Assembly (NCBI GenBank): GCA_030280995.1
Contig: JASXTE010000010.1
Coordinates: 26,425,823-26,489,822, forward strand
Source of the DNA: Hemileia vastatrix
Taxonomy: Eukaryota; Basidiomycota; Pucciniomycetes; Pucciniales; Zaghouaniaceae
Length of the DNA stretch: 64,000 nt
Reading direction: 5' to 3'
Both the position numbers and the translations under genes were made by a program. Below, piece by piece: positions 1 through 64,000 of this stretch. The notes below the pieces were generated by a model. The model ran no database searches and had not been told where the DNA came from. It worked only from the letters and a program-made list of their open reading frames with translations. The first letter of the stretch is position 1. Every line of letters starts with the position of its first letter.

Positions 1-708
1 ATGTGCAAAGCTAGTTAGTTAGTGATGATGGAGGGGATATTGATATATTTACATTCTATAGAGTGTGGAGATGAGCTGGCTGAAGTGAAAAAAGGACAGC
101 GGAATATATCAACAGAGTGAGGATTCATGTGGAGGGTGGAAAGCAAAGGTCAAAGTCAACATCAAAAAAAAAATAAAGGTAAAAACAAAGCCAAGACACA
201 GACGCAGATACAAACTCAAATTCAAATTCCAACTTAAGCCCAAACTCAAACCCAAAGGAACGACGTCCATCGGTTGAGTGTCTTTTTGACTGGCGTTTCC
301 CAGTTCACAGCGACACGGCGTTTTTTAGTCTTTTTCATCTGTCAGTCTCTTGACCGTTCCTTTTCTTTTTTTCTGCTCGTCTATCTCGTCTCAAATCTGT
401 TTATCTTTCTTTAGTCTTTCAACTTATCCTGCTCAGCTTGGCATTCCTTTCTTTTATAACCTTGCATTCTTCCCTCTTTTCTTCCTCTCTGCTCAAACTA
501 GATTGTTCTTCCTTCCCAATTTAATCTTTTATCTTCTCATCATCATCATCAACAACAACAACAACAACAACAACCACCACCATTACTACCACTAATATCA
601 TAGCATAGCATATCATATCATATTATATCATATCATATATTATAATATAATATAAACCACATTATATAATATATCATAATAATAATAATAATATACATCC
701 TGTCCATC
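1..708 (+). promoter_or_regulatory. Upstream region and CT-rich leader of the host gene
   Basis: No gene is supported here. From about 330 to 540 the + strand is strongly pyrimidine-rich (CTTT/TTCC runs), a common look for fungal promoters and leaders. It is followed by a CAT/CAA trinucleotide tract at about 539-575 and an AT-only stretch with ATCAT repeats at about 596-690. The ATG of the gene follows at 709. No clear TATA box could be assigned. Confidence 0.5.
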
Positions 709-3700
709 ATGCCCTCCTTCAAACTCTTCAGCCGCAAGTCTCACAAATCTTCCTCTCCTGATCCTCAATCAAACACCCCACCAACCCTCCTTTCTCTCTC
801 TCGCTCAAGAACTAACACTATCCTATCCATTGCTCTTCCCAAATCTTTTCTTTCTTCTTCTTCCTCTCCTTCTCCTTCTCCTTCTTTATCTTCAAAGTGC
901 GAAGAGGTCTCTCATTCTGTCTCCGTTTCCCCTGCTGAGGAGTCAGATCCTATTGAGTGTCTGTCTTCTCCCAAACATCTTCCCCTTTCCCCAACATCCC
1001 CTCCCCCTCCCCCTACCCGTCCTCGTTCTCGTTCTCGTCCTCCCACTTCCACTTCTTCTTCTAGATCTTCCATTTTCTCTCTGACTTCTCGCATCCGAAA
1101 GCCATCCGTCGACCGCAATCTTTCAAAATTAGCCCGCTTTTCCTCCACCTCTACTCTTCCTGATCCTTCCACCTTTTTGTCCAACCCTCCCCCAACCTCC
1201 CTCCTTCCTAAACAAACTCCCTCGTCCCCATCATCGTCTTCTTTCCATCTCAAATCTTTTAGAAATGTCCGTAGTTCAACAAACCTTGATCTCCCTCAAC
1301 TCCCACACTCCCCTAAACAATCTTTATCCCCATCATCACCTTCCAAACCTAACTCCATCAAATCTGTCGAACAGTTACCAGCGTCCATTTCTCGTCCTTC
1401 AAGCCCTGGGCCTCGCATTAGTGCTGCTGCCTTTAGAGGTGCCCAAGCTGCCCGATATTCTCGCTCTAGCATCTCTTCTAGTATTCATTCAGAGACCCAG
1501 CCTTCCCGCTCAGACTCTCTCTACGGTCCTACTCCACATCCAGCGTTTACTTCCACACCACCCATCAACCAACTTTCTGATCGCCCCAAACTTCAACAGC
1601 TGACCGCAGAAACTCCTCTCTCTGCAGAAGATCTCATACCTCCACGACCGGCTTTCTATGGAACCCGCCATTCTTCTAATTCTGGACCTCTAAATGTTGT
1701 TTCTCCTCAGACACGTTCCAGTCAATCTTCTCTTCGCTCTTTGTCTAAAGCTCATTCTTCCAGTCCAGCTAATCGACCCCGTGTCACTTCATCAAACAAA
1801 GATCTACTGGACAATTGGCATTCTGATGAAGACGATCAGACAGATGATCATACTACTGATTCCCTCAAATCCCCTCTTCCTGATGCTTCGCCCAATTCCC
1901 ATGAATTTTCTCGATCTTCCTCCGTCTCTTCCTCTTCCTTGAATAAAGACCTTCATGCTCGTAAATCTTTAATCCCAGACTGTCAACCCAATAGTTTTCC
2001 TCGTAACAATAATCCCCCATTACCTTCAAAACTTAAAATTACAGATGAAGATGATGAAGAAGAAGATCAGGTTCCACTTTCCTTACTCAAAAAGCGCAGT
2101 ATTTCCTCTATGGCTGTATCAGTCATCCCCTCTTCTCATCAGTCTTCGCCATTGAAGTCCACTAGCCCTACTATAATGGTTAATCATAATGGTTCTCAGT
2201 CCGATAATTTTACATCTTCTCCCTCTCATATCTCTATGAAGCCCGCTTTAGCGATGCCTCCAGCTGTATCTGTTTCATCACCATCCATCACGGTAACAAC
2301 TGGTATTCCTGCACCCTTTCCTCCTCACCGCTTGCACACTCGTGGCAACAGCCCTGCATCTTCTAGTAGTGGAAGTGGATCAGGCACTTGGAGCATGCCC
2401 ATCACTCCTCATGATTCATCTTCAACTCTTCACACTTTGGCTACTTCTTTACCTTCATCTTCCTCTTTACCCGCCAGTAAAGCTAGAGTTACATTTGATT
2501 CATCAACTGATCCCCGCCAATCATCAAAAATGCGGGGTTCACGTAGTAGTTTGGCTCCTCATCCCCCCCTTCTTTCCTTTGCTACCCATCCTACGGCTAA
2601 TTTACTGATACCTCCTCCTCTTGATAACTCATCACATCCTAACTTGCCTTCATTTGCCCAAGCTGAATCTGGCAACAACTCTTCTTCAAAACCTGCTTTT
2701 CATCGTCCAGCACACTATTCTTCTAGATTTTCTCAATATGATCCTTCAATTAATTTTCGTCAATTTCCTGATCAAACTAGAGTCGGCTCCTCACAATATC
2801 ATAATAGACATGGCCGGCAATCTTCTTTGTCGCAAAGCGTTTTAAACTTTTCCAATCCCGATTGTGAGTGTTGTTGAGAATTATTTTGTCCAAACTAAAA
2901 TTAGCTAAAGATTATTGACCATTTTGGCTTTTCCCCGGTTCTCTCTCTCTTAATCTTGATAACCGCATCACATTTCTCACACAATTGAATATATATGTGC
3001 ATCAATCCATCCATCCATCCTAATCATATAAATTATTTTGTTTTATTAATAAAAAATATTGATAAAAATAGGTATGAACAAGTTATCCTATCCTACTCCT
3101 CAACACTTGAATGATTTTTCGACGCCACTTGGTGGGGGTCCTTACATGTATGCTAATTTGGCACCAGATCAAAAGATGCAGCTTCATCGTCAAAGTCAAA
3201 TGATTATGCAGGTTTGTAAACCCTACTCTGTGTTTTTTTTTTTTTTTTTTTTTTTTTTTCTTTCGTGAGAAGTTTGGTCTGGATGTATTGAATAGCTAAT
3301 ATCTTAATTGTTAATCAGATGGTAGCAGCACAAACTCAGACCGCTGCACAAATGCATGCTTTCGCCGTTGCAAACGGACAAGCTCCCCATGCTAGTAGTG
3401 CTGAACCTGTTTTCAACATGAGTCCTCATACTTCCCTTCAAAATAGACCCATGTCGATGCTTCATCCTGCATATCCATACCCTCATCCTCTTGTTGAAAA
3501 TTATGGTGACCAGTCACATATCAAACCTCCTCAAGTTTATTCTCAGGGTAAAGTTGCACCAAGTAGTGCTGCAGGCTCCCCCAATCGGTTTAGCAGATAT
3601 CAGCCGAATCCTGTTTTTTCCAGTTCAAGGAGCGTCATTGCTCCTAAAGCTTCTGTCCCTTCTCATCTTTCCGTCTCTGCTCACACAAATGTGGTCACCG

Positions 3701-3795
3701 ATAGAATGTCCGGCATAGATGGGTCAGGTGGGCATATTCGCCGTTCAGTTGCACCAATGAGTTCTTCTCGTTCGATGTATGGAGCCACAAGATAG
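709..3795 (+). CDS. Host Ser/Pro-rich protein of unknown function, three exons
   Basis: Exons 709-2863, 3072-3211 and 3319-3795 give 923 codons plus stop. I deduced the introns: donor GTGAGT at 2864 with acceptor AATAG ending at 3071, and donor GTTTGT at 3212 with acceptor AATCAG ending at 3318. Both junctions restore one frame exactly. Without the first splice the frame stops at 2877. The protein starts MPSFKLFSRKS and is extremely rich in Ser and Pro, with basic N-terminal segments, an acidic DEDDEEED stretch (about residues 445-452) followed by VPLSLLKK, and a Gln/Met/Ala-rich segment across the exon 2/3 junction. No catalytic motif, signal peptide or membrane segment is visible. It looks like a disordered scaffold or regulatory protein; I do not recognise the family. 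It is the only non-transposon gene in the window. Confidence 0.8.
3233..3259 (+). repeat. T27 homopolymer in intron 2 of the host gene
   Basis: An uninterrupted run of 27 T begins 21 nt after the proposed donor of intron 2 (3212-3318). It adds to the intronic reading of this segment, since the frame upstream runs into poly-Phe here. Confidence 0.9.
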
Positions 3796-4631
3796 TCTGA
3801 TTATTATTTATTATATATGTCATAATATAATAGAATAGAATAGTATTATACTTGCCTATAAAAAAGACACAGCAATTGCAAGGAAAGGCTCTTTACACTT
3901 TCTCGCAGTACTCCTTAACTACCTGTATTTCTTTTACGTATCAAGTAGCAGATTAAGCAGAGATACATACCTACATAAAATTTCTGGTTTATTTTTATTT
4001 TTTTCGATTTATTTGACACTTTTGATTTCTTCCATACATATTTTTCTTCTTCTCGTGTCCTCTCTCATTCTCGTAATATTTTGCATCTTGCATTGCATTT
4101 TGGACTTTTGACTTTTGACATGGAAGGTCAATAAGAACTGGCTATGATGTGATCTGTCCCTCCCATCTTTCTCCCTTTCTCATTAGGTAGTGTTATTCAC
4201 ATTTTTAATATTTTTTTTTTTTTTCTATTATAGTTTTTTCAAGACCGGCTATTGTGTATGCATATATATATATATATTTTTTTTTTTTGAAATATTTTAG
4301 TTTGGCTGGTTGCTTGATTGATTGTATTCTGATTCACTTTTAATTGATTGGGTGATTAATTGCTAATGGTTTTTTTTTATGTGATGGGAATGAAAAAACA
4401 AACCTCTTAAAAATTGTTATTTTTCTTTTCTCTCATTGTTTTGCTCTTAGAGAGAGAATGAGTGTGGGGGAGGAGATGTTTAGAAAACATGCAATCTTGC
4501 AGTGAAAATTAATTTAGCAAATGCAATATAATGTCAAAAAATGAGAGAGAATTGCATTTTTCGACAAAACTTCAAGTAGCCTTCAATTAGCCTTTGCTAA
4601 TGTGATGGAACAAAGTTCTACTGTTTACTTA
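3796..4631 (+). other. Intergenic 3' flank of the host gene, no gene seen
   Basis: AT-rich sequence with T runs (for example near 4210-4225 and 4278-4290) and a short TA microsatellite at about 4262-4278. I see no credible coding region, RNA gene or mobile element. A MITE-like fragment begins at 4632. Confidence 0.6.
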
Positions 4632-4767
4632 CACCACAAGAGAATCAATGCCGTTTTGTGCTTTTTCGCCACCCGATCGTTTGACCTGTCAGTCAAGAAA
4701 TCTATCATTTATTGGCTAGAGTCATTTCAAACAACTTTTGTTTTGCCTCTGACAGGTCAACATCAAC
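4632..4767 (+). mobile_element. MITE-like element, 5' fragment (copy 1)
   Basis: This matches the left part of the element at 16234-16469 (both begin CACCACAAGAG after TTA and share the segment around GTTTGACCTGTCAGTCAAG). It is cut at 4767 by the A1 5' LTR. The missing right half is not found on the far side of A1. Confidence 0.65.
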
Positions 4768-5235
4768 TGTCAGCCAGGCTACTAGACTTAACTGGTAAAA
4801 TAATTGATTATTTTACTGAGTTGAAGCCACGCCCCTTCTTCTTACTAATAATTAATTATCTACTTAAGTATTACTTACAATTAACTAGTTAAGTACAATA
4901 AGTAGTATAAATAATTAGTGTAAATAAAATGTCCCCTACAATTTTACTCCCTAACACCGTGCTCAATAGTATAAGTCAATGGGAATAAAAATTAATTATA
5001 AAAATATAATAAAAAAACTTTAAAAATATTATATTACTTCATTGAGAGATTTGGATTTCTGTGAAATCAATATAGTTAACTCAAATGTGTTGTATTAATT
5101 GTGACAGTCCAAGGGAACTCATACTTTATTACAAATGAAAATGATGCCCTTGTTGATGTACTAATTAATTTATCTTTTATTTATGTCATATATATACCCT
5201 TTCTTAGTCAGCTTCTTTCTCACATCCTTGTAATA

Positions 5236-6032
5236 TGTCAAGGGGTCCTTTTGGGTCTAGAAGTTTATTCAAGGTTTATACAAGGAAAATTGGGGATTTA
5301 ATGAACTCTCAAAGTAAAGTATGTATTTTCTTAATCAAATTGATTTATTTGCTCAAGTATAAGAGGTAGGTTTTAAATATTAGTATAATTTATAGATTAG
5401 AATTACGCTGTTGTAAATACTAAGCTTATAAAATATAGAAATAAGTATTGTTTTGTAATTGTAGTAATAAGTAATTGATGAATGAAAAATGAATGTTCTG
5501 GAAAGCACAAAGTAAGAGGCCTTTTATAGGCAAAACATGAGGGAATAAAATATACGGAATTTACACCATATACTGTAAGAATGTGAGAAAAAGAATGACT
5601 AAAAGGAGTACATATATGACATAAGAAATAAATAAATTGGTACATCAACAAGGGTATCAAATTTATTAGCAATAAAGTTTGAGTTCCTTGGACTGTCACA
5701 ATTAATTACACAATAATTAATTAATTATATTACTTTCACGGGATTCCAGATCTCTCACTGAGGTAATATAATTGTTTTAAAGTTTTTTTATTATAATTTT
5801 ATTATTAAATTCTATTCCCATTGACTTATACCATTGAGCACAGTGTTAGGGAGTAAAATTGTAAGGGACATTTTATTTACACTAATTAATTATACTACTT
5901 ATTGTACTTAACTAGTTAATTGTAAGTAATACTTAAGTAGATAATTAATTATTAGTAAGAAGAAGGGGCGTGGCTTCAACTCAGTAAAATAATTAATTAT
6001 TTTACTGGTTAAGTCTAGTAGCCTGGGTGACA
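5236..6032 (-). mobile_element. Solo LTR of family A nested inside the A1 5' LTR
   Basis: 797 bp, in the opposite orientation to its host LTR, running TGTCAAGG to GGTGACA on the + strand. It is flanked on both sides by the direct repeat TAATA (5231-5235 and 6033-6037), so it is a true integration reduced to a solo LTR. Removing it restores the host LTR sequence. Confidence 0.9.
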
Positions 6033-6078
6033 TAATAGGTGGTGTAAATTCCGTGTCTTTATTTCCCTCATTTTTGCC

Positions 6079-6087
6079 TATAAAAGG
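6079..6087 (+). promoter_or_regulatory. TATA box of the A1 5' LTR
   Basis: TATAAAAGG, embedded in GCCTATAAAAGGCC. The same 9-mer occurs in the B (23054) and D (47456) LTRs about 300-400 bp before the LTR end, where a core promoter is expected. Confidence 0.6.
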
Positions 6088-6367
6088 CCATCACTTTTTG
6101 TACTTTTCAGATCATTCCTTACTTACTCACTTTATTACAACTACTTATAAACTATTTATTATTATCTATTATTGTTTTAGTATTTACATTAAACTGTGAT
6201 TCTAAACCCTTAAATATAATAGTAATCCACCTCTTTACCTCTTATTATTGAGTAAATAATCTTTAAAAGATAAGAAAATACGTACCAAGTTTGAATCCTC
6301 TAAAACCTATTGTTGCCGCCCTTGGACCTCCCTGGAAAGCCTACTAGACTTGAAAGACCCCTTGACA

Positions 6368-6382
6368 GTTGGGAACTTTTCC
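6368..6382 (+). other. A1 primer-binding site region
   Basis: Directly after the LTR is GTTGGGAACTTTTCC. Other family A and B copies have TGGGGACC here (46568, 23389), complementary to a tRNA 3' end reading GGUCCCCA. A1 has one visible change in it. Confidence 0.5.
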
Positions 6383-6656
6383 AAATTGTTGATGGCGCAT
6401 CATTACTTGAGGCCAGAGACTGTGGGGACCATCGCCATTTGAGGTACCTATAAGGATGAGTGAACAACAAAAACAACAAACGTCATATATCACGTGACTA
6501 AAATCTTTTGCTGCAAACGAGAATCAAACCGCGCTCCAAAACTTAGGTTCATATATTGACTAAACGTCGTATGTTTTGTGGTAATTATTGAAATTACTAT
6601 TAGTGGTTCACTTTGCACTCTTCATTCTCTACGTATTTCCGTTTACTCAGCACTCT

Positions 6657-7181
6657 GTAAGTGGCATTAATTTGCTCATTTTACAGGGGGAGGTGTCAAG
6701 TAAATTGGAATTATTTTATTATTATTTTTTTTATTTTTCCTAGTTGACAATAATAGAGCAATTGTGTTCTTAGTCCTAGAAGCAATACAAATTATATTTT
6801 AAAAATTAATTATTATAATATTCAGTTGACTTTTGTCCTGATAAATTTAATTTTATTTGTTTCAGTTGACAAATTGTCCTGACAATAAAATTTTATAAAA
6901 TTCATATTTAAGTATTTCAGTTGACATTAAGTCCTGGTAGTTAATTATTCAGTTGATTTAAAAATACCGATAATAATTCTCATAAAATTGTTAATAAAAA
7001 ATTTAAATTTATTTCTTCAGTTGATTATATTATAATCCTGGTTTTAAATTGTTTTGAATTAATAAATTGATTATTATTTTAGTTAATTTTATTCTGAAAA
7101 CTATTTTTTTATTATTTTTCTTTTAAATATAAAGTAGAAATATAATTTAATTCATCTTATTTTCTCCCTCTCTCATTGCAG
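6657..7181 (+). other. Proposed leader intron of A1
   Basis: A consensus donor GTAAGT sits at 6657. A pyrimidine tract ending CATTGCAG sits at 7174-7181, just 12 nt before the gag ATG. The proposed 525-nt intron would contain all the stem-loops at 6741-7040. A donor in the same relative place occurs in D1 (48097), D2 (61901) and B (23424). Confidence 0.5.
6741..7040 (+). promoter_or_regulatory. Series of bulged stem-loops in the A1 leader
   Basis: Units at 6741-6778, 6823-6840, 6863-6881, 6918-6936 and 7018-7040 (plus a decayed one at 6950) share the plan NNN-TT-GAC, loop, GTC-N'N'N'. Outer pairs are TAG/CTA in the first and CAG/CTG in the others; inner pairs are GAC/GTC, or GAT/ATC in the last. 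The TT is unpaired on the 5' side. Loops vary in length and sequence. The role (packaging, translation or splicing control) is not known. Confidence 0.7.
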
Positions 7182-7265
7182 TAAAAACTAGAAATGACTG
7201 ATAAAGGTATCTCTGCTGCACGTGAAGAAGAATTGGATTTGATTGATTATGATGAGGCTACTTCT

Positions 7266-7323
7266 GTGAGTTCCCATTTAACTAGAAAATTATCTCAAAT
7301 TAATCAATCATTGTCCAAATCAG
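7266..7323 (+). other. Proposed intron 1 of A1 gag (58 nt)
   Basis: Donor GTGAGT at 7266 and acceptor AAATCAG ending at 7323. Its removal joins gag codon 24 to the +1 frame at 7324, where the overlapping protein begins (D-V-E-M). D1, D2 and B have introns at the matching place. Confidence 0.6.
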
Positions 7324-7611
7324 GATGTAGAGATGGAGGAAGTGGAAGTTCTGGTGGAAACAACTCAGGAACAGAAACCTATTATAAACCCCCCAGAAGG
7401 ACTTCCAAAAGGCTTCAAGATAAAAAAGATGCCATTGCCTCAACAAGTAAAGAACCTGTCAACACATATAAAGGAACTAAGGACAGAAAACTTGAAATTG
7501 AGGTCAAGAGTAGATGCTCTAGAAGAAAAGGTAAGAAAAATAGATGTTTTTCTTCAAGAGAAGAGGAAACCCCCTCCCCACAGGGATCTTCAGCAATTGG
7601 CTCCCCAGTAG
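7324..7611 (+). pseudogene. A1 overlapping +1-frame protein, truncated by a stop
   Basis: The frame starts at the intron 1 junction and has an in-frame ATG at 7333 (GAGATGGAG). It encodes a segment with LPKGFKIKKMPLPQQ followed by a heptad-like helix. A TAG at 7609-7611 interrupts it where A2 has CAG. Beyond the stop the homologous W-x-W and HPYQ motifs can still be read, and the family's terminal Trp codon is TGA. See the intact versions in A2, D1 and D2. Confidence 0.7.
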
Positions 7612-8579
7612 CCAGAAAAAGTGGAAGTATCCAAGTGGCAGTGGGCTTACCTGTCTCAAAACCAACAGACACCCCAAGCTGGTCCATCCAGACACAACCA
7701 AGTCAACCCAACACCTCCTCACCCCTATCAAGGAGGAAGAAGAAGAAAAAACAATATGATCTTGCCCAGCAAACCTTGATAAGCCCCTCTATTGATTCTC
7801 AAGTACCATTTCTTGTAACTAATTCAGTTCCCTCAGGTAATTATGGAAGAGGAGATGAGACTGTGAGACCTCTAGAGAACAGTAGACAAATTGCTCAAAT
7901 TTCAAATGTATCTAATCCTTTAGTTCTAATTGCTACCTCAATGATAAATCCTGATATGGCTGTTATTGATGAGACACTTGAACCTGAGTTTTATAAGATG
8001 CTGGAAAGTTACTCTGTTTCCTTACTGAGAAACACTCCAGATGTAGCTAACATCAATGATGAATATTTGAGAGATATTTTTCCCAAACAAAACCATATAA
8101 TGAACAACATGCAATTGACTCAGAAATATAATAGTTTGTTAACTGAGCAGGGTTATCAAGCATTAAGAAGTGAACAACAGAGAGTCTCTGATGATTTGTC
8201 TCATTACAAAGCAACCCATGAAAAGAAAGTTGCTTTATGGCAAAATATCAAAAATGATTTGTCTAAACTGAAAGATACTGTATCTGCCTGTTGCCAGGAT
8301 GTGGAGATAGAAAAGATGAATCTGAAAAGATTGAATGACCAATTTTCATCTTTTCAAAATAAGAATCAGTAATATTTTGCAACAATCAATGAGAGTTTAT
8401 CTAGTCTTCCAAGATTGAAAACTAGACTAACAACCATTGAGGAGAAATTGAACTGATTGTTTAATGATCAAAAATATTCTGACATTTCTTTAAAGAAACA
8501 TATGGTGCAGAATGCTCCAAGGTTACCTGTGGCTAGTTCATCTAAAGTAAAATTAGTTCCAGAAATACCTGTTGATACC

Positions 8580-9464
8580 TGTCAGGCTAAAGTCAAGTAC
8601 AAGGATGTGAACTAGCTTGAATAGTCAGTTGTCTAGAAGATTTTAATGGTCCTATATGAATACTGTAGTTTTAATCCACTAAGTTATAAAATATAATCAA
8701 ATATAAAGGTCTCAGTAATATAATTCTCACTATTATTATATATGGCTTACAATCTTAATAGTTGGTAGAAAAATAGATTATATAATTCAGATACTATTCA
8801 AAAGTCTTATGAAAGTACTAATTGATATGTATTGTAATTGATTTGGTTATATTGTTTAAATTGTAATGATAAAGAATGTAGAAACAAGACCCAAAAACCT
8901 CCTCCTTTTATACACACTGAGTTCCCCAATAAATCCCTTGATATACCATCCAATACACAGTTAATGACGCCTCAAAACAACTAATAGACCTTCCCATCAA
9001 CATCCCTAGTGACCCATGACATAATTAGACAAGTAACAACTGCCAAAATACTGTAATAATAAGGGTGATCCATCAAAATTAAAGAAAAAGACAAAAAGAG
9101 AGTATATGCGTATAAAACAATGATATAAAAGACTAAAGGGGATTTTTTTAAGGTTAATAATAGCTTAATAATAAGGGGGATTTACTGTAGAAATAATGGG
9201 GCTAATCCTGAAATTATACTACGTGAAATTCCCATTCAAAAATAACCAAAATTGACTGAGAAACCACCCAAAAACTTAAAAAAGAGCGTGAGATGTGGGG
9301 TAACTACATGCAGTTCTTGGCAGGCGCTTTCACGGGTAAATCCTTGTCTAAAATTAGGCAAATTTAAGCGTGGTGATGAAATAAAGTGCCAAGAGTGAGG
9401 TTATTAATGAAATTAGTGCATATAAACAAGGTCAATGCATTATTAATTAAGCTAGGACACTAAA
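8580..9464 (-). mobile_element. Truncated family B LTR in A1 gag
   Basis: From TGTCAGGCTAAAG this is the reverse complement of the 3' part of the B LTR (compare 31524 downwards). It is preceded by ATACC (8575-8579), the complement of the B target duplication GGTAT in A2. The sequence leaves LTR homology near 9464 and enters gag, so a deletion removed the rest of the LTR and roughly 0.4 kb of gag. It retains the 38 bp missing from the B 5' LTR. Confidence 0.88.
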
Positions 9465-9977
9465 TAGAAATTGATTAAAGCACAATTTGGTGGCTCCAAG
9501 TTCAGAACGGCTCAACAGAGGCAGTATGAGGAAACTAAATATAGCTCTTCCACTGATAAACCTATTGAGTTCTTAATGAAACTTGTAAAAATCTTGAGGG
9601 CAATGGACCCAAATATGGAGTTTGAGTTATGGAAGGACAGGATCCTTTATAAATTACCAATGTCTCTGAGAGACTTGATAGTGGCTAGGACTGAGTTCTC
9701 CAAAGAACCCTCTTCTTTCATTAATACTTGCAATGAGATCCTTCTAAACAACAAGTATGATGCCAGAAGATTCATTCCTAGAACCCCTTTGGAGAAATCC
9801 TCCACTTACCAACAGAAACCTCTGGAAAAGGTTGGGAAGCCTTCTGCCCCTGTTGCACCTAAAAAGTATGCAACAAACACTTGTTTCAAGTGCAATAAAC
9901 ATTGGAAGAAGGGCCATGTTTGTGACAAGAAGATAAATCTTGTAGAACAAACAGAGGAGCATGCTGATGACACAGTG
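9465..9977 (+). pseudogene. gag: A1 gag, capsid-to-nucleocapsid part
   Basis: Homologous to D2 Gag from the QFGG motif onwards, reading through a helical capsid region to the knuckle CFKCNKHWKKGHVC (CX2CX7HXC, the variant seen in many Ty3/gypsy Gag proteins). It is open to 9977, where the family E LTR interrupts it; the frame continues at 11160. Confidence 0.85.
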
Positions 9978-11154
9978 TGTCAGTATAGTCTAGTATATAA
10001 GTATGATATAATAGTGTTATTTTATGGTCCTACTACTTATTTATAAATGATTTAGTGATTAAACCTCAGGGGAAGACTAATAGAATAGTTATACTCAAAT
10101 AAAACTCACAATACTTGGATTTAAATGCGTGCTAGTGGTGGAAAATAGAAGAATAAAATATAGTTATAGCTTTTATAAAGATAATATCAATTTATAAGGG
10201 CTTTATAATATATTTCTGAATACTAATAATTGTATTGTAGTGTTTGTTTGAAGTGTAGTAATTGAATGATGATAATAAACCGTCAAAATACCTCCTTACT
10301 TATACCCAAATCCACTGGAGTGCACAGACCTTCAATCCAGATGATATCACTGCTATCCCCGGCAATTACAGCACTGTGAGGGCTCATCACCTCCCCATGG
10401 CTTCCACTTCAAGCAGTTTCAACACCTAGACCTCCAGTAAGGACCCTCCATCACTATTAATAATAACACAGAGTCATACCATAAATAGAAAACCCAGATA
10501 AGAGCGGATACCATAAAGAAACAGGTAAAATGAATAATCATAAAGAGATTTAATGAAACTAAAAGCATATAAAGGAAACAAATAAAATTTCCAAGCCCCC
10601 AATAACATCCCCAAGCATCCACATTAACCCAGAAACATCCTTCCAACCCATAAATCCGTGAATAACCATCCAAGGAAGTAATTTTAGTTGTCCAAACTGG
10701 GTGTATGCGCCTGATATAGGTGTCTATGCTTCTGTAGGCGTTGTGAGTCCACTGATTTCGTCCATATGACCTAAAATAAGCAGAAAAACAAAGGTTATAG
10801 GCTATTAAGGGGCTAAAACCCACTTATATACCTAAATATACATAATATACTGCATATTTCACTGAATATGAGATTTATGTATACATATAAGCTTATGTAT
10901 GTCAATAATTACTTCATATCACTTAAGATAAGTATATTATGACTCCATTAACACCTTAATAAGTATTATTAGGCCATGGATAAGCTATTTAAACTATTAT
11001 AAATTATATAATAGAATAATAATTATATATATATATAATAAAATAATATATATTATAATTTTAACCTTATTTTTAAGATATAAGCTTAATCTAGTTAAGG
11101 TTATCTTATTTTAAGCATAAGAAATACTCAGTACTAAGGATATTTAGGCTGACA
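9978..11154 (+). mobile_element. Solo LTR of a further family (E)
   Basis: 1177 bp from TGTCAGTATAG to TTAGGCTGACA, flanked by CAGTG on both sides (9973-9977 and 11155-11159). It interrupts A1 between knuckle and protease. Termini are TGTCAG/CTGACA like the other families, but the interior is unrelated to A-D. Orientation is uncertain because the ends are symmetrical. Confidence 0.87.
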
Positions 11155-11159
11155 CAGTG

Positions 11160-14100
11160 GCACTGGATGATACATCAAGTGATTGTGCCAGCAATATTTC
11201 ATATGAATCTCAACAAGAAATCTTGATGCTGGAAGAAGATATTCAGTATTTAAATACTATTGACATTGATAATAATGATTCATCTACAGTTGAGGATGCT
11301 GAGATCATAAAGAACATTGAGGATAACTCAATTGTTATTGCACCTCTTAAGGCACCAGTCTTGATTAATGGAACCAGCATTGAAGTTGTTCTGGATTCTG
11401 GAGCTGGAGGAAGTGTAGTTTCTGAAAGAGCACTTGCTTCAGTGGATCAAGACTATAAATCAAAACTGATGCCTATCATTTCTGAAAATTGGAGAGGTAA
11501 TGGCTCTGTTTTTTCCCCCATTGGTAAATACAAAGCCACAGTGTTTTTTAAATATAACCATGGTTTTGTAAGAGCTATTTGTGATTTTGTTGTTATGAAA
11601 AATGATAACTTAAGCAATTGGTTTATTGTAGGGAATGATATTTTAACCAAGTATGGCATAAAATTGGATCCCTCAAACCAATGTTTCACAATGGGGATGA
11701 ATGGTAAGAGGAAATTTAAGATTTCTTCCTCCAAAAAATTATTAAAACCAGAATTGAACACATGAAATTCTGTAGTTCAATATAAAGGAAGATCTACAAA
11801 AGAAATGCATGCCCTTATGTCTGAAATTGACAATGCCTCTTTCGGAGAACAACTTTCTGGTGAGGATAAAGATTCCATCATTAACTTGATAAAGTCTTTT
11901 CCATGGCCTTTGCTCATGGGTCACATGAACTGGGATTAGTTAAAGAGGAAATGAAACTTTCATTGTCTTGTCCATTAACTGATATACCGCCTAGTTTTAA
12001 GAAGAAGCCTTATCCTGCTTCTCCCACAAAGAGAAAAGATATTGAAGACAATATCTCTACCCTTTTAAAACTGAATATTATTGAAAAGGTAGTTGAAACA
12101 CCTAAATATTGTGTTATCTCACCTGTCCTAATTTCTTATGAGAAAGATAAAGCCAGGTTATGTGGTGATTATAGAGCACTAAATACTTATACTGTTGATA
12201 ATATCTATCCTTTGCCTGGAATTAGCTCTATACATGCTACCTTACAGGGTGCTAAATATATCATCTGTTTGGATGGTAATAAAGGATATCACCAGGTACC
12301 TGTTGAGAAAAATTCTCAGAATTTTCTGATGATTGCTACTCATATGGGTATTTATAAGTATATTAGGATGCCATTTGGCCATAAAAATGCCCCTTCAGTT
12401 TTTCAACAAGTCATGGATAACACATTCCATCAAGAGATAATTGAAGGATGGCTGATGGTCTATATTGATGATATCATTATATTTTCAAAAACATTTGAGG
12501 ACCATCTCAACCACCTGTGTAAAGTGTTCCAAAAAATGGATGAAATAAATATGACACTTGCTTTGAAGAAATGTAAATTTGGGTTCCATTCTTTAAAAGT
12601 TCTTGGTCATGTTGTTTCAGGCTTACAGATATGTGTTCAGCAAAACAAAGTGGCAGCCATACAACAGGTGAAGGCTCCTAATACAGTTAGAGAGCTACAG
12701 AGTTTTTTGGGAATGTGTGGATACTATAGACAGCATATTAAAAATTACCAAGTCATAGCTTTACCCCTTACCCAATTAATTAGAAAGGATGTTGCTTTTT
12801 TCTGGAATACTGAAAGACAAAGAGCTTTTGACACTATGAAACACTGTTTGATGTCAGCACCTATTCTTGATTTACCTGACTTTAATCAGCCATTTGTTTT
12901 ATATACTGATGCCAGTTTTATTGGTCTGGTTGCTTCCCTCCATCAAAAACAAGTGATGAATGATAAAGTATCAGAAGTAGTAATTTGTTATATTTCAAGA
13001 ACCTTGAGAAATAGTGAATTGAAATATGGTGCTACTCAATTGGAATGTTTAGCTGTAGTGTGGGCTCTGGAAAAGCTACATTATTACCTAGATGACCAAA
13101 AATTTGAGCTTGTCACTGACTGCAGTGCAGTTAAATGCCTTTTAAATTTGAAAACACCTAACAGACATATGTTCAGATGGAAGTTAGCTGTTCAAGAGTA
13201 CAGAGGGAGCATTACAATTATTCTTAGGTCTGGTATTGTTCACTCAAATGTGGATATGTTATCAAGGTTACCTTTACCAAATAATGACTCTAATCCTGCT
13301 TATGATCCTGAGGATGAAATTATTCATATTCATGGGATATATGTGGTTGATATGGAGGAAGAGCTATTGCAGCTTATTCTGGATTCATATGATAAGGACA
13401 CTGACTTAAAAAAGTTATGCACCATATTAAATGATCCAAAGAATGCTTCAATACAAGCATTAATTAAAACCCTTCCACCAAAGTACCAAAAATCTTTGGA
13501 AAAAGTAAATTTTCAATTGATGAAGGATATCTATATTATAGAAGGAAGTTGAGTAATGTTATGGTTATTCCTCCTTCTATGAGAGAAATCATCTTGAAAA
13601 TTTGTCATGATGACATATTAGCTGGACATTTTGATCTTGACAAAACAATGATCAGAATTAAGAACACTGCTTTGTGGGCTAATATGTCTGAAGACACAAA
13701 ATTATATGTTGAATCTTGTGATTCTTGCCAAAAATCAAAAAGATTAACTAGTAAAAGAGCAGGATTAATGCAACATATTGAACCTCCTGATGCTCCATGG
13801 AAAATAATAAACATGGATTTTGTAACAGGATTACCTATTTCTGGTAAAGACAGTTATAACTCTTGTTGGGTTATTGTGGACAGATTCACAAAAATGTGTA
13901 AATTTATCCCTACCCACAAGGATGTTTCCACTAAAGAATTAGCTTTCTTATGGTGGTCTCATATGTTTAATACTGCTGGTTTTCCTAAAGCCATAATCTC
14001 TGACAGAGACCCTAAATTTACTTCTGAATTTTGGATGTCTCTGATGGATGTTTGTGGTTGTGATCTGAAACTTTCTACTGCCCATCACCCTCAGACTGAT

Positions 14101-14901
14101 GGTTTAGCTGAAAGAATGATTCAGACTTTAGAGGACATGATAAGAGGATATTGTGCCTTTGGCCTTGAGTATAAAGATAATGACAGATTCACTCATGATT
14201 GGGTTACCTTACTTCCTGGGTTAGAATTTGCTTATAATAGCACTGTTCATTCTGTTACTCAAAGAAAGCCTTTTGAGCTCTGGCTTGGATATGTTCCAAA
14301 TACTCCTGCCCAAATTCTCAATAACAAAATACCTAAATTGGATATACATCCTGGTGTAAAATCTTTTCTTCAAATGCAACAACTATGTAGAAATCATGCT
14401 CAAAAATGTATTGAAAAATCATTTGAATATGAGAAGAAAAGATGGGACAAATCCCATAAAGAATACACTTTTAAAAAGGGTGATGAAGTGTTGATTTCTA
14501 CAGTCCACTTCAATTTACAAGGTAATAACAAATTAAAAGACCCATTTGTTGGTCCATTTGTTGTCAGAAGAATGATTGGAGATAATGCAGTTAAGGTTAT
14601 TTTGTATTCTCCATATGACAGAAAACATCCTGTTTTTCCAATATCTCTTCTAAAATCTTACACATCCAATAGTGATTTATCTCCAAAAAGGAGGGGAAAA
14701 CCAAAGAAAACCCCAAATTAAATCACTGAAACAGCAGAAATTGAAAAAATTCTGAATGACAGAATAGTCACTGCTGAAAAAGGTACAGAATACTTATTGA
14801 TATTCAAGAATAAATCATCTGAATATGATTCTTGGATACCTGGGAAGGAGATATCTATTCTTCCTACTCTATTAAAAAATTATAAAAAGAAAAAATCATA
14901 G
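11160..14901 (+). pseudogene. pol: A1 pol: protease, RT, RNase H, integrase, chromodomain (decayed)
   Basis: Frames 11157-11765, 11903-13552 and 13549-14721 carry, in order, protease (DSGAGG), RT (YIDD near 12462), RNase H (YTDASF), integrase with H-H-C-C zinc site and DDE residues, and a chromodomain tail. Disabling changes relative to A2/D2 are a TGA at 11763, a 1-nt loss near 11902, a 1-nt loss near 13506 and a TAA at 14719. The chromodomain remains readable to the stop at 14901. The combination cannot be expressed, so this copy is dead. Confidence 0.9.
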
Positions 14902-14904
14902 CAT

Positions 14905-14934
14905 TTTTTTTATTGTTTTTTTAGAGTGAGGGAG
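14905..14934 (+). promoter_or_regulatory. A1 T-rich box and polypurine tract
   Basis: T7-ATTG-T7 followed by AGAGTGAGGGAG directly before the 3' LTR. The purine tract would prime plus-strand DNA synthesis. The same pair is found before the 3' LTRs of A2, D1 and D2, with a variant in B. Confidence 0.75.
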
Positions 14935-15757
14935 TGTCAGCCAGGCTACTAGACTTACCCAGTAAAATAATTAATTATCTTACTGAGGTGAAGCCACACC
15001 TTTTAGATCCTTATTAATAATTATTTATTTATTAAATAATAATGTATTACTTACAATTAACTAACTAAATAAACTTAGTAATTAATTAATAAAAATAAGT
15101 AATTGTCCCATATATATTTTTACTCCCAAACACCGTGCTCAATAATACAGATGAGATGGGAATAAGAATTAGTATTAAAAAATATATATATATATAAAAC
15201 TATAAAAAGAAAGAAATACTTTTTCAAATTCCTTTAATTAGATTTTATTGATTCAATATTTCAAATCAAATGTTCTTACACTAAACTGTGACGGACCAAA
15301 GGGTTCATAGTTTTATTTCAAATACAATAAATCCTTTTATTTACGCACTATTTAGTCTTACTTTTATTATTTCACATACTATCTTTAATAAAGTTTTTTC
15401 CTCTCACACTCTTGTACTAGGGGATGGTAATTCCGTGTTTTATTTTCTCACATTTTTCCTATAAAAGGCCTTTCCTTTTTGTCCTTTTGATGCATTCCTT
15501 ACTTACTTTACAAACTTTTATAACACTTCAGTTAAAACAATTTTATTACTATAATTTATAACCATTAGTATTTACATCACCGTAATTCTAAAAAAATATA
15601 ATTTATAATAATATAAAAATTTACCTCTTCTTAAATTGAGTAAAATAAATCACTTAGATTAAGAAAATACGTACCTTGCCTTTGAAAGTCCAGTAACCAC
15701 TTAAAATCCTTGTATAAACCTCGAATAAAACTTGTAGACCAAAAGGATCCCTTGACA
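14935..15757 (+). mobile_element. A1 3' LTR
   Basis: 823 bp, TGTCAGCCAGGC to CCCTTGACA. It has a TATAAAAGG box near 15461. The flanks outside the two A1 LTRs (TCAAC on the left, ACAAG on the right) do not match, so A1 is not bounded by a target duplication and was probably rearranged after insertion. Confidence 0.85.
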
Positions 15758-16224
15758 ACAAGGGTGTGAGAGGAAAAAACTAAATAAAGAGAGTATGTGA
15801 AATAATAAAAGCTATACTAAATGGTACATCAAGAAGGATATCAATTTTTTTTTGAAATAAAACTTGAGTTCCCTTAGACTGTCACATTCAGTACAAAACA
15901 TTTGATTTAAAATGTAGATTCAACAGAAATTTAAATTTCTTAAAAAAGAATTTTAATTTTTTTAGAATTTTGTTATATTTTAATACTATTTTTATTCCCT
16001 CTCATCTGTATTATTGAGCACGGTTTTAGGGAGTAAAAATGTATGGGACAATTACTTATTTTTATTAATTATCTACATTACTTAGTGTACTTAGATAGTT
16101 AGTTGTAAGTAATACATAAGTAGTTAATAAATAATTAATTATTAATAAGGATTTAAAAGGCGTGGCTTCATCTCAGTAAGATAATTAATTATTTTACTGG
16201 GTAAGTCTAGTAGCCTGGCTGACA
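15758..16224 (-). mobile_element. Truncated family A LTR
   Basis: It matches the first 60 percent of the A2 3' LTR (from ACAAGGGTGTGAG to GCCTGGCTGACA) in the same orientation. The part that should lie left of 15758 is absent, replaced by the end of the A1 3' LTR. This is a second sign of rearrangement between A1 and A2. Confidence 0.8.
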
Positions 16225-16233
16225 ATTTACTTA

Positions 16234-16469
16234 CACCACAAGAGAATCGATGCCGTTTTGTGCTTTTTTGCCACCTGATCGTTTGACCTGTCAGTCAAGA
16301 AATCTATCATTTATTGGCTAGATTCATTTCAAACAATTTTTGTTTTTCCTCCGACAGGTCAATATCAACAGTCTTAACATATATAAAAGTTGTTTGAAAT
16401 GTCTCAAGCAGATAAATGATAGATCTCTTGACTGACAGGTCAAATGATTGGGTGGCGACTCTTGTGGTG
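16234..16469 (+). mobile_element. MITE-like inverted-repeat element (copy 2)
   Basis: 236 bp with terminal inverted repeats CACCACAAGAG/CTCTTGTGGTG and TTA on both sides (16231-16233, 16470-16472). The inverted similarity extends inwards for roughly 100 bp per arm, so the single strand could fold into a long hairpin. It has no coding capacity. A 3-bp duplication and CAC ends would fit a non-autonomous DNA transposon, but the superfamily is not certain. Confidence 0.7.
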
Positions 16470-16472
16470 TTA

Positions 16473-17283
16473 TGTCAAGGGGTCTTTTGGTCTAGAAGAT
16501 TTTTTCGAGGATTATACGTGGAGTTTTAGTGGTTTAAAGGACTTTCAAAAGGCAAGTACATATTTCTTAATCTCTTTGATTATTTTACTCAAGTTATAAG
16601 AGGTAAAGTCAAATATTAATATAAATTATAGATTAGAAGTACGGTGATGTAAGTACTAATGTTATAAGATATAGAAATAAAGGATGTAATTCAATGTATT
16701 GTAAGATTTGTAAAATAATAAGGAATGAATCAAAAGTACAAAAAGGAAGGGCCTTTTATAGGCAAAATGTGAGACAATAAAACCACGGAATTAACATCTC
16801 CAAGTACAAGGGTGTGAGAGGAAAAAACTAAATAAAGAGAGTATGTGAAATAATCAAAGCTATACTAAATGGTACATCAAGAGAGATATCAATTTTATTT
16901 GAAATAAAACATTAGTTCCCTTGGTTTGTCACATTTAATACAAAATAATTGATTTAAAATGCAGATTCAACGGAAATTTAAATTTCTTAATAAAGAAATT
17001 TGAATTTTTTATATTTTTATTCTATTTTAATACTATTTTTATTCCCTCTCATCTGTATTATTGAGCACTGTGTTAGGGAGTAAAATATGTATGGGACAAG
17101 TACTTATTTTTATTAATTATCTACATTACTTAGTGTACTTAGTTAGTTAGTTGTAAGTAATACATAAGTAGTTTAATAAATAATTAATTATTAATAAGGA
17201 TCTAAAAGGTGTGGCTTAACCTCAGTAAGATAATCAATTATTTTACTGGGTAACTCTAGTAGCCTGGCTGACACTCCCTCATT
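16473..17283 (-). mobile_element. A2 3' LTR
   Basis: 811 bp on the minus strand, ending TGTCAAGGGG on the + strand left side and GGCTGACA on the right. The adjacent CTCCCTCATTCT (17284-17295) is the polypurine tract of A2 read on the minus strand. Confidence 0.87.
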
Positions 17284-17315
17284 CTAAAAAAACAATAAAA
17301 AAATGCTATGATTTT

Positions 17316-20300
17316 TTCTTTTTATACTTTTTTAGTAGAGTAGGAAGATTAGATATCTCCTTCTCAGGTATTTAAGAATCATATTCAGATGATTTATTCT
17401 TGAATATCAATAAGTATTCTGTACCTTTTTCAGCAGTGACTATTCTGTCATTTAGAATTTTTTCAATTTCTGCTGTTTCAGTGATTTCATTTGGTGTTTT
17501 CTTTGGTCTTCCCCTCCTTTTTGGAAATAAATCACTATTGGATGTGTAAGGTTTCAGAAGAGATATTGGAAAAACAGGATGTTTTCTGTCATATGGAGAA
17601 TACAAAATAACCTCAACTGCATTATCTCCAATCATTCTTCTGACAACAAATAGACCAACAAATGGGTCTTTTAATTTGTTATTACCTTGTAAATTGAAGT
17701 GGACTGTAGAAATCAACACTTCATCACACTTTTTAAAAGTGTATTCTTTATGGGATTTGTCCCATCTCTTCTTCTCATATTCAAATGATTTTTCAATACA
17801 TTGTTGAGCATGATTTCTGCAAATTTGTTGCATTTGAAGAAAAGACTTTACACCAGGATGTATATCCAATTTAGGTATTTTGTTATTGAGAATTTGGGCA
17901 GGAGTATTTGGAAGATATCCAAGCCAGATCTCAAAAGGCTTTCTTTAAGTAACAGAATGAACAGTGCTATTATAAGTAAATTCCAGCCCATGAAGTAAAG
18001 TAACCCAATCATGAGTGAATCTGTCATTATATTTATACTCAACACCAAAGGAACAATACCTTCTTATCATGTCCTCTAAAGTCTGAATCATTATTTCAGC
18101 TAATCCATCAGTCTGTGGATGATGGGCAGTAGAAAGTTTCAGATCACAACCACGAACATCCTTCAGAGACATCCAAAATTCAGAAGTAAATTTAGGGTCT
18201 CTGTCAGAGATTATGGCTTTAGGAAAACCAGCAGTATTAAACATATGAGACCACCATAAGAAAGCTAATTCTTTAGTGGAAACATCCTTGTGGGTAGGGA
18301 TAAATTTACACATTTTTGTGAATCTTTCCAGAATAACCCAACAAGAGTTATAACTGTCTTTTCCAGCAATAGGTAATCCTGTTACAAAATCTATGTTTAT
18401 TATCTGCTATGGTGCATCATGAGGTTCAATAACTTGCATTAATCCTGCTCTTTTACCAGTCAATCTCTTTGATTTTTGGCAAGAATCACAAGATTCAACA
18501 TATAATTTTGTGTCTTCAGACATGTTAACCTACCAAGCAGTGTTCTTAATTCTGATCATTGTTTTTTCAAGATCAAAATGTCCAGCTAACATGTAATCAT
18601 GACAAATTTTCAAGATGATTTCTCTCATAGAAGGAGGAATAACCATAACATTACTCAACTTCCTTCTATAATATAGATATCCTTCATCTATAGAAAATTT
18701 ACCTTTTTCCAAAGCCTTCTGGTACTTTGGTGGAAGGGTTTTAATTAATGCTTGTATTGAAGCATTCTTTGGATCATTTAATATGGTGCATAACTTTTTC
18801 AAGTCAGTGTCCTTATCATATGCATACAGAATAAGCTGTAATAGCTCTTCCTCCATATAAACCACATATATCCCATGTATATGAATAAATTCATCTTCAG
18901 GATCATAAGCAGGATTAGAGTCATTATTTGGTAAAGGTAACCTTGATAACATATCCACATTTGAGTGAACAATACTAGCCCTATGAATAATTGTCATTCT
19001 CCCTCTGTATTCTTGAACAGCCAAATGCCATCTGAACATATGTCTGTTAGGTGTTTTAAGGTTTAAAAGGGATTTAACTGCACTGCAGTCAGTGACAAGT
19101 TCAAATTTCTGGTCATCTAGGTAATAATGTAGCTTCTCTAGAGCCCACACTACAGCTAAACATTCCAATTGAATAGAACCATATTTCAATTCACTATTTC
19201 TCAAGGTTCTTGAAATATAACAAATTACTACTTCTGAAAATTTATCATTTATCACCTGTTTTTGATGGAGGGCAGCACCAAGATGAATGAAACTGGCATC
19301 AGTGTACAAAACAAATGGTTAATTAAAGTCAGGTAAAGCAAGAATTGGTGCTGACATCAAACAGTGTTTCATAGTGTCAAAGGCTCTTTGTCTTTCACTA
19401 TTCCAGACAAAAGCAACATCCTTTCTAGTTAATTGGGTAAGGGGTAAAGCTATGACTTGGTAATTTTTAATATACTTTCTATAGTATCCACACATTCCCA
19501 AAAAACTCTGGAGCTCCCTAACTGTAGTAGGAGCCTTCACCTGTTGTATGGCTGCCACTTTGTTTTGGTCAACACATATCTGTAAGCCTGAAACAACATG
19601 ACCAAGAACTTTTAAAGAATGGAAACCAAATTTACATTTCTTCAAAGCAAGTGTCATATTTATTTCATCCATTTTCTGGAACACTTTACACAGGTGGTTA
19701 AGATGGTCCTCAAATGTTTTTGAGAATATAATGATATCATCAATATAAACCATCAGCCATCCTTCAATTATCTCTTGATGGAATGTGTTATCCATGACTT
19801 TTTGGAAAACAGAGGGGGCATTTTTATGGCCAAATGGCATCCTAATATACTTATAAATACCCATATGAGTAGAAATCATCAGAAAATTCTGAGAATTTTT
19901 CTCAACAGGTACCTGGTGATATCCCTTGTTACCATCCAAACAGCTGATATATTTAGCACCCTGTAAAGTAGCATGTATAGAGCTAATTCTAGGTAAAGGG
20001 TAGATATCATCAACAGTATAAGTATTTAGTGCTCTATAATCACCACATAACCTGGCTTTATCTCTCTCATAAGAAATTGGGACAGGTGAGATAACACAAT
20101 ATTTAGGTGTTTCAACTACCTTTTCAACAAAATTCATTTTTAAAAGGGTAGAGATATTGTCTTCAATATCTTTTCTCTTTGTGGGATAAGCAGGATAAGG
20201 CTTCTTTTTTAAACTAGGTGGTATATCAGTTAATGGGCAAGACAATGAAAGTTTCATTTCTTCTTTAACTAATCCCAGTTCATGTGACCCATGAGCAAAG

Positions 20301-21923
20301 GCCATAGGAAAAGACTTTATCAAGTTAAGGATGGAATATTTATCCTCACCAGAAAGTTGTTCTCCAAAAGAGGCATTTTCAATTTCAGACATAAGGGCAT
20401 GCATTTCTTTTGTAGATCTTCCTTTATATTGAACCACAGAATTACATGTGTTCAATTCTGGTTTTAATAATCTTTTAGGGGAGGAAATCTTAAATTTTCT
20501 CTTCCCATTCATCCCCATTGTGAAACATTGGTTTGAAGGATCCAATTTTATGCCATACTTGGTTAAAATATCATTCCCTACAATAAACCAATTGCTTAAG
20601 TTATCATTTTTCATGACAACAAAATCACAAATAACTCTTACAAAACCATTATTATATTTAAAAAACACTGTGGCTTTGTATTTACCAATGGGGGACAAAA
20701 CAGAGCCATAACCTCTCCAATTTTCAGAAATGGTAGGCATCAATTTTGATTTATAGTCTTGATCCACTGAAACAAGTGCTTTTTCAGATGCTACACTTCC
20801 TCCAGCTCCAGAATCCAGAACAACTTCAATTCTGGTTCCATTGATCAAGACTGGTGCCTTGAGAGGGGCAATAACAATTGAGCTATCCTCAATGTTCTTT
20901 ATGATCTCAGCATCTTCAACTGTAGATAAAGCATTATTATCAATATCAATAGTATTTAAATAATGGATATCCTCTTCCAGAATCAAGATTTCTTGTTGAG
21001 ATACATATGAAATATTGCTGGCACAATCACTTAAAGTATCATCCAGTGCTACTGTGTCATCAGCATGCTCCTCTGTTTGTTCTACAAGATTTATCTTCTT
21101 GTCACAAACATGGCCCTTCTGCCAAAGTTTGTTGCACTTGAAGCAAGTGTTTGTTGCATACTTTTTAGGTGCAACAGGGGCAGAATGCTTCCCAAACTTT
21201 TCCAGAGGTTTCTGTTGGTAATTTGAGGGTTTTTCCCAAGTAGTTCTAGGAATGAATCTTCTGGCATCATACTTGTTGTTTAGAATAATCTCATTACAAG
21301 TATTGATGAAAGAAGAAGGTTCTCTGGATAACTCAGTCCTAGCCACAATCAAGTCTCTTAAAGACATTGGTAATTTATAAAGGATCGTGTCCTTCCATAA
21401 CTCAAACTCAATTTTTGGGTCCATAGCTCTTAAGATTTTTACAAGTTTCATTAAGAAATCAATAGGTTTATCAGTAGAAGAACTATATTTAGTTTCCTCA
21501 TACTGCCTTTGTGGAGCCATCCTGAACTTGGAGCCTCCAAATTGTGCTTAAATTAGTTTTTTCCAATCTTCCCATGAGTAATCATTCCCATCCTGAGGAC
21601 AGATTCATACCACATTAGAGCTACATTGGTAAATAAAGAAATTAACTTAGACACAAGTTCCTCATCTGGGAGTTTGTAAGAGTTTTTTAAGTTATCAATT
21701 CTGCAAATGAATTGTTGCCAATAAGAAGAAGAATAACCATCAAATGTTTGATATTGGTCAAGTTTTTGCCAATTATTTTGATTTGAAGGAGTCTCCTTAG
21801 TACTATCTTGTTTCTGAGTAAAAAGCAGCTGTAACTTCTCCAATTGGGCTGTATTCTCATTGTTCAATCCCTCTGTTGAAGATCCTGGTGCATCATCAAT
21901 TTTCGATGGAAACTCAGTGGTAT
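17316..21923 (-). pseudogene. gag-pol: A2 gag 3' part and pol (decayed)
   Basis: Reading right to left from the B insertion, Gag resumes with N-T-T-E-F-P-S, then shows the capsid region, a frameshift near 21560, the knuckle CFKCNKLWQKGHVC, protease DSGAGG, RT YIDD, RNase H, integrase and chromodomain. Open stretches are 21520-19319, 19309-18530, 18313-17945 and 17869-17372. They are separated by in-frame stops at sites that are CAG, TGG, CAA and TGG in A1, that is, by C-to-T or G-to-A changes. The protein otherwise matches A1 closely. Inactive. Confidence 0.88.
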
Positions 21924-23386
21924 TGTCAGCCTGTATATCTCCAGGACTGAGTAAAAAGTGATTATAAGTTATGTTAAACACATGAACTATACATGGGAAC
22001 AATAAATAAGAGTACACAAATAGTATACATAAGTAAAATTATGATAATACACAAAAAATGCCATTATAACACCTTATATACACGCATATATCCACCTTTT
22101 ATAGGTCTTATGTACTTAATATTAATTTGGAATATGTTAGGGTAATCTTAAGAACCTTAAGTATAAGGCTACATAATTTTTAAGTACACTTAAAGCTGTT
22201 ATATTCATTGTTTTATGCAAAAAACAAGAAATGCGCTTTATTTCACTTAAACGTTGACTATATGCGCTATAAAATTGAGAATATCAAAATTGCGCTTTGA
22301 CAGATCAATTGGGCTCATTTAGAACTATTGATTTGGCTATTTAAATGCATAAAAATAACACTTTTCAAATTTGGTGTTTTTTATGCCAGAAATGGCTTCT
22401 GTGTACTGGCCACATACTGCCTGCTTTTTTCCCGTGTGAATAGCTTCATTTTTAGCAAAGTAAGCTTTTTCACACTATAATTACCCCACATTCTACGCCC
22501 ACTGTGGGGAAACACACTAAAATAGGCGACAGGCGCTTATTTAGTGTCCTAGCTTAATTAATAATGCATTGACCTTGTTTATATGCACTAATTTCATTAA
22601 TAACCTCACTCTTGGCACTTTATTTCATCACCACGCTTAAATTCGCCTAATTTTAGTCAAGGATTTACCCGTGCAAGCGCCTGCCAAGAACTGCATGTAG
22701 TTACCCCACATCTCACGCTCTTTTTTAAGTTTTTGGGTGGTTTCTCAGTCAATTTTGGTTATTTTTGAATGGGAATTTCACGTAGTATAATGTCAGGATT
22801 AGCCCCATTATTTCTACAGTAAATCCCCTTTAGTCTTTTATATCATTGTTTTATACGCATATACTCTCTTATTGTCTTTTTCTTTAATTTTGATGGATCA
22901 CCCTTATTATTACAGTATTTTGGCAGTTGTTACTTGTCTAATTATGTCATGGGTCACTAGGGATGTTGATGGGAAGGTCTATTAGTTGTTTTGAGGCGTC
23001 ATTAACTGTGTATTGGATGGTATATCAAGGGATTTATTGGGGAACTCAGTGTGTATAAAAGGAGGAGGTTTTTGGGTCTTGTTTCTACATTCTTTATCAT
23101 TACAATTTAAACAATATAACCAAATCAATTACAATACATATCAATTAGTACTTTCATAAGACTTTTGAATAGTATCTGAATTATATAATCTATTTTTCTA
23201 CCAACTATTAAGATTGTAAGCCATATATAATAATAGTGAGAATTATATTACTGAGACCTTTATATTTGATTATATTTTATAACTTAGTGGATTAAAACTA
23301 CAGTATTCATATAGGACCATTAAAATCTTCTAGACAACTGACTATTCAAGCTAGTTCACGTCCTTGTACTTGACTTTAGCCTGACA
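21924..23386 (+). mobile_element. B 5' LTR
   Basis: 1463 bp from TGTCAGCCTGTATATC to TTTAGCCTGACA. The preceding GGTAT (21919-21923) is repeated after the 3' LTR (31525-31529). It differs from the 3' LTR at about six substitutions that I could see and by a 38-bp deletion near 22827, between short ATCCCC repeats. B is therefore a fairly recent insertion into A2. Confidence 0.93.
23054..23062 (+). promoter_or_regulatory. TATA box of the B 5' LTR
   Basis: TATAAAAGG in the sequence GTGTATAAAAGGAGG, the same 9-mer as in the A and D LTRs. Confidence 0.6.
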
Positions 23387-23400
23387 ATTGGGGACCTTTC
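23387..23400 (+). other. B primer-binding site
   Basis: After the LTR end CTGACA comes AT and then TGGGGACC, which would pair with a tRNA 3' end GGUCCCCA. Confidence 0.6.
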
Positions 23401-23970
23401 CTCAAGAATTCTGTTATAATCCAGTAAGTGAAATTTTCAAAGAAGGTACACGTAAATAATATCCCTATAGAAATATTTGGATAATTACAACAGGTTGGGG
23501 TCACTTATATAGTAATTTCAGAAAAAGAAGCCCTGTTATATAATAAAATTTTGATATTGAATCATCAATTTTACCACTAATTTAACATATAATTGTTCTT
23601 AGTGGGAGTCTGTCAATAGACCAATTAAATTTGTGATCTTTGCAGATGATAACCAATTAAACTGATTAATTGTTTTCTTTTTACAGGACTCTTAATCCCT
23701 TTTTATTGGTTTGTAAAATTCATTTAATATTTGGAAAGAATCTTACTAACAAATTTTCTTTTTTAAATATAAATACACGGCTACATATTGTAGACCAGTT
23801 AAATCAAGTGACCACATAAAAGCATATTTGACTTTTGGCACTTAAAGATTCACTTCATACCAATAAGTAAGCAATAAAATTGTCTTCAGTGGTATTAATA
23901 AATACTGATTAAACTCCTTTTTGAAGTTTTTCATATCTAAACTTTCAATTCTCTAAAATTCCACGTAAAA
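23401..23970 (+). other. B leader with possible intron
   Basis: About 570 nt without a credible gene. A consensus donor GTAAGT is at 23424. A good acceptor TTTTTACAG ends at 23686, with CTGAT about 20 nt before it, giving a possible 263-nt leader intron. I do not see the UU-bulged stem-loops of the A and D leaders here. Confidence 0.45.
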
Positions 23971-26118
23971 ATGTGTGACAACAATGACATTGTAAGTAAT
24001 AAGGCAAAACCTTATAACTTAAGAACTAGAGCTGAAAGACCTGTTACAGGACATCCGAATGGAGGGTCAAGAATCACCAGTAACAATAAACAACACCCCA
24101 CCAATGTCCATGGAGGAAAAGGAAAAGCTCTAAAAACAAATGTCAATAAAGAAGTCCAAAAACAACTTACAAGAGCAAATTCACTCCCTCTCAACCCTAC
24201 TGAATACACTAACAATAAGAGTAAACAATATGTTAGACCAGATCAACAATCTGGAGAAAAGGGCGGCGCAGGGCTTTATAGAAGTCAACCAGGCTCTAGT
24301 GGATATAAGGTCTCATCAACAACCAGTGGCACCAAATACCACAGCAACACCTCCAGTCCCAGAAGAGGACCAAAAGATAACTGTAAGCAAATGGAAGTGG
24401 GATTGGTATTCCCAAAACTACAACAGTCCTCCTCAACAGGGATCCAGCAGTCACCCTTACAGGGGAAAGCCAAGGAGAGGCAGGGGAAATGGAATAAGAC
24501 CGTGGTAAGTCATCCATCTTCTCAAGATCAATTATATAATCCTAACAATGAATTACTTATAGGTAATGAAATTGATAGAGAGTTATTGGATATAATTGAT
24601 AAGGATTTAAAAAATTATTCATTTGAAAATAACATGTTAGACTTGTCTTTAAATGAGGACAATGTACATAGTTTTATTGACCACCAGGAAAATACTATTA
24701 ATATAAAAATGGAATCAAATGAATTAAAAATTGACCCTGATGATGAATCTTCTGAATTGGAAACAGACAAAATTGAATATTTTCTAAAAGAAAATCCAAT
24801 GGAATCAAAAATAATTAGTAAATTATTATTAAGAATTGAAAAATTGGAAGAATTCTCTAGAGAGTCCAACAATAATACGGAAAGTGTATTATTAAACATC
24901 ACACAATCATTGAGTACAACAGCCAATAAGTTAAAAGTTATTGAGAATTCAAATAATGAATTGATCAATGAAAACAAAAGATTAAATTCTGAGATTAAAA
25001 ATTTAGAAATTAAATTAGAACATTCTCAGAATATTATGGACACCATAGAGGGACGTGTAAAATTGTCTTTTTCAAATGTAAATGATACCTTAACTCATGT
25101 ACCTGTGATAAAATATAGGTTACAAAGAGTAGAAATTGAAGTAGCTAACATTTTGAAAAATACTGAAACAATAAAGGATAATACCTCTTATGTAGGAAGA
25201 GAACCAGTTTTTATGAAACACTCTGATGATAAACCAATGATGGAACATGAACATAGTGTCATGGGCTCTGAGAATATAAAATCAGTAAAAGATGAAATAA
25301 ATGATCATCTTTCTAAAGTAAGTGAATTACTTAATATTCCTCAGGTTAGGGAAGCAAAAACTAGCCAAAAGAACTGGCCTAAGTTAGATCAGTACCCTTC
25401 TTTTGACAGGGATTCAAAATCTGATTGGCAACAATCCATACAAAGAATTGATAACTTAAAATTTTCATACAAACTACCTGATGAAGAAATTACTTCAAAG
25501 TTAATATCTTTATTTACAGATGTGGCCTTATTATGGTTTGAATCTGTATTGAGTGAGGGAATTAATTACTCCTGGAATGAATGGAAGGCACTAATTGAAA
25601 GGCAATTTGGTGGCCCAAAATTTAGAATCACTCAACAAAGATTGTATGAAAAGGCCAGATATAATCCAAATTCTGGAGATAAACCCATGGTCTTCTTAAT
25701 GAATTTAATAAAAATCATGAAAGCTATGGATCCAAAAATGGATTATGAAGAGTGGAAAGAAAAAATAATATACAAGTTGCCTATATCAGTTAGAGACATT
25801 ATTATAGCTAGAACTGAAACTATCAGAGATACCTCTGGATTCATTAATATATGCAATGAGATATTATTAAACCACAAGTATGAAACCAAGTATAGTAATT
25901 ACAGACAAAGTGTTGACATGGTAAAAACTACTACAAGTAAGTTACCAGTGGAAAAGAAAAAACCTTCAGCTCCCCTTGTCCCTAAGAGACAAGAAAATAA
26001 CACTTGTTACAAATGTAATGAACCTTGGGTTAAGGGTCACACGTGTAAGAAGAGAATAAATGTTATTGAAACCTCACAGAATTCTGAACCTAGTAATCAT
26101 GAAGATGAGAATGTGTAA
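23971..26118 (+). CDS. gag: B Gag
   Basis: 715 codons. The N-terminal 200 residues are basic and Ser/Gln-rich and overlap a second frame. Residues about 290-410 are predicted coiled coil (L/I/N/K-rich heptads). The conserved capsid-like region (W-P-K-L-D-Q-Y-P-S-F-D) starts near 467, and the knuckle CYKCNEPWVKGHTC lies near 679-692. It ends at a single TAA (26116-26118), after which homology to D2 continues in the same frame into protease. The stop could be an inactivating point change or could be read through to make Gag-Pol. In D2 the same region is open. Confidence 0.9.
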   Translation: MCDNNDIVSNKAKPYNLRTRAERPVTGHPNGGSRITSNNKQHPTNVHGGKGKALKTNVNKEVQKQLTRANSLPLNPTEYTNNKSKQYVRPDQQSGEKGGAGLYRSQPGSSGYKVSSTTSGTKYHSNTSSPRRGPKDNCKQMEVGLVFPKLQQSSSTGIQQSPLQGKAKERQGKWNKTVVSHPSSQDQLYNPNNELLIGNEIDRELLDIIDKDLKNYSFENNMLDLSLNEDNVHSFIDHQENTINIKMESNELKIDPDDESSELETDKIEYFLKENPMESKIISKLLLRIEKLEEFSRESNNNTESVLLNITQSLSTTANKLKVIENSNNELINENKRLNSEIKNLEIKLEHSQNIMDTIEGRVKLSFSNVNDTLTHVPVIKYRLQRVEIEVANILKNTETIKDNTSYVGREPVFMKHSDDKPMMEHEHSVMGSENIKSVKDEINDHLSKVSELLNIPQVREAKTSQKNWPKLDQYPSFDRDSKSDWQQSIQRIDNLKFSYKLPDEEITSKLISLFTDVALLWFESVLSEGINYSWNEWKALIERQFGGPKFRITQQRLYEKARYNPNSGDKPMVFLMNLIKIMKAMDPKMDYEEWKEKIIYKLPISVRDIIIARTETIRDTSGFINICNEILLNHKYETKYSNYRQSVDMVKTTTSKLPVEKKKPSAPLVPKRQENNTCYKCNEPWVKGHTCKKRINVIETSQNSEPSNHEDENV
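23992..24049 (+). other. Proposed intron 1 of B gag (58 nt)
   Basis: Donor GTAAGT at 23992 and acceptor TGTTACAG ending at 24049. Removal joins gag codon 7 to the +1 frame at 24050, where the reading D-I-R-M matches D-V-E-M at the same junction in A1 and D1. Confidence 0.6.
24050..24508 (+). CDS. B overlapping +1-frame protein
   Basis: In the frame entered after intron 1, one TAA at 24131-24133 interrupts the reading. An ATG at 24140 then opens 122 codons to the stop at 24506. The protein has a helical heptad-like segment (L-x-x-x-I-x-x-L spacing, about residues 8-55), then VSKWKWDW, HPY, Arg/Gly-rich basic residues and a terminal Pro-Trp. The last four features are shared with the A2 and D versions although the rest is diverged. 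It lies wholly inside gag. Function unknown; not certain that it is expressed. Confidence 0.65.
24505..24562 (+). other. Proposed intron 2 of B gag (58 nt)
   Basis: Donor GTAAGT at 24505, branch-like CTAAC at 24542-24546 and acceptor TTATAG ending at 24562. The donor G is the last base of the terminal Trp codon of the overlapping frame. After splicing, TG plus GTAA again reads Trp-stop. D1, D2 and A2 have the same length and arrangement. Confidence 0.6.
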
Positions 26119-29100
26119 TCTAGTGAGGATTGCAAAAGTAACATATCTTACAGTGATGATGAAAATGGGATATTTGTATTAGAACAGGATATAATGTTCC
26201 TGAATGATGCTATACCTCATACAGACACATCTTTAACTTCCATAGAGGAAGCTGAAATAAGTAAAGATGTATCTCATGACACTTACAAAATAACACCTAT
26301 CAGAGCACCTATTATCATATGTGGAAAAGAAATGAATGCCATTCTTGACACTGGGGCTGCAGGTAGTGTAGTTTCACTTAATACATTAATGAAACTTGAT
26401 AGTAAGTACCAGGAAAAACTAGAACCTGTTCAGACAAAGAACTGGAGGGGTTTTGGTTCAGTATTAAATCCAATTGGCAAATACAAAACTGCTGTATTCT
26501 TTAAATATAATAATAGATATGTTAGAGCAGTTTGTGAATTTGTAGTAATGGATAATAATAATTGTAGTGATTGGTTTATTATTGGCAATGATTTATTGAC
26601 AAAATTTGGCATTAAACTAGATCCTGCAAACAGTTGTTTCACCATAGGCGTGAATGGTAAAAGAAAATTCAAAATATGTTCTGAAAATTCAGTATATGCC
26701 ATTTCTCCTAGAGAAGAACAACTGCAAGGTGGAAGAACCACCAAGGAAGTGGGTGAATTGGAAAATGAAATCCAAAAGGCCTCTTTCAGTCCTCAAATCT
26801 CAAAAATTGAAGAAGAAGATATTTTGAGATTGATTAAATCATATCCTATGGCATTTGCTCATGGTTCAAATGAACTAGGATTGGTCAAAGACCATGAGAT
26901 GAAAATATCTTTAAGTTGTGATTTGGATAATATTCCTGGAAGCTTGAAAAAGAAACCTTACCCAGCTTCTCCTGCAAAAAGGAAAGATATTGAAGACAAC
27001 ATAAAAATGTTGTTAGAAATGGGTATTGTTGAAAAAGTAGACACAACACCTAAGTATTGTGTCATTTCACCAGTATTAATCTCTTATGAAAAAGATAAGG
27101 CAAGATTATGCGGTGATTATAGAGCTCTGAATACATACACAGTAGATGATATTTACCCTCTACCAAGGATAGCTTCTATCCATGCTACCTTACAAGGAGC
27201 AAAATATATTTCCTGTCTGGATGGGAAAAAGGGTTACCACCAGATACCTGTGGAACGAAATTCTCAAAATTACTTATTAATAACCACACATATGGGTATA
27301 TATAAGTATGTGAGAATGCCATTTGGCCCAAAGAATGTGCCTTCAGTCTTCCAAAAATTGATGGATAGTGTCTTTCATCAGGAAATGGTTGAAGGATGGC
27401 TATTGGTCTATATTGATGACATCATAGTGTTTTCAAAAACATATGATGAAAATTTAAATCACCTGAAAAGAGTCTTTCAAAAAATGGATGAAATTAATAT
27501 GACTATTGCATTAAAGAAATGTAAGTTTGGATTTCAATCCTTGAAAGTACTTGGACATGTTGTATCTGGATTACAAATTTGTGTTGACCAGAATAAGGTG
27601 GCAGCAATTAAAAACATTGGGATACCTAAAAATGTAAAAGAGGTTCAAAGTTTTTTGGGTATGTGTGGATATTATAGACAGAACATTAAAAATTACCAAT
27701 CCATTGCAGCCCCTTTAACAACATTAATCAGGAAGAATGAGGCTTTCATTTGGAATAATGAAAGACAACACGCCTTAAATAAATTAAAGGAATGTTTAAT
27801 GTCAGCTCCAATATTGGGACTGCCAGATTTCACCCTACCTTTTATCTTGTACACTGATGCAAGTTTCATAGGTTTAGGTGCTGCTTTACAGCAGAAACAG
27901 ATAATAAATGGAAAATTATCTGAAGTAGTTATCTGTTATATATCCAGAACCTTAAGAAAAACAGAATTAAGGTATGGTGCCACACAGCTAGAATGTTTAG
28001 CCGTGGTGTGGGCTTTGGAGAAACTTCATTACTATCTGGAAGACCAGAAGTTTGAACTTATAACAGATTTCAGTGCAGTAAAATCATTACTAAACATGAA
28101 AACACCTAATAGGCACATGTTTAGAAGGCAACTAGCTGTACAAGAGTACAGAGGAATAAAAACAATCACTCATAGAGCAGGAACATTGCATTCAAATGTG
28201 GATTTATTATCCAGAAGTCCTTTGCCAAATGATGCTGACAACCCAGCTTATGTACCTGAAAATGAGGTTATACATATATTTGGGATTTATATAGTGGATT
28301 TAGAAGAAGAGTTTATGCAAACTATATTGGAAAATTACTCATCTGATAAAGATTTGTCTAAACTATCCACCATTCTTAATGATCCAACAAATGCCTCCAT
28401 GAGTGCATTAATTAAAACCTTGCATCCAAAGTATAAAAATGCGTTGGAAAAAGGTAAACTATCAATTGAAGATGGATATATATATTACAGGAAAAAGTTA
28501 AGCAATGTAATAGTAATACCACCTTCTATGAAAGAGTTAATGTTGAGTACTTGTCATGATGACATCTTAGCTGGTCATTTTGACTTTAACAAAACATTAA
28601 CCAGAGTTAAAAATACAGCCTGGTGGATAAACATGAAAGAGGATGTACAAAAATACATTGAAACATGTGACTCTTATCAGAAATCTAAAAGATTAACTGG
28701 GAAGAGAGCTGGGTTGTTACAACAAATAGAGCAGCCGAAAGCTCCATGGGAAATTATAAACATGGATTTTGTAACTGGCTTGCCATTAGCAGAAAAAGAA
28801 AGTTTCAATTCTTGCTGGGTAATAGTGGATAGATTAACAAAAATGTGTAAGTTTATCCCTACCCATAAAGAGGTATCTGCAAAAGACTTGGCATTATTAT
28901 GGTGGACTCAGATGATGAATACTGCTGGGTTCCCCAAAGCCATAATCTCTGACATAGATCCTAAATTTACTTCAGAGTTCTGGACATCTTTGATGGAAGT
29001 ATCAGGTTGTCAATTAAAATTGTCTACAGCACACCATCCACAAACTGATGGGCTGGCTGAGAGGATGATACAAACTCTAGAAGACATGATCAGAAGATAT

Positions 29101-29844
29101 TGTGCCTTTGGATTAGAATACAAAGACAATGAGAAATTGACACATGAATGGGTAACATTAATTCCTGGCCTTGAATTTGCTTATAACAGCACAACTCATT
29201 CTGTAACAGAGAAGAAACCATTTGAACTCTGGCTGGGATACGTACTAAATACCCCAGTAAATCATTTAAATAAATTACCAAGGCTGGATATACACCCTGG
29301 CACTAAATCCTTTGTTCATATGCAACAAATGTGTAGAAAGCATGCAGAAGAATGCATCCAAAAAGCATTTGAATATGAAAAGAAAAGGTGGGAAAAATCT
29401 CATAAAGAATTTGAATTCAAAAAGGGAGATGAAGTCCTCATATCAACACTACATTTTAACTTACAAGGTAATGTTAAATTAAAGGATCCCTTTGTAGGAC
29501 CTTTTTTAGTAAGTAAAATGGTTGGGAATAATGCAGTGGAAGTCATATTATATGCTCCATATGATAGGAAACATCCAGTTTTCCCTATCTCATTATTGAA
29601 ACCTTACCATGCAAATGATCCTGACTTATTTCCAAAAAGAAGGGGAAGGCCTAAAAAGCAACCTGAAGAAATTGTGGAAAAAGCAGAGATTGAAAAAATA
29701 CTCAAGAAAAGAATCCTTACTAAAGAAAAAGGAACTGAGTATTTACTAAGATTTAAAGGGAAATCAAATGAATTTGATAAATGGATACCTGAAAAAGAAA
29801 TTTCTAATTTATCCACCCTTCTTAAAAAATTTAAACAGAAATAA
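26119..29844 (+). CDS. pol: B Pol: protease, RT, RNase H, integrase, chromodomain
   Basis: Open from the gag stop to 29844 (first ATG 26194, 1216 codons from there). Counting from that ATG: protease DTGAAG from residue 52, RT YIDD with its first Asp at 408, RNase H YTDASF near 561, integrase zinc site and DDE core, and a C-terminal chromodomain-like segment with EIEKIL, YLLRFKGK and a Trp before IPEKEI. This is a chromovirus layout. Oddities: the second Cys of the integrase CxxC is Tyr (C-D-S-Y-Q), and an otherwise conserved Cys in RNase H (TDCSAV) is Phe. These may weaken the enzyme although the frame is open. Confidence 0.93.
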   Translation, partial: SSEDCKSNISYSDDENGIFVLEQDIMFLNDAIPHTDTSLTSIEEAEISKDVSHDTYKITPIRAPIIICGKEMNAILDTGAAGSVVSLNTLMKLDSKYQEKLEPVQTKNWRGFGSVLNPIGKYKTAVFFKYNNRYVRAVCEFVVMDNNNCSDWFIIGNDLLTKFGIKLDPANSCFTIGVNGKRKFKICSENSVYAISPREEQLQGGRTTKEVGELENEIQKASFSPQISKIEEEDILRLIKSYPMAFAHGSNELGLVKDHEMKISLSCDLDNIPGSLKKKPYPASPAKRKDIEDNIKMLLEMGIVEKVDTTPKYCVISPVLISYEKDKARLCGDYRALNTYTVDDIYPLPRIASIHATLQGAKYISCLDGKKGYHQIPVERNSQNYLLITTHMGIYKYVRMPFGPKNVPSVFQKLMDSVFHQEMVEGWLLVYIDDIIVFSKTYDENLNHLKRVFQKMDEINMTIALKKCKFGFQSLKVLGHVVSGLQICVDQNKVAAIKNIGIPKNVKEVQSFLGMCGYYRQNIKNYQSIAAPLTTLIRKNEAFIWNNERQHALNKLKECLMSAPILGLPDFTLPFILYTDASFIGLGAALQQKQIINGKLSEVVICYISRTLRKTELRYGATQLECLAVVWALEKLHYYLEDQKFELITDFSAVKSLLNMKTPNRHMFRRQLAVQEYRGIKTITHRAGTLHSNVDLLSRSPLPNDADNPAYVPENEVIHIFGIYIVDLEEEFMQTILENYSSDKDLSKLSTILNDPTNASMSALIKTLHPKYKNALEKGKLSIEDGYIYYRKKLSNVIVIPPSMKELMLSTCHDDILAGHFDFNKTLTRVKNTAWWINMKEDVQKYIETCDSYQKSKRLTGKRAGLLQQIEQPKAPWEIINMDFVTGLPLAEKESFNSCWVIVDRLTKMCKFIPTHKEVSAKDLALLWWTQMMNTAGFPKAIISDIDPKFTSEFWTSLMEVSGCQLKLSTAHHPQTDGLAERMIQTLEDMIRRYCAFGLEYKDNEKLTHEWVTLIPGLEFAYNSTTHSVTEKKPFELWLGYVLNTPVNHLNKLPRLDIHPGTKSFVHMQQMCRKHAEECIQKAFEYEKKRWEKSHKEFEFKKGDEVLISTLHFNLQGNVKLKDPFVGPFLVSKMVGNNAVEVILYAPYDRKHPVFPISLLKPYHANDPDLFPKRRGRPKKQPEEIVEKAEIEKILKKRILTKEKGTEYLLRFKGKSNEFDKWIPEKEISNLSTLLKKFKQK

Positions 29845-29992
29845 ATTTCTGTTCAACCAGCTGAGGGGTTAAAAACCAGTACTCATAATATTTTATTATG
29901 TTTTATTTCTTTAAAGTTTAATCTTTAATGCTACAGAATTATTCTGAATACCTGAAAATTACAAATTAATAAAATAAAATGTATAACTTATC

Positions 29993-30023
29993 ATTTTTTT
30001 ATTGTTTTTTTTGGGTGGGCAAG
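29993..30023 (+). promoter_or_regulatory. B T-rich box and polypurine tract
   Basis: T7-ATTG-T8 followed by GGGTGGGCAAG immediately before the 3' LTR. It corresponds to the T-box plus AGAGTGAGGGAG of A and D. The stretch 29845-29992 is an AT-rich untranslated region with nothing else visible. Confidence 0.7.
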
Positions 30024-31524
30024 TGTCAGCCTGTATATCTCCAGGACTGAGTAAAAAGTGATTATAAGTTATGTTAAACACATGAACTATACATGGGAAC
30101 AATAAATAAGAGTACACAAATAGTATACATAAGTAAAATTATGATAATACACAAAAAATGCCATTATAACACCTTATATACACGCATATATCCACCTTTT
30201 ATAGGTCTTATGTACTTAATATTAAGTTGGAATATGTTAGGGTAATCTTAAGAACCTTAAGTATAAGGCTACATAATTTTTAAGTACACTTAAAGCTGTT
30301 ATATTCATTGTTTTATGCAAAAAACAAGAAATGCGCTTTATTTCACTTAAACGTTGACTATATGCGCTATAAAATTGAGAATATCAAAATTGCGCTTTGA
30401 CAGATAAATTGGGCTCATTTAGAACTATTGATTTGGCTATTTAAATGCATAAAAATAACACTTTTCAAATTTGGTGTTTTTTATGCCAGAAATGGCTTCT
30501 GTGTACTGGCCACATACTGCCTGCTTTTTTCCCATGTGAATAGCTTCATTTTTAGCAAAGTAAGCTTTTTCACACTATAATTACCCCACATTCTACGCCC
30601 ACTGTGGGGAAACACACTAAAATAGGCGACAGGCGCTTATTTAGTGTCCTAGCTTAATTAATAATGCATTGACCTTGTTTATATGCACTAATTTCATTAA
30701 TAACCTCACTCTTGGCACTTTATTTCATCACCACGCTTAAATTCGCCTAATTTTAGTCAAGGATTTACCCGTGCAAGCGCCTGCCAAGAACTGCATGTAG
30801 TTACCCCACATCTCACGCACTTTTTTAAGTTTTTGGGTGGTTTCTCAGTCAATTTTGGTTATTTTTGAATGGGAATTTCACGTAGTATAATGTCAGGATT
30901 AGCCCCATTATTTCTACAGTAAATCCCCCTTATTATTAAGCTATTATTAACCTTAAAAAAATCCCCTTTAGTCTTTTATATCATTGTTTTATACGCATAT
31001 ACTCTCTTTTTGTCTTTTTCTTTAATTTTGATGGATCACCCTTATTATTACAGTATTTTGGCAGTTGTTACTTGTCTAATTATGTCATGGGTCACTAGGG
31101 ATGTTGATGGGAAGGTCTATTAGTTGTTTTGAGGCGTCATTAACTGTGTATTGGATGGTATATCAAGGGATTTATTGGGGAACTCAGTGTGTATAAAAGG
31201 AGGAGGTTTTTGGGTCTTGTTTCTACATTCTTTATCACTACAATTTAAACAATATAACCAAATCAATTACAATACATATCAATTAGTACTTTCATAAGAC
31301 TTTTGAATAGTATCTGAATTATATAATCTATTTTTCTACCAACTATTAAGATTGTAAGCCATATATAATAATAGTGAGAATTATATTACTGAGACCTTTA
31401 TATTTGATTATATTTTATAACTTAGTGGATTAAAACTACAGTATTCATATAGGACCATTAAAATCTTCTAGACAACTGACTATTCAAGCTAGTTCACGTC
31501 CTTGTACTTGACTTTAGCCTGACA
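30024..31524 (+). mobile_element. B 3' LTR
   Basis: 1501 bp, TGTCAGCCTGTATATC to TTTAGCCTGACA, followed by the target duplication GGTAT. It contains the 38 bp (near 30927-30964) that the 5' LTR has lost. The A1 fragment also has these 38 bp, so the longer form is ancestral. Confidence 0.93.
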
Positions 31525-32263
31525 GGTATCAACAGGTATCTCTGGAACTATTTTTACTTTAGATGAAATAGCCACAGGTAATATTTGAGCATCCTGCACT
31601 ATATGTTCCTTTAAAGAAATGTCAGAAAATTTTTGGTCATTCAACAATGAGTTCAATTTTTCTTCAATGGTTCTTAGTCTTGTTTTCACTCTTGGAAGAC
31701 TAGATAAACTTTCATTGATGGTTGCAAAAGATAACTGATTTTTATTTTGAAAAGATGAATAATGGTCATTCAATCTCTTCAGATTCATCTTATCTATCTC
31801 CAGCTCCTGATAACAGATAGATACAGTGTCTTTTAATTTGGACAAATAATTTTTGATATTTTTCACAAAGCAACCTTCTTTTCATGAGTTGCTTTATAAT
31901 TAAACAAATCATCAGAGACTTTCTGCAATTCACTCCTTAATGATTGATACCCTTTCTCAGTTAATAAACCATTAAACTTCTGAGTTAATTGCATATTGTT
32001 CATAATATGATTCTGCTTTGCAATAATATCTCTCAAATACTCATCATTAATATTTGCTACATCTGGAGTGTTTCTCAATAAGGAAACAGAGCAACTTTCC
32101 AGACTCTCATAAAACTCAGGATCAAGAGTTTCATCAATTACATCAATATCAGGGTTAATAATTGAAGTAGCAATTAAAGGTAAAGGATTAGATACATGAG
32201 TGATTTGTCTACTACTCCCAGCCTCTACTGGTCTCAAGGTTTCATCTTCCCTCTCAGATTTAC

Positions 32264-32321
32264 CTGAAGGAACAGAATCAGCTACAAGAAATGGCACTTG
32301 AGAATCAATAGAGGGGCTTAC
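32264..32321 (-). other. Proposed intron 2 of A2 gag (58 nt)
   Basis: On the minus strand: donor GTAAGC starting at 32321, branch-like CTGAT, pyrimidine tract and TTCAG ending at 32264. It begins in the last Trp codon of the overlapping frame, as in B and D. Confidence 0.55.
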
Positions 32322-32799
32322 CAAGGTTTGCTGGGCAGGACAATATTGTTTTTTATTCTTCTGCATCCTTGATAGGGGTGAGGAGGTGTGGGGTTGACTT
32401 GGCTGGGTCTTGACGGACCTGCTTGAGGCAACTGATGCTGATTTTGAGACAGGTAGTCCCACTGAGTGTTTAGCCAATCCCACTGCCACTTGGATACTTC
32501 CACTTTCTCTGGCTGCTGAGGAGCCAATTGTTGATGATCACTGGGGGGATGAGGTTTCCTCTTCTCTTGAAGAAATGCATCTATCTTTCTTACCTTTTCT
32601 TCCAGAGCATCCACTCTTGCCCTCACTCTCAAGTTTTCTGTCCTTAGTTCCTTTATGTGTGTTGACAGATTCTTTACCTGTTGAGGCAATGGCATCTTTT
32701 TTATTCTGAAGCCTTTTGGAAGTTCTTCTGGAGGGTATCTTACAGGTTTCTGATCCTGAGTTGTTTCCACCAGGATTTCCACTTCTTCCATCTCCACAT
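32318..32799 (-). CDS. A2 overlapping +1-frame protein, open copy
   Basis: Open in the +1 frame of gag, with the conserved ATG at 32791 and the stop at 32318-32320 (157 codons from that ATG). It carries FRIKKMPLPQQ, a heptad-like helix with repeated Leu and Val, VSKWQWDW, PTPPHPYQ, basic residues and a terminal Pro-Trp. It stays open although the gag frame of the same copy has a stop inside this stretch. The matching intron 1 donor GTAAGT is intact at 32858, but its acceptor reads CAA instead of CAG at 32801-32803. Confidence 0.65.
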
Positions 32800-33089
32800 C
32801 TTGTTTGGGTCAATGATTGATTAATTTGAGATACTTTTCTTGTTAAAGGAGAACTTACAGAAGTAGCCTCATCATAATAAATTAAGTCCAGTTCCTCTTC
32901 ATGTGCAGCAGAAACACTTTGGTCAGTCATTTTTTAAATTCAACTGAAATGAGGAAGGGAGACAATAAGATGAATTAGACTTTTATTTTTACTTTTTATT
33001 TGAAAGAAATAAATAAAAAATAAAATCTTTTTAGGATAAAAAATCAACTAAAATAATAATTAATTTATTAATTCAAAATAATTTAAAAC

Positions 33090-33308
33090 CAGGATTATAA
33101 AATAATCAACTGAACAAATAAATTAAAATATTTATTAATAATTTTATGATAATTATTATCAGGATTTTAAATCAACTGAATAATTAACTAACAGGACTTA
33201 ATGTCAACTGAAATAATTAAATATGAATTTTATTAATTATATAAAAAATCTATTGTGAAGACAATTTGTCAACTGGAACAAAAAAAATCTAATTTATCAG
33301 GACAAATG
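33090..33308 (-). promoter_or_regulatory. Bulged stem-loops in the A2 leader
   Basis: Read on the minus strand, units at 33112-33090, 33178-33160 and 33210-33192 have the plan CAG-TT-GAC/T, loop, GTC or ATC, CTG. A degraded unit is at about 33276-33255. The last is cut by the C LTR at 33309. Inner pairs alternate GAC/GTC and GAT/ATC, keeping the pairing. The 33209-33309 interval otherwise has no gene. Confidence 0.65.
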
Positions 33309-33309
33309 T

Positions 33310-34402
33310 TGTAGACAATCCTATAGTACTAGCTATAGGCCTTGACCAAGGGAGTTGGAGAAAAACCAGAGAGAAAATCCCCTGTCCCTTTAGAAAAATA
33401 GAGTGAGATTTACTTGCTAAAGTAAGTTGGTTCCTGTTTTGCTAAAGCTCCTATTTAACACACTTGACTGCTTGATGAGCCAAGAAAGTAGTCACCAGAT
33501 AGACTACCAGACCAAAGAACTGAAATGTAGAACAAAGTCCACACCAGAGACAGCAAAGATACTTGATGTAGGCTGCAAATCCACACCAGAGACAGCAATA
33601 ATACTTGCTATAGCTTGAAAGACTATAACAGAGAAAACAGTTGCCAAAGTTAAGTTAAATGAAGAACTTACTTGCAACAAACACAGCCAATTGTGGCCAG
33701 AAAACAGTGAAAACTGAGTGAGGAACAATGAGATCACCTCCGGATGGTTGTATGATGATTAAGGTTGCCCCAAACTGTCTTATTCACTATGTACACACAG
33801 ACCACTAACTAAGAGCCCATGCGCACCCACCAATCTGGCGCCTGTACCTGCCAAATTGCATAAAAAACCCTCCTGGAGCGCTCCCCAACCTCCTAAAACA
33901 GAGGCGGGCGGGCCGCCCGACGTCGGAGATGCCGCCTGAAGCGGCCCGGCCTCCCTGAAGCCAGAAAACCAATAAAAACCACTAATCTACTTAGAAAAAT
34001 TAGCTACAACTACTAAAACCTTTAAAACACGGAATTTCACTATAACAACATTGAGACATGAAATATAGAGAAAAATTAGCTCTATCAAATGGTACTAAGC
34101 ACTTAACCCTAAGACTTAAGGTTAGCCCGTAAAACACGAAAAACAAAATTAAACAGCAATCTTTTATAAATGAAAAATGAGGAAATAACCCCTTAAAACT
34201 CAGAATATGAAAAATGTCTTCAAGACATAAAATATAGAGAAAAACCAGGGCTATCCAATGATAGTACCCACATACCCGCAGACCCAATATCCACGGAATA
34301 AAACCAGAAAAATACCAAATTCCTTAACAGATGTCAATTAAGACATGCACAAACAGCGCCAAATCACACAACAAAGGCCCCTGCCAATTTTGGAAGACCA
34401 CA
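33310..34402 (-). mobile_element. C 3' LTR
   Basis: On the + strand it runs TGTAGACAATCCTATAG to GGAAGACCACA (1093 bp). The left 120 bp and the right end match the solo LTR at 45356-46264. A purine tract on the minus strand directly adjoins its right end (34403), which sets the orientation as minus. It is inserted in the A2 leader. Confidence 0.78.
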
Positions 34403-34412
34403 TCCCCCCTCC
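34403..34412 (-). promoter_or_regulatory. C polypurine tract
   Basis: GGAGGGGGGA on the minus strand, directly followed by the LTR start TGTGGTC. Confidence 0.65.
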
Positions 34413-34450
34413 AATTGAGAATGTCCGCATTCTTTCTTCTTCCAACCACC

Positions 34451-35091
34451 ATGTTTAACCTCCTTTCCAAATCTGCCTCTGAAATGGGCCCCTGCCAATA
34501 CTGCATCAACAATAATTTAATCTACGCCATAACACCACCTGTTCATCCATACAGAACGTCCTGCAATGTCTGCCACTCCAGAAAGAAGACCTGCCACAGA
34601 CCTGGTCCACTTTCTTCCACAACAGATTCATCTCCGCCTCAACCTGGTCCTTCTTCTGCCAGCACCAAAAGATCTAGGCCATCCATCCTGATACCCAGAT
34701 TAATCAAAAAGCTCCACCCTTCCCAGAAGAGTGCCACAACCCATAAAACAACTAGTTCCCCCATCCCTGGTCCATCTGATGGTAAAGAAAATTCATTCCT
34801 TCCTTCAACTTTAAAACTGATAACTTCTCAGTTCCTTCCTCTTCTGATAGTGATGATAACAATGTAGGATCCATTGCACCACCAACACCAACGCACTTGC
34901 CCACTATCAAGGCCAAGTTCCAACAACACACATCACAACAGAAACAACTTCTGCTTCACTACTTCCAATCCACTCCTGCTAGAGATCCACAGGACATTGA
35001 GAACAGAAGACACCTCATTCACCAGTTCAAGGCTAATTCTGAACACTTCATTTCATCTCTTGATTCCCTCTGTAATTCCACTAGTACTTGA
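34451..35091 (+). pseudogene. Antisense gene 1 in C: Cys-rich protein (frameshifted)
   Basis: On the + strand, opposite to the C pol genes and between integrase and the 3' LTR. ATG at 34451 has a strong CCACC context. The frame shows C-x2-C, about 20 residues, then C-x2-C-x6-C with Lys/Arg (C-N-V-C-H-S-R-K-K-T-C), then Ser/Pro-rich sequence. Near 34800 it must change frame, continuing through an acidic segment and a helical C-terminus that ends at 35091. It resembles antisense gene 2 in Cys spacing and C-terminal helices, so the two are probably duplicates. Function unknown; the Cys pattern suggests metal and perhaps nucleic-acid binding. Confidence 0.55.
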
Positions 35092-35152
35092 GTTTGATTC
35101 AGAAAAGAAAAGTTGACCACACCCTCTATAGGATGTAACCACAAACAACCCT

Positions 35153-35686
35153 CAGTTTTAAGTCTTGGGGGACCATCCTCATTTTATAGTCTTGGGGGAC
35201 TCAATAAACCCTCAGTTTAAAGTCTTGGGGGACTCAAAAACCTAAATCATAAACCCAGAACCAGAGATCAACCACATTAAGACACAGAGAAAAAACTAAC
35301 ATTCTGGGGTAATTGTGAATAGAGCAGCCAGCCCATCAATTACCCCCAAACTTGCCTTTGTTAAATTCGGAGGCTCCCCCTGTGGATACCCTCCACCAAT
35401 CTTTCAAAACAACTCCAACAACAAAAACTTTTCCCTCAGTTTATAGTCTTGGGGGACTTACAACCCTCAGTTTAAAGTCTTGGGGGACTAACACAGTGTT
35501 AAGTTTAAAGTCTTGACGGACTAACTCTTGATAAAATTCTTGAAACCAGCCAGTTTAAAGTCTTGGAGGACTAACAGAAACCAGATTTCAGTTTAAATTC
35601 TTGATGGACTGCCTTGATACCAAAGCTTTTTCAGTTTAGAGTCTTGATGGACTGATAAAATTTCCAGTTTAGAGTCATAGAGTACT
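35153..35686 (+). repeat. Irregular array of about ten 22-bp hairpin motifs
   Basis: Units begin at about 35153, 35181, 35213, 35437, 35468, 35502, 35551, 35589, 35632 and 35665 with the consensus CAGTTTAAAGTCTTGGGGGACT. AGTC and GACT are self-complementary around a six-base loop. Spacing varies from about 30 to more than 200 bp. Further units are at 38039 and 38301. Relatives with a CCTC/GAGG stem lie in the pol region near 40106, 40143 and 42181. Confidence 0.8.
35213..35400 (+). repeat. C 3'-region repeat unit, copy 1 (about 190 bp)
   Basis: It starts with the 22-bp motif and contains an inverted repeat GGGGTAATTG (35306) / CAATTACCCC (35337) around a GAGCAGCCAGC loop, then a Pro/GGCTCCCC-like stretch. 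It is homologous to 38039-38236 and 38301-38490. Confidence 0.75.
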
Positions 35687-35833
35687 GTCAGAATCTTGCA
35701 TGAATCTGACCCAGCCAATTTCATGCAATACACACACAGCTAGACCCACGGAACGTCCACCTTCACTTCATCTTCTACTCATCACTGACAAAATCTTCTC
35801 TTATCCTTTTCCTCACCTTTCATACCACAAATC

Positions 35834-37406
35834 ATGTCTGGATCCCCTGCTGTTGACTCCTCTACTCTTCCTTGCTTCACTGCTCCAAGGGACTTTGCCT
35901 GCAAACAGTGCATCCACATGTGCAGACCTTGCACATTCACTCTTCCAAATCCAGAAGCCAAATTCTACAACAGGGCCTGTGACTCTTGCTATTCCAAAAA
36001 AAAGAAATGTGACAGAGATGCCCACTATCCTATTCCTCCGCCTTCTCCTTCTCACAAGTACATCTACAGATCCCCTACCATGTCTCCAGAACTTGGTCCA
36101 TCCTCTTCCTCTCTATCTTCAGCTCCTTCCAGAAGATCCAGAAGCTCAGCTTCCCACACTCTTCAAAAAAGACCAGCCTTAGCTTCTCAAGAAACTGCTT
36201 TTATCACTGCTAAATTTGCTCCAAAAGCTTCAAAATCAACCCCTAGGCTTCTAGACCGCGTCCAGGCAGCCCGCCCGCCTCACCAAACAGCAAAAATCAG
36301 GGCCAAAACCTCCAAAAACGGCCAGAAAATAGCCAAATTCATCCAGACAACAATAACAACTCAACCCAACTACCTCCTACTGCTCCCAAAGCAATGCAAT
36401 CCACCCTTCCAAAATCCAAAAACACCAAAATTTCCCAGATTTCTATAAGAACTGCCAGAGAACCCCAAGAAGAAATCAGAACACCACACACTGCTCCACA
36501 ACAACAACTTCATCCCCAACTAAGACAAAGAAACTACACCTCTCCTCTGTCAGCCAACTACTCTTCTGACAGTTCCATCTCTTCAAATTCTCCATCCAGA
36601 AGAGAGCAGTCTGCTTCCAAATCCCCCTCTCCTGCTCCATCCTTTAACAACCCTGGTACTCCATCACCAGCACCTACTCCAGCTGAATCCAACAGAAATA
36701 ACAACCACAACAACAACAACAATCTCACTGCTCCAACTAGGCCCCAGAAACCTCATCATCCCAGTTCACCTTCTCAGGATCCTTCAGAGGAAGACCATGA
36801 GAATCCATATCTTTCCCTAGTTGATCCACCCACTATGACCATTACAAAATCATCAGAGATCCAAATCCCAGCTGCTTACAGATTTGATGAGCTTCCAATC
36901 TGTAAGTACCAAATTCATTATTCCATTCCTTCAACAAAAATAATTACTGATCCAATTCTTCTTGTCTAGTTGGCACCCCTCCTCCTGAATCTATTATTGG
37001 AGTTGGCCAAACTCTTGAAACTTCTTTGACCCTGGATTATGGAGACATGAAGAAACACCTAAGCACCATGTGTTCCAATATGCTAAAAGCCTTTGCCCTC
37101 CATGGACCCTTGAATGACTTTGAAAAATCCCTGAGAAAGCGCCTACTGGACAACCACTGGAAAATGTCTAGGATAATTAAACACACCCTCCAGCACTCCA
37201 TTCCTGCCTCTTCTTCTTCCTCCTTTGAAATTCCCTCTAATCCAATCCCTATAATCTCTCCAGCAGGATGCACTTCAAAGAACACAGTGCTTCCCACAAT
37301 CCCAACAAAAAACAAAAACATCATCACAATCCGGACCAGCCTCCAGAAGCTTCATCATCCAGACAATGAACTCTTGCAAAAGATTAGAAACATAATAATA
37401 ATATAA
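35834..37406 (+). CDS. Antisense gene 2 in C: Cys-rich protein with an intron
   Basis: ATG at 35834 on the + strand. The N-terminus has CKQC-x3-C-x2-C and then CDSCYSKKKKC, followed by Ser/Pro/Asn-rich low-complexity sequence. One frame change is needed near 36200-36250 (the downstream frame is open from 36247), so this copy may be slightly damaged. A good intron, donor GTAAGT at 36902, CTGAT near 36945 and TTGTCTAG ending at 36969 (68 nt), joins the second frame precisely to the third. That frame ends in a helical segment at 37406. It runs convergently toward the C pol genes. It occupies the env position but is antisense. Function unknown. Confidence 0.6.
36902..36969 (+). other. Intron in antisense gene 2
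   Basis: 68 nt with GTAAGT, a CTGAT branch-like site and a pyrimidine-rich TTCTTGTCTAG end. It fuses two otherwise separate open frames on the + strand. This is the best evidence that the antisense strand is truly expressed. Confidence 0.65.
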
Positions 37407-37432
37407 AACAATTAATAAAAATAATTTCAGAA

Positions 37433-37488
37433 TTTTTTATTTTTTATTTTTTATTTTTTATTTTTTATTTTTTATTTTTTTTTATCTA
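37433..37488 (+). repeat. (ATTTTTT)n microsatellite
   Basis: Seven or more ATTTTTT units just after the end of antisense gene 2, in the space between the convergent genes. Confidence 0.9.
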
Positions 37489-37576
37489 CTAATATACTAA
37501 AATTAAAAATTAATAACTAAAATGAAATGAAATAAAATGAATGAAATAAAATAAAATATAAAAAATAATACAAATG

Positions 37577-37760
37577 GTATCCCCCAGCCAATTGATGAGC
37601 TGATCCCCTGATACCTTACCCACATCCAAGTGCACCTTGATGTGGATACACAATTAATTGAAATAAATAATAATTAAAAATAAGAAAATAGCATTGCCCG
37701 GCCAATTAATGAGCCTTTCCCCACCAATTCTTGCCCACATCCAGGTGACCCTGATGTGGT
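37577..37760 (+). repeat. Two related hairpin-forming repeats
   Basis: Copy 1 (about 37577-37645) and copy 2 (about 37690-37760) share CCAATTRATGAGC and a CCACATC/GATGTGG inverted repeat (37620-37645, 37735-37759). Copy 1 also has GGTATC/GATACC enclosing CAGC/GCTG. No coding potential is seen here or in 37761-38038. Confidence 0.6.
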
Positions 37761-38038
37761 AACATCCTATATTTAAGATTTTATAATTTTAAACAACCAC
37801 CATAAAAAAATTAAAAGAAAAAAAAAGAAAAAAGAAAATAATCTAAAACTACTATCTAGCAAAAACATAACTACAAAATCAATGTCAGTCCAGCTCCATA
37901 GATGGTCCAATAAGAGAAAGTCTGGTCCATAGAAATGATCACTGGGTGGGCTCCCTCCAATAAGTAAAAATGATGGGAGACCACCAGTGATCCACCACCA
38001 ATCTGAAAGAACCAAAGATAAAGAAGCCAGTCCCAAAC

Positions 38039-38236
38039 CAGTTTAAAGTCATAGCGGACTTAAAACCTGAATAATAAACAACAGAACTAGAATTCAACTA
38101 GGAAAAACAAAAGACTTGGGACAGACATTCTGGGGTAACTGTTCTACAGAGCAGCCAGCTCATCAGTTACCCCCACACTTGCCAAAATAAAATCTAGAAG
38201 CCCCCCCTGGGTACCTTCTAACAAAAACACAACGTC
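38039..38236 (+). repeat. C 3'-region repeat unit, copy 2
   Basis: It carries the 22-bp motif (AGTC/GACT) and a perfect 10-bp inverted repeat GGGGTAACTG (38132) / CAGTTACCCC (38164). Confidence 0.75.
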
Positions 38237-38300
38237 CAACACAAAAAAACCAAAACCAATAAGAGTGAAGAGTCCGGCTCTTGAAAACCAAAGGAAATTC

Positions 38301-38490
38301 TAGTTTAAAGTCATAGAGGACTAAAACCTGTAAAAAGAAACCAATACTAGGGTTCAACCAAATTAAGAGAAAGGGTTGGAAACAGAAAATCTGGGGTAAC
38401 TGTTGATAGAGCAGCCAGCCCATCAGTCACCCCCACACTTGCCAAGATCAAATCTAGAAGCCCCACCCATGGGTACCTTCTAACAAAAGT
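38301..38490 (+). repeat. C 3'-region repeat unit, copy 3
   Basis: As copy 2, with GGGGTAACTG (38393) and CAGTCACCCC (38424), one mismatch. Copies 2 and 3 are in tandem directly downstream of the C integrase stop. Confidence 0.75.
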
Positions 38491-38569
38491 TTCCAACAAA
38501 CAGATGCATAGCATCACCACAAAAAAACCAAAATTAAAGAATGGTCCGTAGTTTATCCTCATTATGGAG

Positions 38570-40147
38570 TCAATCTTCTTCATGCCTAGTGCCTCTGGGA
38601 TAAAACCTCTTCACTTGGTCTTCAGCCACCCTCTTTTTCAAGACTGCACCATCCAACTCTTCCAAAACATAAGAACCTCCAGACGCCTGAGATCTGACTC
38701 TGTAAGGTCCATTCCACCTGTCAGCAAACATTTTGCCCCACTGACTCTCCAAACTTCTATTATACACCAAAACCAGACAACCAGGTTTCAAGGGATTCCT
38801 GAGTCTATGAGCTAACTTCTTGTCCCAGTACCTGACTAATTGATTCCTAATCTTCATCATTCTAGAGTATGCCTTCTCCTGACATTCCTCTCTACATTCC
38901 AACTGTTGCATCCTGGCACAGAGCAAATCTTCTGTTGAGTGCATGTCATCCCAATCAATTCCAAGATAAGAGACAGCTTCCAAGTCCACTGGTAGAACGG
39001 CTTTCTGACCAAACATTAACTCATAAGGAGAATAGCCAGTTGTCCTCTTCACAGTGACCCTATCAGCAAATAACACCAAGGGTAAATAATGCCTCCACTT
39101 TTCGGCACTATCTCCACACATCTTCACCAAAGCATTCTTGATAAATTGATGGCCTCTTTCAACCATGCCTTCAGCTTCAGGATAATAAGGTGTAGCCACT
39201 ATAACCCTAGAACCAACACTAGCCACAGCTTCCTTAAATTCGGCACCAAACTCTGGCCCCCCATCAACAGTCACCAACTTCATCAACCCATACCTATAAA
39301 TCCACTCCTTCTTCAAAAACGCTGCCACATTCATGGCAGTCAAATTAACCAGAGGCACTGCCTCAACCCAACTAGACAAATCATCCCTAGAAACAATCAA
39401 GTATTTATACCTGCCCTCTTTAATATGGAAAGCATCCCGACTGACCCTTCCAAAAACAGTTGATTCACCAGTAGCATGGCCCACCTCTTTAGGTTTCAAG
39501 TGACTTCTTCTTTGACATTCTTCACAAGATTGAACCCAACCCTGCACAGCCAACTTCATACCTGGCCACCAAAATCTGTCTGCTACTCTTCTATAAGTCT
39601 CCCCAAAGCCTCTATGACCAAGGTCTTCATGCAAAGACTTCAAAACCAATTCTTGACCCTTCTTCTGAGTCACCACCACTTGAGGATTAGGATGTCTCCT
39701 TCTCATCAAGCGCCTTCCTGACACATAAAATCCAAGACTCTTCTTCTTGATTGCCAACCAAGTATCATCATCACAACTATCTGGCCTCTCCAATGTCAAC
39801 AGATATTCCACCAAAATAAAATAAAACCCAGATTGACCCCAGGTCTCATCTTCAAAATCCAACAAAACAACATCCAAGGGTACAACTCTGTCATCAAAAT
39901 CACCAGTGTGAACATGAGCCAATTGAGCAGCCCAACCAGGACACCAATCCTTAAATTTTGGAACGTCCTTCTCTTTCCACCGAACCTTGTGAGAATCCAG
40001 TTCACTAACAAAAACACCCTTTTCCAATTTTGAGCTGTCCCAAACAACAACTCCATCTTCATCAACAAAAACATCCTGATCACCAGAATCAAGATCAGAT
40101 CCAGCCAGTTTAACCTCTTGGGGGAGGTCAGAACAATCATCCAGTTA
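38570..40147 (-). pseudogene. pol: C integrase
   Basis: A 485-codon open frame from 40027 to 38570; homologous sequence in the same frame begins after a stop at 40145-40147. It shows an H-x4-H and C-x2-C zinc site (HEDLGH, CEEC), a DDE core (Asp in VSRDDLSSW, Asp in TVDGGPEF, Glu in EGMVERGH) and a basic C-terminal domain. No chromodomain is present, unlike A, B and D. The stop before it, and a frameshift farther upstream, separate it from RT, so the polyprotein is broken. Confidence 0.85.
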
Positions 40148-41507
40148 GGCCTCATGGGGGAGGAAAGAAAAATCCTCAGCACCCTTTGTGCTGGCCCTAA
40201 TCACTGGAACATCTTCGTCAAACTCTTCAGAATCAGAATCCTCATCTGTAGGTGGCCTCCTTGATAACCCATCAGGCATAGTAAAAGTTTTACCTGGTTT
40301 GTGTACCAGGTCAGAAAAAATGTTGAATAAATGCCACCCACCTAATCTTTGGAGCATTTGGAAGACTAGGTGTATTGATAATCTGAACCAAAGATTTTGC
40401 ATCCACCTGCAGCTCAAAATGCTGCCCCCACAAAACCGTCTGTAGCTTCTTTAAAATTTTAGCTACGCCAAACAATTCCAACTTAGGTTGAGAATACCTA
40501 GATTCCACCTCATTAAATACCACCGACTCATACCTTACTGGCATGACCCTCCCAGTCTTATCTTCCTGAGACAAAACAGCACCAGCAGCAATATAACTTG
40601 AGTCCACTGCCATATAAATCTTTCCAGCACCAACACCATAATCCAACTTGTGAAGAATTATATCTTCACCAACAACCTTTTTCAGCTTCTGAAATGCCTC
40701 TCCACACTCTTCCGTCCATTCCCAATCTGCATCTTTTCTGGTCAACCTTCTTAAAGGTGAAGCCAACAGCGAAAAATCCTTAATGAAAATCCTGACATAT
40801 ACACATACACCCAAAATTCCTCTGACTTCAGTAGTACTTTTAGGTCTTGGCCATGCCTGAATTTTATTAATCTTCTTCTTCGCCATAATCCTTCCCTCTT
40901 TACATACCACATGACCCAGAATTTCCAAAGCAGGAACAAAACAACAGAATTTTGACCCTGAAATGGTCAAACCAGCCTCTTCAATCCTGAACAACACTCT
41001 CTCTAGAGTTATTGCATATTCCCACACAAACCTCCTTATTCCAGGGTTCTCTGATAACACCTCATTACCATAATCAGTGGATGGTCCTTTAATTCCGTTA
41101 TCATCAATAAAAATACCAGCATGAGTAGGAACCTCATCCTGCAAAATCCAAGCCATCTGTGCTTGATAAGCTGCCACTGAATTAGTTGCTCCTTGAGGCA
41201 ACCTAGTGAGCTGAAATCTTCCCAAAGGAGTCTCAAAAGTTGTGAGAGGCCTTGAATCCGTATGGAGTTCTCTCTCATCATAACCACCCATAATATCACC
41301 CAAACCATAACACACCCTTCCAGAAAAAGCTTCAACAAAATCCTCTGCACTTGGCGGCATACCAGCATCCTTGATAGTGACTCTATTCAAGTCTCTAAGA
41401 TCATGAACCACCCTCAACTTCCATTCTGCTTCTTTACACAGAACACCGGATTGAGTAACTGGATGTTGATTGTTCATATAACCCAGTCCTGACTCTTTCC
41501 CTAACAA
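40148..41507 (-). pseudogene. pol: C reverse transcriptase and RNase H
   Basis: The 41507-40311 frame has RT motifs including LPQGATNS and FIDDNGIKG (first Asp at residue 135), where A, B and D have YIDD, and RNase H with AVDSSYIAAG. After a frameshift near 40311 the RNase H/integrase linker (PGKTFTMPDGLSRR) is read in the 40417-40145 frame. This belongs to a different Ty3-type lineage from the chromoviruses around it; similar RTs are typical of basidiomycetes, from general knowledge. Confidence 0.83.
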
Positions 41508-42258
41508 TCTCTACAAAATCCTCTCGAATAGCGGCTGGAATCGGAATAGGTTTGATTTGCCAAGGTTCATGACAAACAACAGGAATCAAGTAAGGTTCCC
41601 CATAAGAGTGCTTCAATACACCCCTTTCCTCCTCAACAAATGCCACCGCTTTCTCCCTTAGCACAATAACGTGCAACAACATCTTCTTTTCTTCCTCAGA
41701 CAACCACCCATCAGGACCAAAATTAACAACTTTCAATCTTTCAACCGTCACCCTCGCCGTCTCTACAAATTCTGGAGGATTCTTCACCAAAGGAGTACAG
41801 TATGGATCTCTTGACAAAGGAGGTCTCTTCAAGGGAGGATTCAAACCCACAGGCATAGGCTCATTGACAGGCCTAATCTTCTGCGCTACCTTCTTATACT
41901 TTTCTGCTCCACCTTCAACTTGAGAGATCTTCAGGAAATCTTCACCACCAGACCTGGAACAAAAACCAAGGGTTTCCCCATTGCTCACATGTGTGGCCAA
42001 GGTAATGTTTTTGAAAGGTGTAGAAGAAACCCTAGCGGTGCACAATTGGGAGGACTTACTTTTACACCCCAATCTCACCACTCCAAAACTTTTCCGCAAT
42101 TCCACATCTTCATCCTCACTTCCAACTTCCAAATCTTCAAATCTTGATTCATCTTCTGAATCACATCTTCTAAAATTGTGCAGTTTAACCTCATGCTGGA
42201 GGTCCAAAAATAGATCTTGACAATCTTCACAAAAATATTTTGCATCTTCTTTCTTCAT
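41434..42258 (-). pseudogene. pol: C protease-RT linker region
   Basis: A 274-codon frame starting MKKEDAKYFCEDCQDLF. It contains a CxxC pair, an acidic segment, a Pro-rich basic stretch and the start of RT (VRERVRTGLYEQSTSSY). It then needs a 1-nt frame change near 41465 to continue into the RT frame. The segment 41957-42098 is duplicated at 42337-42478. Confidence 0.7.
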
Positions 42259-42336
42259 TATCTTCAGATTTTTTTCTTGATTTTCATGAATTATCTTGAA
42301 ATTTTAATATTCTTTTCTTGAGTTTTCTTCTGTCCT

Positions 42337-42478
42337 ACAAAAATAACCAGGGGTTTCCCCAATGCTCACAGGTGTGGCCCAGGTAATGTTTTTGAAAGGT
42401 GTAGAAGAAACCCTAGCGGTGCACAATTGGGAGGACTTACTTTTAGACCCCAATCTCACCGCCCCAAAACTTTTCCGC
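42337..42478 (-). repeat. Internal duplication in C (second copy of 41957-42098)
   Basis: About 140 bp, roughly 90 percent identical by eye, encoding R-K-S-F-G-x-V-R-L-G in both copies. It lies between the gag-protease frame and the pol frame, in a frame that is open from 42720 to 42304 but has no recognisable domain apart from the duplicated part. Confidence 0.75.
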
Positions 42479-42719
42479 ATATCTTTCAATAAAGATATAT
42501 AACCAATCTTCTTCTTTAAACTTGAATTAAAAATAATTAAGAATCTTGAGAGAGAACAGAGACTTGATAAAAAACTTGATGAATACTTGCAGAGAAGAGA
42601 AACATTAAAAAGAGAAGTTTGAAAATCCACTTGGTATATCTCCAAGGGAGCTGACCTACTACAACATGGGATTTCCTCATTTCGGGGAGAGGTTGTAGCA
42701 CTAGGCTGATCAGCCCTCA

Positions 42720-44561
42720 TTACTCTAAAAAAGACAGACTCTCAATAGAGCCTGAGCCGCACTCCAAAAATCCAGAGGCAGCACCCACTTCTTTCCTTCT
42801 CCTGCAGCAATCCATGCACTGGCACATTGAAGATAAACCAGGCCTAGTCTCCCAACCATCCTCTCCAGGGGATGATAACCTCATGTGAAGCCTCCTTTCA
42901 TCTTCACCAGTCAACTCCAAACTGATTCCCAAATCAAATTGATAACCAATTCTTGCCTGAAAATCCATCAAGAATGGCCCACCCAAAACTGCTTTTACAT
43001 TACCTTTAGCAATGTAAAAATGAACCTTCCCTAAGGCTCCTCCAACATCTAACTTCACAAACTCTGAAGTTCCAACCAATTCAGTGACATGGCCACCGAT
43101 CCCTCTCAAATTCCCACAAATACCAGTTTTGATGGGGAGGCCCATATGAGTTGCCTCAAACAAAGAAATCAGGTTTATCTGAGAACCTGAATCCACCAAT
43201 GCCCTTGCCTCCCTGCCATTCAGAGTGACATTGACATATCCCAGAGGAGCAGAAAAATGAGTTTCCAACCCCTCACCAAACTTTTCAGCAGAATCACAAA
43301 TGTATTCTACCTCACCAGAAGAAACCCTTCTCCTGGCCAACAACTTCTTCTGCCTATCAGCCAACCCTGGACTGATAGCATACAATTCCCCATAAGATAG
43401 GGAAACCTGACCCTGGTTCATCCTTTCCAGGACAGAGTCCATAACATTAACTTGACCAGACACTACTGGCCTCTCAAAGTGAGCTCCTTGCTTCACCACC
43501 TTGGTCCTAGAAGATTCTTGAGGACCAGCACCACCAACAGATTTACCATTAACAGGAACTAAACCAGATCCCTCACCAGAACCTCTGACTCTAGCAGGCT
43601 TTGGCAATGTAGCCAAAGGGACATCCTGCTCGGAGTCAGAATCCACCTCCATTGGCATTGGCTCACCATTCAGGTCCAATGCACCAAAACTAGGGGGGAC
43701 CATGTCAGCCATACCCTTCTGCATCTTGTACAGCTCCTCTTTGCTGTACCTCTTCCTAGCTGCACTCAGCTTAGGATCACCCTTTGAAGCATTTGGCTTT
43801 GGTTGGGCCTGAGAACTGCTCTTAGGCCTACCAACCTTCCCTGCTTCCACATCATAAACACCAGCCAAGCATTCACCACTTGACTGTCCACCACAAGAAT
43901 ACAACTCCAAACCACCAAAGGAAGTAGAAAAAGAGACCTTATTGACCTCCTTCCCCTTTCCCTTGACGTCCTCATCTACTTTAACAGAAGACATCCCCTG
44001 ATCAGGAATATCTTCAAACCTTGGCCTCCTTTGATTGAGACCACCCCTTCTCCTGACCAAATCAACAGGAGCCTGCCCCTCACTGGGCTTCACAAAAAAA
44101 CCGTCAGGGAACTTAAAAACCCTGCCATCAAACTCCACTTTTCCTTCAGACACATCTCTGTTCAGTGCCCAACAATCATTGGACCTGTGCCCCCTCCTAC
44201 TGCAATAAGAGCAAACCCAAGGATCACTCCTACCAGCCCTCCTTTCAAAATCTCTTGGCTGAGAAGGTGCCTTATTAACCTTCTTGGCCTCCTGGACAAA
44301 AATGTGCTGCTGTTTTGTCAGATCAGCCAGCTGCTCCACCATTGGGTCCCTCTCCTGTTTGGGAACCTGCACCAAATTCTTCTCCTCCTTCTTCTCCCTA
44401 ACTTCCTCTTCAGCCAAAGCCCCACTGACTTTGCTGACATACTTGGCACACCCCTCCTGATAGGTGTCCACAGCCAATAACTTCAAATGGGCCTCAACAG
44501 CCTCCTTCACCTTATCCAAGTCAGGCAACTTCTGGTCCCCATTAGAATGAATCTTCATCAA
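42720..44561 (-). CDS. gag: C Gag nucleocapsid and aspartic protease (partial Gag)
   Basis: 613 codons. A classical zinc knuckle CSYCSRRGHRSNDC (CX2CX4HX4C) lies at residues 117-130, and an aspartic protease with ALVDSGSQ has its Asp at 457, followed by the usual hydrophobic glycine-rich protease motifs. The capsid region that should precede the knuckle is missing. The sequence just upstream on the minus strand ends TTTAATAGCTAG before GAGTTGATG, which could be a splice acceptor. An upstream exon may have been separated by the A3/D insertions. G+C-richer and with different codon use from the A/B/D genes. Confidence 0.82.
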   Translation of the reverse strand: MMKIHSNGDQKLPDLDKVKEAVEAHLKLLAVDTYQEGCAKYVSKVSGALAEEEVREKKEEKNLVQVPKQERDPMVEQLADLTKQQHIFVQEAKKVNKAPSQPRDFERRAGRSDPWVCSYCSRRGHRSNDCWALNRDVSEGKVEFDGRVFKFPDGFFVKPSEGQAPVDLVRRRGGLNQRRPRFEDIPDQGMSSVKVDEDVKGKGKEVNKVSFSTSFGGLELYSCGGQSSGECLAGVYDVEAGKVGRPKSSSQAQPKPNASKGDPKLSAARKRYSKEELYKMQKGMADMVPPSFGALDLNGEPMPMEVDSDSEQDVPLATLPKPARVRGSGEGSGLVPVNGKSVGGAGPQESSRTKVVKQGAHFERPVVSGQVNVMDSVLERMNQGQVSLSYGELYAISPGLADRQKKLLARRRVSSGEVEYICDSAEKFGEGLETHFSAPLGYVNVTLNGREARALVDSGSQINLISLFEATHMGLPIKTGICGNLRGIGGHVTELVGTSEFVKLDVGGALGKVHFYIAKGNVKAVLGGPFLMDFQARIGYQFDLGISLELTGEDERRLHMRLSSPGEDGWETRPGLSSMCQCMDCCRRRKEVGAASGFLECGSGSIESLSFLE

Positions 44562-44567
44562 CTCCTA

Positions 44568-44846
44568 GCTATTAAATAATATAGGAAAACTTGATTGGGA
44601 CTGGTGAAAATAATTGGTTGTAGAAATATTCAGTTTTAATTTTTTTCATTTAATTTTGGATTTGTCTCTTCCAATTAATTTTTAAAGTTACATCAAGATA
44701 GATTACTGTTTTTATATAATGGTGCATCTGGCCTTAGGTTGTTCTACTGGCTATTATATAAAATAGGAAAACTTGATTGGGACTGGTGAAAATAATTGGT
44801 TGTAGAAATTTTCAATTTTAATTTTTTTCATTTAATTTTGGATTTG
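44568..44846 (-). repeat. Direct repeat upstream of C gag
   Basis: A block of about 95 bp containing GGAAAACTTGATTGGGACTGG occurs at 44568-44665 and again at 44750-44846. The second copy is interrupted by the A3 LTR. No gene is seen here; it is probably the C leader. Confidence 0.75.
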
Positions 44847-46565
44847 TGTCAGCCAGGCTACAAGACTTACCCAGTAAAATAATTAATTATTTTACTGATA
44901 TGAAGCCACACCTTTTTAAATGCTTATTAATAATTAATTATTTAGTACTTACTTATGTATTACTTACAACTAACTAGCTAGGTATATTAAGTAATATAAA
45001 TAATTAATAAATTTAAGTAATTTTCCCATACTATTTTACTCCCTAACACTGTGCTCAATACTACAGCTGAGTGGGAATAAAAAAAGATACTAAAATTATA
45101 ATAAAATTCTTAAAATGATCAAATTCTTTTACTGAGAGATTTGGATTTCCGTGAAATTAATATATTTAAATCAAATATGTTGTATTAATTGTGACAGTCC
45201 AAGGGAACTCATATTTTATTGCAAATGAAAATGATACCCTTGTTAACGTACCAATTAATTTATTTTTTATTCATTTCATATACATTCTTTTTCATTCAAT
45301 TTTCTTCTCACACCCTTGTATTAGGTGGTGTTAACTCTGTGTCTTTATTTCCCGTTGTAGACAATCCTATAGTACTAGCTATAGGCCTTGACCAAGGGAG
45401 TTGAAGAAAAACCAGAGAGAAAATCCCCTGTCCCTTTAGAAAAACAAGTGAGATTTACCTATTGCAGCAAATTGGAGATCTGTTTGCTAGACCCTCTAAT
45501 TAAACACACTTGACCCCTTTAAAAGTGAAGATAATAGTCCCAGACAGACTACCAGAAAGAGTTGAAATGAACAGTAATATATTCCAACAAAACACAAGCC
45601 AATGAGACAGTGAGGAACAGAGAGGTGATGAGTAAAGAGATAAGATTCTCCCCTAAAAATTTTCCCCACACACGCATCATACAGCCAGTGCACAGACCAC
45701 CCTGACCAATTCCCCACCCAAAATCCAGCTTTCCCAGCCTTTTTCATGCATAAAAGTGCATTTTAGCGCCTCCCCAGCGCCCAGGCAGGCAGGCTGCTTG
45801 GAGGAGGCACCGTTTAGGGGCGGGAGGGCCGCTTCTAGGCCCTAAAACACCCATAAAACCAATAAAAACCCTAAAAACCCTAAAAACCCATAACTTCACT
45901 AATAAACAAGATAAACACACATAAAACATACCAAAATGAAAAGAAAATAAAGAAAAATAAGCTGAGACATAATAAGAGACCCTAGCTTAAGCCTACATAA
46001 GCACCACTAATCTTTAAACATCCAATAAATACCAATAACAACACCAGAACTACCCTATAAAATAAGATAACCACCCATAAGGGATACCAAAATGAACAGA
46101 AAAGAAAGGACATTAAGCTGAGACATAATAAGTGACCCTATCTTAAGCCTCCATAAACACTACTAACTATCACCTAAAGATGAAAAAATCCACTAATAAC
46201 ACCCTACATACCAAATACCCCCAAATGTGCACTCCAAAGGCCTACCCAGGTTTGGATCACCACACCGTATTTTTGCATATAAAAGGCCCTCACTTTTTGT
46301 ACTTTTCAACTCATTCCTTACTTACTTATATATCTTACACATTGTTATTTACAACCTCTATTACTATTCTTTATCATTTTAGTAGTTACATTCACGTACT
46401 CCTAATCTATAAATAATAATAATAATCTGTCCCACATCTTATCACTTGAGTAAAAACATTATAAAATAAAAGAAATACATACCATACCTTTAAGAGTCTG
46501 TTAAAACCCTTCAAATCCTCGTAGTACCTCCAATTCTACCTTCTAGACCAAGAGAGCCACCAACA
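44847..46565 (+). mobile_element. A3 5' LTR, split by a solo C LTR
   Basis: TGTCAGCCAGGCTACAAG to GCCACCAACA, with about 800 bp of family A LTR after removal of the insertion. It is followed by a leader (46566-46693) with primer site TGGGGACC and sequence like the A1 leader, cut by D1. The rest of A3 lies outside the window. Confidence 0.85.
45356..46264 (-). mobile_element. Solo C-type LTR inside the A3 LTR
   Basis: 909 bp from TGTAGACAATCCTATAG to GGATCACCACA, flanked by CCGT (45352-45355, 46265-46268). It splits the A3 LTR between TTATTTC and ATTTTTGC. It is shorter than the C 3' LTR and in the same orientation. No gene inside. Confidence 0.85.
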
Positions 46566-46693
46566 GTTGGGGACCCTTCCGAATTGTCGACGGCGCATCA
46601 TTATTTGAGGCCAGAGACCAATGGGGCCATCACCATTGAGGTACCTATAAGGACAAGTGGACAACAAAAATGACGAACGTCATATATCATGTG

Positions 46694-47832
46694 TGTCAGC
46701 CAGGCTATTCCAGGAGTCCAGTAAATGATATATAAATTATAAAACCCTAAAAAGTGGGTAAGACTTGTATTTAATGAATATAACCTAATATTTTATTGTA
46801 TAATGAAATTATATAAAAATTTTATTATATACAAGTGTTACATTAAATTTATTGGTTATATATATTTTTATATACAATTAAATTGAGCATAATATAATAA
46901 CTTCTACAAATAATGGCGCATTTTTATGTATTTAATAATTATAAATTTATATTTAATTAATTAAAAAACATATATTATAATTACAAGTGTAAATTTGATT
47001 TATAATATATTTAAATTAATTACTTAAATTTATATATTAAATAATACCTCTCATATGATACTAAACAATTATTAAGGACGCTTCTTTTGACCCTTAATTG
47101 TGTTAGAAAAAACAAATAAATTAATTTGGACTAAATTGAGATTAATTGCTTGTTTGGTTGCGTCAAATTATTTTTTGTTTCACTTAAAATGTCCTCTAAT
47201 CAGAATGTACCATCTGTTGGGAATTATATTTCTCATAGTTCCTATGTTTCCAATCTTGTTTAGTTATTCACTATTGTCACTTACTGATTTGGGAATTAAT
47301 GGCGGGGAAATTGGATTCTTAATTGGGCTTTTAATTATTTGTTTCATGTTTTTCTTTATATTGTTATGTTTCATTTACTCTTTTGATATGTTTGTTTTAT
47401 TCCTTTCTAATCATTGTATTTACTGATATAGTAGCGCTTCAGAGGACCCATTGCCTATAAAAGGGCCTTGGATAATCCCCTGTAGCCTTATCACTTATTA
47501 CACACTCAACAATTTAAAAATAAATTTATTACGCTTATTATTATTTTTATTAGTATTAAATTCTAATTTAAAATTCTAAATAACAATTTAAAGGTTGCCT
47601 TAAGTCTGATAGTAATTATAATGTTTGCCGCGCAGAACTCTTACTTAAATAATATTAATATTAATAAAACCAATTTGTTGTCACCTCTCAAATCACTCGT
47701 CGTTGCTTTCTCTCAAATAAATTAAATAATTTCAATTGTTTTTATTTCTTTTATTTCTAAACTACTATCTCCTTCTTGTCCTCCTCTCTTTTCTTCCCTC
47801 TTCTCTTATATCTTCTAGACGACTGACCGACA
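46694..47832 (+). mobile_element. D1 5' LTR
   Basis: 1139 bp, TGTCAGCCAGGCTATTCC to GACCGACA. The first 101 bp are identical to the start of the D1 3' LTR (63900-64000). Termini resemble family A, but the interior is distinct. A TATA box is at 47456-47464. Confidence 0.92.
47456..47464 (+). promoter_or_regulatory. TATA box of the D1 5' LTR
   Basis: TATAAAAGG in TTGCCTATAAAAGGGCC. Confidence 0.6.
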
Positions 47833-47846
47833 ACTGGGGGCCTTTC
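47833..47846 (+). other. D1 primer-binding site
   Basis: AC then TGGGGGCC, fitting a tRNA 3' end GGCCCCCA. D2 has TGAGGGCC at the same place (about 62166-62159), one mismatch. Confidence 0.5.
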
Positions 47847-48096
47847 CAAACGACAACGACGATCGAGCCTGGCGACGAACGACAAAACGCACGGACCACC
47901 TAGCAAAACGAAACTTTTGCCGCGACTGTGTTTCGAACTTGGGTTCGACATCTTAGGTTTATATATTATTAAGTTTTATATTATTTGAAGTGATTTTTCG
48001 ATCACTATAGTAAGTTCACCTTTGCGCCTCTCACTCATATTACTATATTTTTATTGCAATAACAGTGATTGTGGCTTAATTGCTGATTCACTGAGT

Positions 48097-48520
48097 GTAA
48101 GTGTTCAATTTTAAAATTTTTTTTTCCTAGTTGACCATTATAGAGTGTTAAATCCTCTTAGTCCTAGAAGAATTAACATTATTATTAATACAAATTGAAT
48201 TATTAATTTAATTTTTTTTTTATTATTAATTATTGTTAATTTTGGTTGACTTAAAAGTACATTGTGCTTAGTCCCAAATATATTGCCATATTTAATATTG
48301 GTAATTAATTGGTTGAATTAAATTACTTGTTATTCCCAATTTAACCTTGCAATCCATTTTTTTTTTTAAAAAATAAATTAATTTTTTAATTATTACTTTA
48401 TTTTGAAAATTATTTCTATAATTTAATTAATTAAATATTTTTTTTTATTTGGAGCAATTATTGACTAACTTTGATTATTTTTTTATAAAGTACAAAGTAA
48501 AATATAAATCTTCCCACTAG
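48097..48520 (+). other. Proposed leader intron of D1 (424 nt)
   Basis: Donor GTAAGT at 48097 and acceptor TCTTCCCACTAG ending at 48520, one base before the gag ATG. It encloses the D1 stem-loops. The stretch 47847-48096 holds no gene that I can see. Confidence 0.5.
48127..48341 (+). promoter_or_regulatory. Three bulged stem-loops in the D1 leader
   Basis: 48127-48167 pairs CTAG/CTAG and GAC/GTC. 48241-48278 pairs TTTGG/CCAAA and GAC/GTC. 48307-48341 pairs AATTGG/CCAATT and GAAT/ATTC. Each has an unpaired TT on the 5' side between the two helices, as in family A. The stems differ in sequence but keep pairing. Confidence 0.7.
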
Positions 48521-48596
48521 TATGTCCAACAATTTGGCAGAAAAAATGGATAACATGCAAGTGGATGAGATAGAAATTGACTATGATGCTGACACT

Positions 48597-48660
48597 GTAA
48601 GTTCTTCTAAAGTTGGTCATAAAAAATCTTATGCTAACACAAGGAATTCACATACTGCAG
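48597..48660 (+). other. Proposed intron 1 of D1 gag (64 nt)
   Basis: Donor GTAAGT at 48597, branch-like CTAAC at 48634-48638 and acceptor ATACTGCAG ending at 48660. Removal joins gag codon 25 to the +1 frame at 48661. Confidence 0.65.
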
Positions 48661-49203
48661 GATGTGGAAATGACAGGAAATGCAAACAAACCAAACCCCC
48701 TTCCCCCAGTACCACAGAAGGAAGTAAAGCCTCTAGTGCCTCAAGAAGGTCTTCCAAAAGGCTTCAAAATAAAAAAGCTTCCTCTGCCACAACAAATCAG
48801 TAACCTATCCAGTCATATAAAAGAGTTGAAGAGAGAAAATATGACGTACAAAGCAAAGGTAGACACATTGTGGGATCAGGTCCAAGAACTCAGGAACCAG
48901 ATTCAGGCCCAGGCCCCTCCTCAATTGCCTCCCAATCAGCTTCAATTTCAGGCTCAACCTTCACAGCCACCCAGCTCAACCATCCAAAATCCAAATACTA
49001 TGGAAGTAGAGCAATGGAAATGGGATTATCTAATGAGTCACTACCAACAGAATGTGCAACACCCTCCTCATCATCAGCCTGGCCCATCCAGAACACCCAA
49101 TTTCCATCCACCTCCTCATCCCTACCAACAAAGCAGGAGAAAGAAGGCCCAAGCACAATCCCAAACCCAGTCCCAGGGGAAGTTTCCTCCTCTGCCATGG
49201 TAA
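48661..49203 (+). CDS. D1 overlapping +1-frame protein
   Basis: Open from the intron 1 junction to the stop at 49201, 180 codons (first internal ATG 48670). With the 25 codons of exon 1 (48522-48596) it would make a protein of about 205 residues. It has a Pro-rich start, LPKGFKIKKLPLPQQ, a heptad-like coiled coil (about 35-75), a Gln/Pro-rich middle, VEQWKWDYL, HPPPHPYQ, a basic RRKKAQ segment and a terminal Pro-Leu-Pro-Trp. It is near identical in D2 and recognisably conserved in A2 and B. Several upstream ATGs make simple scanning to 48670 unlikely, which favours splicing as the route of expression. Function unknown. Confidence 0.7.
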   Translation, partial: DVEMTGNANKPNPLPPVPQKEVKPLVPQEGLPKGFKIKKLPLPQQISNLSSHIKELKRENMTYKAKVDTLWDQVQELRNQIQAQAPPQLPPNQLQFQAQPSQPPSSTIQNPNTMEVEQWKWDYLMSHYQQNVQHPPHHQPGPSRTPNFHPPPHPYQQSRRKKAQAQSQTQSQGKFPPLPW

Positions 49204-49257
49204 GTAATTTGGTTGATAGTCACTTGGGTATGTTTTCTAATAAATCTTCTTCTGCAG
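49200..49257 (+). other. Proposed intron 2 of D1 gag (58 nt)
   Basis: Donor GTAAGT at 49200, CTAAT at 49237-49241, pyrimidine-rich TCTTCTTCTGCAG ending at 49257. Splicing from the +1 frame regenerates Trp-TAA. Splicing from the gag frame shifts it and ends translation after about 19 codons. Confidence 0.65.
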
Positions 49258-52200
49258 GTAATATTATTGAACATGGTGAAAGAACAGTTAAACCTGTTAA
49301 AAGACAGCTTCCTGTAACTAGTAGCCCTATTGATGTAATTAGCGAATTGTCATTTGATGAACCTTTACATTTAACTTCTACATCTTTAATTAATCCTTCT
49401 CTTGCAATTAAAAATGATTCTGTTCCCCCTGAAATCTATACCTTAATTGAAAAAACTTCTGAGGAAATATTGAAAGATACCCTTGATTTTAATATTGTGA
49501 AAGACAAACATGTGAGAGACGTGTTAATCCATGAAAATGATAGATTAAATAATTTACACTTGCAATGTAAAGTGAGTTCTTCTGTACAAGATACAGCTTA
49601 TTTAAAAATCAAAGAAACCTTAAATATTGTTCTTAGTCAACAAAAACAAATAAGAAGTGACCATAGAGCTATCTCAGATAGAAATATCAGTCTACATAAG
49701 ACATTTAGTGAATTGAAACCCCTTATTGAGGAAAATTATTCATTCAAAAATGAAATAAAATCTCTACAAAATGAGTTTAAGAAACTAAAAAATGACTTCC
49801 ATGCACTAAGTACCAAACACTCAGTTTCTGAGGACAGAAATGTTCTATCTCTTGCAAAAGTGAATGACCAGATGTCTGAAATTCCAAGAATAAGAAACTA
49901 TGTGTCTGACCTACAGGAAAAGTTCTCAACCTTAACCATCAATAATGAATTAAATGAGATTTCTGCAAGTAAGCTGCATAAAAATAAAGGGAAAAAACCT
50001 GAACAAAGTTCATCCTTTCTTCCTCATATTTCAACCATTAAACAAACTGACAATGAGTCTGTAAAATCTTTTGCTACTAGCAAAAAATCTTGTGATGGTC
50101 ATGCACCAGCTGTTTCTGTAAATAATGAAATTTCTGAACACCTGGCTAAACTTCAGGAATTATTACTGATGAATAATTCAAACCAAAAAGTGGACCATCC
50201 CAGTAGTCAGAAAAATTGGCCTAAGTTAGACCAATATCCTACCTTTGATGGTGATTCTTCCTCTGATTGGCAACACTTTATCCAGAGAATTGATAATTTA
50301 AAGAGATCTTATAAACTACCTGATGAGGAAATTGTTTCTAAGTTAATTTCTTTATTTTCCAATGTAGCCTTGATGTGGTATGAATCTGTCCTCTTAGATA
50401 ACAATCATTATACATGGAGTGATTGGAAATCCTTGATTGAGAATCAGTTTGGTGGTTCAAAATTCAGGTTAGCTCAGCAAAGACTGTATGAAAATACTAG
50501 ATATGTATCCTCCTCTGTTGAAAAGCCCATTGTTTTTCTGATGAAAATAACTAAAATCCTTAGAGCAATTGATCCAAAGATGGATTATGATATTTGGAGA
50601 GATAAAATCTTGTATAAATTACCAAATTCTCTTAGGGATTTGATTGTTGCTAGAACTGAGCATGTAAGGGAAAATTCTTCTTTCATTAATATCTGTAATG
50701 AAGTACTACTAAACCATAGATATGAACCAAAGAATTACCTTAGTAAATCTTATAATGATCAGAATAAACCTTCTATAAAGCTCCCAGAAAAATCTGGTAA
50801 ACCCTCTGCCCCAGTTGCACCTAAAAAATATGCAACAAATACTTGTTATAAATGTAACAAACCGTGGCAGAAGGGTCATGTTTGTGACAAGAAAATTCAT
50901 CTTGTTGAACAAAATGAAGACACTGATGAAGTTGAACTTGATGTCAATAATTCTTCCAGTGACTGTGAAAGTAATATCTCCTATGACAATGAATCTGTTA
51001 AAGATGTTTTAATGTTGGAACATGATGTCCATTATTTAAATAATATATCTGAAGATTGTGTATTGAATCTATCTTCAGTAGAAAATGCTGAGATAATTAA
51101 AGATATTACTAACAATTCTATTCCCATATCCCCTTTAAAGGCACCTGTTATCATTAATGGTAAAAATGTTGATGTAGTTCTTGATTCTGGTGCTGGAGGA
51201 AGTGTAGTATCTGAAAAAGCTTTGGCTTCAGTGGATAAGGAATATTTAAGTAAATTATTGCCTATAACTTCTGAAAAATGGAGAGGGTATGGTTCTACCT
51301 TATTTCCTATTGGCAAATACAAAACCTCTGTATTCTTCAAATATAATGGTGGTTTTGTCAGAGCTATTTGTGAGTTTGTTGTCATGAAAAATGATAATTT
51401 GAGCAATTGGTTTATTATGGGAAATGATATTTTAACCATGTTTGGTGTGAAACTAGACCCAGCAAATAATTGCTTTACCTTAGGAATGAATGGGAAAAGA
51501 AAATTCAAAATTTCTTCTCCTAAACCTTCTGGGCATTTGTTGAAATCTTGTAACTCACTGACCCAATGTAAAAGTAGAACAACAACTGAAATGGATGATT
51601 TATTACATGAAATAAATACCGCTTCTTTTGGTGATCATTTGACTAATGAACAAAAGGATTCTATTGTTGCCTCTATTACCTCTTTCCCTATGGCTTTTGC
51701 TCATGGTTCTCATGTCTTGGGAATTGTTCAGGAAGAGATGAAAATTACCTTATCCTGTAATTTGAGTGATATTCCTCCTTCCCTTAAGAAAAAACCATAT
51801 CCTGCTTCTCCATCAAAAAGAAAAGATATTGAAGATAATATTGAAACATTATTGAAAATGAATATCATTGAGAAAGTGAATGTCACCCCCAAATATTGTG
51901 TCATCTCCCCAGTCTTGATTTCATATGAAAAAGATAAAGCTAGATTATGTGGAGATTACAGAGCTTTAAATACTTATACTGTTGATGATATTTATCCTTT
52001 ACCCAGAATTAATTCAATACATGCTACCTTGCAAGGTGCAAAATTTATTAGTTGTCTGGATGGTAATAAAGGTTATCATCAAGTTCCAGTTGAGAAAAAT
52101 TCTCAAAATTTTTTGCTTATTGCTACTCATATGGGAATATATAAGTATGTTAGGATGCCATTTGGCCCTAAAAATTCTCCTTCAGTTTTCCAGAAAGTCA

Positions 52201-54137
52201 TGGATAACACTTTCCATCAAGAAATTATTGAAGGTTGGCTCATGGTTTATATTGATGATATTATTGTTTTTTCTAAAACTTTTGATGAACATATGATTCA
52301 CTTAAATAGAGTTTTCCAAAGAATGGATGAAATCAATATGACCTTATCTTTAAAAAAGTGTAAATTTGGTTTTCAATCTTTGAAAGTCCTTGGCCATGTT
52401 GTGTCAGGCTTACAAATTTGTGTAGACCATAATAAAGTTGCTGCCATTCAAAATGTGAAAGCACCAACTTCTGTAAGAGAAATCCAAAGTTTTTTAGGTA
52501 TGTGTGGCTATTATAGACAATATATTAAAAATTATCAGGTCATAGCCTTGCCTCTTACAAAACTAACCAGGAAAGATGTTGCTTTTCTCTGGAATGATGA
52601 CTGTCAGAAAGCTTTTAATACATTGAAAAATTGCTTAATGTCAGCCCCTATATTGGCTCTTCCAGATTTTAACAAGCCATTTGTACTTTATACAGATGCT
52701 AGCTTTATTGGTCTGGGTGCTGCCCTTCACCAAAAGCAAATTATTAATGATAAATCCTCAGAGGTTGTAATTTGTTATATTTCAAGAACCTTAAGGAATA
52801 GTGAATTGAAATATGGTGCCACTCAATTGGAGTGCTTAGCAGTTGTTTGGGCTCTTGAGAAACTTCATTACTACTTGGATGACCAAAAATTTGAGTTGGT
52901 AACTGACTGTAGTGCTGTGAAATCTCTCTTAAACCTCAAAACACCTAACAGACATATGTTCAGGTGGCAACTTGCTGTTCAGGAATACAGAGGAAGGATG
53001 ACTATTATCCACAGAGCTGGAAATGTTCACTCTAATGTTGATATGCTCTCCAGATTGCCTCTGCCAAATAATGACTCCAATCCTGCTTATGTACCTGAGG
53101 ATGACACTGTTCATATACATGGTATATTTATAGTTGATATGGCAGAAGAGTTATTACAGTTAATACTGGATTCATATGATAAAGATTCTGACTTAAATAA
53201 ATTAGTTACTATCTTGAATGATCCTAAGAATGCTTCAATTCAAGCATTAATAAAAACTCTTCCTGCAAAATACCAAAATGCTTTAAATAAAGGAAAGTTT
53301 TCTATTGAAGATGGTTATATATATTATAGAAGGAACCTTACCAATGTAATTGTTATTCCTCCTTCAATGAAAGAAACTATCCTCAAACTTTGTCATGATG
53401 ACATATTAGCTGGTCATTTTGATCTTGAAAAAACATTGATTAGAATCAAAAACACTGCATGGTGGGCTAATATGTCTGAAGACACAAAATTATATGTTGA
53501 ATCTTGTGATTCCTGCCAAAAATCTAAAAGGTTAACAGGTAAAAGAGCAGGGTTATTACAACATATTGAAGCACCTAGTGCTCCCTGGCAAATCATTAAT
53601 ATGGATTTTGTCACTGGTCTTCCTGTTGCAGGTAAAGACAGCTTTAACTCTTGTTGGGTAATAGTTGATAGATTCACAAAAATGTGCAAATTTATTCCAA
53701 CCCACAAAGATGTATCCACCAAGGAATTAGCTTTCTTATGGTGGTCTTACATGTTTAATATTATTGGTTTTCCAAAAGCCATTATCTCTGATAGGGATCC
53801 AAAATTCACTTCTGAGTTTTGGACCTCTTTGATGGATATTTGTGGCTGTGAGTTAAAATTGTCTACAGCTCATCATCCTCAGACTGATGGTCTAGCTGAA
53901 AGAATGATTCAAACTCTGGAAGATATGATTAGAAGGTATTGTGCCTTTGGTTTAGAATATAAAGACAATGACAGATTTACTCATGATTGGGTCACTCTTT
54001 TGCCTGGTCTTGAATTTGCATATAATAGCACTGTTCATTCTGTCACTGAGAAAAAGCCTTTTGAGCTCTGGTTAGGTTATGTCCCAAACACTCCTGCTCA
54101 AATTCTCAATAATAAATTACCTAAGTTGGAACTGCAC

Positions 54138-55278
54138 TGTCGGCCGGTCGTCTAGAAGAAGGAGAAAATAGAAGAAGGAAAGAGAGGAGGAGAAGGAGGG
54201 AAAAGTAGGGGGAATAAAAAAATAAAATTTTAATAAAATTATTTAATTTATTGAGAGGGAAACAACGATAAGTGAGCTGGGAGGTGACAACAACTTGTTT
54301 TTACTAATATTAATATTATTTAAGTAAGAGTTCTGCGCGGCAATCAAAATAATTACTATCAGACTTAAAGCAACCTTTAAATTGTTATATAAAATTTTAA
54401 TTAGATTTTTATTACTAATAAAAAGAATATAAACGTAATATAAAAATTGTATTTAAATTGTTGAGTGTATAATAAGTGATAAGGCTACAGGGGATTATCC
54501 AAGGCCCTTTTATAGGCAATGGGTCCTCTGAAGCGCTACTATATCAGTAATTACAATGATTAGAAAGGAATAAAACAAATATATCAAAAAGAGTAAATGA
54601 AACATAACAATATAGAGAAAAACATGAAACAATTAATTAAAAGCCCAATTAAGAATCCAATTTCCCCGCCATTAATCCCCAAATCAGTAAGTGACAATAG
54701 TAAATAACTAAACAAGAGTGGAAACATAGGAACTATGAGAAATATAAATTCCAACAGATGGTCCATCCTGATTTGAGGACATTTTAAGTGAAACAAAAAA
54801 TAATTTGACGCAACAAAACAATCAATTAATCTCAATTTAGTTCAAATTAATTTATTTGTTTTTTTCTAACACAATTAAGGGTCAAAAGAAGCGTCCTTAA
54901 TAATTGTTTAGTGTCATATGAGAGGTATTAGTTAATATATAAATTTAAGTAATTAATTTAAATATATTATAAATCAAATTTACACTTGTAATTATAATAT
55001 ATGTTTTTTAATTAATTAAATATAAATTTATAATTATTAAATATATAAAAATGCGCCATTATTTGTAGAATATATTATATTATGCTCAATTTAATTGTAT
55101 ATAAAAATATATATAACCAATAAATTTAATGTAACATTTGTATATAATAAAATTCTTATATAATTTCATTATGTAATAAAATATTAAGTTATATTCATTA
55201 AATACAAGTTTTACCCACTCTTTAAGGTTTTATAATTTATATATCATTTACTGGACTCCTGGAATAGCCTGGCTGCCA
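54138..55278 (-). mobile_element. D2 3' LTR
   Basis: 1141 bp; line-by-line comparison with 62168-63308 shows one difference (C at 55276 against A at 63306, in the terminal TGACA). The target duplication TGCAC precedes it (54133-54137). The polypurine tract of D2 is CTCCCTCACTCT at 55279-55290 on the + strand. A very recent insertion. Confidence 0.97.
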
Positions 55279-55312
55279 CTCCCTCACTCTAAAAAAACAA
55301 TAAAAAAAAATG

Positions 55313-58300
55313 CTAAGATTTTTTCTTTTTGTATTTTTTCAACAGAGCAGGCAGATTTGAAATTTCTTTGCCAGGTATCCATGCATCATGTTCAGATGAT
55401 TTGTTCTTATATCTTAATAAATATTCAGTACCTCTTTCAGAAGTGATAATTCTATCATTGAGAATTTTATCAATTTCTGCTGTTTCTGTGACTTCCTGAG
55501 GGTTCTTCTTAGGTCTTCCTCTTCTTTTTGGAAATAAGTCACTGTTGGAAGTATAAGGTTTAAGCAAAGAAATGGGAAAGACAGGATGTTTCCTATCATA
55601 TGGAGAATACAATACAACTTCTACTGCATTATCACCAACCATTCTTTTAACAACAAATGGTCCTACAAAAGGATCTTTTAATTTGTGGTTACCTTGTAAA
55701 TTGAAATGGACAGTAGAGATCAACACTTCATCACCCTTGTTAAATGTGTATTCTTTATGGGATTTATCCCATCTTTTCTTTTCATATTCAAATGCTTTAT
55801 CAATACAACTCTGGGCATGTTTTCTGCATAGTTGTTGCATTTGCATAAAAGATTTTACACCAGGGTGTAGTTCCAACTTAGGTAATTTATTATTGAGAAT
55901 CTGAGCAGGAGTGTTTGGGACATAACCTAACCAAAGCTCAAACGGCTTTTTCTCAGTGACAGAATGAACAGTGCTATTATATGCAAATTCAAGACCAGGC
56001 AAAAGAGTGACCCAATCATGAGTAAATCTGTCATTATCTTTATATTCTAAACCAAAGGCACAATACCTTCTAATCATATCTTCCAGAGTTTGAATCATTC
56101 TTTCAGCTAGACCATCAGTCTGAGGATGGTGAGCTGTAGATAATTTTAACTCACAGCCACAAATATCCATCAAAGAGGTCCAAAACTCAGAAGTGAATTT
56201 TGGATCCCTATCAGAGATAATGGCTTTTGGAAAACCAATAATATTAAACATGTAAGACCACCATAAGAAAGCTAATTCTTTGGTGGATACATCTTTGTGG
56301 GTTGGAATAAATTTGCACATTTTTGTGAATCTATCAACTATCACCCAACAAGAGTTAAAGCTGTCTTTACCTGCAACAGGAAGACCAGTAACAAAATCCA
56401 TATTAATGATTTGCCAGGGAGCACTAGGTGCTTCAATATGTTGTAATAACCCTGCTCTCTTGCCTGTTAACTTTTTAGATTTTTGGCAGGAATCACAAGA
56501 TTCAACATATAATTTTGTGTCTTCAGACATATTAGCCCACCATGCAGTGTTTTTGATTCTAATCAAGGTTTTTTCAAGATCAAAATGACCAGCTAATATG
56601 TCATCATGACAAAGTTTGAGGATAGTTTCTTTCATTGAAGGAGGAATAACAATTACATTGGTAAGCTTCCTTCTATAATAAATATAACCATCTTCAATAG
56701 AAAACTTTCCTTTATTTAAAGCATTTTGGTATTTTGCAGGAAGAGTTTTTATTAATGCTTGAATTGAAGCATTCTTAGGATCATTCAAAATAGTAACTAA
56801 TTTATTTAAGTCAGAATCTTTATCATATGAATCCAGTATTAACTGTAATAACTCTTCTTCCATGTCAACTATAAATATACCATGTATATGAACAGTGTCA
56901 TCCTCAGGTACATAAGCAGGATTGGAGTCATTATTTGGCAGAGGCAACCTGGAGAGCATATCAACATTAGAGTGAACATTTCCAGCTCTGTGGATAATAG
57001 TCATCCTTCCTCTGTATTCCTGAACAGCAAGTTGCCACCTGAACATATGTCTGTTAGGTGTTTTGAGGTTTAAGAGAGATTTCACAGCACTACAGTCAGT
57101 TACCAACTCAAATTTTTGGTCATCCAAGTAGTAATGAAGTTTCTCAAGAGCCCAAACAACTGCTAAGCACTCCAATTGAGTGGCACCATATTTCAATTCA
57201 CTATTTCTTAAGGTTCTTGAAATATAACAAATTACAACCTCTGAGGATTTATCATTAATAATTTGCTTTTGGTGAAGGGCAGCACCCAGACCAATAAAGC
57301 TAGCATCTGTATAAAGTACAAATGGCTTGTTAAAATCTGGAAGAGCCAATATAGGGGCTGACATTAAGCAATTTTTCAATGTATTAAAAGCTTTTTGACA
57401 GTCATCATTCCAGAGAAAAGCAACATCTTTTCTGGTTAGTTTTGTAAGAGGCAAGGCTATGACCTGATAATTTTTAATATATTGTCTATAATAGCCACAC
57501 ATACCTAAAAAACTTTGTATTTCTCTTACAGAAGTTGGTGCTTTCACATTTTGAATGGCAGCAACTTTATTATGGTCTACACAAATTTGTAAGCCTGACA
57601 CAACATGGCCAAGGACTTTCAAAGATTGAAAACCAAATTTACACTTTTTTAAAGATAAGGTCATATTGATTTCATCCATTTTTTGGAAAACTCTATTTAA
57701 ATGAATCATATGTTCATCAAAAGTTTTAGAAAAAACAATAATATCATCAATATAAACCATGAGCCAACCTTCAATAATTTCTTGATGGAAAGTGTTATCC
57801 ATGACTTTTTGGAAAACTGAAGGAGCATTTTTAGGGCCAAATGGCATCCTAACATACTTATATATTCCCATATGAGTAGCAATAAGCAAAAAATTTTGAG
57901 AATTTTTCTCAACTGGAACTTGATGATAACCTTTATTACCATCCAGACAACTAATAAATTTTGCACCTTGCAAGGTAGCATGTATTGAATTAATTCTGGG
58001 TAAAGGATAAATATCATCAACAGTATAAGTATTTAAAGCTCTGTAATCTCCACATAATCTAGCTTTATCTTTTTCATAAGAAATTAAGACTGGGGAGATG
58101 ACACAATATTTGGGGGTGACATCCACTTTCTCAATGATATTCATTTTCAATAATGTTTCAATATTATCTTCAATATCTTTTCTTTTTGATGGAGAAGCAG
58201 GATATGGTTTTTTCTTAAGGGAAGGAGGAATATCACTCAAATTACAGGATAAGGTAATTTTCATTTCTTCTTGAACAATTCCCAAGACATGAGAACCATG

Positions 58301-61300
58301 AGCAAAAGCCATAGGGAAAGAGGTAATAGAGGCAACAATAGAATCCTTTTGTTCATTAGTCAAATGATCACCAAAAGAAGCGGTATTTATTTCATGTAAT
58401 AAATCATCCATTTCAGTTGTTGTTCTACCTTTACATTGGGTCAGTGAGTTACAAGATTTCAACAAATGCCCAGAAGGTTTAGGAGAAGAAATTTTGAATT
58501 TTCTTTTCCCATTCATTCCTAAGGTAAAGCAATTATTTGCTGGGTCCAGTTTCACACCAAACATGGTTAAAATATCATTTCCCATAATAAACCAATTGCT
58601 CAAATTATCATTTTTCATGACAACAAACTCACAAATAGCTCTGACAAAACCACCATTATATTTGAAGAATACAGAGGTTTTGTATTTGCCAATAGGGAAT
58701 AAGGTAGAACCATACCCTCTCCATTTTTCAGAAGTTATAGGCAATAATTTACTCAAATATTCCTTATCCACTGAAGCTAAAGCTTTTTTAGATACTACAC
58801 TTCCTCCAGCACCAGAATCAAGAACTACATCAACATTTTTACCATTAATGATAACAGGTGCCTTTAAAGGGGATATAGGAATAGAATTGTTAGTAATATC
58901 TTTAATTATCTCAGCATTTTCTACTGAAGATAAATTCAATACACAATCTTCAGATATATTATTTAAATAATGGACATCATGTTCCAGCATTAAAACATCT
59001 TTAACAGATTCATTGTCATAGGAGATATTACTTTCACAGTCACTGGAAGAATTATTGACATCAAGTTCAATTTCATCAGTGTCTTCATTTTGTTCAACAA
59101 GATGAATTTTCTTGTCACAAACATGACCCTTCTGCCACGGTTTGTTACATTTATAACAAGTATTTGTTGCATATTTTTTAGGTGCAACTGGGGCAGAGGG
59201 TTTACCAGATTTTTCTGGGAGCTTTACAGAAGGTTTATTTTGATCATTATAAGATTTACTAAGGTAATTCTTTGGTTCATACCTATGGTTGAGTAGTACT
59301 TCATTACAGATATTAATGAAAGAAGAATTTTCCCTTACATGCTCAGTTCTAGCAACAATCAAATCCCTAAGAGAATTTGGTAATTTATACAAGATTTTAT
59401 CTCTCCAAATATCATAATCCATCTTTGGATCAATGGCTCTAAGGATTTTAGTTATTTTCATCAGAAAAACAATGGGCTTTTCAACAGAGGAGGATACATA
59501 TCTAGTATTCTCATACAGTCTTTGCTGAGCTAACCTGAATTTTGAACCACCAAACTGATTCTCAATCAAGGATTTCCAATCATTCCATGTATAATGATTG
59601 TTATCTAAGAGGACAGATTCATACCACATCAAGGCTACATTGGAAAATAAAGAAATTAGCTTAGAAACAATTTCCTCATCAGGTAGTTTATAAGATCTCT
59701 TTAAATTATCAATTCTTTGGATAAAGTGTTGCCAATCAGAGGAAGAATCACCATCAAAGGTAGGATATTGGTCTAACTTAGGCCAATTTTTCTGACTACT
59801 GGGATGGTCCATTTTTTGGTTTGAATTATTCATTAGTAATAATTCCTGAAGTTTAGCCAGGTGTTCAGAAATTTCATTATTTACAGAAACAGCTGGTGCA
59901 TGACCATCACAAGATTTTTTGCTAGTAGCAAAAGATTTTACAGACTCATTGTCAGTTTGTTTAATGGTTGAAATATGAGGAAGAAAGGATGAACTTTGTT
60001 CAGGTTTTTTCCCTTTATTTTTATGCAGCTTACTGGCAGAAATCTCATTTAATTCATTATTGATGGTTAAGGTTGAGAACTTTTCCTGTAGGTCAGACAC
60101 ATAGTTTCTTATTCTTGGAATTTCAGACATCTGGTCATTCACTTTTGCAAGAGATAGAACATTTCTGTCCTCAGAAACTGAGTGTTTGGTACTTAGTGCA
60201 TGGAAGTCATTTTTTAGTTTCTTCAACTCATTTTGTAGAGATTTTATTTCATTTTTGAATGAATAATTTCCCTCAATAAGGGGTTTCAATTCACTCAATG
60301 TCTTATGCAGACTAATATTTCTATCTGAGATAGCTCTATGGTCACTTCTTATTTGTTTTTGTTGACTAAGAACAATATTCAAGGTTTCTTTGATTTTTAA
60401 ATAAGCTGTATCTTGTACAGAAGAACTCACTCTACATTGCAAGTGTAAATTATTTAATCTATCATTTTCATGGATTAACACATCTCTCACATGTTTGTCT
60501 TTCACAATATTAAAATCAAGGGTATCTTTCAAAATTTCCTCAGAAGTTTTTTCAATTAAGTTATAGATTTCAGGGGGAACAGAATCATTTTTAATTGCAA
60601 GAGAAGGATTAATTAAAGATGTAGAAGTTAAATGTAAAGGTTCATCAAATGACAATTTGCTAATTACATCAATAGGGCTACTAGTTACAGGAAGCTGTCT
60701 TTTAACAGGTTTAACTGTTCTTTCACCATGTTCAATAATATTACCTGCAGAAGAAGATTTATTAGAAAATATACCCAAGTGACTATCAACCAAATTACTT
60801 ACCATGGCAGAGGAGGAAACTTCCCCTGGGACTGGGTTTGGGATTGTGCTTGGGCCTTCTTTCTCCTGCTTTGTTGGTAGGGATGAGGAGGTGGATGGAA
60901 ATTGGGTGTTCTGGATGGGCCAGGCTGATGATGAGGAGGGTGTTGCACATTCTGTTGGTAGTGACTCATTAGATAATCCCATTTCCATTGCTCTACTTCC
61001 ATAGTATTTGGATTTTGGATGGTTGAGCTGGGTGGCTGTGAAGGTTGAGCCTGAAATTGAAGCTGATTGGGAGGCAATTGAGGAGGGGCCTGGGCCTGAA
61101 TCTGGTTCCTGAGTTCTTGGACCTGATCCCACAATGTGTCTACCTTTGCTTTGTACGTCATATTTTCTGTCTTCAACTCTTTTATATGACTGGAGAGGTT
61201 GCTGATTTGTTGTGGCAGAGGAAGCTTTTTTATTTTGAAGCCTTTTGGAAGACCTTCTTGAGGCACTAGAGGCTTTACTTCCTTCTGTGGTACTGGGGGA

Positions 61301-61480
61301 AGGGGGTTTGGTTTGTTTGCATTTCCTGTCATTTCCACATCCTGCAGTATGAGAATTCTTTGTGTTAGCATAAGATTTTTTATGACCAACTTTAGAAGAA
61401 CTTACAGTGTCAGCATCATAGTCAATTTCTATCTCATCCACTTGCATGTTATCCATTTTTTCTGTCAAATTGTTGGACAT
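55313..61480 (-). CDS. gag-pol: D2 Gag-Pol polyprotein, intact
   Basis: One uninterrupted frame of 2055 codons starting at 61480. Domains as listed for D1, all catalytic residues present: protease Asp 888, RT YIDD 1243-1246, RNase H Asp 1392, integrase H-H-C-C and Asp 1716, Asp 1757, Glu 1793. A chromodomain-like tail from about 2002 contains EIDKIL, YLLRYKNK and Trp in DAWIPGKE, so the element is a chromovirus that may target histone-marked chromatin. Gag and Pol are in one frame with no stop or shift between them, as in some fungal Ty3-type elements. The start is supported by homology with A1, A2 and D1. Possibly still active, given the nearly identical LTRs. Confidence 0.96.
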   Translation of the reverse strand: MSNNLTEKMDNMQVDEIEIDYDADTVSSSKVGHKKSYANTKNSHTAGCGNDRKCKQTKPPSPSTTEGSKASSASRRSSKRLQNKKASSATTNQQPLQSYKRVEDRKYDVQSKGRHIVGSGPRTQEPDSGPGPSSIASQSASISGSTFTATQLNHPKSKYYGSRAMEMGLSNESLPTECATPSSSSAWPIQNTQFPSTSSSLPTKQEKEGPSTIPNPVPGEVSSSAMVSNLVDSHLGIFSNKSSSAGNIIEHGERTVKPVKRQLPVTSSPIDVISKLSFDEPLHLTSTSLINPSLAIKNDSVPPEIYNLIEKTSEEILKDTLDFNIVKDKHVRDVLIHENDRLNNLHLQCRVSSSVQDTAYLKIKETLNIVLSQQKQIRSDHRAISDRNISLHKTLSELKPLIEGNYSFKNEIKSLQNELKKLKNDFHALSTKHSVSEDRNVLSLAKVNDQMSEIPRIRNYVSDLQEKFSTLTINNELNEISASKLHKNKGKKPEQSSSFLPHISTIKQTDNESVKSFATSKKSCDGHAPAVSVNNEISEHLAKLQELLLMNNSNQKMDHPSSQKNWPKLDQYPTFDGDSSSDWQHFIQRIDNLKRSYKLPDEEIVSKLISLFSNVALMWYESVLLDNNHYTWNDWKSLIENQFGGSKFRLAQQRLYENTRYVSSSVEKPIVFLMKITKILRAIDPKMDYDIWRDKILYKLPNSLRDLIVARTEHVRENSSFINICNEVLLNHRYEPKNYLSKSYNDQNKPSVKLPEKSGKPSAPVAPKKYATNTCYKCNKPWQKGHVCDKKIHLVEQNEDTDEIELDVNNSSSDCESNISYDNESVKDVLMLEHDVHYLNNISEDCVLNLSSVENAEIIKDITNNSIPISPLKAPVIINGKNVDVVLDSGAGGSVVSKKALASVDKEYLSKLLPITSEKWRGYGSTLFPIGKYKTSVFFKYNGGFVRAICEFVVMKNDNLSNWFIMGNDILTMFGVKLDPANNCFTLGMNGKRKFKISSPKPSGHLLKSCNSLTQCKGRTTTEMDDLLHEINTASFGDHLTNEQKDSIVASITSFPMAFAHGSHVLGIVQEEMKITLSCNLSDIPPSLKKKPYPASPSKRKDIEDNIETLLKMNIIEKVDVTPKYCVISPVLISYEKDKARLCGDYRALNTYTVDDIYPLPRINSIHATLQGAKFISCLDGNKGYHQVPVEKNSQNFLLIATHMGIYKYVRMPFGPKNAPSVFQKVMDNTFHQEIIEGWLMVYIDDIIVFSKTFDEHMIHLNRVFQKMDEINMTLSLKKCKFGFQSLKVLGHVVSGLQICVDHNKVAAIQNVKAPTSVREIQSFLGMCGYYRQYIKNYQVIALPLTKLTRKDVAFLWNDDCQKAFNTLKNCLMSAPILALPDFNKPFVLYTDASFIGLGAALHQKQIINDKSSEVVICYISRTLRNSELKYGATQLECLAVVWALEKLHYYLDDQKFELVTDCSAVKSLLNLKTPNRHMFRWQLAVQEYRGRMTIIHRAGNVHSNVDMLSRLPLPNNDSNPAYVPEDDTVHIHGIFIVDMEEELLQLILDSYDKDSDLNKLVTILNDPKNASIQALIKTLPAKYQNALNKGKFSIEDGYIYYRRKLTNVIVIPPSMKETILKLCHDDILAGHFDLEKTLIRIKNTAWWANMSEDTKLYVESCDSCQKSKKLTGKRAGLLQHIEAPSAPWQIINMDFVTGLPVAGKDSFNSCWVIVDRFTKMCKFIPTHKDVSTKELAFLWWSYMFNIIGFPKAIISDRDPKFTSEFWTSLMDICGCELKLSTAHHPQTDGLAERMIQTLEDMIRRYCAFGLEYKDNDRFTHDWVTLLPGLEFAYNSTVHSVTEKKPFELWLGYVPNTPAQILNNKLPKLELHPGVKSFMQMQQLCRKHAQSCIDKAFEYEKKRWDKSHKEYTFNKGDEVLISTVHFNLQGNHKLKDPFVGPFVVKRMVGDNAVEVVLYSPYDRKHPVFPISLLKPYTSNSDLFPKRRGRPKKNPQEVTETAEIDKILNDRIITSERGTEYLLRYKNKSSEHDAWIPGKEISNLPALLKKYKKKKS
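60745..60802 (-). other. Proposed intron 2 of D2 gag (58 nt)
   Basis: Minus-strand donor GTAAGT at 60802 and CTGCAG ending at 60745, identical in layout to D1. Confidence 0.65.
60799..61341 (-). CDS. D2 overlapping +1-frame protein
   Basis: Open from the intron 1 junction (61341) to the stop at 60799-60801, with the conserved ATG at 61332. Same motifs as in D1: coiled coil after PLPQQ, VEQWKWDYL, HPYQ, basic segment, terminal Trp. One visible change from D1 inside the exon is Lys-Arg-Glu-Asn to Lys-Thr-Glu-Asn. It is intact in this probably active copy. Confidence 0.7.
   Translation of the reverse strand, partial: DVEMTGNANKPNPLPPVPQKEVKPLVPQEGLPKGFKIKKLPLPQQISNLSSHIKELKTENMTYKAKVDTLWDQVQELRNQIQAQAPPQLPPNQLQFQAQPSQPPSSTIQNPNTMEVEQWKWDYLMSHYQQNVQHPPHHQPGPSRTPNFHPPPHPYQQSRRKKAQAQSQTQSQGKFPPLPW
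61342..61405 (-). other. Proposed intron 1 of D2 gag (64 nt)
   Basis: Minus-strand donor GTAAGT at 61405, CTAAC at 61368-61364 and CTGCAG ending at 61342. Confidence 0.65.
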
Positions 61481-61481
61481 A

Positions 61482-61901
61482 CTAGTGGGAAGATTAATAT
61501 TTTACTTTGTACTTTATAAAAAAATAATCAAAGTTAGTCAATAATTTGCTCCAAATAATATAAAAAATTTTTTAATTAATTAAATTATAGAAAAATTAAC
61601 TTTCAATATAAAGTAATAATTAAAAATTAATTTTTTAAAAAAAATGGATTGCAAGTTTAAATTGGGAATAACAAGTTAGTTAATTCAACCAATTAATTAC
61701 CAATATTAAATATGGCAATATATTGGGACTAAGCACAATGTACTTTTAAGTCAACCAAAAATTAACAATAATTAATAAAAAAAAATTAAATTAATAATTC
61801 AATTTGTATTAATAATAATGTTAATTCTTCTAGGACTAAGAGGATTTAACACTCTATAATGGTCAACTAGGAAAAAAAAATTTTAAAAATTGAACACTTA
61901 C
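61482..61901 (-). other. Proposed leader intron of D2 with stem-loops
   Basis: Donor GTAAGT at 61901 and acceptor CCACTAG ending at 61482 on the minus strand (420 nt). Stem-loops equivalent to those of D1 lie at about 61871-61829, 61760-61723 and 61695-61660. 61902-62167 is the remaining leader with a primer site next to the LTR; no gene seen. Confidence 0.5.
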
Positions 61902-62167
61902 ACTCAGTGAATCAGCAATTAAGCCACAATCACTGTTATTGCAATAAAAATATAGTATTATGAGTGAGAGGCGCAAAGGTGAACTTACTATAGTGATCGA
62001 AAAATCACTTCAAAATAATATAAAAATTAATATTATATAAACCTAATATGTCGAACCCAAGTTCGAAACACAGTTGCGGCAAAAGTTTCGTTTTGCTAGG
62101 TGGTCCGTGCGTTTTGTCGTTCGTCGCCAGGCTTCGATCGTCGTCGTCGTTTGGAAAGGCCCTCAGT

Positions 62168-63308
62168 TGTCGGCCGGTCGTCTAGAAGAAGGAGAAAATA
62201 GAAGAAGGAAAGAGAGGAGGAGAAGGAGGGAAAAGTAGGGGGAATAAAAAAATAAAATTTTAATAAAATTATTTAATTTATTGAGAGGGAAACAACGATA
62301 AGTGAGCTGGGAGGTGACAACAACTTGTTTTTACTAATATTAATATTATTTAAGTAAGAGTTCTGCGCGGCAATCAAAATAATTACTATCAGACTTAAAG
62401 CAACCTTTAAATTGTTATATAAAATTTTAATTAGATTTTTATTACTAATAAAAAGAATATAAACGTAATATAAAAATTGTATTTAAATTGTTGAGTGTAT
62501 AATAAGTGATAAGGCTACAGGGGATTATCCAAGGCCCTTTTATAGGCAATGGGTCCTCTGAAGCGCTACTATATCAGTAATTACAATGATTAGAAAGGAA
62601 TAAAACAAATATATCAAAAAGAGTAAATGAAACATAACAATATAGAGAAAAACATGAAACAATTAATTAAAAGCCCAATTAAGAATCCAATTTCCCCGCC
62701 ATTAATCCCCAAATCAGTAAGTGACAATAGTAAATAACTAAACAAGAGTGGAAACATAGGAACTATGAGAAATATAAATTCCAACAGATGGTCCATCCTG
62801 ATTTGAGGACATTTTAAGTGAAACAAAAAATAATTTGACGCAACAAAACAATCAATTAATCTCAATTTAGTTCAAATTAATTTATTTGTTTTTTTCTAAC
62901 ACAATTAAGGGTCAAAAGAAGCGTCCTTAATAATTGTTTAGTGTCATATGAGAGGTATTAGTTAATATATAAATTTAAGTAATTAATTTAAATATATTAT
63001 AAATCAAATTTACACTTGTAATTATAATATATGTTTTTTAATTAATTAAATATAAATTTATAATTATTAAATATATAAAAATGCGCCATTATTTGTAGAA
63101 TATATTATATTATGCTCAATTTAATTGTATATAAAAATATATATAACCAATAAATTTAATGTAACATTTGTATATAATAAAATTCTTATATAATTTCATT
63201 ATGTAATAAAATATTAAGTTATATTCATTAAATACAAGTTTTACCCACTCTTTAAGGTTTTATAATTTATATATCATTTACTGGACTCCTGGAATAGCCT
63301 GGCTGACA
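62168..63308 (-). mobile_element. D2 5' LTR
   Basis: 1141 bp, on the + strand TGTCGGCCGGTCG to GCCTGGCTGACA, followed by TGCAC (63309-63313). The complement of the TATA box is at about 62538-62546. Confidence 0.97.
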
Positions 63309-63865
63309 TGCACCCTGGTGTAAAATCTTTTATGCAAATGCAACAGCTCTGCAGAAAACATGCTCAAAGTTGTATTGATAAAGCATTTGAATATGAAAAG
63401 AAAAGATGGGATAAATCCCATAAAGAATACACATTTAACAAGGGTGATGAAGTGTTGATCTCTACTGTCCATTTCAATTTACAAGGTAACCACAAATTAA
63501 AAGATCCTTTTGTAGGACCATTTGTTGTTAAAAGAATGGTTGGTGATAATGCAGTAGAAGTTGTATTGTATTCTCCATATGATAGGAAACATCCTGTTTT
63601 TCCCATTTCTTTACTTAAACCTTATACTTCCAACAGTGACTTATTTCCAAAAAGAAGAGGAAGACCTAAGAAGAACCCTCAGGAAGTCACAGAAACAGCA
63701 GAAATTGATAAAATTCTCAATGATAGAATTATCACTTCTGAAAGAGGTACTGAATATTTATTGAGATATAAGAACAAATCATCTGAACATGATGCATGGA
63801 TACCTGGCAAGGAAATTTCAAATCTGCCTGCTCTGTTGAAAAAATACAAAAAGAAAAAATCTTAG
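63309..63865 (+). pseudogene. gag-pol: D1 gag-pol, 3' part
   Basis: It continues D1 integrase after the D2 insertion (P-G-V-K-S-F from 63314) through the RRGRPKK basic motif to the chromodomain and a TAG at 63863-63865. 183 codons, fully open and equal to the D2 tail. Confidence 0.93.
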
Positions 63866-63867
63866 CA

Positions 63868-63899
63868 TTTTTTTTATTGTTTTTTTTAGAGTGAGGGAG
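63868..63899 (+). promoter_or_regulatory. D1 T-rich box and polypurine tract
   Basis: T-run, ATTG, T-run, then AGAGTGAGGGAG directly before the 3' LTR. Confidence 0.75.
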
Positions 63900-64000
63900 T
63901 GTCAGCCAGGCTATTCCAGGAGTCCAGTAAATGATATATAAATTATAAAACCCTAAAAAGTGGGTAAGACTTGTATTTAATGAATATAACCTAATATTTT
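63900..64000 (+). mobile_element. D1 3' LTR, start only
   Basis: TGTCAGCCAGGCTATTCC and onward; the 101 bases present are identical to 46694-46794. The LTR continues past the window. Confidence 0.93.

What the first reader, a model, noticed from the sequence alone, without database searches (positions are those of the whole stretch)
48597..49203. Gag contains a second, +1-frame gene that is entered by removing a conserved short intron
Seen: in A1, B, D1 and D2 a consensus donor (GTAAGT or GTGAGT) within the first 26 gag codons and a CAG acceptor are 58, 58, 64 and 64 nt apart. In every case removal lands in the same +1 frame, beginning D-V-E-M or D-I-R-M. That frame holds a protein whose C-terminal motifs (W-x-W-D, HPY, basic residues, Pro-Trp-stop) persist across three diverged families. 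Inference: spliced RNA makes an accessory protein of about 180-205 residues, and unspliced RNA makes Gag-Pol. I know of no described Ty3-type fungal element with this arrangement.
Basis: partly seen in the sequence, partly recalled or inferred. Interest (0 to 1): 0.93.

Follow-up and report, generated by a model that had tools for sequence, protein, structure and literature searches.

The report
Hidden spliced gene overlapping retrotransposon gag
Inside the gag gene of an LTR retrotransposon, in what is likely a fungus, lies a second overlapping gene that is conserved across three families of the element; it is likely read from spliced RNA and is predicted to help the element handle its own unspliced RNA, much as a regulator of a worm retrotransposon does.

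Summary
A +1-frame gene overlaps the N-terminal region of Gag in three chromovirus families. It is the conserved frame: its protein aligns among all three, while the frame-0 peptide does not align with family B. Between copies A1 and A2, substitutions in the overlap fall on the +1 third codon position (29/10/13), but downstream on frame-0 third positions (21/14/50). Frame 0 is also kept open: 0-1 stops against 5-7 expected (control). D2, whose LTRs are identical over 1138 nt, is intact in both frames.

Best reading: a spliced coiled-coil regulator of unspliced genomic RNA, working like CERV of nematode Cer1. Splicing and function are inferred; no RNA data were available, the host is unidentified, and the whole-genome search did not complete.

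The parts
54138..63308 (-). Element D2, complete, inserted in the integrase of D1; target-site duplication TGCAC at 54133-54137 and 63309-63313
   Evidence: LTR copies 54138-55275 and 62168-63305 are identical over 1138 nt; junction letters printed. Just outside the matched stretch the LTR ends differ by one base, read by eye.
55313..61480 (-). D2 Gag-Pol, one 2055-residue frame-0 ORF with RT, RNase H, integrase and chromodomain (protease below Pfam cut-off)
61342..61405 (-). D2 predicted intron 1, 64 nt, GTAAGT...CTAAC...CAG
60799..61341 (-). D2 exon 2: +1-frame gene body, 180 codons plus stop, ending PW-stop
60745..60802 (-). D2 predicted intron 2, 58 nt, GTAAGT...CTAAT...CAG, overlapping the last Trp and stop codons of the +1 gene
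61482..61901 (-). D2 predicted leader intron, donor GTAAGT, acceptor TAG next to the gag ATG
   Evidence: letters printed; sites paired by eye
61662..61870 (-). D2 array of three UU-bulged hairpins in the leader
48522..48596 (+). D1 exon 1: 25 codons shared by Gag and the predicted +1 protein
48597..48660 (+). D1 predicted intron 1, 64 nt
48661..49203 (+). D1 exon 2: +1-frame gene body with stop
   Evidence: frame 0 of this copy has one stop here
49200..49257 (+). D1 predicted intron 2, 58 nt
48097..48520 (+). D1 predicted leader intron, 424 nt
   Evidence: letters printed, sites paired by eye; 0 of 100 shuffles fold as well, z -2.9
48127..48339 (+). D1 hairpin array, three hairpins
7266..7323 (+). 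A1 predicted intron 1, 58 nt
7324..7778 (+). A1 exon 2, +1 frame, with one internal stop and the last Trp codon changed to a stop; the intron 2 donor that follows is lost
6657..7181 (+). A1 predicted leader intron, 525 nt
   Evidence: letters printed, sites paired by eye; 1 of 100 shuffles folds as well, z -2.8
6740..7041 (+). A1 hairpin array, five hairpins that match the model, plus one degenerate
32318..32800 (-). A2 exon 2, +1 frame uninterrupted; the acceptor just before it is lost
32264..32321 (-). A2 predicted intron 2, 58 nt, GTAAGC...CTGAT...CAG
33031..33211 (-). A2 hairpin array, four hairpins
23992..24049 (+). B predicted intron 1, 58 nt
24050..24508 (+). B exon 2, +1 frame with one internal stop, ending PW-stop
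24505..24562 (+). B predicted intron 2, 58 nt, GTAAGT...CTAAC...TAG

Best explanation
Within the gag region of these chromodomain LTR retrotransposons a +1-frame gene is conserved across three families, and it is likely reached by splicing out a 58-64 nt intron and predicted to make a coiled-coil protein with a basic tail that regulates the element's own unspliced RNA. Shown: the +1 frame is conserved among three families and carries the mark of purifying selection in family A, frame 0 is kept open over it, intron-like units with the same phase flank the +1 exon in B and D (in A the two units are intact in different copies), and an array of UU-bulged hairpins with changing but matching arms sits in the leaders of families A and D. 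Inferred: fully unspliced RNA is genome and Gag-Pol message; spliced RNA (leader intron, intron 1, intron 2 removed) lacks the hairpins and encodes exon 1 plus the +1 exon, about 160-205 residues; this protein oligomerises through its helix, and its basic C-terminus binds RNA, likely the hairpins, so that only unspliced RNA is exported, spared from splicing or packaged. The stop of the +1 gene reads the same whether or not intron 2 is removed (TG|GTAA either way), so the protein end does not depend on intron 2.
For: Selection in the +1 frame: A1/A2 substitutions 29/10/13 at frame-0 codon positions 1/2/3 in the overlap (position 1 is the +1 third position) against 21/14/50 downstream (chi-square P = 2.4e-4). 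Cross-family +1 similarity z 10-33 in 5 copy pairs; frame 0 z -0.1 to 1.1 in the 3 pairs with B and 8.7-11.2 in the 2 A/D pairs. +1 similarity unexplained by frame 0 in 5 of 5 between-family copy pairs, 0 of 1000 permutations each. Frame 0 kept open: 0,1,0,1,0 stops against means of 5.1-7.3, P at most 0.0014 in each of 5 copies; 26 control windows show 524 stops against 519.9 expected, the lowest 6. In D2 only three short GTRAGY-CTRAY-YAG units occur in about 9.2 kb of the sense strand, two of them introns 1 and 2; shuffles average 0.47 (the pattern was written after these introns were seen). Intron 2 is 58 nt in A, B and D with CTRAY 18-21 nt from its end in 5 of 5 copies, although the frame-0 residues inside it look unlike between B and the others. 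YAG followed by GTAA is 13 of 1659 on the window's plus strand, the elements' own included, yet it stands here in all three families. Hairpins: 15 of 18 GTTGA in four leaders have the matching 3' arm, 2 of 161 elsewhere on both strands (related copies, not independent). Covariation score 0.582 against 0.260 shuffled and at most 0.164 when slid; the outermost pair, which the scan had not required, forms in 12 of 12. Protein: helix 42-84 with pLDDT above 90 in its middle, bZIP-like below cut-off, last 45 residues net +4.9 to +7.8 in A2, D2 and B. Precedent: CERV of Cer1.
Against: No RNA or peptide evidence. Introns are predicted from consensus; the intron 1 branch site is a CTRAY only in D. A1 and B each have an in-frame stop in the +1 gene, A2 has lost its intron 1 acceptor and A1 its intron 2 donor, so no copy of family A has both units. 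The predicted whole product is not basic: exon 1 is acidic (-2.5 to -7.5), and exon 1 plus exon 2 have a net charge of -2.9 to +2.8 in the five copies; only the tail is basic. Family B has a +1 gene but no such hairpins (0 GTTGA in its leader), has no YAG next to its ATG in the printed end of its leader, and the leader stretch folded has z -1.0; this weakens the protein-hairpin link. No leader donor was found in what remains of the A2 leader. Two covariation measures do not exceed shuffles (pairs with double change 4 against 2.8, 114 of 500; pair types 6 against 7.4, 490 of 500), and six of the seven pairs were imposed by the scan. Frame 0 is not wholly free: its A1/D2 similarity exceeds the by-product expectation (0 of 1000), A2/D2 and B/D2 marginally (19 and 47 of 1000). 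No relative of the +1 protein was found outside the window. The purpose of intron 2 is unexplained.
Confidence: 0.46

Rival explanations
1. The +1 gene is spliced and real, but its protein is a structural partner of Gag (assembly or nucleic-acid chaperone) or a copy-number brake like Ty1 p22, and the hairpins are a packaging signal bound by Gag itself.
For: Coiled coil and basic tail fit either role. Family B has the gene without the hairpins. Gag here carries its own zinc knuckle (translation read by eye). p22 is an alternative Ty1 product that inhibits Gag (start of abstract in the search listing).
Against: p22 is a piece of Gag in the same frame; this protein is in another frame and lies upstream of the capsid region. 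Nothing tested here favours structure over regulation.
Confidence: 0.32
2. The +1 gene is translated without splicing, from the conserved AUG at its fourth codon, by leaky scanning or re-initiation.
For: Met4 is present in all five copies; in A the context is GAGATGG, and in B only two AUGs, the gag start included, precede it.
Against: In D eight AUGs precede Met4 and in A1 four, the gag start included. The three residues before Met4 (D-V/I-E/R) are also kept and start exactly at the acceptor. Donor, phase and acceptor recur in three families.
Confidence: 0.12
3. A programmed +1 ribosomal frameshift leads from Gag into the +1 frame.
For: The +1 frame is open for 27-60 nt before the exon in A1, B, D1 and D2.
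Against: The peptides of that stretch look unlike between families, and no shared slippery word was seen there by eye. In A2 it is only 9 nt.
Confidence: 0.04
4. The +1 ORF is a chance open frame or a by-product of conserved Gag coding.
For: Given frame 0, the +1 frame has few stops expected anyway (means 1.0-2.9).
Against: Cross-family conservation sits in the +1 frame, not in frame 0, and the substitution pattern differs between the overlap and downstream.
Confidence: 0.01

Closest known systems
Cer1 of Caenorhabditis elegans and its CERV protein (PMC10309623; abstract, sections 6 and 15, and found passages read)
   Same: Ty3/Gypsy element, no stop between gag and pol; a spliced message shares gag's frame in its first exons and has an exon in a different frame inside gag; leucine zipper and a basic motif reported; no obvious homology outside nematodes, as none was found here outside the window.
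   Different: CERV is 517 residues from five exons, with a fifth exon downstream of pol; here about 160-205 residues from two coding exons, and a stop within the gag region. No hairpin array is mentioned in the parts I read. No homology claimed; CERV function is shown by experiment, here inferred.
Rev and its RNA target in HIV-1 (as described in PMC10309623)
   Same: A protein that multimerises on a structured part of unspliced RNA; that its message is spliced and overlaps other frames is recalled.
   Different: No homology, target unproven, host a likely fungus.
Chromovirus-type Gag-Pol of Puccinia striiformis (P0010, P0013)
   Same: Single ORF of 2046-2058 residues with a long N-terminal extension and similar pol domains; 42-44% identical to family B pol.
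   Different: Only the protein could be fetched, so a +1 gene in those elements could be neither shown nor excluded. Their precomputed Pfam list shows no chromodomain.
Ty1 p22 (PMC4599808; search listing only)
   Same: A second product of a fungal LTR retrotransposon from its gag region.

Membership tests
Ty3/Gypsy chromoviruses | RT, RNase H, then integrase | tested here: met
   Pfam order in D2 and B pol; the rve core itself is below its cut-off in both
Ty3/Gypsy chromoviruses | C-terminal chromodomain on integrase | tested here: met
   PF00385 above cut-off in D2 (residues 2002-2053) and B
Ty3/Gypsy chromoviruses | LTRs with target-site duplication | tested here: met
   D2: LTRs identical over 1138 nt, 5-bp duplication
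Ty3/Gypsy chromoviruses | Gag capsid domain | tested here: inconclusive
   No Pfam capsid family at E 0.01 in D2 or B gag; a zinc knuckle follows the presumed capsid by eye
CERV-type accessory gene of Cer1 | Message spliced within gag | not testable with these tools
   No RNA data; splice sites predicted
CERV-type accessory gene of Cer1 | An exon inside gag in a different frame | tested here: met
   conserved +1 frame; that it is an exon is inferred
[quoted passage not shown]
   About 35 nt separate the D2 pol stop (55313) from its 3' LTR (55275-55278); an exon inside the LTR or pol is not excluded
CERV-type accessory gene of Cer1 | Sequence homology to CERV | not tested
   CERV sequence not fetched; the database searches with the +1 protein found nothing
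CERV-type accessory gene of Cer1 | Required for export of genomic RNA | not testable with these tools
   needs experiment

The most novel reading that the evidence does not exclude
These elements carry a self-contained switch for their own RNA: an overprinted, spliced regulator inside gag, and its target, an array of UU-bulged hairpins hidden in a leader intron so that only unspliced genomic RNA bears the mark. This would be a Rev-like or CERV-like system evolved independently in a fungal chromovirus, with gag overprinted over an older gene.
Probability: 0.28. Interest if true: 0.88.

Novelty: new variant of a known kind. Interest (0 to 1): 0.74.

Why it matters
LTR retrotransposons with a single Gag-Pol ORF must solve how one RNA is spliced, translated and packaged in the right proportions. 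A spliced regulatory gene overlapping gag, with a candidate RNA mark on unspliced RNA only, would show that retrovirus-like RNA control arose in a fungal chromovirus, convergently with Cer1. It also gives a case of dual-frame constraint in a mobile element, and a warning that annotation of such elements by longest ORF misses genes.

Tried and rejected
Homologues of the +1 protein: single-sequence search (17 candidates, none at E 0.01), five-sequence profile (1820 candidates, none at E 1), viral contigs: nothing. Gag and pol profiles in viral contigs: nothing. Pol profile in prokaryote genome contigs: two contigs, presumably contaminants; by their coordinates they seemed unlikely to reach the gag start and were not examined further. 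Proteins of 13 relatives, of 120 listed and 1393 found, were fetched, but the +1 frame cannot be judged from a protein. Splicing of intron 2 as a way back into the Gag frame: rejected, the two introns sum to 2 mod 3 in all three families and the +1 stop is kept. A structure match was not sought, since the model is one helix, a weaker one and disorder; a profile search of solved structures gave six sequences at E 0.18-0.92, spindle-pole Spc110, the lipoprotein Lpp and a proteasome subunit, mostly coiled coils (that they are coiled coils is recalled). Rfam: no match in 47100-49300 at E up to 1. A third intron-like unit in D2 at +1447 was not pursued. Equal numbers of copies with internal stops in the two frames (frame 0 in 2 of 5, +1 in 2 of 5) do not favour either frame. 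I first called the whole product basic; one search showed it is not, and I lowered the best explanation from 0.50 to 0.46 and the novel case from 0.30 to 0.28 for that, and raised the structural rival from 0.30 to 0.32.

Full report
What the window holds. The window is 34.5% G+C and packed with nested LTR retrotransposons. Three related families matter here: A (A1 gag at 7194 plus strand; A2 gag at 32930 minus strand, which appears to be interrupted by B), B (gag at 23971) and D (D1 gag at 48522; D2 gag at 61480 minus strand). D2 is complete, sits inside the integrase of D1 with a 5-bp duplication, and its LTRs are identical over 1138 nt, so it is likely a young insertion. Its Gag-Pol is one 2055-residue ORF ending in a chromodomain. 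The LTRs of B are 99.5% and 99.6% identical over two matched pieces. A rust-like fungus is an inference.

Checking the observation. The donor-acceptor distances, the shared +1 frame, the DVEM/DIRM start and the C-terminal motifs are as stated. Of the five copies, A2, D1 and D2 have an uninterrupted +1 exon, and A1, B and D2 an uninterrupted frame 0 over it.

Is the +1 frame coding? Three tests agree. First, between A1 and A2 the substitutions in the overlap fall 29/10/13 on frame-0 codon positions 1/2/3, and downstream 21/14/50 (P = 2.4e-4). Position 1 of frame 0 is the third position of the +1 frame, so the frame under selection differs between the overlap and what follows. D1/D2 give too few changes in the exon to judge (2/0/1; 11/7/49 downstream). 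Second, across families the +1 protein aligns with z 10-33 in 5 copy pairs, also with B, while the frame-0 peptide of B aligns with no other (z -0.1 to 1.1); frame 0 of A and D does align (z 8.7 and 11.2). Third, keeping frame-0 peptides and permuting synonymous codons never (0 of 1000, 5 of 5 pairs) gave the observed +1 similarity. The length of the +1 ORF alone is not significant.

Is frame 0 coding over it? With the +1 protein held fixed, frame 0 should contain 5.1-7.3 stops; the five copies have 0, 1, 0, 1, 0 (P at most 0.0014 each). In 26 control windows of singly coding sequence the same comparison gives 524 stops against 519.9 expected; the lowest window has 6, and one window, in the host ORF at 709, has P below 0.01. 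So frame 0 is kept open, as expected if Gag-Pol is translated from the ATG at the start. Its residues are mostly a by-product of the +1 gene, with extra similarity between A1 and D2 (0 of 1000), weakly A2 and D2 (19 of 1000) and B and D2 (47 of 1000). The arrangement is therefore better described as Gag-Pol laid over a more constrained, perhaps older gene than as Gag with an added gene.

How is the +1 frame entered? Similarity between families begins at the acceptor; the +1-frame peptides just upstream (27-60 nt open in A1, B, D1, D2) look unlike each other. The donor lies between codons in all three families. In D2 only three short units with donor GTRAGY, branch CTRAY and YAG occur in about 9.2 kb; two are introns 1 and 2 (the pattern was written after they were seen), and GTAAGY itself occurs only three times in the D2 Gag-Pol ORF. 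In B the same donor word is commoner (nine), so the argument rests mostly on D and on position. The branch site of intron 1 matches CTRAY only in D.

A second intron. The +1 gene ends TGG-TAA, and this TGGTAAG is also a donor. Fifty-eight nt further, in A, B and D alike, is YAG followed by GTAA, with CTRAY 18-21 nt from the end in 5 of 5 copies; A1 has lost the donor. So in family A intron 1 is intact in A1 and intron 2 in A2, never both in one copy. Frame-0 residues inside the unit look alike only at the two ends between B and the others. Removing it joins TG to GTAA, so the protein still ends Trp-stop. YAG followed by GTAA is 13 of 1659 YAGs on the plus strand, these elements included. I infer that intron 2 is spliced at least sometimes and that the protein end was kept independent of it; what the intron is for is open.

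Hairpins in the leader. The leaders of A and D contain short hairpins of the form NNRG-UU-GAN, loop, NUC-CYNN; 11 of 11 folded alone take a stem with a two-base UU bulge (z from -0.7 to -3.1, most of them weak). A pattern scan found 5, 4, 3 and 4 in the leaders of A1, A2, D1 and D2 against about 0.1 in shuffles, and 1 in B; the fourth in D2 and the one in B are not of this family. Choosing by the 5' half alone, 15 of 18 GTTGA in the four leaders have the matching 3' arm within range, against 2 of 161 in the rest of both strands. On an alignment of 12 hairpins all 84 cells pair, 17 cells change on both sides, and covariation is 0.582 against 0.260 shuffled and at most 0.164 slid; two further measures (pairs with a double change, number of pair types) do not exceed shuffles. 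Six of the seven pairs were required by the scan; the seventh, outermost, was not, and it pairs in 12 of 12. A covariance model found 15 matches at E up to 5, all in the four leaders; 12 of them were used to build it. B has none. In A1, D1 and D2 the whole array lies between a GTAAGT in the leader and an AG next to the gag ATG (A1 6657-7181, D1 48097-48520, D2 61901-61482; letters, sites paired by eye); the A2 leader keeps the acceptor but no donor was found in it, and B shows no such acceptor. The predicted leader introns of A1 and D1 fold with z -2.8 and -2.9; a B leader stretch with z -1.0. If they are spliced, only unspliced RNA carries the hairpins.

The protein. Residues 42-84 of the D exon form one helix with pLDDT above 90 in its middle; the rest is largely low confidence (three sequences). 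The helix resembles a leucine zipper below Pfam's cut-off. Exon 2 alone has pI 9.2-9.7 and a last-45-residue charge of +4.9 to +7.8 in A2, D2 and B, but exon 1 is acidic (-2.5 to -7.5), and the two together come to -2.9 to +2.8 in the five copies: an acidic head and a basic tail. No homologue outside the window was found.

Most likely mechanism. Cer1 of C. elegans gives the closest precedent: no stop between gag and pol, and a spliced message whose first three exons share the gag frame and whose fourth exon uses a different frame; CERV has a leucine zipper and a basic motif, and is needed for export of unspliced RNA (PMC10309623: abstract, sections 6 and 15 and passages). By analogy I propose that the +1 protein acts on the element's unspliced RNA, with the hairpins as likely target. 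The link is weakened by B, which has the gene but not the hairpins. A structural or inhibitory role is the main rival.

Novelty. Nine answered searches of the open-access library listed no fungal Ty3-type element with such a gene, judged by titles and starts of abstracts; only part of the matching papers was listed (8 of 10, 25 of 103, 10 of 83, 10 of 19). Only the Cer1 paper was opened, in part, and most subscription papers are not held. I rate it a new variant of a known kind.

Noticed in passing
window 54133-63313: D2 is nested in the integrase of D1, with TGCAC on both sides and LTRs identical over 1138 nt; D1 resumes at about 63309 and runs towards the end of the window.
   Followed up: yes
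window 21924-31524: Element B, with LTR pieces 99.5 and 99.6% identical, appears to lie within copy A2; pieces of the same LTR also lie in A1 at 8580-9466.
   Followed up: partly
window 26116-26118: B has one in-frame stop (codon 716) between its zinc knuckle and protease, with pol resuming in the same frame; D2 has none. Lesion or read-through was not decided.
   Followed up: no
window 50841-50891 and within 23971-26118: The zinc knuckle after the presumed capsid has an unusual spacing (C-x2-C-x7-H-x-C), also seen in relatives P0001 and P0002, whereas P0006 and P0010 have C-x2-C-x4-H-x4-C. Read by eye.
   Followed up: no
window 38570-44561, minus strand: Pieces of what looks by eye like a different Ty3-type element, with integrase, RT and Gag-protease ORFs; no +1 gene was looked for.
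   Followed up: no
window 59922-60033, minus strand: A third intron-like unit of 112 nt in the D2 Gag ORF, found by the same scan as introns 1 and 2.
   Followed up: no
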